Positions 1 through 64,000 of a stretch of 64,000 nucleotides of DNA are shown in pieces. The DNA is taken from positions 496,001-560,000 of the forward strand of contig NZ_JACBAZ010000003.1 of NCBI RefSeq assembly GCF_013391475.1, in the 5' to 3' direction. The first letter of the stretch is position 1. Each line of letters begins with the position of its first letter. The notes beneath the pieces were generated by a model. The model ran no database searches. It was given only the letters and a program-made list of their open reading frames with translations, and was not told the origin of the DNA. Origin of the DNA: Oceaniferula marina (GTDB lineage Bacteria; Verrucomicrobiota; Verrucomicrobiia; Verrucomicrobiales; Akkermansiaceae). Both the position numbers and the translations under genes were made by a program.

Positions 1-453
1 ATAGTCCAATGAGACCGCTGATAATTCAGGGAAGCGTGCGATGATTTCGAGACCTCCCAGAACGGGTGCTGATGAGAAAGGTTCTCCGAAGATGGATTCG
101 AATGTTTGTTTCGCTCCATCGGATGCCGCGGTTTGAACATCACGGGCGATTTGGTTGATCACACCATAATGCTGGGCAATGATGCCATGCTTTGAGAGAT
201 AGCCAGCAGAGAGGACTCGAGCATTTTTCACCGTCAAATCAAAGGCTGTGATTTTCTCGAATATCATTGCCATGATTTGGCGCGTATCCAGCCCAGGCGT
301 GTCTAAAAGTAACTCAGGCTTGATAAAGAAGAGAAATTCATTGCTCCCTTGCGCATCAGGGCTCTCATCAACCATTTGATTGAAGAGGTCGGTGGTGCGC
401 GCTTGGTCGATGGAGCTAAGGATGTTATCTAAGTGCATATGGGGAGTGTCCAT
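1..453 (-). CDS. Partial protein, possible nucleoside-diphosphate-kinase-like fold
   Basis: An open reading frame runs from an ATG at 453 to the window edge without a stop, giving 151 codons of the N-terminal part. After about 35 leading residues, a segment with FFIKPELLL followed by a helix and strand (MIFEKITAFDLTVKNARVL) has the general look of the start of a nucleoside diphosphate kinase (xxIKPD, then EIIxRFExxGF). The similarity is remote, and no active-site histidine motif is visible in what is present. It is first in a run of minus-strand genes. The coding call is fairly safe because the frame is long, open and protein-like. The family suggestion is weak inference. Confidence 0.55.
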   Translation of the reverse strand, partial: MDTPHMHLDNILSSIDQARTTDLFNQMVDESPDAQGSNEFLFFIKPELLLDTPGLDTRQIMAMIFEKITAFDLTVKNARVLSAGYLSKHGIIAQHYGVINQIARDVQTAASDGAKQTFESIFGEPFSSAPVLGGLEIIARFPELSAVSLDY

Positions 454-522
454 GGTTCGGTGAGGGGAGCCAATGGTATAATGTGTTGATTTGCTCACCC
501 CCTGTGGGGGATGAGGGAGGAG

Positions 523-915
523 TTAGCGTATGGAAATGGTATAGTTGGTTTGTAAGATACTGCTGCCGGGCGATACGCTGATCTTATAATTCCAATATTT
601 CATATTGTTGCTCGGTTTCGATGTGGGCGCTGTAAAACTCAATGTGTGGCGCGTTTTATTTTTGCTGCTTGATTTTAAATTTTCGGCCCTACGCCCCTGA
701 GCAAGGGTCGTGTAAACAATAGAGACATTGGTTTTTTTGTCTGAAGAGACAGTGACTGTAAATCGTTCACCAGGTTTACATGCCACTAAATGGGATGTGG
801 ATCCTGGAGATTTGACCCAGCCTTTTTTGCCGCTCACTTTACCTTCTAATGCGTAAGCACAGGTAGAGATAGCAAGAAGTGATAATAGCGAATAAAGAAT
901 TGTTCTACGTTTCAT
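523..915 (-). CDS. Small secreted protein of unknown function
   Basis: This 130-residue protein starts with a typical Sec signal peptide: KRR, then a hydrophobic stretch ending near CAYA, with likely cleavage around residue 22. The mature part is rich in Ser, Thr, Lys and beta-prone segments and ends with YTISIR. This suggests a small beta-sandwich, perhaps an Ig-like or binding domain, exported to the periplasm or outside. I do not recognise a family. It is monocistronic, with gaps on both sides. The start follows from the signal peptide. Confidence 0.6.
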   Translation of the reverse strand: MKRRTILYSLLSLLAISTCAYALEGKVSGKKGWVKSPGSTSHLVACKPGERFTVTVSSDKKTNVSIVYTTLAQGRRAENLKSSSKNKTRHTLSFTAPTSKPSNNMKYWNYKISVSPGSSILQTNYTISIR

Positions 916-1147
916 GATGTTATTTTTCTTTGAATGTTAGAATTTCATTGCTTCAAGCGGGGTTTCCCTGAAGTGACAACCATGACGAAGGCAAGTTCGT
1001 GATTTTTGATATACGAACGACTTCAACTAAAGGAATGCATCAGAGTTTCTAATGCATGCATATCCTCTATCCCCTCCGCTTGACAAGACAATAACAAGAC
1101 GACTCTATCAATCGATTCCATCTTCTGCAGCATTTAGGATAAAAAAA

Positions 1148-1177
1148 CCCCGCCGATCCTGGGGTGGACGGGCGGGG
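1148..1177 (-). terminator. Rho-independent terminator, minus strand
   Basis: Arms CCCCGCC at 1148-1154 and GGCGGGG at 1171-1177 pair perfectly. On the minus strand the hairpin is followed by seven T residues (the A run at 1141-1147). It ends transcription from the minus-strand lipoprotein gene at 1305-1628, downstream of the permease-tail remnant. Confidence 0.8.
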
Positions 1178-1219
1178 CTTGGGGAATGTTGCGCCGCAGA
1201 ATGCGGCTTGCGATGTGTA

Positions 1220-1298
1220 TTACGCTTTCGCCTTGGTTTTCCCTTCGAAATGGTCTTCGATTTCTTCGAGGGTTTTGCCTTTGGTTTCGGGTAGGAAG
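1220..1298 (-). pseudogene. Orphan 3'-end fragment of a sugar-porter MFS gene
   Basis: Positions 1223-1298 match 4525-4600, the last codons of the MFS permease gene, with three differences in 76 bases by my count. On the minus strand the fragment encodes FLPETKGKTLEEIEDHFEG and then KTKAKA, and it ends in its own TAA at 1220-1222. The rest of the permease is absent. The fragment starts a few bases after the stop codon of the lipoprotein gene at 1305. It is a duplicated tail left by recombination or by decay of a second permease copy. It has no start codon of its own and should not make a protein. Confidence 0.8.
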
Positions 1299-1304
1299 TC
1301 GCCA

Positions 1305-1628
1305 TCATACATCGCTGAAGTTGGCGCGTTTCTCAGCGAGGTGCGCCTTGACTGCCTTGCGTGCGCGATGGAGATCGAGATCATCACAGGATCGTCCGCC
1401 GTTTTTCAGATTGCCGTTTTGGTCGAAAGTGCAGATGCATCCACCTTGGAAAACAATCTCAATATCACCGTTAGGCATAGTGCGGAGTTCAGGGGCGGGG
1501 CTCATATTCGCCTGTGTTGAGACTTCAGTCGAAGAAGGCGCCGTCGCATTTTCGGGGGGAGGCGCCACGCAGGACGAGGTAGCGAAAGACAAGCCAAGAG
1601 CCAGAAGCGGAATGAATAATTTAGTCAT
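1305..1628 (-). CDS. Small putative lipoprotein
   Basis: The 107-residue product has a short signal peptide ending in a lipobox-like ATSSC, so it is probably lipid-anchored at Cys20. A Pro/Ala/Ser/Thr-rich linker follows, then a small domain with GDIEIVFQGGCICTFDQNG and a charged helix (RKAVKAHLAEKRAN). The three later Cys residues could form disulfides. I do not recognise a family. A permease-gene remnant lies directly behind the stop codon, which suggests a rearrangement at the 3' end. Confidence 0.65.
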   Translation of the reverse strand: MTKLFIPLLALGLSFATSSCVAPPPENATAPSSTEVSTQANMSPAPELRTMPNGDIEIVFQGGCICTFDQNGNLKNGGRSCDDLDLHRARKAVKAHLAEKRANFSDV

Positions 1629-1701
1629 GGTTTTATTTTAGTGTGAATGAGGTATTTAATCCCTATTAATCCTTGTTGTTCCATTTCGTTCTTTAGATTG
1701 A

Positions 1702-2304
1702 TCAATCTTGCATTCCGCGTGCCCAGGAGGGTTGGCCGTTTTTAATCGCATAGGCGAGGACTTTGTCGCGCAGGACGCCTGTCCGAGTGTCAAACAGCTC
1801 GACCGTCGCGGGGCCATGGTTTCCACGAGACTTCACGACCATTTGAGATTGACCGGAGGTGAAGTGATGGGATTCAATGTTGGGTGAGGCGGTGCGTAAG
1901 GTTGAGACGACCCGGCCATTTTGCATGATCTGAACCTGACGCTGACCGACGGTGGCAGTCATGCGCCCGTACCCCTGTGGGTGGTTACCGTGTACATTGT
2001 TGCGGGTGTAGTTGGTGTAACCGGCACGATACCCTGCGCTGAATTTATATTGAGTCGAGGGATTGTATTCATAGCTGTAACGGCGGAAATTTTGTGATTT
2101 ATTTGTTTGGCCATCGGAGCGACCATGACCGTAGCCCATGCGGTAGGCGGCCTGTTGGTCAGCGGCATAGTTATTAGCCGGTGCATAGGCCGCGGGGTCG
2201 TAGGTTAGGTTACCATTGGCACCGGGTTCGACAACACAGGAGGTGAACATGCAGGATGACGCGCCGATGAAGGCCAGAATGATGGTTTTGTTGATAGTTT
2301 TCAT
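1702..2304 (-). CDS. Putative lipoprotein with GY-rich repeats
   Basis: The frame extends to an ATG at 2361, but the ATG at 2304 gives MKTINKTIILAFIGASSC with a lipobox-like MFTSC, so I place the start there (200 codons). The mature part begins with an Asn/Ala/Tyr-rich linker and holds two related segments, YRMGYGHGRSDG and FSAGYRAGYTN, which look like small repeats. The C-terminal half has a beta-rich domain (VGQRQVQIMQNGRVVSTLR) resembling a short sheet that could bind a partner. It is probably anchored in the outer membrane. No family recognised. Confidence 0.65.
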   Translation of the reverse strand: MKTINKTIILAFIGASSCMFTSCVVEPGANGNLTYDPAAYAPANNYAADQQAAYRMGYGHGRSDGQTNKSQNFRRYSYEYNPSTQYKFSAGYRAGYTNYTRNNVHGNHPQGYGRMTATVGQRQVQIMQNGRVVSTLRTASPNIESHHFTSGQSQMVVKSRGNHGPATVELFDTRTGVLRDKVLAYAIKNGQPSWARGMQD

Positions 2305-2441
2305 AGAGTACATCTTCGACATATATGTGTGGTTAAACGGTCTGTCAAGGAAACGGCTCAATTTGTGCTAAGCTCGAGGATATCCAGCCGCAAAACAGAG
2401 AGGATGGGTTTCATCAGCCGATCTCTGAGAATAACGCGCAA

Positions 2442-4271
2442 TCAATTACTTTTTCTGCGCCGGAGCAAAGTGCCTCCTAATAAGCCTAGGCTGGCGAGGA
2501 TTCCCGTGCTCGGTTCAGGAATCACTGTCAATGTGATGATGCTAGAGGTACCGGGGCTGTAGTCGGCATCTTGGTACGACAGGCGGAAGGTGTTTATACC
2601 CTCGGTGATCAAGTCACCTTCGAGGATAGAGCTGTTGTCATCTCTGAGGAAGAAGCCGCCCCAGCTGTCACCATCCATATAGTCAATGAGCGCAAATTTT
2701 GTACCGTCTGCCAGTGGGGTATCAACGCTGCTTGTTATAACGGGGTCCAAATAAGCACCGATTGGGCTGATTTCGAAGTTGCCGGTAGTGATCATGAGTT
2801 GTGATTCTTGCAAGTCTGGCCTCAAGAGTGTTTGAAACGTCGAGAGACCTTCCATGAAGACGTCATTGGATGTCGTAAAGGTCTCCGTGCCGTTCCCTCC
2901 GAAGACACCCAGTTGGCCGAATGGCTGAACCCGGATATAACCATCACCGGTGATTGTTCCCGTCGGCTCAAGCCGGCCTGAAACCAATAGTCCTCCGTCG
3001 TTGCGGATGGTGCTTGATGCTGCCACGACTGCAGCACCTGCTTGTATGTCAACTAGAGCATTCACACCGATGTCGATGGAGCCTCTTTCCAGTAATTGGG
3101 GGGTGCCGGCACCAGAGGTGACCTCGAGTTTTGCCGATTCAGTGACGTTGATTTGGTCACCCGCTTGAATAAATGCTAATCGCTGGGTGGATACGGTCCC
3201 GGTTCCGGAGATTGTTATATTACCACCAGCTGTGCCAAGTAGATCCGTCGAATAGCGTGCGTTGTCCCCGAGGGTAATGGTGTTTGTTCCTGTAGCTACG
3301 CTAGCACCTGAGCTCTCTACGGTGGAAGACGCGCCGATATTAACTGTGGCACCTGTGAGGGTGAAGTCGTTGGTTGCCAAGCGGGCACCGCCAACTCCGA
3401 GGTTAACGGTTCCGCCAACAACCCGGAGGTCACCGGTTTCCAAAACGCTCTGTGAGCCAATGAGGGAGAGCTCGCCACCGCTATTGACACGCATTTCCTG
3501 ACTGGGGCCGGTATTGAAAATAACATAAGACTGATCAATATTGAGCGTGCCGTTGACAACAGCGCTATTGGATTGATTGAAATTGGCCCGGGCTGAGTCT
3601 GCAAGGCCATCAACCAAACTACCTGATTCAAAAAAGCGGAGGGTTGTCCCACTGGCAACATCGATGGTGGTTGGTGAGTTTTGGTCCCCAGTGAGTTTTA
3701 TGATGCTGCTGGTGCCGGTTCCTTCTGACCGCAGTGACAGTTGTGAGGTGACTCTGAATACGGGTTGGTTGCTTAGCTTCACCGAGGCATTGTTGAGTAC
3801 CAGCTCCGTATTAGTTCCATGAAAGTCGAACTGAGTAGTTTGCGGATCCAGGTCCATGTCTTCGATGGTCAACGTGCTTAGTGTAAGTTTGTTAGGTCCG
3901 TTGAGGAGGTCAAAAAGCGTGGTACCAATACGTCCCACATTGCTGCCCCAAGTTACGTTCGTCCACAAACGCTGCTGTGGCTCTGCCTCGGAGTCGATGT
4001 CGTCGATGAATGCTAGTTCATTTCCTCCGGGGCTTGTGACGGTTAAGTTAATTGCTGTAACAGTAGGGTCGGCCGGATTTGTAAAAAAACTGTTGGCGAC
4101 GCTGCTAAAATCTCCACTCACTTCGGTTTGTGCGAAAGCGCTTTGCGAAACGAGTGCTAAGCCGATCGTCAATGCGCTTCTGGATGTCCTACAAAAGTGT
4201 GGAGCTAGGGTCGACTGAAACAGTCGGGCTGCTCTATTGGTTTGGGAGGATAGTTGGAAATGACTTCTCAT
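2442..4271 (-). CDS. PEP-CTERM protein with beta-helix-like repeats
   Basis: This 609-residue exported protein has a long N-region and a signal peptide ending near SAFAQ. It then shows several hundred residues of Gly/Ser/Thr/Asn-rich sequence with repeating short beta strands (for example SVLETGDLRVVGGTVNLG), as in autotransporter-type beta-helix passengers. The C-terminus is VIPEPSTG, a hydrophobic helix and RRRK. That is a PEP-CTERM sorting signal, recognised by the exosortase system, which removes the tail during export to the surface or exopolysaccharide layer. The function of the passenger is unknown. It stands alone, convergent with nothing, upstream of the lipoprotein genes. Confidence 0.85.
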   Translation of the reverse strand: MRSHFQLSSQTNRAARLFQSTLAPHFCRTSRSALTIGLALVSQSAFAQTEVSGDFSSVANSFFTNPADPTVTAINLTVTSPGGNELAFIDDIDSEAEPQQRLWTNVTWGSNVGRIGTTLFDLLNGPNKLTLSTLTIEDMDLDPQTTQFDFHGTNTELVLNNASVKLSNQPVFRVTSQLSLRSEGTGTSSIIKLTGDQNSPTTIDVASGTTLRFFESGSLVDGLADSARANFNQSNSAVVNGTLNIDQSYVIFNTGPSQEMRVNSGGELSLIGSQSVLETGDLRVVGGTVNLGVGGARLATNDFTLTGATVNIGASSTVESSGASVATGTNTITLGDNARYSTDLLGTAGGNITISGTGTVSTQRLAFIQAGDQINVTESAKLEVTSGAGTPQLLERGSIDIGVNALVDIQAGAAVVAASSTIRNDGGLLVSGRLEPTGTITGDGYIRVQPFGQLGVFGGNGTETFTTSNDVFMEGLSTFQTLLRPDLQESQLMITTGNFEISPIGAYLDPVITSSVDTPLADGTKFALIDYMDGDSWGGFFLRDDNSSILEGDLITEGINTFRLSYQDADYSPGTSSIITLTVIPEPSTGILASLGLLGGTLLRRRKSN

Positions 4272-4419
4272 TAGAATGATAGCTAGTCACACACTGGAGA
4301 GCATAGTCAAGAACTATTCTCTCGCAGCTTGCCCGTTCATATTATTTCGGTTAGGTCGGCAGAGGTCATAATGTGTCACGGGGTATGGTTAAGGCCTGCC
4401 AGATTTTGAGGGCATAAAA

Positions 4420-4463
4420 AACCCAGTCAGATACGGCCGTTATGGCTCGTTTCAGACTGGGTT
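4420..4463 (-). terminator. Rho-independent terminator of the permease gene, minus strand
   Basis: AACCCAGTC (4420-4428) pairs with GACTGGGTT (4455-4463) around a 26-base loop that can form its own small stem. On the minus strand it is followed by a T run (4415-4420). It lies about 60 bases past the permease stop codon and marks the end of the galacto-N-biose transcript. Confidence 0.8.
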
Positions 4464-4521
4464 TGGATGAGATGTTTTGCTATATCTGAATTTCTAATCA
4501 GATGATCTCACGAGGGCTGGA

Positions 4522-6330
4522 TCACGCCTTTGCCTTGGTTTTCCCTTCGAAGTGGTCTTCGATTTCTTCGAGGGTTTTGCCTTTGGTTTCGGGTAGGAAG
4601 AAGGCGGCGGTGATGAAGTAAATCACGGTGAAGCCACCCCAGACGTAGAACATGGCGTAGAAGCCATATTGGCCGACCACGGCGGGGAACAGGAAGGCAC
4701 TAAGGAACTGGACACCATTGTTAAGCACCATGGCGACACCCATACCGATCGAACGGATACGGGTCGGCATGAGTTCGGTGAGTGCGAGCCAGACACAGAC
4801 GCCGGGGCCAACGGCGAAGAATGCCATGAAAGCACTGAGGATGATAGTGATCCAGAGGCCGGTGTTCCCGCTGGCAATCGGGCCGTAATATGCCCGGCTG
4901 ATTTCGAGCTTCTCCACATCCTTAACGATGGTTTTCTCGACTTTCTTGCCATCGACATCAACCCAGCGCGTCTCACTGGGCGGTTCGATGGTGAGGACCC
5001 GACCGGCAGACTCATTTGCATTGGAGAAGGCGGTAGCCACCACGGGCTTTGCCTCTTTGCCCTCACTGTCTATAAATTTGTAAACCACGTTGAGCTGGCC
5101 GGGGACATTGCCGATGAGTTGGTCAAAGGCTGGGTCTTCAAGGTTCACCTTCAGGCTTTTGCCGTCTTCAGCGAGACCGGCCTGGACGAGTTCGCTGGCA
5201 TCCACCCGCTTCGTCTCAAACTGGCTGAACAGCATGCCGGCAGCAACCAGACAAAAGATGAGACCGCCGGTACCGATGCTGAGCAAAATCTTGCGGCCGA
5301 CTTTGTCCACCAGAATCGTACCGAGAAAGGTGAAGGCGACGTTAATAGAGGTGATGATGATCAGCTTGCTGGTGGCATCACCCTCGTCGAGTCCGGCACC
5401 CTGGAGGATTTTGGCGGCGTAGGCGATGATGGTGTTGACGCCGGTCGCTTGGGTGCAGGCGAGGATCACGCAGGCAATAATGAAGGGGACAACGTATTTG
5501 CGCTGCAGCAACGAACCGGATGCCTTGCTTTCGCCGGCTTCTGTCGAATCATCGCTTTTGCCGTCATGTTCTCCCATTTCGCTGATTTCGAGCTGGGCTT
5601 GCTCTTCGCTACGGGAGAGGCGCAGCACGTCGAGTGCCTCTTCCTTGCGTCCGCGTCTGTATAACCAGCGTGGTGATTCTTTCAGAAACAGAGCACCGAT
5701 GGTGAACAGGATCCCGGGCACGGAAGCCACCAGAAACATCATGCGCCAGGCTTCGTCGTCGGCTTTAAAGATCAAGTCCGGATTACCTGCTGCGACGTCC
5801 ACAGCTTTGTCACGAATTCCAGTGAAGTACTTCGCAACCCCGCCGGCAACGGGAAGACCGGCCACCAACATCAGTCCGAAAGCAGAGGTTCCTCGCCCGC
5901 GGATATAGGAAGGCAAACACTCGGCCATGAAGAGCGGGACAATCACACAGATCAATCCGCCGGAAAGCCCCATCAGCACACGGCCAACCAACAGGGAGTA
6001 AAAGCCCGATGAGGTGTAAATGAGCAGAATACTGGTGATGAAGATTAAACCGGCAGCAATCATCCCCTTTTTGCGGCCGATCAATTCGGCCAAACCACCG
6101 GCAAACAGAGCGGCAAGCAAGCCGCCGACGAAATAAATCGCAACCATCAGCCCCTGCTCGGCCTCGGTCATCGTGATGGTTTTATCCAGATAAAGCAGAG
6201 CACCTGAAATGATGCCGAAGTCCACGCCGGCGAGCAGGCCGCCCATGCCGGAGATCAGGATGAGAAAGGGAAGATACCACGCGGGTTTTGACGCGTTGGA
6301 GCCGAGTTTTGACGATGTTTGGGAACTCAT
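4522..6330 (-). CDS. Sugar porter family MFS transporter
   Basis: Inner-membrane proton symporter or facilitator of the sugar porter family. The marks are GLAELIGRKKG after TM2, VGRVLMGLSGG, ESPRWLYRRGR after TM6, VDKVGRK after TM8 and the C-terminal PETKGKTLEEIE. The ATG at 6330 is chosen over 6402 because it places TM1 about 15 residues in. About 115 mostly hydrophilic residues (roughly 371-489) lie between TM9 and TM10 and would face the periplasm; ordinary family members lack this. It follows the GH112 gene on the same strand, so the likely substrate is galacto-N-biose or a related disaccharide. The substrate is inference; the family is secure. Confidence 0.9.
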   Translation of the reverse strand: MSSQTSSKLGSNASKPAWYLPFLILISGMGGLLAGVDFGIISGALLYLDKTITMTEAEQGLMVAIYFVGGLLAALFAGGLAELIGRKKGMIAAGLIFITSILLIYTSSGFYSLLVGRVLMGLSGGLICVIVPLFMAECLPSYIRGRGTSAFGLMLVAGLPVAGGVAKYFTGIRDKAVDVAAGNPDLIFKADDEAWRMMFLVASVPGILFTIGALFLKESPRWLYRRGRKEEALDVLRLSRSEEQAQLEISEMGEHDGKSDDSTEAGESKASGSLLQRKYVVPFIIACVILACTQATGVNTIIAYAAKILQGAGLDEGDATSKLIIITSINVAFTFLGTILVDKVGRKILLSIGTGGLIFCLVAAGMLFSQFETKRVDASELVQAGLAEDGKSLKVNLEDPAFDQLIGNVPGQLNVVYKFIDSEGKEAKPVVATAFSNANESAGRVLTIEPPSETRWVDVDGKKVEKTIVKDVEKLEISRAYYGPIASGNTGLWITIILSAFMAFFAVGPGVCVWLALTELMPTRIRSIGMGVAMVLNNGVQFLSAFLFPAVVGQYGFYAMFYVWGGFTVIYFITAAFFLPETKGKTLEEIEDHFEGKTKAKA

Positions 6331-6377
6331 AATCCGAGTTAGGTTGTTTGAAATTGGTTGATGTTGGGTGAAGTGAT

Positions 6378-6413
6378 AGGGCGATTGCGAGGCATGCGCC
6401 AAGCAATCGCCCT
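6378..6413 (-). promoter_or_regulatory. Intercistronic hairpin between GH112 and permease genes
   Basis: AGGGCGATTGC (6378-6388) and GCAATCGCCCT (6403-6413) form a perfect 11-base stem with a 14-base loop in the gap between the phosphorylase stop and the permease start. No T run follows on the minus strand, so it is more likely an RNA-stability or processing element, or a protein-binding palindrome, than a plain terminator. Confidence 0.6.
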
Positions 6414-6429
6414 AGAAGTCATGCATGAT

Positions 6430-8613
6430 CTAGGCGCTAACCCAAGTCATTTCGTACGGCTTGAGCTCAACGCTGTGTTGCACACCTTTGGCATCGCTAA
6501 AGGTGGTGGTTTGAGGCTCATCCGTATGGTTGGCTACAGCAATTTTTCCCGTTGCTGCGTAATAAGCGCAGTCGGTGTTCGGGTTGTCGCAGATCAAGGT
6601 ATCAAGCGAAGTCTCCTTGCCGGCTGCCCAAGCAATGGCGCGCAGCAGCAAGCGGGAGTTCTCGAGATCGTAAGGAAGCTCCGAGAGATACACGCCGCGG
6701 CCATTGGCGAACGCATTCGCGGCCAGCTGGACGTGTCCTTTTTCCGATGTCGAGATGACGTCGGCGTCGCTGGACGCCGGGTAAACAAAACTCATGCCAG
6801 CGCCGAGCTGGATGTCCTCAGAAATGCCATCGGTGATGAAGTGGCTGTCCGGGGTGTTTGCCTTACGGGCGGCGACCATGCAGCTTTGCCCGGTTTCCTT
6901 CTGCACGCCAAGCACGTCTTCGAGCTGAAGGTAGCGTCCGTTGTGCTGGTGGCCAGCCGGGTCGGTGATGCCGAGGAACCCGCCACCGTTGGCGACCCAC
7001 TCACGAACCGGTCCGATGATGGCCGGGTCGGCCCACTCACGTCCACCGGTCCAGGCAGTGTCGCCGGTGCCGTCGTTGATGATCACATCGATATCGGCAG
7101 GGATGCCGTTCTCGCGGATTTCATCGAAACTGATAAAGGTAACATCGACCGGCAGGCCGGAAAGGCACTCCAGCATGTTTGAGCCGGCAATGACGGTGAC
7201 GTCCGGGCGCTTGTCGAGGAACTTCTGGTGCGGATTGGTGTAATTGATCCATGCTCGCAGGTTACCCCAGCAGTTGAGCACGGCAACTTTCAGCGGCAGG
7301 CGCTGGGAAAGCTCCCCATCGGTACCGTCGCGGATTTCGCGAAATTCGTTACAGATGGTCTCAACGCTTTGCACAAAGTCCGGGAATTTAGCGGCCAGCG
7401 AGAGGTAACCGCCGTAACCGATGCGATCGACAGGCATCCGCAGCATCGCGCGGCGAATCTTCGCCCAGTTGGAAATGGATTCTCCGGCTGGGTCCCCCCC
7501 TTCGCGGAAGACATCCGGGAAGAAATACGGGTAGAGGCGGATTTCCTTTTCCAGCTTACCCGGGGTGTCGGAAAGGCGGCGCAAAGCGACGCCATCCTCG
7601 ACCGCACCAATGTTGATATCGATGCCGATCTCTTGATAAGATGGGTGATAGAACTCGGCACCAATCCAGTGGTCTCCCCAGAAAATGGCGGCTTTTTTAC
7701 CGGCGGCATGCACTTTTTTCACCAGTTCTTTACCGAATTTGACGGTGAAGTCCTGAATGAAAGTCATCCAGTCGCGGTAGGCCTTGGTCGGCACACGGTA
7801 GGTCGCATTGTAATACCCGTCATCGACAAAGTCCTCAGCAGTGAGTGCGTAGCCGAAGCGTTTCTCGAAGTCCTCGAGCGCTGGGATACTGATGGTGTCC
7901 TGATAACCGGTCCAGTCACGGAACTTGTCCACCGCATTCTCATCGGAGTCGACACAGAAGTGGTAAGCGAAGGTCGTCAGGCGGACGACGTCGGTGTCCT
8001 TGTGGCTGTCGATCCAACTGTCGAAGAATCCCATCAGGTGGTCCCAGGTTTCCTGATGATAGGGGTCCACGCTGATCACCTTCGGGGTCGTCCAGTTGTT
8101 TTGGATGTGGTTGTACATCGATGTCGTGTCCCAGGTCAGATAGACAAGGACATTGACCGTGTATGAGTGCCATGGGGCGATGCCGGTCACGGTAACGATA
8201 CCGCTTTCGTTATCCACGGACCACTTTTCCGCGGGCACGATCTCACCGGTGGTGCGGTCGATGACCTGCCACCAGCGTTTTGGATCGTTATCGAAATCAA
8301 GTTCGTATTTATCGCGGCAGAGGGTCGCCAGCGGGTCGATCTCGACGCTGTCCGACGTGGCTGTAACCGCATCCGAGATCAGGAATTTCTGGTGCAGCGA
8401 CTTTGGGTTGGCACGCGGATACTCTTGGTCGGCACGGACGATGCAGACCGTGGAATAAATCTGATAACCCATCTCCAGAATTTGAGGAGAAAGGGCGGTG
8501 CCGTCACTGTCGCGGATATAGTCCGCGCCCCAGCGATCAAACATTTCGACGACGGTGTCTTCTGCACCGGTTTCTGCGGGCAAGGTGACCCGGCCTGTGG
8601 ATGGATTCGACAT
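6430..8613 (-). CDS. lnpA: 1,3-beta-galactosyl-N-acetylhexosamine phosphorylase (GH112)
   Basis: Cytoplasmic GH112 phosphorylase, which uses phosphate to split galacto-N-biose or lacto-N-biose into galactose 1-phosphate and the N-acetylhexosamine. Some family members act on Gal-beta-1,4-rhamnose instead. The 727 residues match the usual family length, and there is no signal peptide. The TIM-barrel part carries FWGDHWIG, whose Asp314 lines up by position with the known catalytic Asp313 of the Bifidobacterium enzyme. A Rossmann-like middle (KVAVLNCWGNLRAW) and a C-terminal beta domain follow. Its neighbours, a secreted enzyme that releases Gal-beta-1,3-GalNAc and a sugar permease, favour galacto-N-biose as the substrate. 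Exact specificity cannot be read from the sequence. Confidence 0.88.
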   Translation of the reverse strand: MSNPSTGRVTLPAETGAEDTVVEMFDRWGADYIRDSDGTALSPQILEMGYQIYSTVCIVRADQEYPRANPKSLHQKFLISDAVTATSDSVEIDPLATLCRDKYELDFDNDPKRWWQVIDRTTGEIVPAEKWSVDNESGIVTVTGIAPWHSYTVNVLVYLTWDTTSMYNHIQNNWTTPKVISVDPYHQETWDHLMGFFDSWIDSHKDTDVVRLTTFAYHFCVDSDENAVDKFRDWTGYQDTISIPALEDFEKRFGYALTAEDFVDDGYYNATYRVPTKAYRDWMTFIQDFTVKFGKELVKKVHAAGKKAAIFWGDHWIGAEFYHPSYQEIGIDINIGAVEDGVALRRLSDTPGKLEKEIRLYPYFFPDVFREGGDPAGESISNWAKIRRAMLRMPVDRIGYGGYLSLAAKFPDFVQSVETICNEFREIRDGTDGELSQRLPLKVAVLNCWGNLRAWINYTNPHQKFLDKRPDVTVIAGSNMLECLSGLPVDVTFISFDEIRENGIPADIDVIINDGTGDTAWTGGREWADPAIIGPVREWVANGGGFLGITDPAGHQHNGRYLQLEDVLGVQKETGQSCMVAARKANTPDSHFITDGISEDIQLGAGMSFVYPASSDADVISTSEKGHVQLAANAFANGRGVYLSELPYDLENSRLLLRAIAWAAGKETSLDTLICDNPNTDCAYYAATGKIAVANHTDEPQTTTFSDAKGVQHSVELKPYEMTWVSA

Positions 8614-8666
8614 AGAAATTAGTTGGTTAGAATGTTTTATTTCAGAATGAAATCAGGAAAGAAAAG

Positions 8667-8703
8667 AGCGGGGGCGAACTTGTGATACATGTACGCCCCC
8701 GCT
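8667..8703 (-). promoter_or_regulatory. Intercistronic hairpin with T-rich tail, partial terminator candidate
   Basis: AGCGGGGGCG (8667-8676) pairs perfectly with CGCCCCCGCT (8694-8703). On the minus strand it sits after the GH101 stop and is followed by CTTTTCTTTCC, a mixed T-rich tract. It may let only part of the GH101 transcript continue into the phosphorylase and permease genes. Confidence 0.6.
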
Positions 8704-8720
8704 GAGGAATGATAGCAGGA

Positions 8721-11700
8721 TTACTTCAGCGTTTTGACGCCAAGGTTATCGAGAACGAAGTCGACATCCTTGTGCTTGGATTCACTCTTGATCCGGTTCA
8801 CACCAATCCAGAGGTCCTGTCCTTCTTTTGGCTCAAGCGTCACGGTGAATCGCTTGGTCTCATGCGCTTCATTGAGAGGAAGCGTTTTCAGCTCCTTGCT
8901 TTCACCTTTTTCATCTGCTCCGATGACAAACTCATACTCGCCGCTATAGACGTTCTGATAGTCAAAGGAAACTTCATACTTCTTACCAGACTCGAAGCGC
9001 AGGGACTGAGGAATCGTGCGGTAAAGCAGGACAGTGTCGCCCTTTTTACCTGAGGAGCGCTCACGGTGGCACTTCAGTGACCAGTTGCCACCGAGGGTGT
9101 CATCGATCTTCTGGTCGTTCCACCCCTTGTTGGTGTAAGGAGCATTGAGCTCGGACAGGTGGGTGCGAGGGTCTTCCACGCCACCGGCAGGGCCTTTGAC
9201 GAATGGGAACCATCCTTCATCGATGTTTTCGAAGTTCTGATAGTAGTCGTATCCTTCTTTTTCGCTGCGAACGGTTTTCTGGACCCGGATGTTATCGAAC
9301 ATGACGCGGGAGTCACCAGCATCGACTTTCAGGGCGAGAGTGACCTTATCCTTTCCGGCCGGCACATCGAAGACGGTGCGCATGATCTGGGTGCGGGTGC
9401 GGTTCCAGTGGCTGTTTTTCACCGTGTTTTCGAGAGGCGAGCTATCCGTCCACGTGGTGGACGCGTCTCCACCTTCAGGAGTGGCGGTCAGCGATGCCTT
9501 ACGGCCTTTTTTGTCTACTTCGACCCATACGGAGGCACTGTAGGTGCCAGGCTCGAGAGCGATGGTCTGGGAAACGGTGGCTGGCTTTTTACTCGCTTTG
9601 TAAACCAGAGCGGTGCGCACGTGGTCGTCTGTTTCGACGGAAACGACATCTTTTTCAGCTTCAACCTTCCAGTTGGCGAGTGAGCTGTCCCAGAATCCAG
9701 GGTCCTTGATCGGCTGGCCTTCACCCCAGTTGGGTTTTGGCAGAGCAGGAGCCTCAGTCTGATAAACGACGTAAGGAGTCTTGGCCTTGGCTTCGATGGT
9801 GATCTTACCGTCGGCGACCGGAAGGTCGGCTACGAGCGTGCGGCCAGTGTGGCTGAGTTCGTAGAGTTTAACCGTCTTGGTCTTCCAGCTGGCTGGAATT
9901 TCCCATGTGGACTTGCCTCCTTCAGGGCTCCAGTGATAGAGCTTGGTCTCCTTGGTCGGATCCCATGGAAGCAGGTAGGTACCACCATCGAGCACTTTGA
10001 GTCCCTTTTTGAAGATCTGACGTGGCTTGTCACCATCTTTGGTGATTTTGACATCGCCGCTGAGCTGAACCTCGTCTTCTGTCCACTTCAGGATTTGGTG
10101 GTGCTGGAGGTACTTGCTAGGTAGGGCAGCTGAGTAGAGCTTTCCGAGGAACTGATTAAAGTCGGTACGTCCCTGCCAGGTTTCAAAGTCGCCTAGCTCG
10201 GCGTGGCCAATCAGTGGGTGGCGGAGGTAGGTATCTTTCTCGTGGTTACGGATAAAGCGAATGATATGGCTATTGATTCCCCGGCGCGTATTCGGCCCGT
10301 AAGTCACGTCTGTGGACCAGTGAGACCAAGTGGAGGCATGCTCAAGCATGGATGGAAACTCTGTGGTAATCCCTATATCATTACGATCTAAAATACGTGC
10401 CATCTCCTGTGCGAGCCAGCCATCACCCCAGTAGACATCCATGTAGATAAAGTCGAGACCTGGAAGCTCTTTCTTCATATCAGAAATACGCTTTTCGAAA
10501 GCGCCGGAGGTAATATCCCAGCGATGATTCATGATGTAGGAAAAGTCGATCCAGTCCCAACCCCGGCGGTCCTTAAAGACCATGGCGTCCTCAAACGTTT
10601 TGGCTTCGGGATATGCCTCTTGGCAGTTGATATGCACACCAATCTCAGCACCCCACTTTGCGGATGTATCGATGAGGAAGTTGAGCTCATCGACGCCGCC
10701 CTGGCGGATACCGACGTTGCCAGCGTAATCCGGATGGGCGCTGTCGTGTCCCTCGGACTGGTAGCCCTTGAGGACGACAAACTGGCCGAGGCCGTCGGTG
10801 GCGTAGTGAACACGCTTGACGTTGTCGAGTGTGCGGAGGAAGGGTTCGCCGGCATGGCTTCCGAAGTTGAAGGCGATGCGCTGGGCGACACGCTTAGGAG
10901 TCAGTCCCTTTTTATCGTGCACATCCATGATATCGCGGAAAGCGATCGCGCCATCCTGCCAGTCAATTTGCTGGTCTCCATTGCGGTCTCCTGTGATGAT
11001 CACTTTGGTCCAGAGTTCATCGGTTGTGACCTTAGAGTTCAGCGCACGATAGGTCCACTGCCCCGAGCTCAAGCTTGCGTTGCCACGATTCTCTTTATTG
11101 TCGACCGCTATACGCACACGGCCGTTTCCTAATTTAATAGCTTTATCGACAGGTCCTTTATAGTCCTTGTCAATCGCTGCGTCGTTAGCATTGGGTGCTG
11201 CGTGGCGATCATCTTTATCGATATCATAGGCAGAGTTGTTCACCAAAGTAGCCGCAAGCTTATTGGTATTCACAATAGCATAAGCGGCTGAGCGTTTCTC
11301 CTCCTTGACTTGAGGTGTTACTTTTAAAAATGTATCCTTCTTCTTTGATTGATCTGTATGAATAATAGCAGATGATACTTCCGCCCCTGCTTGCTTACTA
11401 TGAACAGAAATCATTCCGTGGTTAGGAATTTCTACAGAAGTAAGTTTGAAACCTTTGCCCTCTTTGATGTTTTTGAGCTTAAAGGTGAGGATGGAACCAT
11501 CCAGCGAGATTTGCGCATCCATGCTGAGGTTATCAGCATCAGGGAAGGTTAGCTTGTAAGTTGCGAGTTTGTCTGAGCTGGCCCCCTTAACCAAATTAAC
11601 CTTGGCGGTGTAGAGTTTCTCATTCAAGAGAAACTGAGTGAGTTTCTCGGATTGTCCGTGAATCTGAGCACCTGTTTTTAAATGTGAGTAAGAGATGACC

Positions 11701-11855
11701 TGAGGGAAGTTCTGGTCGAGCAGGACTTCAAGATCCGCAGATTTGAGCGTAATGGGTTCTCCGGCGGCGGCGTGGGTGATGGTCCCCAAGAGGCTGCTTG
11801 CGGCAAGCAGACCGATGGAGAGCACATGTTGCTTTTTAGGCTTGTTCTTGTTCAT
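8721..11855 (-). CDS. Secreted endo-alpha-N-acetylgalactosaminidase (GH101)
   Basis: GH101 enzymes release the core-1 disaccharide Gal-beta-1,3-GalNAc from Ser/Thr of mucin-type glycoproteins. The 1044-residue product has a signal peptide (cleavage near HAAAG, residue 31) and a beta-rich domain typical of the family up to about 310. A TIM barrel follows, with FIYMDVYWGDGW, where Asp473 is the expected nucleophile, and ITTEFPSMLEHASTW, which holds the acid/base Glu (499 or 505). C-terminal beta and carbohydrate-binding-like domains follow. An EF-hand-like loop (DRNGDQQIDWQDG, 290-302) may bind calcium. It is the first gene of the minus-strand module, diverging from an AraC-type regulator. Family assignment is from the barrel motifs and context. 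Confidence 0.85.
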   Translation of the reverse strand: MNKNKPKKQHVLSIGLLAASSLLGTITHAAAGEPITLKSADLEVLLDQNFPQVISYSHLKTGAQIHGQSEKLTQFLLNEKLYTAKVNLVKGASSDKLATYKLTFPDADNLSMDAQISLDGSILTFKLKNIKEGKGFKLTSVEIPNHGMISVHSKQAGAEVSSAIIHTDQSKKKDTFLKVTPQVKEEKRSAAYAIVNTNKLAATLVNNSAYDIDKDDRHAAPNANDAAIDKDYKGPVDKAIKLGNGRVRIAVDNKENRGNASLSSGQWTYRALNSKVTTDELWTKVIITGDRNGDQQIDWQDGAIAFRDIMDVHDKKGLTPKRVAQRIAFNFGSHAGEPFLRTLDNVKRVHYATDGLGQFVVLKGYQSEGHDSAHPDYAGNVGIRQGGVDELNFLIDTSAKWGAEIGVHINCQEAYPEAKTFEDAMVFKDRRGWDWIDFSYIMNHRWDITSGAFEKRISDMKKELPGLDFIYMDVYWGDGWLAQEMARILDRNDIGITTEFPSMLEHASTWSHWSTDVTYGPNTRRGINSHIIRFIRNHEKDTYLRHPLIGHAELGDFETWQGRTDFNQFLGKLYSAALPSKYLQHHQILKWTEDEVQLSGDVKITKDGDKPRQIFKKGLKVLDGGTYLLPWDPTKETKLYHWSPEGGKSTWEIPASWKTKTVKLYELSHTGRTLVADLPVADGKITIEAKAKTPYVVYQTEAPALPKPNWGEGQPIKDPGFWDSSLANWKVEAEKDVVSVETDDHVRTALVYKASKKPATVSQTIALEPGTYSASVWVEVDKKGRKASLTATPEGGDASTTWTDSSPLENTVKNSHWNRTRTQIMRTVFDVPAGKDKVTLALKVDAGDSRVMFDNIRVQKTVRSEKEGYDYYQNFENIDEGWFPFVKGPAGGVEDPRTHLSELNAPYTNKGWNDQKIDDTLGGNWSLKCHRERSSGKKGDTVLLYRTIPQSLRFESGKKYEVSFDYQNVYSGEYEFVIGADEKGESKELKTLPLNEAHETKRFTVTLEPKEGQDLWIGVNRIKSESKHKDVDFVLDNLGVKTLK

Positions 11856-12046
11856 AAGATTTGTGTGTGTTGGTTAAGGTTAAGATAAATGAAATTTTGT
11901 GATCCATCATGGATGGTTGTGAAGATCATAGGTGCGGCATGGTATTCCGCATTCGAAAGTTAAATTTAACTCACTAATAACTGAAATTATGAGTTCTATA
12001 CAGATTAAAAGATTGATGTGTTTCGATCATTTTGTGATATTTGGGC
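11856..12046. promoter_or_regulatory. Divergent promoter region of GH101 and AraC-type regulator
   Basis: This 191-base AT-rich gap separates two divergent start codons and must hold both promoters. It contains a perfect 12-base palindrome GTTAAATTTAAC at 11959-11970, a plausible operator. Autoregulation and control of the GH101 gene by the neighbouring AraC-type protein are inferred from the arrangement. Confidence 0.5.
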
Positions 12047-12808
12047 ATGAACCGTGATCCCGAAGGAGCTGTAGGCTTTCCCCGCATACTTCTTTCTCAA
12101 AGAGAAAGTTACGAAGGCTCAGGGTATTGGCGCGACAATTCTGGAGATCCTCCGAACAGTGCATTAGTGATTCAGCACACCGAGTCGGGAACCGCCTGGT
12201 TAAAGACAAAAAACGGCTCCTACGAGGTGCCTGCAGGTTATGCCATGCTCTTTGTCCACGGCGAGGACTCCAGCTATGGAGCAAGAAGCTCCAAGTATCA
12301 GCTGAAGTTTGTCTCCATGGCCTACACCCGTAGTATTTGTGATTTGTTCAACAACGTTCGGCGTGAGTTCGGCTCTGTGGTTCAGATGCAGAACGGGGGT
12401 CAGGCCGAATGCCTGATGGGAAGCCTCATGGAGGCCTTTATGGCAAGGGAAGACCCCCTCTTGCAGGCCGAGGAAATCTTCCGTTTTTTGATCGCCGTCT
12501 ACCGTGAACAACTCAATCGCCACCAGGGAGACGACCCGGTGGCCTATGGACGCTTTCTCTTGGAAAGCCAGTATCGCTCACCCCGAAACATGTCTGAATG
12601 GGCAGAGGTCATCGGGATCACACGGGAACATTTCTCCCGTGAATTTCAACGGCGCTATGGCGAATCACCAGCCGTGTTTCTTCGTAGGCAGCGATTGCAC
12701 CACGCCCAGGTCCTGATGAAAACCAGTCCGTATTCCGTCGAGCGGATCGCCAGCCTGAGTGGATTTAGCAATGTTCAGTCGCTGCGCCGTGCCCTGCGGC
12801 AGGGTTAG
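12047..12808 (+). CDS. AraC family transcriptional regulator
   Basis: The first 130 residues look like a cupin-type ligand-binding domain (GTAWLKTKNGSYEVPAGYAML). The last 90 hold the two helix-turn-helix units of the AraC family: MSEWAEVIGITREHFSREF, then RRYGESPAVFLRRQRLHHA and the signature VERIASLSGFSNVQSLRRA. I chose the ATG at 12047; a TTG six bases upstream is the alternative. It diverges from the GH101 gene and probably activates the galacto-N-biose module when the disaccharide or a product is present. The ligand is inference. Its C-terminus ends right after the second helix-turn-helix, slightly shorter than usual. Confidence 0.88.
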   Translation: MNRDPEGAVGFPRILLSQRESYEGSGYWRDNSGDPPNSALVIQHTESGTAWLKTKNGSYEVPAGYAMLFVHGEDSSYGARSSKYQLKFVSMAYTRSICDLFNNVRREFGSVVQMQNGGQAECLMGSLMEAFMAREDPLLQAEEIFRFLIAVYREQLNRHQGDDPVAYGRFLLESQYRSPRNMSEWAEVIGITREHFSREFQRRYGESPAVFLRRQRLHHAQVLMKTSPYSVERIASLSGFSNVQSLRRALRQG

Positions 12809-12831
12809 GGAGTAATTTGATGACTGGCAGG

Positions 12832-13599
12832 CTAGACTCTGCGACGTCGAGCCAGTCCGCTAAATCCGGCCAAGGCCAGCAACAAGGAGGCCGAGGGTTC
12901 CGGGACTTGGCTGGTGGTCACCGTGATGTTATCGAAGGCGATATCCTCGTCGCCAGCATTAAGGTTGGAGATGGTGATGCGCAAATCCAGAATCGATCCT
13001 GTTCCAAGGGCGGAATCAATATCCGCGCTGAATTCGGTGAAAGTGTCCGTGATTTCAGTCCCGTCACCAATTCCGTCGAAATTGGTATCGACAGATGGAG
13101 CAGAATTAATCGCTCCGCCCGTAGATCTGATAGCAAAGAGATCCACAAAACCGCCCCCGTCGATCTGTGCCTGCACAACGAGGGATGAGTCGCCGTCCCA
13201 GTCTTCGTTTGGAAAATCATCATCTTCGGCAAACAAGCCTGAGAACGTGATCCCGGTCGCACCAGCAACCTGGACACCCGTCCATTCCAGCTGAATGAGG
13301 TCGATGTTTCCGGATGACGTGCTGTCAGTATCCTCAGCTCCGTAGAAGCCGCCCCCCTGCTGGTTGTTGTAGTTTAATTCTGTTCCGACGGTATCTGCAA
13401 AAGAAATGATCCCGAAGTAATTGCGGTCAGGAAACAGCTCGGAGGTATTATCTGGTATCAGCGTCGAGTCTCCCGCATTGGTTTGCACATAGTTGACGAT
13501 ACTGTCTTCAAAATCCTCGAACAGGACAAGGGTTGCCGGGAGGCTGGCTGTTGATGCGAAGAATAATCCGGCCAGTAGATTCAGAGCTTTGTTTTTCAT
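12832..13599 (-). CDS. PEP-CTERM protein
   Basis: A 255-residue exported protein with a signal peptide (cleavage near SLPAT) and a single beta-sandwich-like domain rich in Asp, Gly and Thr (LFEDFEDSI, later LDLRITISNLNAGDEDIAFDNI). This fits a jelly-roll or carbohydrate-binding-like fold. It ends in QVPEPSASL, a hydrophobic helix and ARRRRV, a PEP-CTERM sorting tag. It faces the AraC-type gene tail to tail. The target of the domain is unknown. Confidence 0.85.
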   Translation of the reverse strand: MKNKALNLLAGLFFASTASLPATLVLFEDFEDSIVNYVQTNAGDSTLIPDNTSELFPDRNYFGIISFADTVGTELNYNNQQGGGFYGAEDTDSTSSGNIDLIQLEWTGVQVAGATGITFSGLFAEDDDFPNEDWDGDSSLVVQAQIDGGGFVDLFAIRSTGGAINSAPSVDTNFDGIGDGTEITDTFTEFSADIDSALGTGSILDLRITISNLNAGDEDIAFDNITVTTSQVPEPSASLLLALAGFSGLARRRRV

Positions 13600-13769
13600 T
13601 TTTATGTATTTAAGGTGTTGTGATCCATGCTTTCATTGAAGAATATTATTTCGCGGATTCGCTAAATGCGTCAAGCATTATCAAAACAAGCACGGAAGAA
13701 TGTCACGCTTTCCTGCCGGATGGCGATTTTGGTTGTCGGCGCCGGCCAGTCGCCCGAGAATCACAGCGT

Positions 13770-14399
13770 ATGAAAAACCGAAATGAGTGTGAGCTCACCA
13801 CCAGGCAGGCGATTGCCCGTCGCCGCAGTATTCGTAAGTTTTTGCCTGACGACGTCAACGACGCGGTTGTCATGGAGTTGTTGGAGGCGGCGCGGCTTGC
13901 GCCGTCCGGATGTAATTCGCAGCCATGGCGGTTCAAGCTGGTGCGGGAGGCGGAGGTCAAAGAACGGCTTAGCGAATGTGCTTACGGACAGGAATTTCTC
14001 AAGCAGGCGCCGGTGGTGCTGGTGTGCTGCGCAGATATCCAAGGCTATCTGGATGGCAGGGCATCGGGGGTGCAAGACCTTGGCAAAATCGGCGCCTTCA
14101 CAGGTGAAATCTGTGAAGTGCTGAACCATGTCACCAAGAAAAAATCTCGACTCTCCTTCCAAGAGCTCAGTGAGTCGATTGCGTTTAACGTGGCGATTGC
14201 CGGCGAACACATCGCTCTGCGCGCACTCGATTTTGGACTAGGCACCTGCTGGATACGCCTGATGGATGCCAACAAAGTTCGCCAACTCTTCTCATGGGAC
14301 AACAATATCTACCCTGTCGCCTTAATCCCCATCGGCATCCCCTCCGAACAACCGGCAGCACGTAAACGAAAAGAGCTTCACGACTTGATGATTGATTAA
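13770..14399 (+). CDS. Nitroreductase family protein
   Basis: FMN-dependent NAD(P)H oxidoreductase of the nitroreductase fold. RRSIRKFLPDDV near the N-terminus is the phosphate-binding RxSxRxF motif, followed by LLEAARLAPSGCNSQPWRF, the flavin/substrate region. Near the C-terminus HIALRALDFGLGTCWI and VALIPIGIPSEQP are the usual closing motifs. The frame is open to 13620, but the ATG at 13770 puts the RRSIR motif about 16 residues in, as in relatives. The protein is cytosolic and probably dimeric. Its substrate cannot be told. It is a single gene without a clear partner. Confidence 0.85.
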   Translation: MKNRNECELTTRQAIARRRSIRKFLPDDVNDAVVMELLEAARLAPSGCNSQPWRFKLVREAEVKERLSECAYGQEFLKQAPVVLVCCADIQGYLDGRASGVQDLGKIGAFTGEICEVLNHVTKKKSRLSFQELSESIAFNVAIAGEHIALRALDFGLGTCWIRLMDANKVRQLFSWDNNIYPVALIPIGIPSEQPAARKRKELHDLMID

Positions 14400-14510
14400 C
14401 CTCCACTTCATCGATGTCAGATATGCCGAGACTTCATATACGGATGGCTGGCACCGATATCATCAAAGATGAAAGAACCAGCAAGATCAAAGGGTAACTT
14501 CAGCGGCCAA

Positions 14511-15941
14511 ATGAACCGATCCACGCATTCATCCTCAAGACGCAGTTTTCTCAAGAAGTCCGCTCTGTTCGGCGGACTTTCCATTCTTCCCTCCTCATTG
14601 GTTTTCGGAGCGAATGCCCGTTCTCCCAAGGCGATCTCCCCGAACGATAAAGTCAAACTCGCCGTTGTCGGCATCGGCAACCAAGGGTTTCAGGACTTGA
14701 AACTCATGGCCGACTCAGGACTCTGCGACATCGTGGCTCTCTGCGACGTCGACCTGAAGGGAAAACACACACAGGCTGCCCAGCAACGCTATGCCAGCCA
14801 AGGCAACGGCACTCAAGGTGCTCGCTGCTTCACTGATTTCCGCAAGATGTTCGACACCATGGCCGACGACATCGATGCCGTCCTCATCGCCACCCCCGAC
14901 CATTCCCACTTTGCCGTCACCATGCTCGCCATGTCGCTCGGTAAACATGTCTTTGTCGAAAAGCCCCTCGCCCACACCTTCGGCCAGTGCGAACGCCTGA
15001 TCGAAATGGCCGCCAAAAACCCACAACTCGTCACCCAGATGGGTAACCAAGGGCACTCCGGAGCCAACTACTTCCAGTTCAAAGCCTGGTCCGAAGCCGG
15101 CCTGATCAAAGACATCACCCGGATCACCGCCCACATGAACCGAAAACGCCGCTGGCACGGATGGGGAGAAAAAACCACCGCCTACCCAAAAACAACGATG
15201 CCCGAAGGACTCGATTGGGACCAGTGGATCGACAGCGCCCCGCACACCCACCCGTTCAGCAATAAACTCCACCCACAGGAATGGAGAAGCTGGTTCGACT
15301 ACGGCAGCGGCTGCTTCGGTGACTGGGGGCCTCACATCCTCGACACCTGCCACCGCTTTCTCCAGCTCGGACTCCCGGAAACAATCAAGGCTGTGCGGCG
15401 CGACGGCGTGAATGCCGCCGGACTGATCTACCCCCAGGCCAGCACCATCCGCTTCTCCTTCCCAGAACGAGGCGACGGACTCCCAGCCTGCGATGTCGAT
15501 TGGTATGACGGCGTGAACAACGTCCCCCAACTTGAAGGCGCATTCACCAGCAACGGTAAGGCCAAGCCCCTGACCTCCCCCGGCAAAGTGCTGTATGGTA
15601 AGGACATCGTCTTCCAAGGCGGATCCCACGCCTCCCCCCTGCGGATCTTACCACGGGAAAAATACATTGAAATGCACCCCACGCTGCCAAAGCTCCAGCT
15701 GAAAAACTCCAACCACTACGCCAATTTTCTACTCGCTTGTATGGGCAAGGAAAAGGCCCGCTCACCCTTCTCGGTCGCCGGCCCCCTCACCCAGGTCTTT
15801 ACCCTCGGCATCCTCGCCCAACGGTTTGGCGGTGAACTGCAGTTCGACCGCAAACAAAAAACCATTATCAACAACGATACCGCCAAGGCATTGCTCGACC
15901 CCGCACCCCGCGAAGGATGGGAGTCGTATTACCAAGTTTAA
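14511..15941 (+). CDS. Tat-exported Gfo/Idh/MocA family oxidoreductase
   Basis: NAD(P)-dependent sugar or inositol oxidoreductase family member carrying a twin-arginine signal (SSSRRSFLKKSALFGG). The Rossmann part has LAVVGIGNQGFQDL and ALCDVDLKG, and VFVEKPLAHTFGQC holds the conserved EKP lysine. GNQGHSGANYFQFKAW is typical of the large secreted Verrucomicrobiota and Planctomycetota subgroup. An ATG at 14469 is also possible; I prefer 14511 because it starts a compact Tat signal. The stop codon directly abuts that of the convergent isomerase-like gene. Substrate unknown. Confidence 0.88.
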   Translation: MNRSTHSSSRRSFLKKSALFGGLSILPSSLVFGANARSPKAISPNDKVKLAVVGIGNQGFQDLKLMADSGLCDIVALCDVDLKGKHTQAAQQRYASQGNGTQGARCFTDFRKMFDTMADDIDAVLIATPDHSHFAVTMLAMSLGKHVFVEKPLAHTFGQCERLIEMAAKNPQLVTQMGNQGHSGANYFQFKAWSEAGLIKDITRITAHMNRKRRWHGWGEKTTAYPKTTMPEGLDWDQWIDSAPHTHPFSNKLHPQEWRSWFDYGSGCFGDWGPHILDTCHRFLQLGLPETIKAVRRDGVNAAGLIYPQASTIRFSFPERGDGLPACDVDWYDGVNNVPQLEGAFTSNGKAKPLTSPGKVLYGKDIVFQGGSHASPLRILPREKYIEMHPTLPKLQLKNSNHYANFLLACMGKEKARSPFSVAGPLTQVFTLGILAQRFGGELQFDRKQKTIINNDTAKALLDPAPREGWESYYQV

Positions 15942-16850
15942 TCACGCCCCGGCGATCAAACATTTCCGCATATTGGCCAGAACCTCGGCACAACGCTTGC
16001 CATCGCCACCACGCACTTCAGCGGTGGCCCAACCATGGTAGTGAATTTCGGCCAGAGCTTTGCGGACATCCGCCCAATCGACATCGCCTTCGCCGATTTT
16101 GCAAAAACCGTTTTTGGTTCCCCAGTCCTTGACGTCAAGTTTGACGATGCGCCGGCCCAATGAACGAATCCACTCCGCAGGCTTGCCGAACTTCTGGTGG
16201 TTTCCGATGTCAAAATACGAGCCCACCCAAGGTGAGTTCACCTCGTCGATGTACTTCACCAGCAAGTCCGCGGACTGAGCATTGCCACCCTTCGGATCGT
16301 AGAGGAAGTGATTCCAGACATTTTCAATCAGCACATGCACGCCGAGTTTCGCCGCCAGTGGCAGGGCCTTGTGAATTTCTTCAATCGAGCGGTCCCAGGC
16401 CTGCTGGTGACTCACCTTTCCCTTGGCGACGGCCGGCACCAAAAGCACCGAACTCCCACCGACCTGATGGCTCTCACGGATCGCAGTCAACAAGCCTTCA
16501 AGCCCCTTGGCCCGAACCTCGGCAGACGGGTCGGACAAACAAACCCTCCAGTGGATTGAATCCACCACGCCATGGATTGGCAGGCCGGTCGCCTGTGAAG
16601 CTTTCAGCGCTTCCCGCTTATTCTGCCCTCCAGGAGAATCCAGCTCAATGCCATCGTAACCCAGCCTTTTGACCAGTTTGAATTTCTCTTCGAGGCTGGA
16701 GCCCTCACGCACCATCCCTGCTTTCAAGGCAAAAAGAATCGAACCGGTGTCCATTGTTGGACTCGGTTCCGAGGTTTCCTGAGCCGACGATGATGCGACC
16801 CCGGCCCCCATGGCGAGACCGGATGTCCGGATAAATTGTCTGCGGTTCAT
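15942..16850 (-). CDS. Tat-exported sugar phosphate isomerase/epimerase-like TIM barrel
   Basis: A 302-residue protein of the xylose isomerase-like/AP endonuclease 2 TIM-barrel superfamily, with a twin-arginine signal (MNRRQFIRTSGLAMGAG). Metal-site type segments are visible: GYDGIELDSPGG, HVLIENVWNHF, GSYFDIGNHQKFG and VKLDVKDWG, placing Glu, Asp and His residues as in the family. It is followed after about 20 bases upstream by the DUF1080 gene on the same strand, so the two are probably co-transcribed. A role in extracytoplasmic 3-keto-sugar or polyol processing together with DUF1080 and the neighbouring Gfo/Idh/MocA protein is inference. Confidence 0.82.
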   Translation of the reverse strand: MNRRQFIRTSGLAMGAGVASSSAQETSEPSPTMDTGSILFALKAGMVREGSSLEEKFKLVKRLGYDGIELDSPGGQNKREALKASQATGLPIHGVVDSIHWRVCLSDPSAEVRAKGLEGLLTAIRESHQVGGSSVLLVPAVAKGKVSHQQAWDRSIEEIHKALPLAAKLGVHVLIENVWNHFLYDPKGGNAQSADLLVKYIDEVNSPWVGSYFDIGNHQKFGKPAEWIRSLGRRIVKLDVKDWGTKNGFCKIGEGDVDWADVRKALAEIHYHGWATAEVRGGDGKRCAEVLANMRKCLIAGA

Positions 16851-16871
16851 TGAAGGTAAAAATGGTTAGAA

Positions 16872-17618
16872 CTACTTCTTCACCTCCTTGACTTCGATCT
16901 TGCGGAACTGGATCGGATGGCTCTCCGCCTGGATGGAAATCGTTCCTTTTTCCAGCAAGGTGCCATCATCGAGTTGGGGTTTGTTGTATTCTAAAACCAC
17001 CTTGCCATCGATTTTATGGCGAATCACTTCGCTTCCCTTGACCTCCACTTCCACCGTTACCCACTGGTCACCGTGATAGGTTTTGGAGTCGGAATTGATC
17101 ACGTGACGTTTTTGCAGTTTGCCATCGATCACCACGTGGGTGCCGGGGGTGCAGAGGTTCAGGTTCGTCCGCTTGCCGGTGCCGTCAGGCTTACCGCCCA
17201 ATAGCTGGACCTCGATCGAATTCGGGAACGACTGATCTTTTTTCATCGATTCCGGCGTCTGGCCGTGAATCATAAATCCATTGTTCCGGAACGCCCAACC
17301 TGGCCCTCCTTTGACCTGATCCCCGATGAATCGGTATTCAGCACGCAGGATGTAGTGGGAAAATTCCTTTTTGTAAAACAAGTGGCCAAAATTGTTCTGC
17401 CACTTGTCGTATTTGTCATAAGAAACGGTCAACAAGCCATCTTCCACCCGGAAGGTATTCTTGTAGTTCACGCCCAGGTCTTCCCCCTTGAATTTCGGGG
17501 TCCAACCACTCAGGTCCTTACCATTGAAGAGCTGAATCCATCCGTCCTTTTTTTCTTCGGCCTGGGCTGTCGCCAGAGCCAGAGCGGCCACTACACATGC
17601 TTTGATCGTCAATTTCAT
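16872..17618 (-). CDS. DUF1080 (3-keto-disaccharide hydrolase) family secreted protein
   Basis: The signal peptide ends at AQAEE. The 225-residue mature part is a single concanavalin-like jelly roll of the DUF1080 family: WIQLFNGKDLSGWTPKF at the front, then FRVEDGLLTV, YILRAEYRF, NNGFMIHGQTPES, SIEVQLLGG and the closing ISIQAESHPIQFRKIEVKEV. Family members include 3-keto-glucoside hydrolases. It leads a two-gene minus-strand unit with the isomerase-like gene and diverges from the TMEM43-like gene. Confidence 0.87.
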   Translation of the reverse strand: MKLTIKACVVAALALATAQAEEKKDGWIQLFNGKDLSGWTPKFKGEDLGVNYKNTFRVEDGLLTVSYDKYDKWQNNFGHLFYKKEFSHYILRAEYRFIGDQVKGGPGWAFRNNGFMIHGQTPESMKKDQSFPNSIEVQLLGGKPDGTGKRTNLNLCTPGTHVVIDGKLQKRHVINSDSKTYHGDQWVTVEVEVKGSEVIRHKIDGKVVLEYNKPQLDDGTLLEKGTISIQAESHPIQFRKIEVKEVKK

Positions 17619-17735
17619 CCCCGAGGATACGCCCCCGCCGTGGGGGATGTTTCACGGAATTGTGTCACCCTCCCCCACACACAATTTCCTTTTCCCCATT
17701 GCTTCTGACATATCGCTGGTGATAGTCTCATCCGC

Positions 17736-18899
17736 ATGTCCAACGACAGCTTCACTGAAACCGTCAGCACCGGTTGGTTCAGCCGCATCGGCGACTCCAT
17801 CAAAGGTATCTTCCTCGGCCTGCTTATGGTCGTCGCCGCATTCCCTATTCTCTTTATCAACGAAGGATGCGCCGTCGATGTCCGTAAAACCCTGGACCAA
17901 GGGAGCAAAGAAGTCATCGATGTGGAAAGCTCTGCCGTCGACCCCGCCAATGAGGGAAAACTCATTCACCTCACCGGCCAGGCCAGCAGCCCAAAAGAAA
18001 TCGGCGACAAGGACTTTCGCGTAAGCTCCCAATCGCTAAGACTCGAACGCGAGGTTTCGATGTTCCAGTGGAAAGAATCCAGCGAAGAGAAAACCAAAAA
18101 GAAACTCGGCGGAGGCACTGAAACCACCACCACCTATACCTACACCAAAGACTGGCACAAGGGCCGCATCGATTCCTCCCAGTTTGAAAAACCGGACGGT
18201 CACCACAACCCCAGCCCGAAAGTCAGCAGCTCGAGTTGGACTGCTCCTGATGCCAAGCTCGGCGCCTTCACCCTGAACGCAAGCCTGATTGAAAAAATCG
18301 ACAGCTTCCAACCCATCCATATCCACGAGGACAACACCAGCCGTCAAGTCGCCGCGAGCAACAAAAAACTACATATCCACGACGGCATCTATTACTATGG
18401 CAAATCCCCCGATGCTCCGGAAGTGGGCGACCTCCGGATTTCCTTCCGGCATATTCCGTCACCAACCGAGGTCAGCATGATCGCCCAGCAAAAAGGAACC
18501 GGATTCGAGCCCTTCATCGGTAAATCCGGAGCGTCCATCTACATGCTCCAAGTCGGAAACCACAGCGCCCAAGCGATGATCGAACAGGCAAAAAATAGCA
18601 ATAGCACCAAAACCTGGATCATCCGAGGCGTCGGATTACTGGTGATGTTCTTCGGCTTCAGCCTGATCTTCAACCCACTCTCCGTCGTCGCCGACGTCAT
18701 CCCGATCGCCGGCAGCATCGTCGGCGTCGGCACCGGTATCGTCTCATTTTTGCTCGCTGTCCCGCTCTCACTGGCAACCATCGCCGTAGCCTGGGTCTAC
18801 TACCGCCCGATCATCGGCATCCCACTACTCATCGCTGCCGCCGTCGGCATCTTCTTCCTGATCCAAAAACTCTATCGCTACAACCGATCACGCGGATAA
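17736..18899 (+). CDS. TMEM43 family membrane protein
   Basis: A 387-residue protein with one TM helix near residues 24-42, a long soluble middle and a C-terminal block of three or four TM helices (from about residue 295). This matches the layout of the TMEM43 (LUMA) family, including FFGFSLIFNPLSVVADVIPIAGSIVG. The middle contains Ser/Thr/His-rich sequence facing the other side of the membrane. The molecular role in bacteria is not established. The CAP lipoprotein gene starts on the base after its stop codon, so the two are translationally linked. Confidence 0.85.
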   Translation: MSNDSFTETVSTGWFSRIGDSIKGIFLGLLMVVAAFPILFINEGCAVDVRKTLDQGSKEVIDVESSAVDPANEGKLIHLTGQASSPKEIGDKDFRVSSQSLRLEREVSMFQWKESSEEKTKKKLGGGTETTTTYTYTKDWHKGRIDSSQFEKPDGHHNPSPKVSSSSWTAPDAKLGAFTLNASLIEKIDSFQPIHIHEDNTSRQVAASNKKLHIHDGIYYYGKSPDAPEVGDLRISFRHIPSPTEVSMIAQQKGTGFEPFIGKSGASIYMLQVGNHSAQAMIEQAKNSNSTKTWIIRGVGLLVMFFGFSLIFNPLSVVADVIPIAGSIVGVGTGIVSFLLAVPLSLATIAVAWVYYRPIIGIPLLIAAAVGIFFLIQKLYRYNRSRG

Positions 18900-19433
18900 A
18901 TGCTCACTCGCCTCCACTCCATTGATGCCTACCTGCGGATCGGGCTACTCTGCCTGATCGCCGGAAGCTCGGTTTGCTTGACGTCTTGCCAGTCCCCCGG
19001 CACCGACGCCAAGGCCACACTTCCCTCGACGGCACCCCTGCCCGTTGGCACCCTGCCCGAGGACGGTTCACAACAATTGCTCGAGCACATCAACCAAAGC
19101 CGCCGCCAACACAAGCTGCCGGTCTTGGTCGTCGACCCCAGGCTCACCCGAGCCGCGCTCGAGCACTCGGAGTCGATGCTGCGCCATCAGTACTTTGACC
19201 ACCGTGGCCACGATGGCTCACGATTCCAGCAGCGCCTGCTTCGCAACGGTTACCCACGGTCCCACTCGGCGGAAAACATCGCCATGGTCCACGACCCCAA
19301 ACTCGTCTTCGACATGTGGTTTAACAGCCGGGGGCATTATAAAAACATGATGAACCCAAAGTATTCCCGGGTCGGAATCGGCCGCGCGGGGAACTACTGG
19401 ACAGCCAATTTTGCCGCACCCGACGGAACCTGA
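18900..19433 (+). CDS. CAP (SCP-like) domain lipoprotein
   Basis: A 177-residue protein with a signal peptide and lipobox (CLTSC, Cys at about residue 30), a short linker and one CAP domain. It shows LLEHINQSRRQHKLPVL, a helix with HQYFDHRGHDGSRF, AENIAM and the closing GHYKNMMNPKYSRVGIGRA. The two His and the Glu that line the CAP cavity are present. CAP proteins of bacteria are exported, and their activity is mostly unknown. It starts immediately after the TMEM43-like gene. Confidence 0.88.
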   Translation: MLTRLHSIDAYLRIGLLCLIAGSSVCLTSCQSPGTDAKATLPSTAPLPVGTLPEDGSQQLLEHINQSRRQHKLPVLVVDPRLTRAALEHSESMLRHQYFDHRGHDGSRFQQRLLRNGYPRSHSAENIAMVHDPKLVFDMWFNSRGHYKNMMNPKYSRVGIGRAGNYWTANFAAPDGT

Positions 19434-19547
19434 CACGCTCACAGAACCTGTCAGCAAGAAGCTCGAAACTTGCAATAATTGGGGAATACGTGACAGTGGT
19501 CGATCGAACCTGCCGTAATATAGGTTTGCAACCCGACTGCCTGCACC

Positions 19548-20888
19548 ATGAACCCCAAGACCTCCTGCCCCGGAAATCCCCTGTCGTCACCGATGTCACT
19601 GAACGGCTCTCGTCGTGAGTTTTTACACGTCGGACTACTGGCCGGACTCGGCCTGACTCTGCCCGAATTCCTGAAAATGCAAGCGCAGGGGGCTCAGAAA
19701 CACTACGAAAGCAAAGAAGGCGTCGCAAAGTCAGTCATCCAAATTTTCCTGCCGGGCGGCCTGGCCCAACAGGAGTCGTTCGACCCCAAACCTTACGCGC
19801 CCAGCGAATACCGCGGCCCCTTCGGAACCGTCAAAACCAAGCTCCCCGGTGTTGTCTTTTCCGAACACATGAAACATCTGGCCCAGATGGCGGATAAAAT
19901 CACCGTGATCCGCTCGATGTCCCACGGCGAGGCCGCCCATGAACGAGGCACTCACAACATGTTCACCGGCTATCGGCCAAGCCCCGCCCTCCAGTTTCCC
20001 TCGATGGGCTCGGTTGTCTCCCACGAACTGGGGTCGAAAAACAACCTTCCCCCCTACGTCTGCGTGCCAAACGTTCCCAACATCTTCGCCGGCTCCGGCT
20101 ACCTCAGCACTGCCTACGGACCGTTCGGACTGGGCGCCGACCCCGCACGCGGCGACTTCAAGGTGCGCGATCTGAACCTCCCGCAGGGGGTCGATGACGA
20201 ACGTTTTCACCGCCGCAAATCCATGCTGGCGACGGTGGATGCTCATTTCCGCTCCTTGGAAAAAGCGGACACCCTCGACTCGATGGATGCCTTTTATCAA
20301 CATGCATACAAACTGATTTCCTCACAAAAGGCACGCGAGGCCTTTGACCTCTCCAAGGAACCGGAAAAACTCAAGGAGATGTATGGCAAAACCCAGGCAG
20401 GTCAACGGATGCTGCTCGCCCGGCGTTTGGCCGAAGCCGGGGTGCGCTTCGTCTCACTCACCGCCGGCGGCTGGGACCACCACGATAATATTAAAGAAGG
20501 TATCCAAGGGAACCTGCCCGCCGTGGATAAAGCCGTAGCCGCCCTGCTCAAGGACCTGGAACAACGTGGCATGCTGGATAACACCTTAGTGATGCTGACC
20601 TCGGAGTTCGGCCGCACTCCGAAAATCAATAAAACCAACGGCCGCGACCACTGGCCGCGCGTGTTCTCGGTCATGCTCGCCGGAGGTGGTGTGCAAAAAG
20701 GTCTGATCTATGGAAAATCCAATGCCCTGGCCGCCGAGCCGGAAGAAGACAAAGTCGGCGTCCAGGATTTTGCCACCACCATTTACCACCAACTCGGTAT
20801 CACCGCCGACAAGGAACTCATGGCCCCCGGCGGACGGCCAATCGAAATTGTCGACGGTGGCAACGTCATCAGCGATCTCTTAATCTGA
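19548..20888 (+). CDS. DUF1501 Tat-exported protein
   Basis: First gene of a four-gene operon. It has a twin-arginine signal (GSRREFLHVGLLAGLGL). The rest matches DUF1501, a sulfatase-fold family without a formylglycine site: VIQIFLPGGLAQQESFDPKP, a middle with ERGTHNMFTGYRPSP, TAGGWDHHDNIKEG and LTSEFGRTPKIN with GRDHWP. In Planctomycetota and Verrucomicrobiota such genes are nearly always paired with DUF1549/DUF1553 cytochrome genes, as here. The biochemical role is unknown. Confidence 0.92.
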   Translation: MNPKTSCPGNPLSSPMSLNGSRREFLHVGLLAGLGLTLPEFLKMQAQGAQKHYESKEGVAKSVIQIFLPGGLAQQESFDPKPYAPSEYRGPFGTVKTKLPGVVFSEHMKHLAQMADKITVIRSMSHGEAAHERGTHNMFTGYRPSPALQFPSMGSVVSHELGSKNNLPPYVCVPNVPNIFAGSGYLSTAYGPFGLGADPARGDFKVRDLNLPQGVDDERFHRRKSMLATVDAHFRSLEKADTLDSMDAFYQHAYKLISSQKAREAFDLSKEPEKLKEMYGKTQAGQRMLLARRLAEAGVRFVSLTAGGWDHHDNIKEGIQGNLPAVDKAVAALLKDLEQRGMLDNTLVMLTSEFGRTPKINKTNGRDHWPRVFSVMLAGGGVQKGLIYGKSNALAAEPEEDKVGVQDFATTIYHQLGITADKELMAPGGRPIEIVDGGNVISDLLI

Positions 20889-20899
20889 CCCTTACCTCC

Positions 20900-23320
20900 A
20901 TGCCCGCTCACCTCAGAGTCACGCTTGCTCTTCTCACGCTGCTGATGGCGTCAGGGCCACTGCACGCCTATGACCCGGCACTGAACCTGATCATGCCCCG
21001 AGGCGGTATGCAGGGAAAGGAGGTGGTCCTCCACCTGCACGGTGACAGGCTGTTCGCCCCCCGCGAGCTCCTCTTCTATCAGAAAGGAATCACCGTCAAA
21101 CACCTTGAAAAAATCGACGACAAAAAGCTCAAGGTTACCATCCAAATCGCGCCCGATGCTCCACTTGGTGAGCATGCGATGCGGCTACGCTGTGACGCCG
21201 GCGTCACCTACATGCGCACCTTCTGGGTCGGCCCCTTCCCTTGCATCGACGAAGCCGAACCCAACAATGATTTTGCCAAACCCCAAACCATCTCAGCCAA
21301 CCACACCGTCCACGGAACGGCCGGCAACGAGGACGTCGACTATTTTCAGATTCAGGCGAAAAAAGGCCAACGCATCTCAGCAGAAATCGAAGGCATGCGG
21401 CTCGGCAGCATCTTCTTCGACCCCTACCTCGCCATCCTCAACGACAAACGCTTCGAGCTGGCAACCTCCGACGACTCCCCATTGCTCCGCCAGGACGCCT
21501 TTGTCTCGGTGATCGCCCCCGAAGATGGAGCCTACACCATCATGGTCCGTGAATCCGCCTATGAAGGAAACGACCGCTGTCGCTACCGCCTGCACGTCGG
21601 CCATTTCCCCCGCCCACGTGCCGTCTATCCACCGGCAGCCACTCCGGGACAGGAAAACAAACTCCAACTCATCGGTGACCCCACAGGCGAATATGCACAT
21701 ACTCTCACGCCAGAGCCTGCCACCGAAGGCTCGATCTTCCCTCTCTTTGCCTCAAATGGTGGACTTACCCCACCATCCCCCAATCCTCTCTTAATCAGCA
21801 AGCTTCCCCACATCAACGAGTCCGAACCCAACAACTGGTGGAAAAACTTAAAACAACAAACCATCCCCAAGGCCCCCTGCGCCCTCCACGGCATCATTGC
21901 CGAACGAAACGACAGTGACTTTTTCTTCTTCCGCGCCAGCAAAGGGGAAAACCTCCGCATCCGGGCCCGCTCCCGGGACCTGCGCTCCCCCCTCGACACG
22001 GTGCTCACCCTGCGGGACGCCAAAGGGAAATACATCGCCCGCAACGACGACCAGGGAGGGCCCGACAGCATCATCGATTTCAAACCGCCTGCCGACGGCG
22101 AATACTCAATCCAAGTCCGCGACCACCTCGGACAGGGTGGGCCCGACTACACCTACCGTATCGAGATCAAACCTCGCCAAGCCGCGATCAGCGCCACGCT
22201 CCCCGTCGTCAAACGAAACGAAAGTCAATTCCGCAAGGTCATCTGCATCCCGCGCGGCAACCGCTACGCCAGCGTTGTCAACATCAGCAGAAAAAACCAC
22301 AGCTGCGTCTGTGCCCTCGATGCCCCGAGCCTTCCGCAGGGCGTCCGTATGCAGGCGAGTGAGGCGGCCAAATCATCCAACAGCCTGCTCGCTGTGTTTG
22401 AAGCCTCACCCGATGCTCCGATCGCCGGTTCGCTCTATTCGCTGTTTGTCCGTGATACCGAACCAAAGAATCAAATTCGAGGCCCGCTGAACGAAGTCAT
22501 CAACCACATTGAAATCAACAACACCGGAGTCTTTCACCACACCACTAGCCAACACATCGCCATCGCCGTGATCGAAGAAGCCCCCTTCCACGTCGATCTG
22601 CTCACCCCTCCCGTCCCCATCGTTCGAAATGGAACCTCCGAACTCCGGATCAAAATCCGCAGACAAGACGGCTTTGATGCCCCGGTCAAGGTCACACTTC
22701 CATGGAAACCCAGCGGCGTCGGAGCCCCGACCTCCATTACCATAGCCAAAGGAAAATCAGAAGCCGTCTACGCGATCAACGCCAATGCCGATGCCACTCT
22801 GGGAACCCACCAAATCTGCGTCAGCGCCGAAGCCAAAACCCCCAAGGGCACCGTGCTCACATCCTCCAGCTTGGTGCCGCTCAGCATCCGCGAACCCTTC
22901 ATCAGTGCCAAACTGGAAATGGCATCCACCATCCCCGGACAAGCCGTTTCGATGCTCTGCAAAATCGAACACCCCCACCCGATCCAAGGCCAAGCCGAAA
23001 TCCGACTGCTCGGCCTGCCTCACGGGGTCAAAGCCTCTCCGCGACACATCAACAACCAAAGCAAAGAAGTCATCTTTGATCTCGAAGTCGCCCATGACGC
23101 AGCCAAGGGCAACCACAACTCCCTGTTCTGCCAAGTCCTCCCGAAACAAAACGGTCACGCCATCCCACACCAAACAGCCCAAGGTGGATCACTCCGAATC
23201 AACCCGCCACCACCGGTAAAAAAATCCACCAAACCGGGGCAAAAACCCGCAGCCGTAAAAAAACCAGCGGCAAACAAACCACTCTCCCGCTTGGAACAAC
23301 TCCGCCAACGTAACCAATAA
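20900..23320 (+). CDS. Secreted protein with PPC-type domains
   Basis: An 806-residue exported protein with a signal peptide ending near LHAYD. It has an N-terminal IPT/Ig-like segment (LIMPRGGMQGKEVVLHLHG) and two bacterial pre-peptidase C-terminal (PPC) domains, each opening with a DEAEPNND- or INESEPNNW-like turn and containing DVDYFQIQAKKGQRI or DSDFFFFRASKGENL. Ig-like strands follow. The C-terminal tail is Lys/Pro-rich (KKSTKPGQKPAAVKKPAA) and may bind the wall or DNA. It lies 11 bases after the DUF1501 gene, is not a protease itself, and is probably a structural partner of the operon's cytochrome proteins. Confidence 0.85.
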   Translation: MPAHLRVTLALLTLLMASGPLHAYDPALNLIMPRGGMQGKEVVLHLHGDRLFAPRELLFYQKGITVKHLEKIDDKKLKVTIQIAPDAPLGEHAMRLRCDAGVTYMRTFWVGPFPCIDEAEPNNDFAKPQTISANHTVHGTAGNEDVDYFQIQAKKGQRISAEIEGMRLGSIFFDPYLAILNDKRFELATSDDSPLLRQDAFVSVIAPEDGAYTIMVRESAYEGNDRCRYRLHVGHFPRPRAVYPPAATPGQENKLQLIGDPTGEYAHTLTPEPATEGSIFPLFASNGGLTPPSPNPLLISKLPHINESEPNNWWKNLKQQTIPKAPCALHGIIAERNDSDFFFFRASKGENLRIRARSRDLRSPLDTVLTLRDAKGKYIARNDDQGGPDSIIDFKPPADGEYSIQVRDHLGQGGPDYTYRIEIKPRQAAISATLPVVKRNESQFRKVICIPRGNRYASVVNISRKNHSCVCALDAPSLPQGVRMQASEAAKSSNSLLAVFEASPDAPIAGSLYSLFVRDTEPKNQIRGPLNEVINHIEINNTGVFHHTTSQHIAIAVIEEAPFHVDLLTPPVPIVRNGTSELRIKIRRQDGFDAPVKVTLPWKPSGVGAPTSITIAKGKSEAVYAINANADATLGTHQICVSAEAKTPKGTVLTSSSLVPLSIREPFISAKLEMASTIPGQAVSMLCKIEHPHPIQGQAEIRLLGLPHGVKASPRHINNQSKEVIFDLEVAHDAAKGNHNSLFCQVLPKQNGHAIPHQTAQGGSLRINPPPPVKKSTKPGQKPAAVKKPAANKPLSRLEQLRQRNQ

Positions 23321-23371
23321 GTGCAAACCCTTCAGTTGCCCCACCACATCACACCTCACCTCGCCCGGATC

Positions 23372-26197
23372 ATGTTCCGATTTCCCACCATCACCCGTTC
23401 AGCACTGACCAGCAGCACCCTGACCCTCATCTTCCAGGGAAGCTGTCTGGGCTCACCCGACTTTGTCAAAGAAGTGCAGCCTATCCTGGAAGAGAACTGC
23501 ATCCGCTGCCACGGGGAAGAAAAACAAAAAGGATCACTCCGGCTCGATACCCGCGCCTTCATGCTCGAAGGTGGCGAAAATGCGGCAGCCATCGACCTCG
23601 ATAAACCTGAAGGTAGCGAGATAATCCGCCTGGTTTCACTGCCAGCGGATCACGACGACCTGATGCCGCCACCCGGGAAAAAGGCAAGCCCTCCACTCAG
23701 CAAAGAACAGATCACCACCCTCACGGACTGGGTGAAAGCCAACGCCCCCTGGCCGGATGGCATCGTTCTGAAGGAACGCGCCCGCAGCCGCCGTGAAAGC
23801 AAGCTCGACCAAGCCGACCCGAACCTGCTGTCGATCGAAGTCTTCCCGAAACAAATCAGTCTGGAAACCAAGGAAGATTTTCACCGCCTGATTGCCATCG
23901 CCCGATACAAAGATGCCACCACCCGGGACATCACCCCCTCACTCAGTATCCACTTCGACGACCCGTCGCTGGTCCGGCTCGAAGGCACCACGGTCCACCC
24001 GGTCAGCGACGGCAGCACGCAGATGCACATCCACTACCGGGGGCAAAAGCAATCGGTTCAAGTAAGCGTCAAAGGGGCGACCACCCCCCGCCCAATCAGC
24101 TTCCAGCGGGATGTGATGCCCGTGCTCACCGCCGCTGGCTGCAACACCGGCTCCTGCCATGGATCAGCCCGTGGTCAGGATGGGTTCCACCTCTCTCTCT
24201 TTGGCTACGACCCCAAGGGCGATTACCACCGGCTCACCCGCGAAATGCCCGGCCGACGTATCAACCTAGCACTCCCCGAGGACAGCCTGCTACTCACCAA
24301 AGCCATCGAATCCGTCCCACACACCGGCGGCAAACTCATGGATTCCGACAGCGCAGCCTACCGCGTGCTGCTCAACTGGCTACAAGCCGGCGCCCAATAC
24401 GACCCAAAAGATCCCGTGCTCCCGGTGGGTATCGAAGTCCGCCCGGTCGAGGCGGTTCTCAAAGGTTCGGGCGAATGGCTCCCACTCACCGTGCGCGCAA
24501 TCTACTCGGATGGCAGTGACCGCGATGTCACCCGCCTGACCACCTTTTCGTCGAGTAACGACAACTCGGTCCAAATCGACCCCGCCACCGGCTTGATGAC
24601 ATCGGCCAAGCGCGGTGAAGCCTTTCTCATGGGGCGCTTCCACACCTTCACCGAAGGCATGCAAACCATCGTCATCCCGGAACAGGCCGATTACCGTCAA
24701 CCCTCACCGCCTGAACACAATTATATCGACCCACTGGTGCATCAAAAACTCCACAAACTCCGTGTCATCCCCTCCGAACTCTGCGACGATGCCACCTTCA
24801 TGCGCCGTATCTACCTCGACCTCATCGGCCAGGTCCCCACAGTCGAGCAACGAGCTCAATTCCTCGCGGATCAAACCCCGGACAAACGCGCCAAACTCAT
24901 CGACCAACTCATCGACACCAAGGAGTTCACCGAAATATGGGTGATGAAATGGGCCGAACTCCTCCAAATCCGCACCTTCAATAACCAAGTCAGCTACAAA
25001 GCCGCCCTACTCTATCATAACTGGCTGCGCGAACGCCTGGTCGCCGACATGCCATTCAATCAAATCATCTACGAACTGCTCTCGGCCCGTGGCGGAACCT
25101 TCTCCAATCCCGCAACCAACTACTATCAAGTCGAATTGGAAACCAAAAAGCTCACCGAAAATGTGGCTCAGGTATTTATGGGCACCCGGATTCAATGCGC
25201 CCAGTGCCACAACCACATGTTCGACCGCTGGACCATGGACGACTACTACAACTTCACCGCCTTCTTCACTCAGGTGAAACGAAAAAAGGCCGAAGACCCA
25301 CGCGAACAAATCATCTTCGACGGCAATGGTGAGATCCAACATCCGGTCACCAAACAAAATGCCATCCCCAAATTCCTCGGAGGGGGCACGCCCAACGAAG
25401 AAGACATGAAAAAGAAATCACGCCGCGAAGTCGTTGCCTCATGGCTGACCGCTCCGGAAAACCCGTGGTTTGCCCGCAACATCTCCAACATCGTCTGGGC
25501 CCACTTTTTTGGTGTCGGCATCGTCGACCCCGTCGATGACGTCCGGGTCTCCAACCCTCCATCCAACCCGGCACTACTCGATGCCCTGGCCAAACACTTG
25601 GTCGATTCCAATTTCAATATCAAAAGCCTGGTGCGCGATATCTGCAACTCACGCACCTATCAGCTGTCCAGCCGGACCAATGCCACCAACGTCAGCGACA
25701 CCCGCAATTTTTCCCACGCCCAGGTGCGTCGGTTACGTTCCGAGATCCTGCTCGATGTCATTTCCCAGATCACCCAGACTCCTAACAAGTTCAAAGGCCT
25801 ACCCCGCGGAGCCCGGGCGGTTCAGATCGCCGATGGCAACACCTCCACCTATTTCCTTAAAACCTTCGGCCGATCCACCCGCGAAACTGTGGCATCCACC
25901 GAAGTCAAAATGGACCCCAGCCTATCCCAATCACTGCACTTGCTCAATGGTGACACCACCCACAAACGCATCCAGCAGGGGAAAGTCATCCGCAGCATGC
26001 GCCAACAAAAAAAATCTCCACAGGAAATCATCGACCACCTCTACCTCACCTGCCTGTCACGCCCGCCCACATCAGGAGAATCCCAAACGCTGATGCTTCA
26101 CCTGAACGAACTCAAAGAAGAAAAGGCCATAATCGAAACCCTCGAAGACATCTTCTGGGCACTGCTGAACTCCAAAGAATTTATCTTTAACCACTGA
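23372..26197 (+). CDS. Planctomycete-type cytochrome c, DUF1549 and DUF1553 protein
   Basis: The product has a signal peptide from the ATG at 23372. A GTG at 23321 directly after the previous stop is possible, but it would lengthen the N-region. Order of parts: a planctomycete-type cytochrome domain with CIRCHGEEKQKG; a segment with CNTGSCHGSARGQDGFHL; a Big2-like Ig domain; DUF1549 (FMRRIYLDLIGQVPT, then WAELLQIRTF) with a further heme motif CAQCHNHMFDRW; and DUF1553 (NPWFARNISNIVWAHFFG, DALAKHLVDSNFNIKSLV). Likely a periplasmic multi-heme protein. The redox partner and substrate are not known. It shares an operon with DUF1501, as is standard in these phyla. Confidence 0.92.
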   Translation: MFRFPTITRSALTSSTLTLIFQGSCLGSPDFVKEVQPILEENCIRCHGEEKQKGSLRLDTRAFMLEGGENAAAIDLDKPEGSEIIRLVSLPADHDDLMPPPGKKASPPLSKEQITTLTDWVKANAPWPDGIVLKERARSRRESKLDQADPNLLSIEVFPKQISLETKEDFHRLIAIARYKDATTRDITPSLSIHFDDPSLVRLEGTTVHPVSDGSTQMHIHYRGQKQSVQVSVKGATTPRPISFQRDVMPVLTAAGCNTGSCHGSARGQDGFHLSLFGYDPKGDYHRLTREMPGRRINLALPEDSLLLTKAIESVPHTGGKLMDSDSAAYRVLLNWLQAGAQYDPKDPVLPVGIEVRPVEAVLKGSGEWLPLTVRAIYSDGSDRDVTRLTTFSSSNDNSVQIDPATGLMTSAKRGEAFLMGRFHTFTEGMQTIVIPEQADYRQPSPPEHNYIDPLVHQKLHKLRVIPSELCDDATFMRRIYLDLIGQVPTVEQRAQFLADQTPDKRAKLIDQLIDTKEFTEIWVMKWAELLQIRTFNNQVSYKAALLYHNWLRERLVADMPFNQIIYELLSARGGTFSNPATNYYQVELETKKLTENVAQVFMGTRIQCAQCHNHMFDRWTMDDYYNFTAFFTQVKRKKAEDPREQIIFDGNGEIQHPVTKQNAIPKFLGGGTPNEEDMKKKSRREVVASWLTAPENPWFARNISNIVWAHFFGVGIVDPVDDVRVSNPPSNPALLDALAKHLVDSNFNIKSLVRDICNSRTYQLSSRTNATNVSDTRNFSHAQVRRLRSEILLDVISQITQTPNKFKGLPRGARAVQIADGNTSTYFLKTFGRSTRETVASTEVKMDPSLSQSLHLLNGDTTHKRIQQGKVIRSMRQQKKSPQEIIDHLYLTCLSRPPTSGESQTLMLHLNELKEEKAIIETLEDIFWALLNSKEFIFNH

Positions 26198-26223
26198 TAC
26201 CCAACTGCACCCAAGGATCAACC

Positions 26224-28704
26224 ATGCACTTATCAGCTCCAAAGATTTACCTTCTGACTCTTGTTTGCGGATGCCATGCCGCCCTCGGCGCGCCACCCAA
26301 TTTCGACGACCACATCCTGCCGATATTCGAGCAGTCGTGCAACAACTGCCACAACCCGGACAAATCCAAAGGAGACCTCGACCTCAGCACCTACAGCGCC
26401 ACCCTGCGTGGAGGCTCCGGTGGAAAAATTGCCGAACCCGGCGAAGGCGCGGCCTCCAAACTCTACGGCGTGATCACTCACACCCTGGAACCAAAAATGC
26501 CGGAAAACGGCGATAAGATGGATAAAAAACAAGCCGACCTGATCCGGGCATGGATCGATGGCGGCATGCTGGAAAATAAGTCCGGTAAACCGAAAAAGAA
26601 GAAGAAAAACAACTTTGCCCTCGCCGCCCCAACCAGCACAAACAAACCGGACGGCCCGCCACCGATGCCCAAACACCTGCTGCTCGAACCCCTCGTTACC
26701 ACCACCCGGGCCACGGCCGTCAACGACCTCGAAGCCAGCCCCTGGGCGCCCTTGCTGGCCATCACCGGGCAACGCCAAATCCTACTCTACCACACCGATA
26801 CCCTGGAGCTCGAAGCCATCCTCCCCTTCGACCATGGTCAACCCGAGGTGCTCTCCTTCCACCCGTCCGGCAAGTACTTACTCGCTGGTGGAGGTATCGG
26901 AGGTAAATCCGGCACCACCATCACCTGGGACATTGAATCCGGCACCCCGGTCATTCGCGCCGGCAAGGACTTCGACTCCGTACTCGCCGCCTCACTGCGC
27001 CCCGACCTCGGTGGCGTCAGCCTGGGAGGTCCGGGCAAACGAGTCAAACTCTGGGACACCCGAAGCGACGAAGCTCTGGTCTCCATCAAAAAACATACCG
27101 ACTGGATTACCAAACTCGCCTACTCCCCGGACGGCGTGCTACTGGCGTCCGGCGGGCGTGGCGGAGGCGTCTACATTTGGGAAGCCCACACCGGCAATGA
27201 GTTCCACAACCTACGCGCCCACCAAGCAAGCATCACCGACCTCGTCTGGCGCTCCGATTCCAACCTCCTGGCAACGGCCTCCGAGGACAAACAAATAATC
27301 GTCTGGGAAATGAACCACGGTAAGCAGGTGAAAAAATGGGCTCCTCACGGCGGCGGCGTGCTTTCGATCGATTGGGCACGGAACGGCAACCTCGTCACCA
27401 GCGGGCGCGACAAAAAAGTCAAACTCTGGAAACCGGACTTCAATGCACTCAAAGAACTCCCCCCTTTTCCCTCCATGGTTGTCGACGTGGTGTTCAGCCA
27501 CGATGGCAAACGCCTGATCTGTGCCGAGTGGTCCGGCACCATCAGCGTCTGGGACGTCGCCAGCGCCAAGCAGCTTGGCACTCTTGCCGCCAACCCGCCG
27601 ACGATTGCTGACCGAATCATCTCCCTGCAAAAGTCCATCACCGGGCTCCCAGCAAAAACCAAACAAGCCGAGCAGGCATGGAACGAGGCAAAACAGCACC
27701 TCACAAAGCGTCAACAAGCCGAGCAGCAGGCAAAGGCCACGGCCCAACAAATGAAACAAAAACAACAACAGGTCGAAAAAGAACGCCAACAAACCGATCA
27801 ACAACAGAAGTCACTCGCCCAGGTTGGAAAACAATTGCAAAGCGAACATGAACAAAAACACCAAGCTGCCAAGAAAGCGCGGGAAGCTCTGCAACAACAC
27901 AACCAACGCATCGCCGCCGCCCGACCACCCATCCAACAAACGGAAGCTCGATTGAAACAACTCCAGCAACAAAAACAGGAACGGCACAAACATGAAACCA
28001 ACACCCGGAAACAAGCCGAGGCCGAACCCGAAAACCAAAACCTCAAACTGGCACACGAAAAAGCCGTCAGCGACCGACAAAAAACCGAACAGGAACTAAC
28101 AAAAACACAACAATCGCTGGATCAACAAAAACACTCGCTGGCCCAACTCGAACAACAACGGAAAGGACCGGGAAACCAACAGGCGATAGCCGATCAGCAA
28201 CGCCGCGAAGTCGATGCCAAATGGCAGGCCCATCACGAACAAAAAAAACAGCTAGAACAAAAGTTTCATCAAATCAACAAATCCAGCGGCGAACTCAAAC
28301 AGCAACTCAAGGCCCAGGAGCAAAAACTGAAACAAACAGCCGAGGCCAAAACCAAAGCCGAGCAGCTGTTAAAAACCACAACAGGAGAAAAGGAACAGCT
28401 CCAGCGACAAGGCGCCAAACTCAACCAACAACTCAAACGTTGGCGTGCCGCCGCCATCAACACCGAGGCGATTCAACTCGAGAAAGAAGCCAAGCAGCTC
28501 CACCAGCAACAAGAGCGGTCGATCCAATCGTTTACCGCTCTCGCCGACTCGATCAGCAAGATGAAAAATCCGGCCGATCTCCAACAAAAATCCCGGGAAC
28601 TGGCAAAGCTCCGAAAGGAAATCGATCAGCTGTCCGCACAACTCGTCCAGGTATCCAGCCAGGCCAAAGAGCGCCTCGCCTCCTACCACGCCGCCCTAAA
28701 ATAG
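26224..28704 (+). CDS. Cytochrome c, WD40 and coiled-coil fusion protein
   Basis: Last gene of the DUF1501 operon. After a signal peptide (cleavage near ALGAP) comes a planctomycete-type cytochrome domain with CNNCHNPDKSKGDLDL, then a KKKKK linker. About seven WD40 blades follow (roughly 145-460; for example HTDWITKLAYSPDGVLLASGG and ASEDKQIIVWEM). The last 350 residues are a Gln/Lys/Glu-rich coiled coil, almost unbroken. The propeller and coil suggest a large periplasmic scaffold that holds redox partners. The fusion of all three parts in one chain is notable. Confidence 0.88.
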   Translation: MHLSAPKIYLLTLVCGCHAALGAPPNFDDHILPIFEQSCNNCHNPDKSKGDLDLSTYSATLRGGSGGKIAEPGEGAASKLYGVITHTLEPKMPENGDKMDKKQADLIRAWIDGGMLENKSGKPKKKKKNNFALAAPTSTNKPDGPPPMPKHLLLEPLVTTTRATAVNDLEASPWAPLLAITGQRQILLYHTDTLELEAILPFDHGQPEVLSFHPSGKYLLAGGGIGGKSGTTITWDIESGTPVIRAGKDFDSVLAASLRPDLGGVSLGGPGKRVKLWDTRSDEALVSIKKHTDWITKLAYSPDGVLLASGGRGGGVYIWEAHTGNEFHNLRAHQASITDLVWRSDSNLLATASEDKQIIVWEMNHGKQVKKWAPHGGGVLSIDWARNGNLVTSGRDKKVKLWKPDFNALKELPPFPSMVVDVVFSHDGKRLICAEWSGTISVWDVASAKQLGTLAANPPTIADRIISLQKSITGLPAKTKQAEQAWNEAKQHLTKRQQAEQQAKATAQQMKQKQQQVEKERQQTDQQQKSLAQVGKQLQSEHEQKHQAAKKAREALQQHNQRIAAARPPIQQTEARLKQLQQQKQERHKHETNTRKQAEAEPENQNLKLAHEKAVSDRQKTEQELTKTQQSLDQQKHSLAQLEQQRKGPGNQQAIADQQRREVDAKWQAHHEQKKQLEQKFHQINKSSGELKQQLKAQEQKLKQTAEAKTKAEQLLKTTTGEKEQLQRQGAKLNQQLKRWRAAAINTEAIQLEKEAKQLHQQQERSIQSFTALADSISKMKNPADLQQKSRELAKLRKEIDQLSAQLVQVSSQAKERLASYHAALK

Positions 28705-29054
28705 ACTAATGGGGGACCTCCCAGCCCCCGAGCAAAGCCCAAGCCCTACTTCCCGCAAAATAGGACAGGATTCCATCCTGTCGACAAGCCAAGGAACAAA
28801 CAAGCCTCCTCTCAAGGCCCGATCCCGGATATACACCGAAGCATGAAATGAAGGTGCTGTCCCCGTCACCAGAAAAACAATGGAGGGAGTGGGGGAAAGT
28901 GCATCCAAGTCCTCGGAAAAACCGCTTGAGTAGGGTGAGAGAACCTCTTTCCGACTCTAGAGCCAAACATTTTATATGATCAGGCTTTCATGAAATATGC
29001 GGGCTAGCTTCCATATCAAGCTCTTCACTATTTGTCCATTCCGAGAGAATGGTA
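28705..29054. other. Gene-free spacer after the DUF1501 operon
   Basis: No convincing gene is seen. A short hairpin (GGGGG 28711-28715 with CCCCC 28725-28729) lies just past the operon and may be a weak terminator, although no T run follows. At about 29043-29054 the sequence ends in a degraded copy of the right end of the 207-bp palindromic element that begins at 29055. Confidence 0.45.
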
Positions 29055-29261
29055 TCTTACCAAGTAGCAAAACAGACGGGAAGATTGCCGAGATAAATTT
29101 CTGTTTTGGCAAGGCGCGACGATGGAATGGTGCGGGCACCATGACTGAGGAGAAACGCAGCCAGAACAGAAATTTATCCGGAACTCTGGTAGACCACGAA
29201 GTGCATTTCCTCACAGCTTTAAAACTTTCAATCGTCTCATCTGTTTTGCGGAGTGGTATTA
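29055..29261 (+). repeat. Palindromic repeat element, copy A (207 bp)
   Basis: Nearly identical to the copy at 34940-35146 on the other strand, and related to the one at 49233-49439. It has imperfect terminal inverted repeats of about 30 bases (TACCAnnnnGCAAAACAG type). An inner stem pairs GATAAATTTCTGTT near 29095 with its complement near 29170, and ATGGTGC-GG-GCACCAT (29127-29142) is a perfect hairpin. One frame (SSKTDGKIAEINF...) is open across the whole unit. It encodes no transposase, so it would be moved by something else, if at all. Confidence 0.85.
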
Positions 29262-29368
29262 CCAAGTAAGAAAACAGAAATTCATCCGGAAGACTCGATG
29301 ACCACGAAGTAATTTCCCTCAAAGCGTAACCATTTTCAATCGTCTCATGTGTTTTGAGGAATGGTATA
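29259..29368 (+). repeat. Internally deleted copy of the palindromic element
   Basis: It starts with a left terminal repeat (TACCAAGTAAGAAAACAG) fused to copy A head to tail, skips the central part, resumes at the right arm (AAATTCATCCGG) and ends with a right terminal repeat at 29363-29368. Its last 24 bases are read on the minus strand as the final codons and stop of the sulfatase gene. Confidence 0.75.
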
Positions 29369-30748
29369 TGGCAGTGTCCGCTTTTTACTCTCTCCGCCTG
29401 CTCTGGCCCTTGGGTAGGGTTTGACCTTGGGTGTTTTAAAGTCGGCGGGTTGAGGCTTGTCCACACGCAGCGCTTGGGCATCGCCGTACTGTTGCTGTTG
29501 AGCTTTAAGCAAGTCCATCATACGGGCCACCCTCTCGGGGTTTTCCGCTGAGACATCATGCATTTCATCAGGGTCGTTTTTGAGGTCAAACAGCTGATGA
29601 CGGTTGATCTGAGGGAAAACCATCAGCTTCCAGCGCTCGTCACGGATCGAGCGTTGGCTGTCCTGGTAGGCAAGCGTTGCCACATCCCGAACTTTAGCGC
29701 TTTTACCTTCCAGCACCGGGCGGATGCTTTTGCCGTCGATCTTATCGGCGATCTTACCGCCTGCGAAATCCACCACTGTGGGAAAGACATCATGCAGGTA
29801 GACCAGCGCATCTGTCTTGCCTGCATCAATCCCCGGGCCGGCAACCATGAAGGGGACTTTCATCCCGACCTCATAGATATTCTGTTTACCAAACAGGCCG
29901 TGACTGCCAAGCGCGAGACCGTGGTCGGAAGAATAAATAATGATGGTCTCTTTTTCCAAGCCGCTCTGTTTCAGGTAATCAAGCAAGCGCCCGAGATCGT
30001 AGTCCATTGCTGTCATCAGCGCGTAATAGTCAAAGATGTGGCCCCGTGTGGCTTCCTTTCCTCTTGGCCAGGCCTCCAACCTTTCATCACGAATGGTCAT
30101 CGAACCGATATCCCAGTGATGCATCGGCTTGAAGTTTTTGGGCAGGGGGATCTTCGCCGGGTCATACATATCCCGGAAATGTTTCTCGGCATAGCGGGGG
30201 TCGTGTGGACCGGACACACCAAGGTAGATGAAGAACGGCTTGTCCTTGTTGCGAGTCTGCTTAAGAAATTTCAGTGCATCATCCACAAAGGGGCGGCAGG
30301 CCCGGCCGCTCATCAGCGCATTCACATTGTGCACTTCCCCGTAATGGTCGAACTGCTTGCCAATCACTGGATGGTTTGCCCACGCACTTTTTTCACGGTA
30401 AAACGTTTCATAACCAGCGGTCTTCATCACCTTGGGCAAGGTATCTCCACTTGAAGGACAGCGCATTTTAGGAGCCCAGCGGTGCCAGACTTTCCCGGTC
30501 ATCACCTGATTACGCGATGCGATACAGACCGCCCCTGTGTGAGCGCCGTAACAATAACCGTTGTTAAAAACCTTGGATCGCTCGGCTAGTTTGTCGATGT
30601 TGGGTGTCTTGATGTCAGGATTTCCCAAAACTCCAATCGTGTCCGCCCGTTGGTCATCCGTAAAAATAAACAGAATGTTCGGCTTCTTCGCCATGGCCAA
30701 ACCGGCCAGAGCGCTTAATATGGCAAGTGCCAATAAACTTTTATTCAT
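29345..30748 (-). CDS. S1 family sulfatase, secreted
   Basis: Formylglycine-dependent arylsulfatase-type enzyme that removes sulfate esters, probably from polysaccharide. The signal peptide (cleavage near AMAKK) supports the ATG at 30748 over 30766. Metal ligands are visible in FIFTDDQRADT, and the activation motif is CIASRNQVMTG. The Cys is the residue converted to formylglycine, with Ala in place of the commoner Pro. Later motifs are GVSGPHDPRY, IIYSSDHGLALGSHGLFGKQ and a C-terminal RDERWKLMVFP. The last seven residues (YTIPQNT) and the stop come from the right end of a palindromic repeat, so the original C-terminus has been replaced. It is the last gene of the minus-strand glycan cluster. 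Confidence 0.92.
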   Translation of the reverse strand: MNKSLLALAILSALAGLAMAKKPNILFIFTDDQRADTIGVLGNPDIKTPNIDKLAERSKVFNNGYCYGAHTGAVCIASRNQVMTGKVWHRWAPKMRCPSSGDTLPKVMKTAGYETFYREKSAWANHPVIGKQFDHYGEVHNVNALMSGRACRPFVDDALKFLKQTRNKDKPFFIYLGVSGPHDPRYAEKHFRDMYDPAKIPLPKNFKPMHHWDIGSMTIRDERLEAWPRGKEATRGHIFDYYALMTAMDYDLGRLLDYLKQSGLEKETIIIYSSDHGLALGSHGLFGKQNIYEVGMKVPFMVAGPGIDAGKTDALVYLHDVFPTVVDFAGGKIADKIDGKSIRPVLEGKSAKVRDVATLAYQDSQRSIRDERWKLMVFPQINRHQLFDLKNDPDEMHDVSAENPERVARMMDLLKAQQQQYGDAQALRVDKPQPADFKTPKVKPYPRARAGGESKKRTLPYTIPQNT

Positions 30749-30910
30749 AGGTAAGGGTTGTTTCATCTAGCCGGATGCTCCGAGTTCTCCCTGAGAGCCT
30801 CTCTTAATACGGCGTCTGGCATAGACTGTTGCAAAAAACACCTCACAGCTCAAACGAACAGAATCAGCTGAGGAAATCACAAACCGGGAAAAGCAGTTCC
30901 AGAGTCCGCA

Positions 30911-31708
30911 TTATTTTCTACGGCGCAGGATGAGGGAAACCCCTCCCAAGCTGAGCAGTGCTGCCGAGGAAGGTTCAGGAACAGCATGGATACTCAGTGC
31001 GGCTACGGGATCATCACCAACCCCAAAGGTGAACATCCGCAATTCATCCATGTCCCCAACAAAATACTGTTGGTTTTCAGTATGCGATTTTTGACCGATG
31101 GCATAATCACCGGTCCAGACGGGGGCACCATTAAAGGAGTCACCCACGACCTCCTTGCCATCGACGTATAATTTGGAGATTCCGTTGTTTCGAATGATCG
31201 CAATGTTGTACCACTGGCCCACGGTAGGGGTCATGGCATGAATGCTGTCGGAAGCCACACCGTTGCGCTGTAAATTGATTGGGCTATTGCTAAGCTTTGA
31301 AAAAGTCAGGGCTCCTGTCGTTCCACTGCGAACATAACGCTGGTGGCCTGCAAGACTGTGATGGCGCACCCAGAACTCCATGGCAAAATTATCAGCCGGC
31401 AGATTAGCTGTGGCTGCGTCATTTCGCCATAGCGATGTGCTCATGGCAGCGTTGCCAGCGAAAGTGGTGTAGGAGCTACTACCCGGGGCCGCTGGAGTTG
31501 TAGTGTTGATCGTCAGACTACCAACACCTTCTTTGGTATCCATCGAATAGCCATTGCCACTGGTATCCAATGCAATATTCCCTGCCCCGGTCGATCCATC
31601 CTCCCCCATGGGAAGGTGCATGATGGTCGTAATCGCGGCATGCGACGGGACAACATTCAAAAAGCCACCCAAAGCTGCAACGGTCATTTGTTTTGTTAAT
31701 TTTTTCAT
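30911..31708 (-). CDS. LamG-like PEP-CTERM protein
   Basis: The ATG at 31708 gives a clean signal peptide (cleavage near PSHAA). The mature part is one concanavalin/LamG-like jelly roll with typical strands: FAMEFWVRHHSLAGHQRYV, GQWYNIAIIRNNGISKLYVDG, and YFVGDMDELRMFTFG near the end. The C-terminus AVPEPSSAALL, hydrophobic helix and RRRK form the PEP-CTERM tag. It may bind the polysaccharide that the cluster degrades. It lies between the regulator and the sulfatase on the same strand. Confidence 0.87.
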   Translation of the reverse strand: MKKLTKQMTVAALGGFLNVVPSHAAITTIMHLPMGEDGSTGAGNIALDTSGNGYSMDTKEGVGSLTINTTTPAAPGSSSYTTFAGNAAMSTSLWRNDAATANLPADNFAMEFWVRHHSLAGHQRYVRSGTTGALTFSKLSNSPINLQRNGVASDSIHAMTPTVGQWYNIAIIRNNGISKLYVDGKEVVGDSFNGAPVWTGDYAIGQKSHTENQQYFVGDMDELRMFTFGVGDDPVAALSIHAVPEPSSAALLSLGGVSLILRRRK

Positions 31709-31861
31709 CGTTCTTGATACCTTATCCTGTTGCCTTCTGCATTTCGTACCCATCCATGAACCATGGGCCACATATGACGTATAATAAACAGCCGCACACC
31801 ACGGTGAGTCACGCTTTATGAATTATCAAAAAGCGGCCAAAAACTGCGAAAACGCGCAGAC

Positions 31862-33010
31862 CTATGTTCTGTGCTGCCCCCTGAACTGTCCTGGAGTCAT
31901 ACCGGTTTCGCGCTTAAACATGTGGCTGAGCCTTTCCGGGTATTTCATTCCCGCCAACTCGGCGATATGCGCCAGGGTAAAATCAGTATCTTTGAGCCAT
32001 CCTTTGATGCGCTCGAGCTGGGTTTCGATCAACAGACGTTTAACCGTCACCCCCATTTCCTTCTCAAAACTACGCTCCAGCAATCGCTGGGATACATGGC
32101 ACTGATTGGCGATATCCTTCACTCTGGCGCCCTCGGTAGCTCGTAGTCTGATTTGCTCAAGAGCCTTCGCAACAATGGGGTCGGAAACAGCGCAAACACC
32201 ACTCGAGAGCCGCTCGGTAACGCCTCTGGGCGCTACCACACGTTGAATCCCCATGCCGTGAGGGTCTTTACCCTCCATCATGGCCCCTAACCAAGAGGCG
32301 GCCAACCAGCCAACCCGGGGAATATCGGGATCAATACTCGACAAACTCGGAAAAACCATCGAGCACAGCAGGCTGTCATCATCCACCCCCAGAACCGCCA
32401 GTTGTTCGGGAACCGCCTTACCCAACTCATGGCAAAGGTTAATCACCCCGACTGCGACCGCATCACAGGCACAAAACACAGCGCAGGGCATCACCAAATC
32501 ATCCAAAAACTGACGGATTTGACGGGATCTGGATTGGTAATCTCCATCCGGTATAGGCGGAACTTCAAGACTGCAGCACTCATACCCCCTTTGCTCTAGC
32601 TTGCTGATGTATCCCTCCTGCCTAAAGGTTGAATAGTGGCGGTTCTCATAGCCAATATAGGCAAAGCGCTCATAACCCTTACCTATAAAGTAATCGGCGG
32701 CCAAGGCTCCTACCGCCAAATGATCACTATTGATAAGCATCCCTGCCACAAAAGCCTGCTCTCCTTCAGCACACAGGTTCAACACGGGAATACCTTCCCG
32801 GCTTTTGGCACGTGAAATCGTTTGATCCAGTGAGCGGACAATGATTCCGTCCCCTTTCCAATGCTCCAACCATCCTGGCTCCGTCGTCTTTAAACCCCGT
32901 TCCTCAAAATGAAGATTCCAATCATGCATCTGGCCATACTTGGCAATCCCTGAGAGCAGGTTTCTCCCAAACTGGGTCGAGCTTTCAATAATGACCGCGA
33001 TGTTTTTCAT
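31862..33010 (-). CDS. XylR-like regulator: LacI-type sensor with AraC DNA-binding domain
   Basis: Residues 1-275 form a periplasmic-binding-protein-like sugar sensor (IAVIIESSTQFGRNLLSGIAKY, later CAVFCACDAVAVGVINLC and LAVLGVDDDSLLCSM). Residues 280-382 carry the two AraC helix-turn-helix motifs (RVKDIANQCHVSQRLLERSF; LAHIAELAGMKYPERLSHMF). This domain order is that of E. coli XylR. It sits in the middle of the glycan cluster and most likely activates it when a monosaccharide product binds. The sugar is not known. Confidence 0.9.
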   Translation of the reverse strand: MKNIAVIIESSTQFGRNLLSGIAKYGQMHDWNLHFEERGLKTTEPGWLEHWKGDGIIVRSLDQTISRAKSREGIPVLNLCAEGEQAFVAGMLINSDHLAVGALAADYFIGKGYERFAYIGYENRHYSTFRQEGYISKLEQRGYECCSLEVPPIPDGDYQSRSRQIRQFLDDLVMPCAVFCACDAVAVGVINLCHELGKAVPEQLAVLGVDDDSLLCSMVFPSLSSIDPDIPRVGWLAASWLGAMMEGKDPHGMGIQRVVAPRGVTERLSSGVCAVSDPIVAKALEQIRLRATEGARVKDIANQCHVSQRLLERSFEKEMGVTVKRLLIETQLERIKGWLKDTDFTLAHIAELAGMKYPERLSHMFKRETGMTPGQFRGQHRT

Positions 33011-33089
33011 AAAAAGAGTTTTGTTGGAACCCCCTTGTCAGGCAAGAAATTTAGCCCCCACCCCTTGGCATGAACGCTTATTAAGCTAT

Positions 33090-35168
33090 TCATTTGATAT
33101 CATGAAGCGACCACACCTTGAGCTTTTTTTCTTTGCCCTCCGGTATTTCAAATGGTCCGGGAACGGGAAACATACCGTTGCGAGCACTTCCATGGTAATC
33201 TGACTTTAAGTGGTATTGGGAGCCGTCAGGTTGTAGGTAGGCTTGTCGCGGGACCTTGACTTTGCCGAGTAGTTTACTGGTCACCCAGGGAAAACGATTC
33301 ACTCCGCCATCAAGATCCGGCATGACCAGATTCAAGTGATATGCCCCGTCCTTTTGCTCTAGCTTCAACCCGACCCTGTGCTCCTTACTCAACGTCGAAT
33401 CCTTGCTATGTCTCGAAGGTGTTGCGCCTTGCAAAAACACATTCCCTGCCATGAAGACATCCATTCTGGCCTTATCGTAACCGGCAAGGCTGACAGATTT
33501 TCCGATGAACACATTGTTATAGTAGCGCTCATCGCCGCTGCGATTCGGGTCCAAACCTCCCATTTCGGTGGAGTGCTCCTTAAGCCACGGAGTTCGTCGA
33601 CCTTCAGCATCACCGACTTTCACTTGAATGTTGCCCGCAAACAAATTGTGCGCATAGGCCCCTCCCTGTGAATTGACCAACATCGCTTTTTCCGATAGCA
33701 GCACATTGTGATCGAGCATGACCGGACCATGGTTCACCTCGAGGAAAATATCCTCTCGAGGCTTGTTGTCATGCAATAGGTTCTTCGTCACCCGTGTTCC
33801 CTGGGTCATCCAATCCAACCAAATGCCACGGCTGCAACGGTACACATGATTTCCTTCAATCAGAGAATCCAAGGCACCGTGAAACTTCATCCCCGCCATC
33901 TCGTGACCGCTAAACAACCTGCGCACGTGGATATCATGAATCTCATTCCCGATGATTTTTGAAAAAACCGCCCCGAGACTCCCTACAATGCCCGCTTGCT
34001 CGCAATGCGAAATATGGTTTCCCCTCACGATATGGTGACCGATGTTTTGGCCATTCCAGCCATGCTTGTAGGCGCGCTCGATTGTTTTTACATATCCCCC
34101 GGCACTGTTGGCCGAAGTATTGTCCCACTTGTCACCATGTTTTCCCAAAGTGATTCCCGTACAGGTGGAGTAACGAACCGTATTGTTTTCGATCACCCAG
34201 CCTTTGCTCCAATGGGTTCCCACCAGACCGATTTGTTCCGCAGTTGGCGGTGCCCAGGGGGTCGCAGCTTGTTCCAAAATAAAGCCACGCAATGTGATGT
34301 AGTTCACTCCGGTCTTGCTCGGATAAAAAACGGATTGCCGGGCATTCACTTCCACCAGTTGGGTATTGGGATCAACTCCCATGAACTGCGCCCAGACAGT
34401 GGTCGCATCACCAGCAGCAGGCTCGGAAAACCATAGCGGCTTATTGTCAGTCGGAGCAAAGACATCCTGCTTTTTTGCCGCCTCGGTTAACCAGTGACCA
34501 TTAAGATACACCGCCGCGGTGTGATGTTTACGCTTATTCGGTTTGAACCAATCCCCCCGGATCAAATCCTGAAACGGGTTGAAATCCCCAAACATAACAT
34601 TGGGGATCTCGACCTTCCAGATATCCCCCTGAACACGCGTCCAACCTTTGACCACTTCCGAGCCCTTGATCACCACCGTTTCACCTTCTGCCGCCCGATA
34701 GACAATCCGATGCTCATCTGAAGTCCCACCGCGAGGGGGATCGATCCTCTCACGATACACTCCCTCATGAACGGTGATCACATCACCCGGCATGGCAAGC
34801 TCCGCAGCTTTGGCTATGTGACGAAGAGGCGCCGCAAACGTTCCGGCAGAGGTGTCATTTCCACGGGGTGACACATGATACTCTTTGGCACTCAAACATG
34901 GCATGGCCGCCATCACGGCCATGCCTGCGGCCCAATGGGTAATACCACTCCGCAAAACAGATGAGACGATTGAAAGTTTTAAAGCTGTGAGGAAATGCAC
35001 TTCGTGGTCTACCAGAGTTCCGGATAAATTTCTGTTCTGGCTGCGTTTCTCCTCAGTCATGGTGCCCGCACCATTCCATCGTCGCGCCTTGCCAAAACAG
35101 AAATTTATCTCGGCAATCGTCCCGTCTGTTTTGCTACTTGGTATAACAATCGATTTCATAGGATGCAT
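33090..35168 (-). CDS. Secreted right-handed beta-helix protein, signal peptide interrupted by a repeat
   Basis: The mature protein (from KEYHVSPRGND) is a right-handed parallel beta-helix with a DUF1565-like start (GTFAAPLRHIAKAAELAMPGD, then VHEGVYRERIDP). Repeated coils follow (NTVRYSTCTGITLG, GNHISHCEQAGIVG, GNHVYRCSRGIWLD). Polysaccharide lyases and some glycosidases have this shape, so a glycan-cleaving role is plausible but no catalytic residue can be assigned. The first codons (MHPMKSI) are separated from the hydrophobic core HWAAGMAVMAAMPCLSA by a 207-bp palindromic element read in frame as 69 residues. Without the element a normal signal peptide appears. With it, export may be lost. 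A later ATG (35159) is also possible. Confidence 0.85.
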   Translation of the reverse strand: MHPMKSIVIPSSKTDGTIAEINFCFGKARRWNGAGTMTEEKRSQNRNLSGTLVDHEVHFLTALKLSIVSSVLRSGITHWAAGMAVMAAMPCLSAKEYHVSPRGNDTSAGTFAAPLRHIAKAAELAMPGDVITVHEGVYRERIDPPRGGTSDEHRIVYRAAEGETVVIKGSEVVKGWTRVQGDIWKVEIPNVMFGDFNPFQDLIRGDWFKPNKRKHHTAAVYLNGHWLTEAAKKQDVFAPTDNKPLWFSEPAAGDATTVWAQFMGVDPNTQLVEVNARQSVFYPSKTGVNYITLRGFILEQAATPWAPPTAEQIGLVGTHWSKGWVIENNTVRYSTCTGITLGKHGDKWDNTSANSAGGYVKTIERAYKHGWNGQNIGHHIVRGNHISHCEQAGIVGSLGAVFSKIIGNEIHDIHVRRLFSGHEMAGMKFHGALDSLIEGNHVYRCSRGIWLDWMTQGTRVTKNLLHDNKPREDIFLEVNHGPVMLDHNVLLSEKAMLVNSQGGAYAHNLFAGNIQVKVGDAEGRRTPWLKEHSTEMGGLDPNRSGDERYYNNVFIGKSVSLAGYDKARMDVFMAGNVFLQGATPSRHSKDSTLSKEHRVGLKLEQKDGAYHLNLVMPDLDGGVNRFPWVTSKLLGKVKVPRQAYLQPDGSQYHLKSDYHGSARNGMFPVPGPFEIPEGKEKKLKVWSLHDIK
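34940..35146 (-). repeat. Palindromic repeat element, copy B, in frame within a gene
   Basis: Near-identical to copy A but in the opposite orientation, with terminal inverted repeats, the inner stem and the central ATGGTGC-CC-GCACCAT hairpin (35059-35074). It lies inside the signal-peptide codons of the beta-helix gene and is exactly 207 bases, so the frame is kept. It splits a Val/Ala codon: removing it joins MKSI to AHWAAGMAVMAAM. Confidence 0.88.
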
Positions 35169-35283
35169 TTTTCTAAAGAGGCGAGAATACAAACGCCCTG
35201 GAATGATCATTCTTACAAACGGGTTGCCTTTTCACCATGAAAAACGGGTCCGCCGTTTTCCAGCTAAGCTCAAGGTTCATTTG

Positions 35284-38244
35284 TCAATCGTTGGCATCCT
35301 TGAAAACATACCAGGTGTAACCCTTGGCCTTCACCTTGACCTTGACGGTAACTTCGTTGCGATCATTCAGGCTGTGCTGCTGCTTCTCAGCAGATTCTTG
35401 TTCCTGAATCATCGCCTCGCCTCGGATTCCTGTGTAATAAAGCGGAACCCGGATTTCCTGTTCCACATCGCGTTCCAGCGGATTATAAACCATCATCAAG
35501 CCCTTCTCTTCGAGCTTCGGGTTCACATGCAGGATGTAGTCCAGACTCCGTCCGTCGGGACGTTTCAGATGGAGAATATCAGAGGTGAGGATCGCACGGT
35601 GTCTTTTGAAAAACGCGACCATTTTTTTGAGCATCGCCAGCGTTTCAGGGGAATCATACAACTGGGGGCCCCGCATCATGCTGGTGACTCCGTAACCCAA
35701 GGTGCAAGCCAAGCGGTGTTCGTAGTCCGCAAGATTCTGTTTCAACGGTATCATGGCAGCCGCTTTTCCACCTCCCTTGTAATTGCTCAGCGGGACAAAG
35801 GTCCAACCCATGATATTATTGCGACTGTGCAAGGAGCTGTCATAGATCGTCCTCCGCGTCAGCAGGTGCTGCATTTCACGTGGTGCCGACCAGGAGGCTT
35901 CCCGGTAATTGTGCTGCACTTTGGACGCGCCATACATCACATACCAATCAGGAATTCTTAAGAAAATCCCCTGACCGTTCATCCAGCTGTAAAAATCCAG
36001 AATACGTTTGCGTTGCTGCCAGACGGAATCCTTGTAGCCTTTGTGGCCAGGGTGGTAATCAGCACCGCAGGGGTCGGTAGGGTAGGAACCATCATGAGTG
36101 AATAAGCCCATTCCGGTTTTCTGATAGAATGTCTTGATGTTCTTTAAATAATTCATCCCCCAGTTGCTCGCCAAACACGGGCAACGGCCGAAACGGCAAT
36201 GTGGGCCACTGGTCTTGCCTGTCGCGGGGTCAATGCAGGAATCCTTCCCTGCTCCTCGGGAGGCCAGCAGGTTGTATCCGCCGATCGTGATACCTTTCTG
36301 CTTGGCATAAGCTTCCAAGCGCTTGTATTTGGCAATATTAGCCGGACTGACATCCTCGCAATTGAAACCACTTCCAAACGACATCAACATCAGCTCGTAG
36401 CCCACATCCGCACATTGATCGATGCCTTTCTTGACGTGTTCCTCCTTGGAGCTGGTGATATCGTATTCCAGCGGGCATTCCGTGGTCCAAGGGGCTAGAT
36501 TCCGATACATCTGGGACTTTGCCAGTTGCTGGCGCTCCTGATCGTGGCTGTCAAAGGGAAGCTCCCAGATCCGGTGGGAAACAAAAACCTCGTCCGGGTC
36601 CAATGTTTCCTCCGGTCCTATGGGAGGTGAGCACTCCACCCTCACCAGCGCTTTGGAGGTAACCGCCGGCTGGCTTCGAAAGCTTGGGTCCCTCATCCAG
36701 TGCACCGCATAACTGCCCTCCGCCTGAGGGCCAGGAGACGCAGATTCTGCCGAGCCGTGGCGGAACAGGCCCGATTCGATGTAGAACCGCTTGGCGGGCT
36801 CCCAGCCCTGGCCTCCCGCTGTTGTGATGTTTTCGTTGTTGATCGCCAGCAACTCACTAACATAGCTGTTTAACACACAGGGTGTTTCACCGTGGTTTTG
36901 CACGCTGATCCATTTGCTCATTACGGGCAAGCCATCGTAGAGGTTATAGTGCACATTGATTTTCAGTTCCTTGAGATACCCCAATTGAGCCAAAGTTTCG
37001 TCGGTTTTTTTGCGTGCTCCGTATACCCGGAAGCTTTGAATTTTGCTGATCATTTTTTTGCCTGGCTTGTCCGCCTTGACCACACCTCCATGCATTCCGG
37101 TTTTGCCAACTCGAACCAAATCGGGAGCCCCGACAGGCAACTTGATTCGGGCTCCTACCTTTTTCCAATTTTTGTCATTCTGGCTGTAGAAACAAACAAG
37201 CTGCCCGCCATCAAGATAAGCGCGCAGAACAACAGGGGTGCTTGGATCAATGTCAGCGATCTTTTTGTATTTTCCTTTGCAGCCTGCATATAACACCCCT
37301 TTGGAAGGGTGACTGTAAATCTTTGCGGCCTCTTCTTTTTTGCCGGTTTTCTGCCAAATGAGAGCAATTCCGGGGCCTAGGCCATTCCCCGGGTTATGTC
37401 GGTTGACGGCCTTGCCGGATTGATCTGTGCCCGGGTCGATGCGGCATTCGACAAGCTTTACCCCTTCCGGCAAGGCGCGCTCGAGAAAGACTGACTCGTT
37501 CTCATATCCTGTGTACTCTCCGGCATAGCCTTCGTTGGTAAAGGTGCTATCCGAAAGTGAAGGGCTCATAACGGCTTTCCATCGAGTTTCCAGCACAGCA
37601 CCGGTAAATTCACAAGCATCCAAAATCTCAGCGCCAATGGATAAATCCTGGCTGAATGTTAGAACCTCTTGTAGCACCTCGTCATCGATGTGGTATTGGA
37701 AGCGAATTTCACGTCCTTTTGGAGGCCAATCCTTATGCTCCGCCATCCATTGCGGATTAGCCTTCCAAGCAATGTGTGCCTGGATGGGGCCCTGATGAAC
37801 GGACTCCAGTTTGCATGCCCCTTTGAGAGCTTTCATCTTCGGCAGGTCTTTTTCGAGAATGAAGCCTTTTTGACTGGCTGGCTCCAGGCCGCCGACGTTC
37901 ATCGTCAGGCCGTTGATGGTGATGCGGGCCTCCGGTTCGGTGCTGCGGAGGAACTCCTCACCGCTCCAAAGGTTCTTAAAACTGATGCAGGCCGTATTGG
38001 GCTCAATCTGAAAACTCCGGCTGATCAGGCCATTGGAGAGAACCAGACCGCCACTCCGGGACTGGTATAAGCCAGCCTTGGCATGACGGTTATCAATCAA
38101 CCAGTCAGATTTGAGTGCCACCTTCTGTTCATCGAATAAAGGCAATACCGTGGGGTCCACCGCCTTGTCCTCCGCCGCAAACATCAATTGCCCCGCCCCT
38201 AAAACCGCGTAGAGCAGTAAGGCTGTTTTGTTTATCGTTTTCAT
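35284..38244 (-). CDS. Secreted putative glycoside hydrolase of unassigned family
   Basis: A large exported protein (about 986 residues, signal peptide ending near MFAAE). The N-terminal part is beta-sandwich-like (GGLVLSNGLISRSFQIEPNTACISF), as in GH36-type enzymes. A concanavalin-like insert at about 320-400 follows (VVLRAYLDGGQLVCFYSQND). Then comes a TIM-barrel-like region with LMLMSFGSGFNCEDVSP, GITIGGYNLLASRG and GMGLFTHDGSYPTDPCG, where the Asp of THDG is a candidate nucleophile, and a C-terminal beta domain. The overall plan resembles clan GH-D alpha-galactosidase relatives, but I cannot name a family. It heads the cluster with the beta-helix protein, XylR-like regulator and sulfatase, so sulfated polysaccharide is the likely substrate. 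Confidence 0.7.
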   Translation of the reverse strand: MKTINKTALLLYAVLGAGQLMFAAEDKAVDPTVLPLFDEQKVALKSDWLIDNRHAKAGLYQSRSGGLVLSNGLISRSFQIEPNTACISFKNLWSGEEFLRSTEPEARITINGLTMNVGGLEPASQKGFILEKDLPKMKALKGACKLESVHQGPIQAHIAWKANPQWMAEHKDWPPKGREIRFQYHIDDEVLQEVLTFSQDLSIGAEILDACEFTGAVLETRWKAVMSPSLSDSTFTNEGYAGEYTGYENESVFLERALPEGVKLVECRIDPGTDQSGKAVNRHNPGNGLGPGIALIWQKTGKKEEAAKIYSHPSKGVLYAGCKGKYKKIADIDPSTPVVLRAYLDGGQLVCFYSQNDKNWKKVGARIKLPVGAPDLVRVGKTGMHGGVVKADKPGKKMISKIQSFRVYGARKKTDETLAQLGYLKELKINVHYNLYDGLPVMSKWISVQNHGETPCVLNSYVSELLAINNENITTAGGQGWEPAKRFYIESGLFRHGSAESASPGPQAEGSYAVHWMRDPSFRSQPAVTSKALVRVECSPPIGPEETLDPDEVFVSHRIWELPFDSHDQERQQLAKSQMYRNLAPWTTECPLEYDITSSKEEHVKKGIDQCADVGYELMLMSFGSGFNCEDVSPANIAKYKRLEAYAKQKGITIGGYNLLASRGAGKDSCIDPATGKTSGPHCRFGRCPCLASNWGMNYLKNIKTFYQKTGMGLFTHDGSYPTDPCGADYHPGHKGYKDSVWQQRKRILDFYSWMNGQGIFLRIPDWYVMYGASKVQHNYREASWSAPREMQHLLTRRTIYDSSLHSRNNIMGWTFVPLSNYKGGGKAAAMIPLKQNLADYEHRLACTLGYGVTSMMRGPQLYDSPETLAMLKKMVAFFKRHRAILTSDILHLKRPDGRSLDYILHVNPKLEEKGLMMVYNPLERDVEQEIRVPLYYTGIRGEAMIQEQESAEKQQHSLNDRNEVTVKVKVKAKGYTWYVFKDAND

Positions 38245-38510
38245 TACCATTTTGTTACACGCACATGAATTCGCATTAAACGAATAATGCGGTAACCATC
38301 ATACGCGCTACCATACAAGTTTTAGCCTGGTGTTCATTATGAAAAAGCGACAGAGACTTGCGATTCTACGCACCTCTGGTCGCACAAAAAAATGAAGCCT
38401 TATGACATACCTCAACATGTCTCATCCCTGAAAATACCAAGACGCAACCCACCATACTCTCAAAACACAGCCCATTTGACTTGGCCATCAATCCACCTTA
38501 TGGGTTCAGA

Positions 38511-39950
38511 ATGAAAAAACTCCTCTTGGGCTGCACCATGCTGCTGGCAACGCTTTCGCCAAAGAGCAGTGCAGCAGAGCAAGTGCTCACACTTGGCGAC
38601 TCACTCACCTTCGCCTATGAAGCCGAATTCGGTTTTCGTATCTCCGTTCCCTTTCTAGGAACCTACGGAGATAATTTCGACTCCAGCGTCCAAAACTGGG
38701 TGGAAATTCTCCACTCCCCCGACTACCGCAACGCCTACTTTGATCAAGGCGAGCGAGACGACATCACTCTCAACCTTCTGTTCAGTTCGACCAATCTGTT
38801 TTTTAGAAGGGAATACAACTGGGCGGTCCCCGGGATGAAAATCGACCAATTGCGGCGCTACCTCAACCAGGAAGTCAGCCTCCGCGATATCCTTGCCGAA
38901 TCTCCGGAATTTGCCGACTTACTTACCGCTCTCGACTTATCCAACTACAAAGATGCGGATTTCGACGTCATCGATCTGGCCGAACAAGTGGAAAACTCGG
39001 CTGAGCGTCTGGTCCTCTTCATTGGTGGGAATGATATCAACCAAGTTTATGGAGACATCTACCTCAACAATGCTCCCGGTACCTTTGTCCAGGATTATAT
39101 CGATGATGCAACCGCCATCATCGATTGGATCCAAACCATCAACCCGGACCTGCCGATCGTAGTCGTCAATGTCCCCCACGTCGGTATCACCCCCGATGTT
39201 CAGGCAAGCTATCCAAGCGATCCCATCAAAACCGAGCATGTCACCCAGGTTCTGATCAATCTGAACCAACAACTGGAACAACTCTGCCAACTCAAAGACA
39301 TCGCTTATGCCGATATCTTCAGCATCACCCTGCCTCTCTTAACAAACGACAAGCTCTGCATTCACGGAATCACCTTCTCTAATTCGGGAAGCACCACCGG
39401 CGAACTTTCCCACGTCTGGCTCAACGGCCCGCTCAGTGCCAATTTTCACCCCAACACCAATGCCCACACCCTGATCGCCAATCAAATCATCCACGCATTC
39501 AACCGGCATTACCAATCCGGCATTCCCCCACTGACCGCGACCGAAATGCTCGTCGGGCTGCTCAACCATTCAGCAGCCGATATCGATATGCCTTTTGATG
39601 CCTGGATGAACGGTTTTGGCTTAAACGGGCACCCGGCCAGTGATGACTCCGATCACGACGGCCTCAATGCCGGCACCGAATTCGCCCTCGGCCTGAACCC
39701 AACCTTCAAAGACTCGGAATTTTATACTCAGTCGATAGCTGGATCTACCGAAACCCCAAGCTGGCAACTCGCCTACCCCGTACGCCTGCCCTCATCATCC
39801 CACTACACCTTGACACCGAAAACGTCATCCGACCTCATCCACTTCACTCCATTAAGCCCATCCACAGGAAGCGACGGGATCACCCGAGCCAGCCACCCGA
39901 TCCTTACAGGCAAGGCATACCTCCGACTTGAAACCATCATCACCCCATAG
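38511..39950 (+). CDS. Secreted SGNH/GDSL hydrolase
   Basis: The ATG at 38511 begins a signal peptide (cleavage near SSAAE). Directly after it LTLGDSLTFAYE is the GDSL block I with the nucleophile Ser. FIGGNDIN gives block III (Gly/Asn oxyanion residues), and NFHPNTNAH holds the catalytic Asp/His type block V. The SGNH fold spans about 24-340. The rest has a calcium-binding thrombospondin-3-like turn (SDDSDHDGLNAGTEFALGLNP) and a C-terminal beta domain. Esterase or lipase activity on acetylated glycan is possible. Convergent with PPK2, with only 3 bases between stops. Confidence 0.88.
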   Translation: MKKLLLGCTMLLATLSPKSSAAEQVLTLGDSLTFAYEAEFGFRISVPFLGTYGDNFDSSVQNWVEILHSPDYRNAYFDQGERDDITLNLLFSSTNLFFRREYNWAVPGMKIDQLRRYLNQEVSLRDILAESPEFADLLTALDLSNYKDADFDVIDLAEQVENSAERLVLFIGGNDINQVYGDIYLNNAPGTFVQDYIDDATAIIDWIQTINPDLPIVVVNVPHVGITPDVQASYPSDPIKTEHVTQVLINLNQQLEQLCQLKDIAYADIFSITLPLLTNDKLCIHGITFSNSGSTTGELSHVWLNGPLSANFHPNTNAHTLIANQIIHAFNRHYQSGIPPLTATEMLVGLLNHSAADIDMPFDAWMNGFGLNGHPASDDSDHDGLNAGTEFALGLNPTFKDSEFYTQSIAGSTETPSWQLAYPVRLPSSSHYTLTPKTSSDLIHFTPLSPSTGSDGITRASHPILTGKAYLRLETIITP

Positions 39951-39953
39951 CTG

Positions 39954-40913
39954 TCAGTAACGCTCCGGTATCCACTTCTTTCCGGCCAACGCAGCAACAT
40001 CATCATAGGCATCCGACTCATCCCGCTCCGGTAAATCCACCTGGGGATCAGGCAATACCTCGTATGGAATGGTATCCAACAAGTGAGCCATACAATTCAG
40101 TCGGGCCCGCTTTTTATCATTCGAGTCCACAATGTGCCACGGCGCCCATTTGGTGTCCGTCACTTCTAACATCGCATCCCGGGCCCGGGAATAATCAAAC
40201 CACTTGCTCCGAGCGGTCAGATCCATCGGACTGAGTTTCCACTGCCGCTTTTTATCCCTGATGCGTTGTTTAAAACGGGCCTCCTGGTTCTCATTACTCA
40301 CCGTCAGCCAGTACTTCACCAAAATCGTGCCACCCTCAACCAGCCAACGCTCAAAGCCGGCACAGTTCTTCTTAAACTGTTCATATTCATCATCCGAACA
40401 AAACCCCATGACCTTCTCCACCCCCAGACGGTTATACCAACTCCGGTCAAACAAAACAATTTCTCCAGCCGTCGGCAACTTGCTGATATAACGCTGCAAG
40501 TACATCTCACCCTCCTCCCGGTCATTCGGAGCAGGTAAGGCCTCGACCCGAAACACGCGCGGACTGACGCGCTCCCGGATCCGCTTGATGATGCCTCCCT
40601 TTCCTGCGGCATCCCTCCCCTCAAACACGATGACCACCCGTAAGCCCTTGTGCTTCACCCAATCCTGCAAATGCACGAGCTCCGTCTGCAGACGCTCCAG
40701 CTCCGCCTCATAATACCGGTTCCTCAACTTTCCCTTTTTGTTAACCGGCCCTTTGTCCTTTTTCGTTTGCTTGCTCATCAGTTCATTCTCCAGATTCATT
40801 CTCAGATCATTCAAAATCCTATCGGCCAACCTAGCCCCCATCTCACGACCTTGCAAGAACTTCGTCAAATCGACCCCATACATGCTCAACACTTGCTTTC
40901 CACCACCATCCAT
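39954..40913 (-). CDS. ppk2: Polyphosphate kinase 2
   Basis: PPK2 transfers phosphate between inorganic polyphosphate and nucleoside diphosphates. The Walker A segment VFEGRDAAGKGGIIKR (about 97-110), the lid RERVSPRVFRVEALPAP, the Walker B IVLFDRSWYNR and the SPMDLTARSKWFDYSRARD segment are all present. This fits a single-domain, class I-like enzyme of about 300 residues. There are later possible ATG starts (for example MSKQTKKDKG). Cytosolic. It is divergent from the RelE-like gene, with about 15 bases between starts. Confidence 0.92.
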   Translation of the reverse strand: MDGGGKQVLSMYGVDLTKFLQGREMGARLADRILNDLRMNLENELMSKQTKKDKGPVNKKGKLRNRYYEAELERLQTELVHLQDWVKHKGLRVVIVFEGRDAAGKGGIIKRIRERVSPRVFRVEALPAPNDREEGEMYLQRYISKLPTAGEIVLFDRSWYNRLGVEKVMGFCSDDEYEQFKKNCAGFERWLVEGGTILVKYWLTVSNENQEARFKQRIRDKKRQWKLSPMDLTARSKWFDYSRARDAMLEVTDTKWAPWHIVDSNDKKRARLNCMAHLLDTIPYEVLPDPQVDLPERDESDAYDDVAALAGKKWIPERY

Positions 40914-40927
40914 GGTTCACTTATCCC

Positions 40928-41290
40928 GTGCTACAAATTGTCTTCAACGAAATCAGCGCCTCCGAGATCTCTCGGATGGACACGCTCGACCAACTCGAAT
41001 TACTCGATGCCTTTAAAGTCACCGAGGCCGATTTAACCGACCTCGATGGAGACAGGTTTGGTAAAATCATGCGCGACGGAAAAACCCTCTACCGCTTCCG
41101 CACCGATGATTGCCGAATCTATTTTGAAGTCGCTGACAATTCCGTGGTCGTCCACCGGGTACTCCACAAAAATTCCTTTTCCGACTTCCTGTTCCGCTCG
41201 CAAATGCCACTCGCCGAAGACGAAGAACTCTCGAAATCGAAACATTTCTGGAACCTGATCGACGAAGGCCGCAAAGCCCGACGGATGTAA
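40928..41290 (+). CDS. RelE/ParE-like protein without obvious antitoxin
   Basis: The 120-residue frame begins at a GTG (40928). An ATG at 40976 would give a 104-residue version. The middle reads YRFRTDDCRIYFEVADNSVVVHRVLHKNSF, the beta-hairpin of the RelE-type fold (YRxRxGxYRIxFE), with the C-terminal helix FLFRSQMPLAEDEE. No small antitoxin gene is next to it: PPK2 lies on one side and the TPR protein on the other. It may be a solitary housekeeping relative rather than a toxin. Confidence 0.65.
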   Translation: MLQIVFNEISASEISRMDTLDQLELLDAFKVTEADLTDLDGDRFGKIMRDGKTLYRFRTDDCRIYFEVADNSVVVHRVLHKNSFSDFLFRSQMPLAEDEELSKSKHFWNLIDEGRKARRM

Positions 41291-41385
41291 GCAGATCCGC
41301 GCATCACGGGCATGAAATCATGCTGCCCCGCTCACCACTTTCGTTCTTTTCATCATAAGGACAATGTGATAGATCTTCTATCGTC

Positions 41386-41994
41386 ATGACCAAGAAGATT
41401 CTCCACGTTATCGTCTTTCTCGCTGTTGCCGCTATTGTCTCCTCAGCTTTTCTCGGTGAAGGGGATGATGACGTCAAAGCCATGGGCCAACTTCCCGCCT
41501 TGATGTTGGCCGCTGTCTATCTCGGCGTGATGTTTGTCACTTACATCCTGCCTGCCCTTACCGACCGTGCCACCACCGCAGTGCTCGACTCCGGTGAAAT
41601 CGTCGAAAAAGACCCACTGCATGACGCTCGGGCCGCCTACGCTCGCGGCGACTACGAAGAAGCGATGGAAGTCTACCGCAGCGTCACCAGTGACGACCCC
41701 TATAATCGCTTACCATGGGTCGAAATCGCAAAGATCCAACATGACAACTTGGAAGACCCCGATGCATCCATCGAAACGCTTCGCGAAGCCCTCGAAAGCC
41801 ACGAATGGCCAGTCAATGACGCCGCTTACTTCATGGGACGCCTCTCGGAAATCTATCTCGAGGACAAAAACGATCAGGAAGCCTGTATCACCATCCTCAA
41901 TCAGATGATCGAGCTGTTCCCGGAAACCCGCCACTCAGCCAACGCCACGCATAAGCTCAACGAAATTATGCGCGCCAACGAGGCTCAGGCCTAA
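41386..41994 (+). CDS. TPR-domain membrane protein
   Basis: Two N-terminal TM helices (about 5-23 and 36-57) precede a soluble part with three tetratricopeptide-like repeats (DPLHDARAAYARGDYEEAMEVYRS; WVEIAKIQHDNLEDPDASIETLREAL; QEACITILNQMIELFPETRHSANA). The repeats probably bind partner proteins on the cytosolic face. No specific family recognised. Expressed alone or with the downstream ComEC gene (gap about 47 bases). Confidence 0.75.
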   Translation: MTKKILHVIVFLAVAAIVSSAFLGEGDDDVKAMGQLPALMLAAVYLGVMFVTYILPALTDRATTAVLDSGEIVEKDPLHDARAAYARGDYEEAMEVYRSVTSDDPYNRLPWVEIAKIQHDNLEDPDASIETLREALESHEWPVNDAAYFMGRLSEIYLEDKNDQEACITILNQMIELFPETRHSANATHKLNEIMRANEAQA

Positions 41995-42041
41995 CACGCC
42001 ACCGCACAAGCATCAACCGGCAGCCCCCACCCCCACTGCTT

Positions 42042-44417
42042 GTGCCGTCTCCAAATTCTTCTCCCAAAAGAACTCCGGCTCAATTTCTAACAAAATTTCC
42101 GCTGTGGCCGCTCATCCTTGGCACCCTCCTTGGTGTTCTGATCGCCGACCACTGCGGGCTACACTTCGAATCAAGCTTCGGCCTAACCCCTCCGCTTCTT
42201 GACTCCTGGTTCTGGCTCATTGAAACCACGGCGCTTGCTGCGCTCGCCCTGATCGTCCGCAAGCCTGCCGTCACCCTGCTATCACTCGGTATCATTTTTG
42301 GCCACCTCAGCCACGGTTTAACCATCGAGCGACAACAGGAAGGACGACAATACGTAACAGCAACGCCCGATCGCAGCGTAACCATCCATGCCGTCATCCT
42401 CGATACCGGTCGATCCGAAAAAGGCCCCTACCTCGCCAAGGTCATCACCTCCGACCAATCAGGAGTTAAAACATCGAGCGTATTACCGGCAGGGTTACGC
42501 ATTGTCTTGATTACAAGCAAGGATCAGACATCACCACTCCAGATCGGCGACCTGGTCCACGTCCAAGGATCACTCAGCCCAATCCCTCCTCCACGCAATC
42601 CACACGGGTTCGATCTTGCGCGTTGGCGCCACCGTCAAGGAGCCAACCTTCAACTCGTCGCAGACCACCCTGTCCAGGCGGTCGGGATCAACACCCTGCG
42701 GATCCCCCTCAGAACCATGGCCAAATGGCGCAACACCCTGCGCAAAAATATGACCCGTGGCCTCGAACCTGAATCCGAAGACGCCCAACTCATCCGTGCC
42801 GTCGTGCTCGGAGAACGGCCACCCCAGCCTTCGACCATGATCGATGATTTTCGCAACAGCGGCACCCTGCATGTGTTTGCCGTCAGCGGCCTTCACGTCG
42901 GGATGGTGGGTCTGCTGATAGGTTTTGTCCTGTCACTGCTCCGTGCACCCCGCTGGATGATCATCACCCTCACTATCCTTGGCATGGCCCTCTATGCCGG
43001 TATCACCGGTGGCAGGCCTCCCGCTGTTCGAGCTGTGATCATGGCCAGCGTTTTTCTCTCAGGATTTTTGGTCAAACGCCACCCAGTGCTGATCAACAGC
43101 CTGGCTGCCAGCGCCGTGCTTGTCCTTCTGTGGGACGGCCACCAGCTTTTCACCCCCGGCTTTCAACTCTCCTACGGCGTGCTGCTCGCCATCGCCCTGT
43201 TCACCCGCTTTTGGACCCAACGCCTTCACCGCATCGGGCAGCTTGATCCCTTCATGCCCCGCCTGCTGCTGAGCCACTGGCAAGAACGCCGCCTCGTAAT
43301 TCGTGAACACTTGCAAGGGTCTCTCTCGGTTTCCTGTGCTGCCTGGATGGGATCCAGCCCCCTGATCTGGATTCACTTCGGCATCATCACACCCATCTCC
43401 ATCCTTGCCAGCATCCCCCTGATGCTTATGATTTTCGGCGTGCTCGCCCTGGCCATGGCATCGATCAGCCTCGGCTCCCTCTCTTCCAAAGGTGGAGAAA
43501 AAATCAACCAACTCAACGCCCTGCTTGCCCGGGTCACCCGAAACACCGCCGCAGGTTTTGCCACTGTCCCCGGAAGCCACTTCCACAAGACACGCAAAAG
43601 ACCCGAACATGGACAGGTGATCATCTTCGACCTTCCCAAAGGAGGCGGGGCCCAGTTCCTCGACTTCGGTGGCGGCATCCTCTACGACAGCGGCAGCCCA
43701 CGGAATTTCCGCTTCCACGTTCAACCTACCTTGACCCACCTTCGAGCCAGACCCGACTCCCTGATCATCAGTCATGCCGATTCCAGCCACTGCGGAGCCA
43801 TGTACCAGTGCCTCTCGCTCTACCAACCCAAACAAGCCATCATTCCCCGCCCCGATCAACGAAGCCCGAGCTACCGCCAATTCATCCGCTCAGTCGACCA
43901 ATACGGCTGCCGAACGATCACGCCCCAACCCGGACAATGCTTCCTTCTTTCATCCGAGCCATCCAAGCCACTGGGGACTTTCCTGGAAATCCTTCACGCA
44001 CCCGCCAACCTCAAGGGACGTGGTCGAGCCGATGACACCGGACTCGTCACTCGTCTCCACTGGCGGGGGTGGACGATTCTTTTTACCTCCGACGCCGGAT
44101 GGATCACAGAAAACCGACTACTCCAATCCGGGCTTAATCTGCAAGCCGACGTTCTCGTCATGGGCCGCAATGCCAACGATTACACCGGCCAGCTCCACTT
44201 CATTGATGCCGTCTCACCCCAAGCGATCATTTCCAGCCATGCACCCTTCCCAGAAGCCGAACGCATCCCCAACACATGGGCTGCCTCAATCCGCCAACGC
44301 GGGATCCACCTCATCGACCAACAACAATCAGGAGCCGTCACCCTGACCATGGAAAAGGATCAGCTAAAACTGAGCCCGACATTACCCGATCGTCCAACTC
44401 TCATACTCACGCGGTGA
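42042..44417 (+). CDS. comEC: ComEC/Rec2 family DNA uptake channel protein
   Basis: Inner-membrane channel of natural transformation. Starts at a GTG. The N-terminal TMs and an OB-like DUF4131 domain with PPRNPHGFDLARWRHRQGA come first. The competence domain follows with NSGTLHVFAVSGLHVGM, TGGRPPAVRAVIMAS and TPGFQLSYG in a bundle of TM helices. The C-terminal part is metallo-beta-lactamase-like, with SHADSSHCGAM in place of the usual HxDxDH; the pattern keeps His, Asp and His. The last 4 bases overlap the possible GTG start of the next gene. A working copy suggests, but does not prove, competence. Confidence 0.9.
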   Translation: MPSPNSSPKRTPAQFLTKFPLWPLILGTLLGVLIADHCGLHFESSFGLTPPLLDSWFWLIETTALAALALIVRKPAVTLLSLGIIFGHLSHGLTIERQQEGRQYVTATPDRSVTIHAVILDTGRSEKGPYLAKVITSDQSGVKTSSVLPAGLRIVLITSKDQTSPLQIGDLVHVQGSLSPIPPPRNPHGFDLARWRHRQGANLQLVADHPVQAVGINTLRIPLRTMAKWRNTLRKNMTRGLEPESEDAQLIRAVVLGERPPQPSTMIDDFRNSGTLHVFAVSGLHVGMVGLLIGFVLSLLRAPRWMIITLTILGMALYAGITGGRPPAVRAVIMASVFLSGFLVKRHPVLINSLAASAVLVLLWDGHQLFTPGFQLSYGVLLAIALFTRFWTQRLHRIGQLDPFMPRLLLSHWQERRLVIREHLQGSLSVSCAAWMGSSPLIWIHFGIITPISILASIPLMLMIFGVLALAMASISLGSLSSKGGEKINQLNALLARVTRNTAAGFATVPGSHFHKTRKRPEHGQVIIFDLPKGGGAQFLDFGGGILYDSGSPRNFRFHVQPTLTHLRARPDSLIISHADSSHCGAMYQCLSLYQPKQAIIPRPDQRSPSYRQFIRSVDQYGCRTITPQPGQCFLLSSEPSKPLGTFLEILHAPANLKGRGRADDTGLVTRLHWRGWTILFTSDAGWITENRLLQSGLNLQADVLVMGRNANDYTGQLHFIDAVSPQAIISSHAPFPEAERIPNTWAASIRQRGIHLIDQQQSGAVTLTMEKDQLKLSPTLPDRPTLILTR

Positions 44418-44577
44418 ATTCATTGGACAAAACCACCGCCAGACCTCAATTTTCAGCGCGAAGAACAACCACCCTCACGCCATCGTCCGAAAAAATTTCA
44501 GCCTGCTACTCGCTCTGCGCTACCTCAACCCGCTGCGCACCCACGTTTCTGTCATCACCCTGATCTCGCTGGCAGGG

Positions 44578-46137
44578 GTGGCTACCGGCGTCATGGTTCT
44601 GATCGTCGTCCTCTCCGTCTTCGGTGGCTTTGAACAACTGGTCAAAGAACGGGTCCTCAGCTACACCCCGCACATCCTGCTGCAACGGATCGCCCCGTGG
44701 CCCGATCCCGAACAATTCCCCGAATACAACGCCGAAGAAGAATGGCGGGCCGTCGAACAGTCGATGACCCAACTCGACGGTGTGGAAAGCGCCTACGCCC
44801 TCATCAATGATCCGGTTCTGCTCGACCGCCACGGCGCCATCGCCCCAGCGAGCATGCAAGCCATCGACGCCGCCAACCTCTCTCAGGTCGCCGCTCTCGA
44901 GGAGCTGATCAAACCCGGCAACGGCAACGCCGACATGGGAATGGGCGAAACCGCCGTGGTCTCCTCCCTCACCGCGGAAAAATTTGGCATCTCCCTCGGT
45001 GATGTCATCCAGATCCACTCCAGCCGCAACCTTCAGGAAATCAAACCTGCCCTCGACCGGATCGGCACCGAGGCCTTCGCCACCACCCACGCCGAGGTCC
45101 TCAGCCAGATCAAGGCGGATATCACCCGCATCACATCCGTAAAAGATGATCAGGAGGCCGTCCCGATCGAGGAACTACAACACCTCTACTACAATCAAAT
45201 CCAGCCACTGCTCGACTACAACATTCGCAATGCCGAAAAACAAATCCTCGATAACACCTTGAGGCATTTGGAAACATTCACCAGCCGCAGCACCCCGGAC
45301 CCCGACACCAGCGGCGACTTCCTTTTTCCCAAAGGCCACATGGCCAAAGCCATTGCACTGCTCGATCAACTCAAGGATGTGGACCTCGATCAGGAAGACA
45401 TCACCAACGTCAAGCAGATGAAAACCATCATCCTGCCCAAAGACCTCGAAGTCATCGGTATCTATCAGGCAACCCGCCATGCCTACAGCCCCGATGTCTT
45501 TGTTCCGCTTCCGATCGGCCAGGACCTTCTCGGCATCGGTGATGGTGTCCGCGGAATCGCCCTGCGACTAGACGAACCCTACGACGCCCAAAAGGTTCTA
45601 GATGAAAGCATCCTACCCAACATGCCAAAGAACGGCCTCTGGTCGGCCCGCACCTGGATGGAAGACCACCAGCAACAACTCGGTTTGATCAAAACCCAGC
45701 GCCAGTTACTCACCGTCTCACTATCCTTTATCATGCTGGTTTCCGCCTTCTCCATCATGGCCGTGATGTTCACCGTCACCATCCAGAAAAAACGGGAAAT
45801 CGGCGTCATGAAAGCCCTCGGAGCCACCCCGGCCCAACTCGTTCGCGTCTTCCTTTACCAGGGGATCCTGATCGGCCTGTTCGGAGGCATCATCGGCCTG
45901 ACACTCGGCAATCTCGTGCTCGACAACCTACAATCCATCCTCGACCTCTTTGCCTCCTGGGGATTCGACCCCTTCCCCTCCGATTTCAACGGCTTTGACG
46001 GCCTACCCGTGATCAAACAACGACACGAATTCATCGCCGTCTTCCTCTTCGCCTTCATCCTCTGCACTCTGGCCACCCTCGTCCCCGCTATGGTCGCCTC
46101 CAAAAGCGATGCCGCCAAATCCTTGCGAAATATGTAA
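44578..46137 (+). CDS. LolC/LolE-like ABC transporter permease, true start upstream and unclear
   Basis: FtsX-superfamily permease with the MacB/LolC layout: TM1 at the N-terminus, a large periplasmic domain, and three C-terminal TMs (FIMLVSAFSIMAVMF, GIMKA-like GVMKALGATPAQLVRVFLYQGILIG, FLFAFILCTLATL). In LolC/E it moves lipoproteins to the outer membrane with LolD. The reported GTG (44578) is too late. In the same frame upstream, KNFSLLLALRYLNPLRTHVSV and then ITLISLAGVATGVMVLI form the family's typical N-terminus, but no ATG, GTG or TTG occurs back to the stop at 44371. An A6 run at 44490-44495 raises the possibility of a frameshift from a GTG at 44414. Confidence 0.85.
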   Translation: MATGVMVLIVVLSVFGGFEQLVKERVLSYTPHILLQRIAPWPDPEQFPEYNAEEEWRAVEQSMTQLDGVESAYALINDPVLLDRHGAIAPASMQAIDAANLSQVAALEELIKPGNGNADMGMGETAVVSSLTAEKFGISLGDVIQIHSSRNLQEIKPALDRIGTEAFATTHAEVLSQIKADITRITSVKDDQEAVPIEELQHLYYNQIQPLLDYNIRNAEKQILDNTLRHLETFTSRSTPDPDTSGDFLFPKGHMAKAIALLDQLKDVDLDQEDITNVKQMKTIILPKDLEVIGIYQATRHAYSPDVFVPLPIGQDLLGIGDGVRGIALRLDEPYDAQKVLDESILPNMPKNGLWSARTWMEDHQQQLGLIKTQRQLLTVSLSFIMLVSAFSIMAVMFTVTIQKKREIGVMKALGATPAQLVRVFLYQGILIGLFGGIIGLTLGNLVLDNLQSILDLFASWGFDPFPSDFNGFDGLPVIKQRHEFIAVFLFAFILCTLATLVPAMVASKSDAAKSLRNM

Positions 46138-46198
46138 GACTCCCAGTCCGTAACTCTTCCATCCTTATTCTTTTCACCCACTATCCGGAACTTTCACC

Positions 46199-48091
46199 AT
46201 GCGATCCATCATCATTCTCCTCGCCGCCACCGCCACCCTGGTCCAGGCAAAAATCACCCGCACCCCCTACCTCCAACTCGCCAACGACAGCTCAATCCAT
46301 ATCGTTTGGCGCACCGATAACGCAATCCAGCCAAGCATCCGCTACGGCCTGAGCGCGGAGCAGTTAGGGGAAAGCTCGGATACCGTCCTGACGCGGCAAA
46401 CCAAAAAAGACAACAAGGACGCAAGCACGCCCCCCCTATTCGACGCCCCCAAAGGGACCTTCCAGTATGAAGCCAAGGTCTCCGGACTCAAAGCGGATAC
46501 CCTCTACCACTACGCCGTTTTTGACGGCCAAAAGCGCCTCACCCCCAACGACGGCACTTACACCTTCCGCACCCACCCAAAACCAGGCAGCCCGCGCGAC
46601 CTCTACTTTTGGGCTGTCGGCGATTCCGGCACCGGCAGCATCTATCAGAAAAAAGTGTTCCAGGCGATGCTCGACTACAACGCCAAACACAAACTCACAC
46701 TGGATATGTATCTGCACGTCGGAGACATGGCATACGGGTCCGGCAAAGACCCCGAATTCCAATCGAAATTCTTCCAAATTTACCAACCAACGCTGCGCAA
46801 CACCGTCTGCTGGCCCGCCATGGGTAACCACGAAGGTTACACCTCCAACGGCAAAACCGGAGTCGGCCCGTATTACGACGCCTATGTCTCACCAACCAAG
46901 GGAGAAGCCGGCGGCGTCCCCTCCGGCACCGAAGCCTACTACTCCTACGACTACGGACGCGTCCATTTCATCGTTTTGAACTCCCACGACCTCGACCGCA
47001 AACCCACCGCCACCATGGCGCAGTGGCTCAAGGAAGACCTCGCCAAAACCTCCTCGAAGAAGTCCGACTGGATCGTCGCCTTCTGGCACCACCCACCCTA
47101 CACCAAGGGAAGTCACGACTCCGATAAAGAAAAGCAACTCATCGAAATGCGTGAATACATCATGCCGATTCTCGAGTCCTCCGGAGTCGATCTCGTCCTC
47201 ACCGGTCACTCCCATATTTACGAACGTTCCATGCTCATCGACGGTGCCTACGACACCCCGACCACCGCGGAAAATCATGTCCTCGATGACGGTGACGGCC
47301 ACCATCAGGGTGACGGGTCCTACCAAAAAAGCCCGGGCTTGAAACCCAACGAAGGAACAATCCAGATTGTCACCGGCCACGGTGGCCAGGGGCTCCGCCG
47401 CAAAGGATATTCTCCCATCATGAAGCGTAGTATCCTCGAACATGGCTCCACACTGGTCTGGGTCAAAGGTGATACCCTGAGTGCCATCATGCTCGATAAA
47501 ACAGGCAAGGTTGCCGATGAATTCCAAATCGAGAAAAAACAAGCCGTCACCCCAACCCGGATCGCCAAACCCTGGAGCCCCACCGATTTGACCGCCGGCA
47601 CCTATCTAATCCCGAAAAATGCCAGCTGGTCATACCTCTCCGAAGGTCACCCCGCTGCCGAATGGGCCAAGCCGGGGTTCAATACCTCAACCTGGAAAAC
47701 CGGGCGCGCCGGATTCGGCTACGGTGACAACGATGACACCACCATCACCAACATCCAAGGAAAGCAAAACTGCATCTACATCCGCAAAAACTTCACCTTA
47801 AAAAAGGCCGCAGATGCCAAAAAACTCTGGTTGTCCATCAACTACGACGACGGCTTCATCCTCTACCTCAATGGCAAGGAAGCCTTCCGCCAGAATGTCA
47901 AAAAAGGTCGCGGGAAAGAGGCCAAGGGTGTGGCCCACCACGATGCCGTCAAGTTCGATCAGTTCGATCTCTCCCCCTTCGCCTCACTGCTGAAGGAAGG
48001 CAATAACACCATCGCCATCGAAGGACACAACCGTAACCTGAATAGCTCCGACCTCAGCCTTCACCCGACGCTGATCCTAAAGACTAAATAG
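46199..48091 (+). CDS. Secreted purple acid phosphatase-like metallophosphoesterase
   Basis: Signal peptide ending at VQAKI, then a fibronectin/PAP-type N-terminal domain (PYLQLANDSSIHIVWRT). A calcineurin-like catalytic domain follows with all five metal motifs: WAVGDSGTG, HVGDMAYG, MGNHEGY, WHHPPY and GHSHIYERS. The C-terminal third is a beta-sandwich (LWLSINYDDGFILYLNGKEAF) like those in many Planctomycetota and Verrucomicrobiota exported enzymes. It hydrolyses phosphomonoesters or phosphodiesters outside the cytoplasm, perhaps for phosphate supply. The 630 residues match this two-domain layout. Confidence 0.92.
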   Translation: MRSIIILLAATATLVQAKITRTPYLQLANDSSIHIVWRTDNAIQPSIRYGLSAEQLGESSDTVLTRQTKKDNKDASTPPLFDAPKGTFQYEAKVSGLKADTLYHYAVFDGQKRLTPNDGTYTFRTHPKPGSPRDLYFWAVGDSGTGSIYQKKVFQAMLDYNAKHKLTLDMYLHVGDMAYGSGKDPEFQSKFFQIYQPTLRNTVCWPAMGNHEGYTSNGKTGVGPYYDAYVSPTKGEAGGVPSGTEAYYSYDYGRVHFIVLNSHDLDRKPTATMAQWLKEDLAKTSSKKSDWIVAFWHHPPYTKGSHDSDKEKQLIEMREYIMPILESSGVDLVLTGHSHIYERSMLIDGAYDTPTTAENHVLDDGDGHHQGDGSYQKSPGLKPNEGTIQIVTGHGGQGLRRKGYSPIMKRSILEHGSTLVWVKGDTLSAIMLDKTGKVADEFQIEKKQAVTPTRIAKPWSPTDLTAGTYLIPKNASWSYLSEGHPAAEWAKPGFNTSTWKTGRAGFGYGDNDDTTITNIQGKQNCIYIRKNFTLKKAADAKKLWLSINYDDGFILYLNGKEAFRQNVKKGRGKEAKGVAHHDAVKFDQFDLSPFASLLKEGNNTIAIEGHNRNLNSSDLSLHPTLILKTK

Positions 48092-48109
48092 TCTCCAGCA
48101 AGATGTCCC

Positions 48110-49015
48110 ATGGGACCGATCAAACCAACTTCCGTCTTTCTCGTTCTGGCGCTCTGCGCGTCCTTAGTTCACGCTCATGAGAGCCCGGAACACACGATTG
48201 AAGCGATCAATCAACACGCCCAACTCACGCCGGCCCAACTCCACCAGCGCGCAATCGCCAAACGGGCACTGAACCAACACTCATCGGCAATCACCGACCT
48301 CACAACCGCCATTCAAGCCGCTCCCGATCAACTCGGGTTCCGACTGGAGCTCGCCCGAACCCAACTCGAAGCTGGCCACAACCGCAACACCCTGCACACG
48401 CTGGCTCAGGCCCTGCCTCTGGCCACCACCCCGGAACAACAGGCGGAAATCCACCAGCTACGCGCCGAGGCCTATCAGGCGCTCAACCAGCACCAACAAG
48501 CACTCAAATCGATCCAGCAAGCATTCCAACTCATCCCCTCGGGAGAAATCGACTGGTATCTGCTCCGTGCCCATAGCCAGGGCCACCTCGGCCAACACCA
48601 ACAACGGATCGATGACCTCGCCTCCGGCTTGAAACATCACCCGAGCGCTGTCGTTAAAAATCATTGGATCGATGCCCTCATCGACGCCGGATCATTCCAT
48701 TCCGCCCTTGTTGAAATCAACCGCGAGCTCGAAGACCGCCGCTGGACGTCCTCCTATCTCATTAAACGTGCCCGCAGCCTGCAAGGGCTCAACCGAACGC
48801 AGGAAGCTACCGCCGACCTCAAAACGGCCCTCGCCGAAATCACAGCCCGGCTCAATCCCCAACGCCCCGACCTGCTGTTACTCGCCGACCAAGCGGTCGC
48901 CTATTCTCTCCTCGGTGAGCAAGACCAGTCAGCCCGATCCATTCAACAACTCCATGCCCACCACGCTCCTCGATGGATCATCAGCCGGGCCAGCAGACAC
49001 ATCCCCAACAAGTAG
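48110..49015 (+). CDS. Secreted TPR-repeat protein
   Basis: A 301-residue protein with a signal peptide (cleavage near VHAHE) and about six tetratricopeptide-like helical pairs over the rest (for example LHQRAIAKRALNQHSSAITD, AEAYQALNQHQQALKSIQQA). It starts 18 bases after the phosphatase gene and is probably in the same operon. It may be a periplasmic partner of the phosphatase. No finer family. Confidence 0.78.
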   Translation: MGPIKPTSVFLVLALCASLVHAHESPEHTIEAINQHAQLTPAQLHQRAIAKRALNQHSSAITDLTTAIQAAPDQLGFRLELARTQLEAGHNRNTLHTLAQALPLATTPEQQAEIHQLRAEAYQALNQHQQALKSIQQAFQLIPSGEIDWYLLRAHSQGHLGQHQQRIDDLASGLKHHPSAVVKNHWIDALIDAGSFHSALVEINRELEDRRWTSSYLIKRARSLQGLNRTQEATADLKTALAEITARLNPQRPDLLLLADQAVAYSLLGEQDQSARSIQQLHAHHAPRWIISRASRHIPNK

Positions 49016-49145
49016 GGCGGATCGTTCATCTACCGTCCGCTTTGTGCAGAATATACATTCGCTCGCCCTCCCTTGCTCCCTTTCCCTGGATTGCCGACAG
49101 ATTGGAAATCTGCCTCCCCTCCACACCGCATCACCACAGCCCACC

Positions 49146-49235
49146 ATGATCGCCAAACCCTCCAAATGGACCCTGCCCATCACAATCCTGCTCATTTTTA
49201 TCGTCATCATTCTCGGCTGGCTCTTCGGAAACTAA
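49146..49235 (+). CDS. Possible single-pass membrane mini-protein (29 aa)
   Basis: ATG at 49146 opens a 29-residue frame: MIAKPSKWTL, then a continuous hydrophobic helix PITILLIFIVIILGWLFGN. The TAA stop is the first three bases of the palindromic element at 49233. It has a positive N-end and one TM helix, a typical miniprotein pattern. It may be real, or the stump of a longer gene cut by the element. No homology can be judged. Confidence 0.4.
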   Translation: MIAKPSKWTLPITILLIFIVIILGWLFGN

Positions 49236-49439
49236 TACCAAGTAGTAAAACAGACGGGACGATAGCCGAGATGAATGAGTTCTTTGGTAAGGCGCGACGA
49301 AGGAATGGTGCGGGCACCATGACTAAGGAGAAACAAAGCCAAAGGAGTCATTCATCCGGAACTCTCATGCATCACGCAGTGCTTTTCCAAATACCTCAAC
49401 AACGATCAATCGTCTCGTCTGTTTTGCGGAGTGGTATTA
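49233..49439 (+). repeat. Palindromic repeat element, copy C (207 bp)
   Basis: Same length, terminal repeats (TAATACCA... and its complement) and central ATGGTGC-GG-GCACCAT hairpin (49305-49320) as copies A and B. The inner stem has changed: GATGAATGAGTTCTTTGG near 49270 pairs with the complement near 49345, while A and B have GATAAATTTCTGTT there. Pairing is mostly kept in spite of the changes. The same reading frame (SSKTDGTIAEMNEFFGKARR) is open. Confidence 0.85.
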
Positions 49440-49527
49440 GCCGCCAACCAAACGTCCTCGCATAGAACCTTGATCCACCCCATCTTCCTCCTTGCCCATT
49501 CTTCACCCCTCACCTAAAACTTTCCTC

Positions 49528-50088
49528 ATGCGCGACATCGTTTATTTCGACCTCGAAACCCAACGCAGCTTCGGCGACGTCGGCGGAGCTGCCAATAAAG
49601 ACAAAATGGGGATTTCGGTCGGTGTCGCCTACTCTACCCGCACCGGCGAATACCACATCTTCGGCGAAGACCAAACCGACGAGCTCGTCAACATGCTCAC
49701 CCGGGCAGACCTCGTCGTCGGCTACAACCACATGTATTTCGATTACCCCGTGCTGCAAGGGTACACCATCCTCGATCTCGCCAGCACCACCGTGAACCTC
49801 GATATGCTCATCGAAGTCGAACAATTGCTCGGCCACCGATTAAAACTCGATGCGATTGCCTCCGCCTCACTCGGCATGGGCAAAACCGCCGACGGACTGG
49901 ACGCCCTGCGCTGGTGGCAGGAATACAAAAAAACCGGCAACCCGGAGCCCATGATGAAAATCGCCGAATACTGCTGCTACGACGTCAAATGCACCAAAGA
50001 GGTCCACGAATACGGTGTCAACAATGGCCTGCTCAAGTACTCCGACCGATCCGGCAATATTGCCGAGGTCAAAGTCGACTGGTCCTAA
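49528..50088 (+). CDS. RNase H-like 3'-5' exonuclease domain protein (YprB-like)
   Basis: The ATG at 49528 begins MRDIVYFDLETQRSFGDVGG, the first DxE motif of a DEDD exonuclease. A second Asp-type segment is GYNHMYFDYPVLQGY, and YCCYDVKCTKEVHEYG provides the third Asp. The protein lacks other domains (about 186 residues), as in the YprB-type ribonuclease H-like superfamily. The active-site pattern is only partly visible, so the activity is inferred. It lies between repeats: copy C upstream and an inverted-repeat relic downstream. Confidence 0.78.
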   Translation: MRDIVYFDLETQRSFGDVGGAANKDKMGISVGVAYSTRTGEYHIFGEDQTDELVNMLTRADLVVGYNHMYFDYPVLQGYTILDLASTTVNLDMLIEVEQLLGHRLKLDAIASASLGMGKTADGLDALRWWQEYKKTGNPEPMMKIAEYCCYDVKCTKEVHEYGVNNGLLKYSDRSGNIAEVKVDWS

Positions 50089-50160
50089 CCACCAGTGCAC
50101 AAAGAAGTGGCCCCACCGCAGGGCTCCTGCATTAGGGAGATTATCTCGGTGATACCTGCA

Positions 50161-50276
50161 GCGCTAACAGGATAGTCAGGATTTGTAATTTTCAAAGATC
50201 AAGGTTTGCCCAAAACTTATCGCTCACTTCAAAAAATCCTGTAAATCCTCTTCGATCATGTGAATCCTGTCAGCGC
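50161..50276. repeat. Inverted-repeat relic without a gene
   Basis: GCGCTAACAGGAT (50161-50173) and ATCCTGTCAGCGC (50264-50276) are inverted with one mismatch in 13. Further ATCCTG and CAGGAT units lie between (for example AAATCCTGTAAATCC). About 90 bases separate the ends, with no gene. Such repeats often flank small PD-(D/E)XK genes like the GxxExxY gene at 59491. The 286-base spacer 50089-50374 holds no other feature. Confidence 0.5.
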
Positions 50277-50374
50277 CGAAGGCTGTTAGCCCCGAGTATA
50301 TTCGCCCTGGGGTTCACCGAACGATTCGACCTTGACCTGTCACATAGCTTACGTTAGAGATTCAAGCCATCGAT

Positions 50375-51589
50375 ATGGCTTCTTTCACATTGTCACGCCT
50401 TTTTCCTATCTGGGGACTCAGTCTCTTACTCACATCACTCAGCAACGGCCAAACTGATCCGGCTCCAAGCACGGAAACCAACCATAGCCACACCGGACTC
50501 CAACAAACCGAGATCAAAGGGCTCTTGGTCATGAAAATGAGTAACGGCAAATATGCTGGTGCGGCGGCTCAAATGAACGCCACCGTGATTGAAAAAAAAG
50601 CCGACTTCGAAATCGGCTTTAACCAATCCGTTGGCAGCATGATGGACTCGGCCACCAAAGAGGTCGAAAAATTCATCCGGGTTCGATACGCCAAACGTCT
50701 CCCTACAGGCATGCGGATTGAATTTGCATTTTCAAACAAGTATTCCCCCAAAGACGGCCCATCCGCAGCCGTTGCCTGCGCACTAATGGCCGACTCCATT
50801 CTATCCGGAAACGAGCTCGATCAGGGCTTTGCCGCCACCGGCGACATGACTGCCACCGGAGATGTCCGCGCTGTGGGAGGTGTTCAATCAAAGATCAAAG
50901 GGGCCATAAAAAAACAATGCACCATCGTCACCATCCCAAAAGGAAATCAGGCAGCGGTTGCCGACTCCTACATCATCAAAGGACTCAAACCTCTGTATGC
51001 TATACAAATCTTCTCCGTTGAAACCTTCGATGAAGCTCTCGAACTCGCCAAATCGAAAAGAAAGGAAAACATACAAAAAGCCATCGATGAGTTTGCCCTG
51101 GTGCAAAAGGCACTCAATAAAAATGAGAAATACATCTATAACAGTAAAGTACAGGCAAAATTGCGGCAGGTCATCACACTTGCACCCCACCACCTGTCTG
51201 CAAAAAATCTCCTGCTTCATGGTCTGAAAAAAGGACCTCAACGGCTCTCACTCGTCGGATCCATCAATTGCATCAATGCCGCTCACGAAAACTTCGGATC
51301 CATTCTCGAGGACAATAGCTTCTCAACCAGCCGCATCGATCAAGACGTCCTCACCGAACTAATCTACGAATTCAGACGACTGCGAACCAAACTCGACAAG
51401 CGAACGATCCCCTGCACCGACGCCTACGTCGATCTCGCTGAATTTATCAAAGACGTACGCAACCGGAAAATCTTCAACCAACAACTTCAGGAAAAGCTAA
51501 CCTCCATGATCGAAACCGTGGTATCCGAACGCAAAAAACTCTTCAACAATCCGCAAGTTCGCGAAGAAATCATGGAAGACTACCAATAG
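50375..51589 (+). CDS. Secreted S16 (Lon-type) protease-domain protein
   Basis: The product has a signal peptide (cleavage near NGQTD) and then a Lon proteolytic domain without the ATPase part. PKDGPSAAVACALMADSILSG contains the catalytic Ser130, and GDMTATGDVRAVGGVQSKIKGA contains Lys173. The Ser-Lys spacing of 43 equals that of E. coli Lon (679 and 722). A helical region (about 240-404) of unknown role follows. Unlike Lon it would act in the periplasm or outside. The 3' end overlaps the convergent formyltransferase gene by 20 bases. Confidence 0.85.
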   Translation: MASFTLSRLFPIWGLSLLLTSLSNGQTDPAPSTETNHSHTGLQQTEIKGLLVMKMSNGKYAGAAAQMNATVIEKKADFEIGFNQSVGSMMDSATKEVEKFIRVRYAKRLPTGMRIEFAFSNKYSPKDGPSAAVACALMADSILSGNELDQGFAATGDMTATGDVRAVGGVQSKIKGAIKKQCTIVTIPKGNQAAVADSYIIKGLKPLYAIQIFSVETFDEALELAKSKRKENIQKAIDEFALVQKALNKNEKYIYNSKVQAKLRQVITLAPHHLSAKNLLLHGLKKGPQRLSLVGSINCINAAHENFGSILEDNSFSTSRIDQDVLTELIYEFRRLRTKLDKRTIPCTDAYVDLAEFIKDVRNRKIFNQQLQEKLTSMIETVVSERKKLFNNPQVREEIMEDYQ

Positions 51590-52529
51590 CCGCCCCCTCA
51601 AGCGTTTCAAAGCGCTCCCCCGATTTCAGCTGAAACAACTGACGAAAACGAACACCGGTACACAGGAGGTCACGAGAAGAGACCACGTCCACCCGTAGAC
51701 AAGCGGCATCCCTGCAGAGAATATACAAGTTCGGATCGCCCTGAGCCTCAACAACCGTTCCTGCAGGCTCATCAGGTGGATCCGATAAAGAGATCACAGT
51801 TACCTCATGCAAGCATAACGGAACCATACGTATGCCTGTTTCTGCTCCCGGATAGGAAGGGTTGCAGGCTCGGACCAGACGATCTATTTCATCCGCATCC
51901 ATCTGCTCCCAGTCAATCTGCAAATCCGTACCGGCCGGGCGGGTCTGGTAATTTGCAACTGCTTCATCCTGCTCACATAAGGTTCCCTCGCCTCGCTCCA
52001 AATACTCACACAACGCATCCATTGCCGCCGGACCTCCATGTGCCAACTTGGCCAGATGCGTTCCCAACACGTCATGCTCCGTGAAATCCAAGGAATGCGA
52101 CCATAACACCTCTCCGGAATCGAACATCCTCTCCATCTTGTGCAGAGTTAAGCCCCCACCCTTCTCTCCATTCCTCATCTGCCAAAACACCGGGTCTGGT
52201 CCCCGATAGAATGGCAATTGGCCGAGGTGAACATTCCAGCACCCTTGCGCTGGAAAAGCTAACACGCAGTCAGGAAACCGGTAAGGAAAGGTCATAACAA
52301 CGATGGCCTCAGGATTTACATCCTTCAGCCACGCCATCAAATTGCATTCCAACTTATTTTTCTGACAGACAAAAAAGGGAATCCTTGCCGATTCGGCCAC
52401 CCCCCGCACTTCCAGCGCATACGCATGTCCGTAATCAGAAACCACCACACCAGCCAACACCTTCCGCTGTAGCAATCTCACGAGAGCCAGCTGACTCACG
52501 CCATGATTACAGAATAATACTATTTTCAT
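51570..52529 (-). CDS. Formyltransferase-like protein
   Basis: Formyl_trans_N fold (methionyl-tRNA formyltransferase superfamily). It shows MTFPYRFPDCVLAFPAQGCWNVH, then LGQLPFYRGPDPVFW (the HxSLLPxYRGxxP pattern with a Gly-Gln variant), and HKMERMFDSGEVL containing the catalytic Asp. The C-terminal part resembles the usual OB-type domain (QIDWEQMDADEIDRLVRACNP). It is not the housekeeping fmt by context: it follows a small gene on the same strand next to MdpB-like genes. The acceptor is unknown. Confidence 0.85.
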   Translation of the reverse strand: MKIVLFCNHGVSQLALVRLLQRKVLAGVVVSDYGHAYALEVRGVAESARIPFFVCQKNKLECNLMAWLKDVNPEAIVVMTFPYRFPDCVLAFPAQGCWNVHLGQLPFYRGPDPVFWQMRNGEKGGGLTLHKMERMFDSGEVLWSHSLDFTEHDVLGTHLAKLAHGGPAAMDALCEYLERGEGTLCEQDEAVANYQTRPAGTDLQIDWEQMDADEIDRLVRACNPSYPGAETGIRMVPLCLHEVTVISLSDPPDEPAGTVVEAQGDPNLYILCRDAACLRVDVVSSRDLLCTGVRFRQLFQLKSGERFETLEGAAIGSLP

Positions 52530-52544
52530 GATCCGTTTTTTTGA

Positions 52545-52844
52545 TTACCCGACAATCGCAACATACTGACACTTCGCTTCACCCCCATCCTCCAACATCT
52601 TCTCAGCTTGTAGATTGAACACCCCACATTCTTCGCTTTCCACGCATCTCCACGCAACAACACCCCCGTCCACCTCAGGGCGAAAATCACCATGAAACAC
52701 AAACACATACGGCTGACTCGAAACACCCTCAGGCAAATCTCCAACACGCTCAGGCAAAACCACCACCTCTTTCAGCACCAACAATAAATTTTTTTTGCAA
52801 GCTATCTGATAGGTTCGACCGACTCGATTTTTGTGGTGTTCCAT
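52545..52844 (-). CDS. Small protein, DUF6916-like
   Basis: ATG at 52844 (52868 is also open) gives about 99 residues: RVGRTYQIACKKNLLLVLKEV, then PYVFVFHGDFRPEVDGGVV and a closing KCQYVAIVG. The pattern of a GRxFxL start, an F-L-F-G centre and an aromatic-x-A-x-V end resembles DUF6916, a small family I associate with MdpB-type tail-collar genes. The match is by eye and not certain. It lies 15 bases upstream of the formyltransferase gene and is co-transcribed with it. Confidence 0.5.
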   Translation of the reverse strand: MEHHKNRVGRTYQIACKKNLLLVLKEVVVLPERVGDLPEGVSSQPYVFVFHGDFRPEVDGGVVAWRCVESEECGVFNLQAEKMLEDGGEAKCQYVAIVG

Positions 52845-53396
52845 ATGCATTCCCGATCTATCCACCACTCCGACAAGCTTGTCAATAAGTCAATCGATCA
52901 CAAATCGTCACACAAGCGAACATCTTTTTTCTAGACACTCACCTTCATTACATTAAGTTCGGCGAGTCCTCACCAAACAAACTAACATTTTCTATCATGT
53001 TCTATGTGAACCCTGTATTACAGGACCAAGGACAACCTAACTAAAACCACCAACCAAACCCCACTCGCAAACAAAACATCGAACTGCTTATTTTTTCAAA
53101 CCCCACACCGCCTGGCATAGGCACTGTGCGCTAGTGTACTGAACCCCCGGTCATACTAAACCAACACCAATCGCATCCCATCGCCGCAAATCGCAGCCAA
53201 TCGCTTTCGATAAACTAGCGATAAACCAACGATAGGCGCATGGTCGATTGTTGACGCTCAGACTACTGAACTGGCGCAAACTCAACAGGAACATTCCCTG
53301 CATGGCACCACTGTGCCCGGTGAAAGAGGAACAATTGACCTCCTCTCAAAGCAAATCCAAACCCATCAACCAACTAAACCATTAATTCAAGAATCC
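52845..53396. promoter_or_regulatory. Divergent spacer with 10-bp phased TCGC repeats
   Basis: This 552-base gene-free gap separates the DUF6916-like gene from the first tail-collar gene. At 53171, 53181, 53191 and 53201 the unit TCGC recurs exactly every 10 bases, roughly one helical turn, and GCGAT units lie just after (53218-53240). This may be a cluster of regulator-binding sites on one face of the DNA. No gene or terminator is seen. Confidence 0.35.
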
Positions 53397-53939
53397 ATGT
53401 CTGAACCCCTCATTGCTGAAATTAAAATGTTTGGAGGCAACTTCGCCCCGCGCGGCTGGGCTTTCTGCAACGGTCAAACCCTTGCCATTTCATCCAACTC
53501 CGCTTTATTCTCCATCCTCGGCACCATCTACGGAGGTGACGGCCGCACCACCTTCGCCCTACCCGACCTTCGCGGCCGCACCCCCATCTCATCGGGTCGT
53601 GGCCCGGGGCTAGCCAACTACAACCTTGGCCAACGAGGGGGCAGCGAACAGGTTGTTTTAAACAGCACTCAAATCCCCTCACATCACCATACAGTCAACA
53701 ACCTGAAGGTAGGTGTCAGCACCCAGGCAGCAGATACCGACGACCCCTCAGGAGCCGTCTTCGGAGTCGGCAATGAAGATGCCTTTTTTGAAGGAGCCGC
53801 CAACGCCACAATGGATGACACCTCCCTTACCGGCAACACGGACTTTACAGGTGGAAACCAATCCCACACCAACATGCAACCTTACCTCGCCACCAACTAC
53901 ATCATCGCCTTGCTAGGAATCTACCCATCAAGAAGTTAG
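53397..53939 (+). CDS. Tail-collar domain protein (MdpB-like), copy 1
   Basis: MSEPLIAEIKMFGGNFAPRG and WAFCNGQTLAIS begin a phage tail-collar fold as in the microcystin-dependent protein family. ALFSILGTIYGGDGRTTFALP, then DLRGRTPI, is the classic core, and IPSHHHTV is a His-rich motif typical of the family. The C-terminal half (NLKVGVSTQAADTDDPSG) is beta-rich, ending NMQPYLATNYIIALLGIYPSRS. Bacterial members are not part of a phage; their role is unclear. The ATG at 53397 is chosen over an upstream frame extension. Copy 2 at 54786 is a close paralogue. Confidence 0.87.
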   Translation: MSEPLIAEIKMFGGNFAPRGWAFCNGQTLAISSNSALFSILGTIYGGDGRTTFALPDLRGRTPISSGRGPGLANYNLGQRGGSEQVVLNSTQIPSHHHTVNNLKVGVSTQAADTDDPSGAVFGVGNEDAFFEGAANATMDDTSLTGNTDFTGGNQSHTNMQPYLATNYIIALLGIYPSRS

Positions 53940-53999
53940 ATCAAACCAAAACAAACTAACGACTTTTTTTACTTCTTTAATAAAACCCAATCCAAACGA

Positions 54000-54734
54000 A
54001 TGAACGCATTAACAAATCACAAAAACATTCTCAGTATCGCTATGACCACCGCCCTCGGCGTTGGCTTATCCCATGCCGCCCTCATTTCCAGCAGCATACC
54101 GACCGTTGGCGAAACCGGCGGCTTCAGTGACGGAGTTGGCGACTACTTCGGCATTGTTACTGGCGGTCTGATTGCCGGCAACACCTTCTCACCCAACACT
54201 ACAACACCTCCCGAAGGGGCACTCGCAGGGCGCGACCTCGACGACGGAGGCGCCTTGCCCGCCGACCGGACCGCTGAGTGGTCACTCCCCCTTCCCGGAG
54301 GAGCCACTCCCCCCATGAGCAGCATCATTTTCAATGGCTCCATTGCCGCGCGTGACAGCACCTCATGGGATGCCTCGGACTCCATCAAACTCGAACTCTT
54401 CATCGACGGACTCATCGCAGATAGCATCGAGTTTCGACCCAATAATCCTACCAGCACTACATCGCTGGCCGAGGACACCAATGCAGACAACATCGGTGAC
54501 GGCCCAGCCATCAATCCGCTTGCACCTTACGCGTTCCAGCTTTCCTCTCCCACCACCGCCAATACCGGCGTCACTGTAAAAATCACCGCCCATTCCGACT
54601 CAGCGAATGAAGAGTTCTGGGTCAGCGGCACCCTCTCTGCGGAGGTTGATACCTCAGGAACCGTCCCTGAACCCTCCTCCACCATGCTGCTCGGACTGGC
54701 AGGATCCATCTTGATCTTCCGTCGCAAAAAATAA
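54000..54734 (+). CDS. PEP-CTERM protein between the tail-collar genes
   Basis: A 244-residue exported protein (signal peptide ending near SHAAL) with a jelly-roll-like domain (SIIFNGSIAARDSTSWDASDSIKLELFIDG) and the C-terminal TVPEPSSTMLL, hydrophobic helix and RRKK, a PEP-CTERM tag. It is flanked on both sides by tail-collar paralogues with 50-60 base gaps and is likely transcribed with them. Surface localisation fits a display role. Confidence 0.85.
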   Translation: MNALTNHKNILSIAMTTALGVGLSHAALISSSIPTVGETGGFSDGVGDYFGIVTGGLIAGNTFSPNTTTPPEGALAGRDLDDGGALPADRTAEWSLPLPGGATPPMSSIIFNGSIAARDSTSWDASDSIKLELFIDGLIADSIEFRPNNPTSTTSLAEDTNADNIGDGPAINPLAPYAFQLSSPTTANTGVTVKITAHSDSANEEFWVSGTLSAEVDTSGTVPEPSSTMLLGLAGSILIFRRKK

Positions 54735-54785
54735 GACCCATCGATTCGATTAACATCCAGAATAACCCACTAATCCCACACAACC

Positions 54786-55337
54786 ATGGCTGATCCTTTT
54801 CTCGCAGAAATTAAAATGTTCGGGGGCAATTTTGCACCTCGCGGCTGGGCCTTTTGCAATGGCCAATTGCTCGCCATCAACAACTACCAAGCGCTCTTCT
54901 CCCTGCTGGGCACCACCTACGGGGGCGACGGACGCACTTCGTTTGGTCTGCCCGACCTCCGTGGACGAGCCGCTATTCACTCTGGAAACGCCAGCGCGGG
55001 CCCGGGACTGACCCCTCGCCCATTGGGACAAAAATCCGGGGTTGAACAGGTCACCCTGACCGCCAACCAAATTCCATCACACCATCACACTGCCTCGAAT
55101 CTGAAGGTAGGAGTCAGCACTCAGGCTGCTGACACCGATGATCCGTCCGGCACTGTCTTCGGCGTGGGTAACGAAGATGCTTTTTTCGAAGGAGCAGCCA
55201 ACGCCAACATGGGCGACAGCTCAATCACCGGCACCACGGACAACACCGGCGGCTCCCAGCCACACACCAATATGCAACCCTACCTTGCGGTCAATTACAT
55301 CATCGCCCTTCAAGGCACATTCCCATCACGTAGTTAA
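54786..55337 (+). CDS. Tail-collar domain protein (MdpB-like), copy 2
   Basis: A 183-residue paralogue of the gene at 53397; most of the sequence is alike, from ADPFLAEIKMFGGNFAPRG to YIIALQGTFPSRS. It carries the LLGTTYGGDGRTSFGLPDLR core and an IPSHHHTA motif. It differs mainly around SGNASAGPGLTPRPLGQKSG. No signal peptide, so export or assembly would need another route. Followed directly by the Tat-signal gene. Confidence 0.87.
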   Translation: MADPFLAEIKMFGGNFAPRGWAFCNGQLLAINNYQALFSLLGTTYGGDGRTSFGLPDLRGRAAIHSGNASAGPGLTPRPLGQKSGVEQVTLTANQIPSHHHTASNLKVGVSTQAADTDDPSGTVFGVGNEDAFFEGAANANMGDSSITGTTDNTGGSQPHTNMQPYLAVNYIIALQGTFPSRS

Positions 55338-55355
55338 TCCCAAGCCCCCATCACC

Positions 55356-56387
55356 ATGCGCACATCACAAACCCGAAGACATTTTCTTCACAGACTTGGC
55401 TGGGTCTCCGGTGCAGGCCTGGCCTCGCCACAGTTATTACTCGCCGATACCAGCTCACACCGCCGCAGCGGCCAAGCCCGTCGTAGCCTGCAAAAAGTCC
55501 TGTCATTCGTGGACCGCTATGCCAGCCAATCCTGCCTTTGTGGTATCAGTGCCGCGGTAGAAGCCACCGGAGGCCAACAAAACACCCCGGTTCAGATCCT
55601 TGCCTGCATTGCATCCACCGAAAGCCTGACCCGAGCCCTCACCCATACGGCAGGGTTACCATTCAATCAGGTTTACGCCGATGGCAACCAACTCGCATTC
55701 CACTACTCAGGACGCGAATACACCATCTTCAACCAGCATGCTGAAGAATTCTCACAGCAAAAAGAAACCATTCACCGCTATGGAGTAGGACCGGAAAGCA
55801 GCACCGCAGCCTATGCCCACGACTACCTTACTTGGGACAACCAATCCCGAAAACTCAGCGACCTCAAACGCACGGTTGTCGGCAACAAGATCATACTCAA
55901 AAAGGTCCTGCCAGCCGGAGTTTCCTACCAATTCCAGGATATTCTCAAAGGTATGCTCGACGCCTCCATCCTGGAGCTTGAGACGCCGGAAGCCATCCTT
56001 AACGAATGGCGGCACACCCTGAAGAATACCCAACCTGAGGACCCGGATACCATCACCGCCTGCTTACTGAGCCACCTGACCGACCTTAGCTTCTACCTGG
56101 AGGAGCCCGCCATCATCTCGCTGCTGCAAAGCCCACTACTTGCTGAGTCACTTCGTCAGGTGTTGTCGATTCGCACTCAGGATCTCATTACCTGCTTCAA
56201 ACAACTCAAACCAAAGGCTCTGCGAAGAAAGGATCAGGAAAGCCTCTGGCACGCAGCCCTCATCGCCGTTTGCCCGGATGGAGCGAATAACCAGACACTC
56301 CAAGCCCACTTCTTAAACCCCGGTTCGCATTCCAAGCGAATCTCTCCCCACGCGACCTGGCGTCGCGCCTGCCAACTGAGTGCTTGA
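55356..56387 (+). CDS. Tat-signal protein of unknown function
   Basis: The N-terminus MRTSQTRRHFLHRLGWVSGAGL is a twin-arginine signal. The mature 310 residues are mostly helical (for example SFVDRYASQSCLCGISAAVEA and ILKGMLDASILELETPEAILN), with a CLCG pair that might bind metal or form a disulfide. I do not recognise the family. It starts 18 bases after tail-collar copy 2 and is probably the last gene of that unit. The following 234 bases (56388-56621) contain no clear gene. Confidence 0.65.
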   Translation: MRTSQTRRHFLHRLGWVSGAGLASPQLLLADTSSHRRSGQARRSLQKVLSFVDRYASQSCLCGISAAVEATGGQQNTPVQILACIASTESLTRALTHTAGLPFNQVYADGNQLAFHYSGREYTIFNQHAEEFSQQKETIHRYGVGPESSTAAYAHDYLTWDNQSRKLSDLKRTVVGNKIILKKVLPAGVSYQFQDILKGMLDASILELETPEAILNEWRHTLKNTQPEDPDTITACLLSHLTDLSFYLEEPAIISLLQSPLLAESLRQVLSIRTQDLITCFKQLKPKALRRKDQESLWHAALIAVCPDGANNQTLQAHFLNPGSHSKRISPHATWRRACQLSA

Positions 56388-56621
56388 TGCTCCTAAGTAC
56401 CACGTGGCACTCCCCCTCTGCGCCTTTGGCGCAAAACCAAAACCCCCTTCCCCCAGCCTGTGCCCACCCCGGGGCACAGGCATTTTTTGGCCTCTTGCCC
56501 GGAAACCAAAGCCCCATGTGCTCGCTCATTGCTCTCATCCCTCAGGACACGGCCGGCTCTGTAAAATTCCCCAACATTTATAATCGCCTCAAACCTGGTT
56601 TTCGTCTTTGATGCACGCACT

Positions 56622-57374
56622 GTGAAGGAAATCTGGGAACAAGCGATACTCTCCTACAACCTGCCACTCACCGTTGCGCTGGGTCTGGTCATCGTTTTCT
56701 GGATTCTGGCCGTCATCGGAACCATCGATTTCGAGTCACTCGACTTCGATTTTGATTTCGACGCCGATGTGGATGCAGACCTCGATGCCGATCTGGATAC
56801 GGATGTCACCCCCGGTTCTGGAGGTTTCATGATGACCATCCTCAAATTTGTCAATGCCACCGATGTGCCGGTCATGATGGTGCTGAGTTTTCTCACCTTG
56901 TTCATGTGGACTTTCGCCATCATCTCCAATGCCGCCTTCAACCCGAATCACTCCTGGCTGATTGCCTCTGGACTGATCGTCGGCAATTTCTTCCTCAGCT
57001 GCCTGATGGTCAAAATCACCACCCAGCCTTTCCGTCCGTTTTTTAATGCGTTCAAAAAAGGGGAAAACGATGACGAACCGGTGATTGGCCGGGTCGGCAC
57101 CGTCAAATCCCGGGTCATCGACACCAAATACGGTCAGGTCGAAATCCCACGGGATAACGGAGCCCCCGCCATCGTCAACTGCCGCATGGCTGACGATCAC
57201 GAGTCCATGGTTCGGGGCGACCAGGTTCTGGTCTTCAGTAAGGATAAGGAGAAAAACTTATTCCTCGTCCGCAGCGCCACCCCCTCTCAGGAAAAACAAG
57301 AATCAACAGAAAAACAAACAACCCAGCATCAAACAACTACATCACAACCATCCCAACTAGAAAACCATGAATAA
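56622..57374 (+). CDS. OB-fold membrane protein, YqiJ-like
   Basis: Starts at a GTG. TM1 (about 12-33) is followed by an Asp-rich loop with repeated FDFDADVDADLDADLDTDV, then TM2-3 (about 75-130). A cytosolic OB-fold of the NfeD/YqiJ type (GRVGTVKSRVIDTKYGQVEI) and a Gln/Thr-rich tail end the protein. E. coli YqiJ works beside the flotillin YqiK, and here the flotillin gene begins before this one ends (57367-57374). The Asp repeats are unusual for the family and could bind calcium. Confidence 0.82.
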   Translation: MKEIWEQAILSYNLPLTVALGLVIVFWILAVIGTIDFESLDFDFDFDADVDADLDADLDTDVTPGSGGFMMTILKFVNATDVPVMMVLSFLTLFMWTFAIISNAAFNPNHSWLIASGLIVGNFFLSCLMVKITTQPFRPFFNAFKKGENDDEPVIGRVGTVKSRVIDTKYGQVEIPRDNGAPAIVNCRMADDHESMVRGDQVLVFSKDKEKNLFLVRSATPSQEKQESTEKQTTQHQTTTSQPSQLENHE

Positions 57375-59439
57375 TATAACACTAATCGCAGGACTCTGGG
57401 ACATCATCAAAGGTCTCGGTGTTGGAGTGCCCATCGTCTTCGGCGTTATTGCCATCGCCGTCATTTTCGCTTTCGTCAATTGTTTCCGTAAAGTGGAAAA
57501 GGGAACCGCCTTGATCCGCACCGGACTAGGTGAAACCAAGGTTACCTTCACCGGCATGATGGTCTACCCCGTCGTCCACCGCGCCGAACTCATGGACATC
57601 TCACTGAAACGCATCGAAATCGACCGGACCGGTAAAAACGGACTGATCTGTAAGGATAACATGCGGGCCGATATCAAGGTTGCCTTCTTTGTCCGGGTCA
57701 ACAACGTGCGCGAAGAAGTCGTCCGCGTCGCCGAATCGATTGGCTGCGACCGTGCATCGTCCGAACAGGAAATCCGCGTCCTCTTCGATGCCAAGTTCTC
57801 TGAGGCCCTGAAAACTGTCGGTAAGAAATTCGATTTCATCCAGCTCTACGAAGAGCGGGACACCTTCCGTGATGAAATCCTGAAATGTATTGGCACCGAC
57901 CTCAACGGCTTCGTGCTCGATGACGCCGCCATTGACTACCTTGAACAAACACCCATCGAGGCCCTCGACCCCGATAACATCCTCGATGCCGAAGGTATCA
58001 AAAAGATTCACGACCTCACCGCCGCCCAGGCGAAACTCTCCAACAACATTCAACGAGACAAGGAGAAGGTGATCAAACAACAAGACGTCGAGGCACGCGA
58101 GGCAATCCTCGAACTCGAACGCCAACTCGCTGAAACCGAAGCCAAACAACAGCGGGAAGTCGATACCGTCCAGGCACGCGAACAGGCCGAAGCCCTGAAA
58201 GTCCAGGAAGAAGAACGCCAAAAGGCCGAGCAGGCACGCATCGCCGCCGAAGAGGAAATCCAAATTTCCGAGGAAAACAAACAACGCCAGGTGCTGGTTG
58301 CCCTTCGGAACAAGGAGCGAACCGACGCCGTCGAACTCGAACGCGTCAAACGCGATCAGGAACTTGAAGCGATCGAACGCGCCCGCGTCACCGAACTCAA
58401 GGACATCGAGAAAGATAAAGCCGTCGAGGTGCAGAGGAAGGAAATCCAGGATGTCATCAAAGAGCGTGTCGCCGTGGAAAAAACCGTGGTGATCGAACAA
58501 GAGAAAATCAAAGACACCGAAGCCTTTGCCGGTGCCGACCGGACCAAGCAGGTGAAAGTCACCCTCGCCGAAGCCGAAGCCCAGGAAGTTTTGATCGAGC
58601 AGATCAAAAAAGCCGAAGCCCAGAAAGAGGCTGCCCAGCTGCGCGCCGATCAGGAGCTCTACGAGCGGGTCAAAGCCGCCGAAGCCGCCAAACAAGCCGC
58701 CGAACTCCACGCCGAGGAGGTCGTGGTTGCCGCCGAAGCCGAACAAACCGCCGCCGAGAAACAAGCACTCGCCAAGAAGATGCTCGCCGAAGCCACCGCC
58801 AAGGAGGCCGCCGCCGTCGGATTGGGTGAAGCCGAGGTCATGCTCGCCGTGGCCGATGCCACCGAGAAACAAGGAACCGCCGAAGCCACCGTCGACCGCC
58901 TCAAGTTCGAGGCCGAGGCCGATGGTATCCACAAGAAGGCCGATGCCATGAAACTCTTCGAAGAAGCCGGTCAGGAACACGAAGAATTCAAACTGGAACT
59001 CGAGAAGGAAAAAGCTGTGGAGCTCGCCGCGATCGACGTCCAACGCCAGATTGCCGAACAGCAGGCAGTCGTGGTGGGAGAAGCCCTCAAGTCCGCCAAC
59101 ATCGACATCGTCGGTGGCGAGACTCAGTTCTTCGACCGCATCACCAATGCCATCACCACCGGTAAGGCCGTCGACCGCACCGTCGACAACTCCCGGGTGC
59201 TGGGCGATGTCAAGGAGACCTTCTTCAACGGCGACCCGGAGTATTACAAGTCCCAGATCCAGTCGTGGCTCGACCAGTTTGGTGTCGAAACCGAGGACAT
59301 TAAAAACCTCTCTGTCGGCGCTCTGCTCGGCAGCTTGGTCCCAATGGCCGAAGGTGAAAAGCGCACCCAGCTGCTCTCATTCCTCAACGCCGCCGAACGT
59401 TTCAACATCAAAGACCAACCCGCCAAAAACTTCCTCTAA
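57367..59439 (+). CDS. Flotillin-like SPFH domain protein (YqiK-like)
   Basis: One TM helix near residues 15-36, then a SPFH/Band 7 domain (about 37-200: KVEKGTALIRTGLGETKVTF, later NMRADIKVAFFVRVNNVREEV). A long Ala/Glu/Lys-rich coiled coil follows (210-590), with a C-terminal helical tail (EYYKSQIQSWLDQFGVE). It scaffolds membrane microdomains. It overlaps the OB-fold gene and is followed by the GxxExxY module and the DUF3686 ATPase gene, all in the same direction. The coil makes the opposite strand look open; that frame is a shadow. Confidence 0.9.
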   Translation: MNNITLIAGLWDIIKGLGVGVPIVFGVIAIAVIFAFVNCFRKVEKGTALIRTGLGETKVTFTGMMVYPVVHRAELMDISLKRIEIDRTGKNGLICKDNMRADIKVAFFVRVNNVREEVVRVAESIGCDRASSEQEIRVLFDAKFSEALKTVGKKFDFIQLYEERDTFRDEILKCIGTDLNGFVLDDAAIDYLEQTPIEALDPDNILDAEGIKKIHDLTAAQAKLSNNIQRDKEKVIKQQDVEAREAILELERQLAETEAKQQREVDTVQAREQAEALKVQEEERQKAEQARIAAEEEIQISEENKQRQVLVALRNKERTDAVELERVKRDQELEAIERARVTELKDIEKDKAVEVQRKEIQDVIKERVAVEKTVVIEQEKIKDTEAFAGADRTKQVKVTLAEAEAQEVLIEQIKKAEAQKEAAQLRADQELYERVKAAEAAKQAAELHAEEVVVAAEAEQTAAEKQALAKKMLAEATAKEAAAVGLGEAEVMLAVADATEKQGTAEATVDRLKFEAEADGIHKKADAMKLFEEAGQEHEEFKLELEKEKAVELAAIDVQRQIAEQQAVVVGEALKSANIDIVGGETQFFDRITNAITTGKAVDRTVDNSRVLGDVKETFFNGDPEYYKSQIQSWLDQFGVETEDIKNLSVGALLGSLVPMAEGEKRTQLLSFLNAAERFNIKDQPAKNFL

Positions 59440-59455
59440 CCTGGATAGGATTCGA

Positions 59456-59482
59456 CCACGGAACACACCGAATACACGGAAA
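59456..59482 (+). repeat. Inverted repeat upstream of the GxxExxY gene
   Basis: This 27-base sequence, starting CCACGGAACACACCG, is the inverted form (one mismatch) of the TTTCCGTGTATTCAGTGTG unit that recurs at 59921, 60055 and 60176 downstream of the GxxExxY gene. The gene is thus bracketed by inverted repeats. Confidence 0.8.
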
Positions 59483-59490
59483 TTATTGCC

Positions 59491-59865
59491 ATGAGCTTGC
59501 TGTTTGAAAAGGAAAGCTATGCAATCCGTGGGGCGTGTTTCGAGGTCTACCGGGACAAAGGATGTGGATTCCTAGAGGATGTCTACCAAGAGTGCTTGGA
59601 AATTGAATTTGAGCATCAAAACATTCCCTATGTAGCCCAACCAACTCTTGAGCTGGGCTACAGGGGAAAAACTCTCAGACAAACTTACAAGCCCGATTTC
59701 ATCTGCTACGGAGAAATCATCCTAGAAATCAAAGCTGCAAAAAACATTGGCGACTCACACCGAGCCCAACTCCACAACTACCTCAAAGCCACCCGGAAAC
59801 GTCTCGGTTTCCTAGTCAACTTTAGCCATCACCCCAAAATAGAAATCGAACGCATCATTCTGTAA
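59491..59865 (+). CDS. GxxExxY family protein (PD-(D/E)XK-like)
   Basis: A 124-residue protein with the family-defining GFLEDVYQECL, then YKPDFICYGEIILEIKAAK, in which Asp, Glu and Lys fit a PD-(D/E)XK nuclease core, and HRAQLHNYLKATRKRLGFLVNF at the end. Function is not established; a nuclease role is inferred from the core residues. It sits within an inverted repeat/tandem repeat array in the middle of the flotillin-ATPase unit and looks inserted there. Confidence 0.88.
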   Translation: MSLLFEKESYAIRGACFEVYRDKGCGFLEDVYQECLEIEFEHQNIPYVAQPTLELGYRGKTLRQTYKPDFICYGEIILEIKAAKNIGDSHRAQLHNYLKATRKRLGFLVNFSHHPKIEIERIIL

Positions 59866-59920
59866 AACTTCCGTATATTCTGAGCATCCCATCATTCTCA
59901 ATGACCCACGCAACCATAGC

Positions 59921-60209
59921 ACTTTCCGTGTATTCAGTGTGTTCCGTGGTTAACATTGAACACTCACTCTCAACACCCGCGATTCGAAACATCCGTCCGA
60001 TTCAAGGTTTCAAATAATCATCCCAAGCCATCATCCCAAGCCATCAACCCCTGCACTTTCCGTGTATTCAGTGTGTTCCGTGGTTAACATTGAACACTCA
60101 CTCTCAACAACCACGATTCGAAACATCCACCCGATTCAAGGTTTCAAATAATCATCCCAAGCCATCAACCCCTGCACTTTCCGTGTATTCAGTGTGTTCC
60201 GTGGTTAAC
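59921..60209 (+). repeat. Tandem direct repeats downstream of the GxxExxY gene
   Basis: Two full units (59921-60054, 134 bases, including a 13-base internal duplication; 60055-60175, 121 bases) and a partial third (60176-60209). Each opens with ACTTTCCGTGTATTCAGTGT and continues with TTCCGTGGTTAAC, a region with GATTCGAAACATCC and GATTCAAGGTTTC, and a TCATCCCAAGCC end. The unit is too long and irregular for CRISPR. The third copy ends 6 bases before the ATPase start codon. Confidence 0.85.
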
Positions 60210-60214
60210 TAAAA

Positions 60215-63200
60215 ATGTCAGATCAACAGCAACAGCTAGAAAGTGGTGCCTACGAGGTCATCCGTGGGCGCATGGAAAAACATGGCCTGGACCTGCGTGA
60301 ACGGATCGAAAAACTCAACACCGACCGGAAGCAGATCTTTGGTGCAATCGACCCCGCCCTCATCGCCACCGAGCGCATCAGCACCGAGCACAACTGCGTG
60401 CCGCGCGATATGGTATCGATCGGGGCCAATCGATTCCTGTTCGGCTACAACATCCAGTTCGGGCTGAAAAAAACCACCCACCCGTCCGACGTTTTCGACA
60501 TCTACGAATACGACCCGGAATCCCATGCTTTCTCCAAGCTCGATGAAGTCGCCATCTTTGGTTCCGAGTTCGCCGAAGACTTCCAGTACCTCTACAAGTA
60601 CTACAAACAAACGACCTTTGTAAAATTCATGCTCATCGGCCCGCACCTCTACATGGGCATGCGGATCGGCAAAGCGATCGACGACATCAAAACCTTCAAG
60701 TGGCTCATCAATGGTGATGGCTCACTCGAATACCTCGGCAACCGCTTCGACCACGAGTATCTTTTCCCACCCCAGCAGGAATTCGAATGGATCCGCGCCC
60801 ACCGCGATATGCAACGCGGCGGCGAACACCCACACATTTCGATCGACGACCGGATCTTTGTCGAAACCGTCGGTGGCGACCTCACCATCAAGGTCGAGGA
60901 TAATACCTCAGACGGCAAAGGCATCTACGAAGAAGAAGTCTCCGACCTCGACCAAACACTCGACGATGCCGAGATCTTCTACGCCAGCGTCGGTCCCCTG
61001 ATCCTACTTAAAATCCTCCCCTACCGCGAGGAAGACTACCGCTACCTCGTCTATAACGAAAAAACCCAGGATGTCCACCGACTCGATGCCATTGGCCACT
61101 CCTGCGTCCTGCTCCCCGACGAGCACGGACTGATCTTTGCCAACGGCTACCTTCAACTCAGCGGCGAAATCAAAACCTTCGACCACGGTATCCTCGACAT
61201 GCGTTTTGAAAAACGCATTGTCAGCGCCAACGGCGAAGACACCCTCTTTGTGTTCTACAACCGAGCCAGCGGAGATTACGTTCTACTCTCCTACAACTTG
61301 ATCGAGCGCTCGGTGGAAAACCCGATCATCTGCAGCGGTTACTCACTCTTCCCCGACGGCAAACTACTCTACTTCCGCTCCGAGGGACAGCGCTCCGGCA
61401 ATGGCGAGGCCAAGCCCCCCGAACCTCAAAAACATCATGTCATCCAGGCATGGCAAACCCCCTACCTCAACGACGAGTTCTCGGCCCGAATCACCGCCGA
61501 AAACGATTCCTTTCTCTTCAAAATTGGCAACCCGGACATCGTCCGCTGTATGGCCGAGTGCCGCGAGGTTCTCAATTTGTTAGGAAAAGAGGATTCCTAT
61601 GCCGGACTCTACCTCGATCTGGTCAAAAAGACCGGCGACATCAACGACGCCTATTTCTGGGTCAGTAAAAACGAAGCCTACAAGCTCTCCGATCCACTAC
61701 GGGAAATCAATGCCGCCGCCAACTCCGCCATCGATGAGTTCGACAAGGTGGTCCGACTCCGCCAATCGACCGGCGAACAGACCACGGCCACCCAGGAATC
61801 CGTTCGCACCCTGATCCGTCAGGTCGAACACTCCCCGCCCGATGACATCCAGGGATACGTGCACCAGCTCACCAGCCTACGCACCCTGCGTGGAGATATC
61901 ATCGGCCTGCGCGACCTCCGCTACGTCGACCTCGATCTTGTTGCATCCTTAGAACAAGACGTTGTCACCGCCACTGAGACGGTTTCACAAAAAACCGTCA
62001 ATTTCCTGCTCACGCCGGAAGCTCTCGATTCCTACCGGTCCGCTGTCGATGAACAAAAAGCATCGATTGCAAAATTGAAAAAGGTCACCGAGGCCGACGA
62101 CACCGCTGAGTCACTCGACAACGCCGGCGCCGAACTCGAAATGCTGATCGATGTGGTCAGCAATCTAAAAATTGAAGATGCCACCCAGACAACCGCGATC
62201 ATCGAGAGCATCTCCAGTATTTACTCGACCCTCAATGCCGTTCGCGCCGAACTGAAAAACAAACGTCAATCGCTGGCGAAGTCGGAGGGCACGGCCCAGT
62301 TTGGTGCCCAGATGAAACTGCTCGGTCAGGCAGTAGTCAATTACCTCGACCTCTGCGATCACCCGGACAAGTGCGAAGAGTATCTGACCAAAGTCATGGT
62401 GCAGATCGAGGAACTCGAAGGAAAATTTGCCGAGTTCGATGAGTATGCCGACGAACTCGCCGCCAAACGCGAGGAGGTCTACGACGCCTTTGAAACCCGC
62501 AAGACCACCTTGCTGGAAAAACGTAACAAGCGGGCTGCCAATCTGGTCAAATCCGCCGAGCGGGTGCTCTCCGGGATCAAACATCGCGCCGAAGGCTTCA
62601 AGGAGATCAATGAGATCAACGGCTACTTCGCCGGCGACCTGATGATATCCAAAGTCCGCGACATCATCGAGCAACTTGAAGAACTCGGCGATACCGTCAA
62701 AGCCGCCGACATCCAGACCCAGCTGAAAACGCTGAAAGAAGATGCCGTCCGACAGCTCAAGGACCGCAAGGAGCTCTACGTCGATGGCAAAAACATCATC
62801 CAATTCGGCAAACACAAATTCAACGTCAACACCCAGGAGCTGCAACTCTCAATCGTCCCCCGCGACAAGGATATGTGTTTCCACCTCGCTGGCACCGATT
62901 TCTTTGAGCCTATCACCGAACCCGCCTTCCTCGAAACCAGCGCTGTCTGGGAGCAAGAGGTTATCTCGGAAAACAAACAGGTCTACCGCGCCGAATACCT
63001 CGCTTACCAGTTTCTTCGTGACGGTGACCTTCGGTCAGCCAGTCAATCGCTTGAAACGGAGCACTTGAAACTTGAAACTCTGAGCCGCTTCGCCGCCGAG
63101 CGTTACACTGAGGCCTACACCAAAGGCGTTCACGACCAGGACGCTTTCAAAATCCTCGAAGCCCTGCTCCCCATTCATAAAACGATTGGCCTCCTAAGAT

Positions 63201-64000
63201 TCTCACCAGCCGTCCGAGCCGCGGCCATGCTCTTCTGGCACACTTGGGAGTCACCTGAAAAATCAATTCTGGAATCCCAGCTTCATTCCATCAGCGAGAT
63301 GCGGAAAAGCGGCTTCGCCTCCAACACCGACTCTTCGAGCTACCTGCCCCAGCTCACCGAAGCCCTCTCGGAGAGTAAACTCAATACTCTCAACTCCAAC
63401 CTCCAACTTCAAATCGCGAAGTATCTGTTCGCCCAACTTTCCTCTGGCTCCCCCTTTGTGGTTTCCCCCGAGGCGAACAACATCATCCAGAAGTTCAACC
63501 AAACGCTGACCGCCAAACGTGCCAAGGACGCCTTCGAGACATCCACTGCCAATCTCACTGGCCAGGCCAAATACCAGACGATCCTCGACTGGATCATCTC
63601 CTCCCGCGAGCTCAGCCAGCCCGGAGAGCCAGAACCTCATTCAACACTCAGCATTCTACATTCCCAATTCCGCGAAGCGGCGGCCCATCTCCTGATGGGG
63701 CAACCAGCGAAGCGGGATGTCCACCACGTCGAGGTCGCCACTGAAATCAACGGCCTCCTGGGCTCCCACACGGTCATTGATGAAGGCAATTATCAGCTCC
63801 ACTACAATGCCTTTATGGATAAACTCGATGCCTTCGAGTCCACGGATGTCCCCACCTTCCAGGCCTATCAAAGAACCAAACAAGAACTCACCGAGTCCAA
63901 ACGCGACGATATGCGCCTGCACGAGTTTCAGGCCCGCGTCATGTCCGCCTTCGTGCGCAATAAGTTGTTGAATGATGTCTATCTGCCCATGATCGGCGAC
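60215..64000 (+). CDS. DUF3686 giant ATPase ('DNA repair ATPase'), 3' part outside the window
   Basis: The ATG at 60215 opens 1262 codons with no stop before the edge. The N-terminal 450 residues match DUF3686: VGPLILLKILPYREEDYRYLV, then EHGLIFANGYLQLSGEIKTFD, with a WINGDGSLEYLGNRFDHEY region before. Long helical and coiled-coil regions follow (roughly 500-1260). The AAA ATPase domain that defines the family lies further on and cannot be seen. Family members are called DNA repair ATPases, but the role is not well tested. It follows flotillin and OB-fold genes on the same strand. Codons near 63030 and 63640-63720 look like repeat-derived sequence. Confidence 0.75.
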   Translation, partial: MSDQQQQLESGAYEVIRGRMEKHGLDLRERIEKLNTDRKQIFGAIDPALIATERISTEHNCVPRDMVSIGANRFLFGYNIQFGLKKTTHPSDVFDIYEYDPESHAFSKLDEVAIFGSEFAEDFQYLYKYYKQTTFVKFMLIGPHLYMGMRIGKAIDDIKTFKWLINGDGSLEYLGNRFDHEYLFPPQQEFEWIRAHRDMQRGGEHPHISIDDRIFVETVGGDLTIKVEDNTSDGKGIYEEEVSDLDQTLDDAEIFYASVGPLILLKILPYREEDYRYLVYNEKTQDVHRLDAIGHSCVLLPDEHGLIFANGYLQLSGEIKTFDHGILDMRFEKRIVSANGEDTLFVFYNRASGDYVLLSYNLIERSVENPIICSGYSLFPDGKLLYFRSEGQRSGNGEAKPPEPQKHHVIQAWQTPYLNDEFSARITAENDSFLFKIGNPDIVRCMAECREVLNLLGKEDSYAGLYLDLVKKTGDINDAYFWVSKNEAYKLSDPLREINAAANSAIDEFDKVVRLRQSTGEQTTATQESVRTLIRQVEHSPPDDIQGYVHQLTSLRTLRGDIIGLRDLRYVDLDLVASLEQDVVTATETVSQKTVNFLLTPEALDSYRSAVDEQKASIAKLKKVTEADDTAESLDNAGAELEMLIDVVSNLKIEDATQTTAIIESISSIYSTLNAVRAELKNKRQSLAKSEGTAQFGAQMKLLGQAVVNYLDLCDHPDKCEEYLTKVMVQIEELEGKFAEFDEYADELAAKREEVYDAFETRKTTLLEKRNKRAANLVKSAERVLSGIKHRAEGFKEINEINGYFAGDLMISKVRDIIEQLEELGDTVKAADIQTQLKTLKEDAVRQLKDRKELYVDGKNIIQFGKHKFNVNTQELQLSIVPRDKDMCFHLAGTDFFEPITEPAFLETSAVWEQEVISENKQVYRAEYLAYQFLRDGDLRSASQSLETEHLKLETLSRFAAERYTEAYTKGVHDQDAFKILEALLPIHKTIGLLRFSPAVRAAAMLFWHTWESPEKSILESQLHSISEMRKSGFASNTDSSSYLPQLTEALSESKLNTLNSNLQLQIAKYLFAQLSSGSPFVVSPEANNIIQKFNQTLTAKRAKDAFETSTANLTGQAKYQTILDWIISSRELSQPGEPEPHSTLSILHSQFREAAAHLLMGQPAKRDVHHVEVATEINGLLGSHTVIDEGNYQLHYNAFMDKLDAFESTDVPTFQAYQRTKQELTESKRDDMRLHEFQARVMSAFVRNKLLNDVYLPMIGD

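Follow-up and report, generated by a model that had tools for sequence, protein, structure and literature searches.

The window, by which we mean the whole 64,000-nucleotide stretch of DNA analysed here, belongs to contig C3 of a genome of 5.07 Mb. Near its end, three genes encoding a YqiJ-like protein, a flotillin-like protein and a DUF3686 protein follow each other on the same strand in the ORF listing, and the first two overlap by 8 bases (57367-57374), just as the initial annotation had described. Its gene list was incomplete, however: a fourth same-strand gene, GxxExxY/PDDEXK_3 at 59491-59865, sits in the 775 bases between the flotillin and ATPase genes, and inverted repeats lie on both sides of it. 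The features are as follows:

56622-57374, + strand: YqiJ/YuaF (NfeD2)-type membrane protein, 250 aa (YqiJ_N, 1.7e-5)
57367-59439, + strand: flotillin-like SPFH protein, 690 aa (Band_7, 1.3e-9 on residues 1-228)
59454-59481, - strand: left member of the inverted repeats around the GxxExxY gene (matches the pattern with 1 mismatch)
59491-59865, + strand: GxxExxY/PDDEXK_3 nuclease-like protein, 124 aa (Pfam 3.9e-38, TIGR04256 9.9e-39)
59924-59951, + strand: right inverted repeat, copy 1 (pattern match)
60058-60085, + strand: right inverted repeat, copy 2, lying in tandemly repeated sequence (pattern match)
60179-60206, + strand: right inverted repeat, copy 3, just 5′ of the ATPase start (pattern match)
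60215-64000, + strand: DUF3686 AAA+ protein, first 1262 of 1708 aa (ORF and Pfam)
60290-61657, + strand: DUF3686 domain, residues 26-481, a predicted beta-propeller with helical ends (Pfam and model)

The window does cut the unit off, as had been noted, and the sequence beyond position 64000 completes the ATPase (L002:6215-11341), which continues for about 1.34 kb beyond the window. The label of a very large ATPase fits the full 1708-residue protein and its AAA domain, but this domain, together with its P-loop, lies beyond the window end and was unreadable there. The nearest named relatives of the ATPase come from Akkermansiaceae metagenome bins, with 76-77% identity over the best segment.

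Where does the unit end? The lipoprotein-like, DUF2130 and K+-channel proteins encoded downstream have no phmmer relatives in the other fetched loci, whose downstream stretches vary in length, and we therefore set the boundary at the ATPase. A larger fixed operon was rejected on the same ground. The unit comprises YqiJ, flotillin and the ATPase, and it is not compact. No + strand terminator was found in the flotillin-ATPase gap, in a scan that ran near its shuffle background (20 terminators found, against a mean of 13.5 and an s.d. of 3.5; 1 promoter against 4.2). Among the surrounding genes, a TrkA-type K+ channel is encoded three genes downstream of the ATPase (L002:15071-16798) and has no relative in the other loci; near a Streptomyces unit there is a gene for an NAD-binding potassium-transport protein (L275:1984-3948). 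Upstream in the window, two similar ORFs that we take to be tail-collar-like (53313-53939 and 54786-55337) flank a 244-aa ORF with what is presumably a PEP-CTERM-like end.

The initial annotation had supposed the combination to be undescribed. Operons of this kind are, in fact, reported by Ravi et al. 2024 (PMC11237479) within the PSP network, including a short form without PspA. We compared the encoded proteins with the components of those operons. The YqiJ-like protein matches YqiJ_N above the Pfam cut-off, and hydropathy places hydrophobic stretches at residues 7-42, 76-106 and 111-132; it thus resembles the three-transmembrane YqiJ/YuaF-type component, with the segment count taken from hydropathy. 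Its C-terminal region may form an OB-like domain. The OB-fold label given earlier to this protein therefore remains tentative, since NfeD matches appear in 3 of 40 relatives and the best PDB profile match, YuaF (2k14), has an E-value of 0.021. The second protein begins with a hydrophobic segment (residues 6-44), followed by an SPFH domain and a long charged helical tail, in line with the SPFH/band-7 flotillin with an N-terminal transmembrane segment in the published operons. Its identification as a flotillin holds, with the Band_7/SPFH match falling on the N-terminal 228 residues. The whole 690-residue sequence gave no Pfam match, likewise all seven whole-length relatives scanned (7/7), and a sequence search against the PDB returned no match for it.

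The DUF3686 protein is built from the predicted DUF3686 beta-propeller, a coiled coil and a C-terminal AAA+ domain, the layout of the AAA+ protein in the published operons: Pfam names DUF3686 (3e-179), DUF7902 (5.9e-27) and AAA (1.7e-8, residues 1283-1358), and the modelled N-terminal part is beta-rich and then long-helical. In the AlphaFold2 model of residues 1-560, made with 49 relatives (pLDDT 88.8), many short strands at residues 48-414 precede long helices. For this part, Foldseek ranked propeller proteins first, among them Sec12 and DCAF1 (E 9e-8 to 1e-6), and their query TM-scores were low (0.23-0.26). The model of residues 930-1708 is weaker (pLDDT 79.2, pTM 0.56), and its fold matches are AAA+ proteins, with RuvB first (1.6e-4), then NorQ (2.6e-4) and, lower, Vps4 (1.1e-3); the query-normalised TM-scores were at most 0.26 in both searches. 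Region 1251-1450 is the best conserved among 50 relatives. P1288-T1295 and D1355-D1356 are kept in at least 97% of them, and we read residues 1288-1295 and 1355-1356 as putative Walker A- and Walker B-like (P-loop) motifs. A sequence search of the PDB matched the P-loop only, and the Pfam scan found no protease domain in the protein.

In order to examine the gene neighbourhood, we took all loci from the 27 of 288 sampled Verrucomicrobiota genomes in which DUF3686 is present, in wider stretches, and a further 29 loci from named contigs of Verrucomicrobiota, Bacteroidota and Gammaproteobacteria, found with the ATPase. A locus was informative when it had at least 3 kb of upstream sequence or a visible flotillin; L029, L059, L064, L067, L072 and L082, with too little upstream sequence, were left out. 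A same-strand flotillin lies upstream of DUF3686 in 22 of the 26 informative phylum loci and in 23 of the 24 informative named contigs, the reverse of a lack of adjacency and more than chance would give, and the proposal of one unit is thereby borne out. YqiJ precedes flotillin in 22 phylum and 21 named loci; in the remaining two, the contig end truncates the locus. The two genes overlap in 9 of these 43 loci. The distance from flotillin to the ATPase varies between -17 and 3586 bases across the surveyed loci. The gene order YqiJ, flotillin, DUF3686-AAA+ is conserved, and the genes belong together.

The loci without an upstream flotillin number 4 of 26 in the phylum and 1 of 24 among the named contigs (L050, L051, L053, L054 and L060). 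Five phylum genomes lack the neighbour; a flotillin relative occurs on another contig in G086, G284, G015 and G129, and G191 has no flotillin match at all. A YqiJ profile matches 48 of the 288 phylum genomes: 25 match strongly (E <= 6.2e-28), all of them among the 27 DUF3686 genomes, and 23 weakly (E no better than 6.3e-13), none of them among these; the comparison is partly circular because the profile was built from DUF3686 neighbours. PF12458 matched 0 of 14 control genomes.

The same arrangement is found on plasmids. In twelve plasmid-collection records the ATPase has a relative that covers at least 80% of its length. Of seven regions retrieved from them, six are annotated and one, from Vibrio, is unannotated; the flotillin profile matches directly upstream in all six annotated regions (Hymenobacter, Pseudomonas pQBR103, two Streptomyces and two Deinococcus). 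A YqiJ profile match precedes flotillin in five of the six; the exception is Streptomyces globosus, where the annotation shows no gene at that position. On the Hymenobacter plasmid the order is Tir chaperone, PspA, DUF1449, flotillin-like and “DNA repair ATPase”. Altogether, the flotillin partner of DUF3686 recurs in five phyla. As a separate observation, the ATPase gene is followed by one for a rhomboid-family protease in 8 of the 10 loci from Gammaproteobacteria (L066, L067, L068, L069, L072, L073, L079 and L080), and such a gene also lies near PspA on pQBR103 (L274); Ravi et al. 2024 (PMC11237479) do not use the word “rhomboid” in their main text.

A further neighbour, besides flotillin and YqiJ, is PspA. 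With a profile built from four neighbour genes, PspA was found upstream in 19 of the 43 YqiJ-bearing loci. Pfam names PspA_IM30 in all four scanned neighbours, together with CesT_Tir_1 in L065 and DUF2170 in L069, and PLD is also among the Pfam-named neighbours in other lineages. In the window, no PspA occurs among the ORFs around the unit, and the CesT/Tir-PspA dyad of the full published operon is thus missing. The best PspA candidate of the genome, on contig C2, scores 33 to 33.5 bits, just below the cut-off of 33.9. Might the flotillin pair and the ATPase then serve only housekeeping, in membrane fluidity or membrane-protein folding, independently of PspA? The remaining 24 of the 43 YqiJ-bearing loci, in which the fetched upstream stretches (some of them short) hold no PspA, speak for this, as do the abbreviated operons that are common in print (PMC11237479) and the ability of flotillin alone to stabilise unfolded clients, Staphylococcus aureus flotillin being reported to hold unfolded proteins (PMC11222466). 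The PspA linkage, however, recurs in Bacteroidota, Gammaproteobacteria and other Verrucomicrobiota, and we regard the purely housekeeping role as rather unlikely.

A defence system had also been suggested. In an anti-phage unit of this sort, the membrane platform would sense infection and the ATPase would be the effector or sensor. The patchy spread (27 of 288 phylum genomes) and the 12 plasmid-collection records are what such a system might show, and the P-loop region of the ATPase has weak PADLOC matches to IetA (8.6e-4) and mad8 (1.3e-3). Yet these matches are partial and near the E cut-off, and flotillin and YqiJ have none in the same scan of eight proteins, in which nothing matched a catalogued set of defence proteins with confidence. 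Weak partial matches also came up for the GxxExxY protein (PDC-M36A, 9e-4; Cas4, 1.9e-3) and, downstream of the unit, for the DUF2130 protein (LmuB, 3.2e-4). Moreover, the linked genes are the stress genes PspA and CesT/Tir, the loci inspected hold no recognised defence genes, and no relative of the ATPase was found in phage records. The defence suggestion is accordingly not upheld, and an anti-phage function is improbable.

The DNA-repair label, carried over by the initial annotation, goes back to the Pfam description line of DUF3686 and found no independent support in this analysis. Under that label, a repair ATPase would merely adjoin the flotillin pair. Several plasmid records use the same product name, RuvB tops the C-terminal fold matches, and RuvB models weakly match the P-loop. 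But the likeness to RuvB is limited to the P-loop part and is common to NorQ, CDC48, Rix7 and others, and the persistent partner, in five phyla, is a membrane scaffold; we consider a repair function very improbable.

The membrane-stress role, also put forward initially, is the best reading of the conserved flotillin, YqiJ and PspA neighbours. We propose, with a probability of about 0.5, that the unit is a constitutive envelope-maintenance or envelope-stress unit of the PSP-linked type described by Ravi et al. It is supported by the upstream flotillin (22/26 and 23/24), YqiJ, the PspA linkage and the domains of the ATPase. Against it we count the missing PspA in the operon, the flotillin-less loci, the weak C-terminal model led by RuvB, and the null result for Escherichia coli YqiK, whose deletion caused no growth defect under the stresses tried, according to unpublished data quoted in PMC2636767. 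No experimental study of any unit member was found in the literature searched.

How might the three proteins work together? Flotillin would form an oligomeric scaffold that YqiJ anchors to the inner membrane. Through its propeller and coiled coil, the ATPase could then dock on this scaffold or on a client, and its C-terminal AAA+ ring would spend ATP on pulling apart the polymers or misfolded membrane clients held there, much as Vps4 acts on ESCRT-III or FtsH inside HflK/C, minus the protease domain. In Bacillus subtilis, SPFH proteins tie PspA to the membrane (PMC8581546); in the present genome, PspA would act from another locus. The “DNA-repair ATPase” label of DUF3686, widespread in databases, is in our opinion misleading, as the conserved partners suggest membrane-scaffold motors. 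The unit also offers a testable bacterial case of an AAA+ motor acting with SPFH scaffolds and the ESCRT-III-like PspA.

The GxxExxY gene is best read as a later insertion between flotillin and the ATPase and is probably not part of the functional unit. Its left repeat is inverse to the three right copies, with 0.00 such matches expected in shuffles of the window, and the genome holds 14 repeat matches within 3 mismatches, against 0 for the reversed control. Two inverted repeat pairs in the genome are too close together to hold the gene. One of them immediately follows the stop codon of the ATPase gene, about 1.35-1.45 kb beyond the window end (L002:11355-11452). The family lies between flotillin and the ATPase in 7 of the 45 loci with an upstream flotillin (the window's own, L002, and L035, L036, L040, L057, L070 and L075), with repeats that are different but similarly built, and L055 lacks the gene and retains one repeat-like end. 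GxxExxY genes occur in 135 of 240 Verrucomicrobiota genomes, in up to 12 copies, and in 101 of 141 genomes of the order.

Other genes are seen in the same gap elsewhere. L033 carries an S23 (23S rRNA IVP) gene (11389-11829); L031 a 148-aa ORF (7426-7869) that by eye looks like a REP-type (Y1) transposase; L030 a 517-aa ORF (11346-12896) that we presume to be of the AAA/PDDEXK_9 kind; and L049 four ORFs (4596-7924).

We then applied one uniform test for inverted-repeat flanks to several gene families, using the best-scoring matches returned rather than a random draw and a score threshold of 30 that was set after a first look. Such flanks were found at 32 of 62 GxxExxY loci (14/32 in the phylum and 18/30 in the order), or 29 of 59 without L086, L257 and L264, the DUF3686-operon copies that prompted the idea. 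S23 genes (PF05635) had them at 13 of 27 loci (L118-L147), with internally periodic repeats of other types. PIN genes had them at 0 of 28 (0 of 27 under a slightly different length filter), and Y1_Tnp, though intended as the positive control, at only 4 of 23. Offset positions scored in 2/188 (GxxExxY, phylum), 2/179 (GxxExxY, order), 0/160 (S23), 0/126 (Y1_Tnp) and 0/164 (PIN) cases; the repeat of L117 is a palindrome and scores at offsets too. The loci skipped were 1/33, 0/30, 3/30, 7/30 and 2/30, in the same order. A CCAC-type motif on both sides was present at 9 of 32 GxxExxY, 0 of 27 S23 and 0 of 27 PIN loci.

Tentatively, at slightly less than even odds, the GxxExxY gene may encode the protein of a small mobile element whose class is undescribed, bounded by internally periodic inverted repeats of the design AACCACGGAA-nACACGGAA that also spread by themselves as short hairpins. 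It would be a counterpart of RAYT/REPIN on a different enzyme, and the S23 four-helix-bundle genes, with repeat types of their own, would be a parallel. The repeat strings tried were not found in the literature searched. As in REP/RAYT systems (see PMC8266576 and PMC3116915), a small gene lies between inverted repeats that are also found gene-free, but the GxxExxY family is of the PD-(D/E)XK type rather than an HuH Y1 transposase. Should GxxExxY and S23 genes drive repeat-bounded elements, two very common “hypothetical” families would gain a role. The repeat-bounded GxxExxY gene is the newest part of this analysis and is worth a separate look.

Finally, we compared the unit itself with known systems. 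The SPFH2-NfeD2 pairs YqiK/YqiJ and YuaG/YuaF were defined by Hinderhofer et al. 2009 (PMC2636767), and the YqiJ-YqiK genes of E. coli and YuaF-YuaG of B. subtilis likewise form overlapping or adjacent pairs of a small membrane protein gene and an SPFH gene; the cited passages, however, describe a DUF3686 ATPase partner for neither. FtsH-HflK/C similarly combines a membrane SPFH assembly with an AAA+ motor in stress (PMC13220708), but the DUF3686 protein has a propeller and a coiled coil and no protease domain, so that this is a likeness only. The operons of Ravi et al. share the three components, the ATPase architecture and, in other lineages, the PspA, CesT/Tir and PLD neighbours; here, in contrast, the operon has no PspA and contains an inserted GxxExxY gene. 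The name DUF3686 was not found in the literature searched, and from the architecture and the identical neighbours we infer that their AAA+ protein is DUF3686. Their main text makes no mention of Verrucomicrobia (PMC11237479). The operon type is thus already predicted in print, and the lineage is new to the main text of that prediction.
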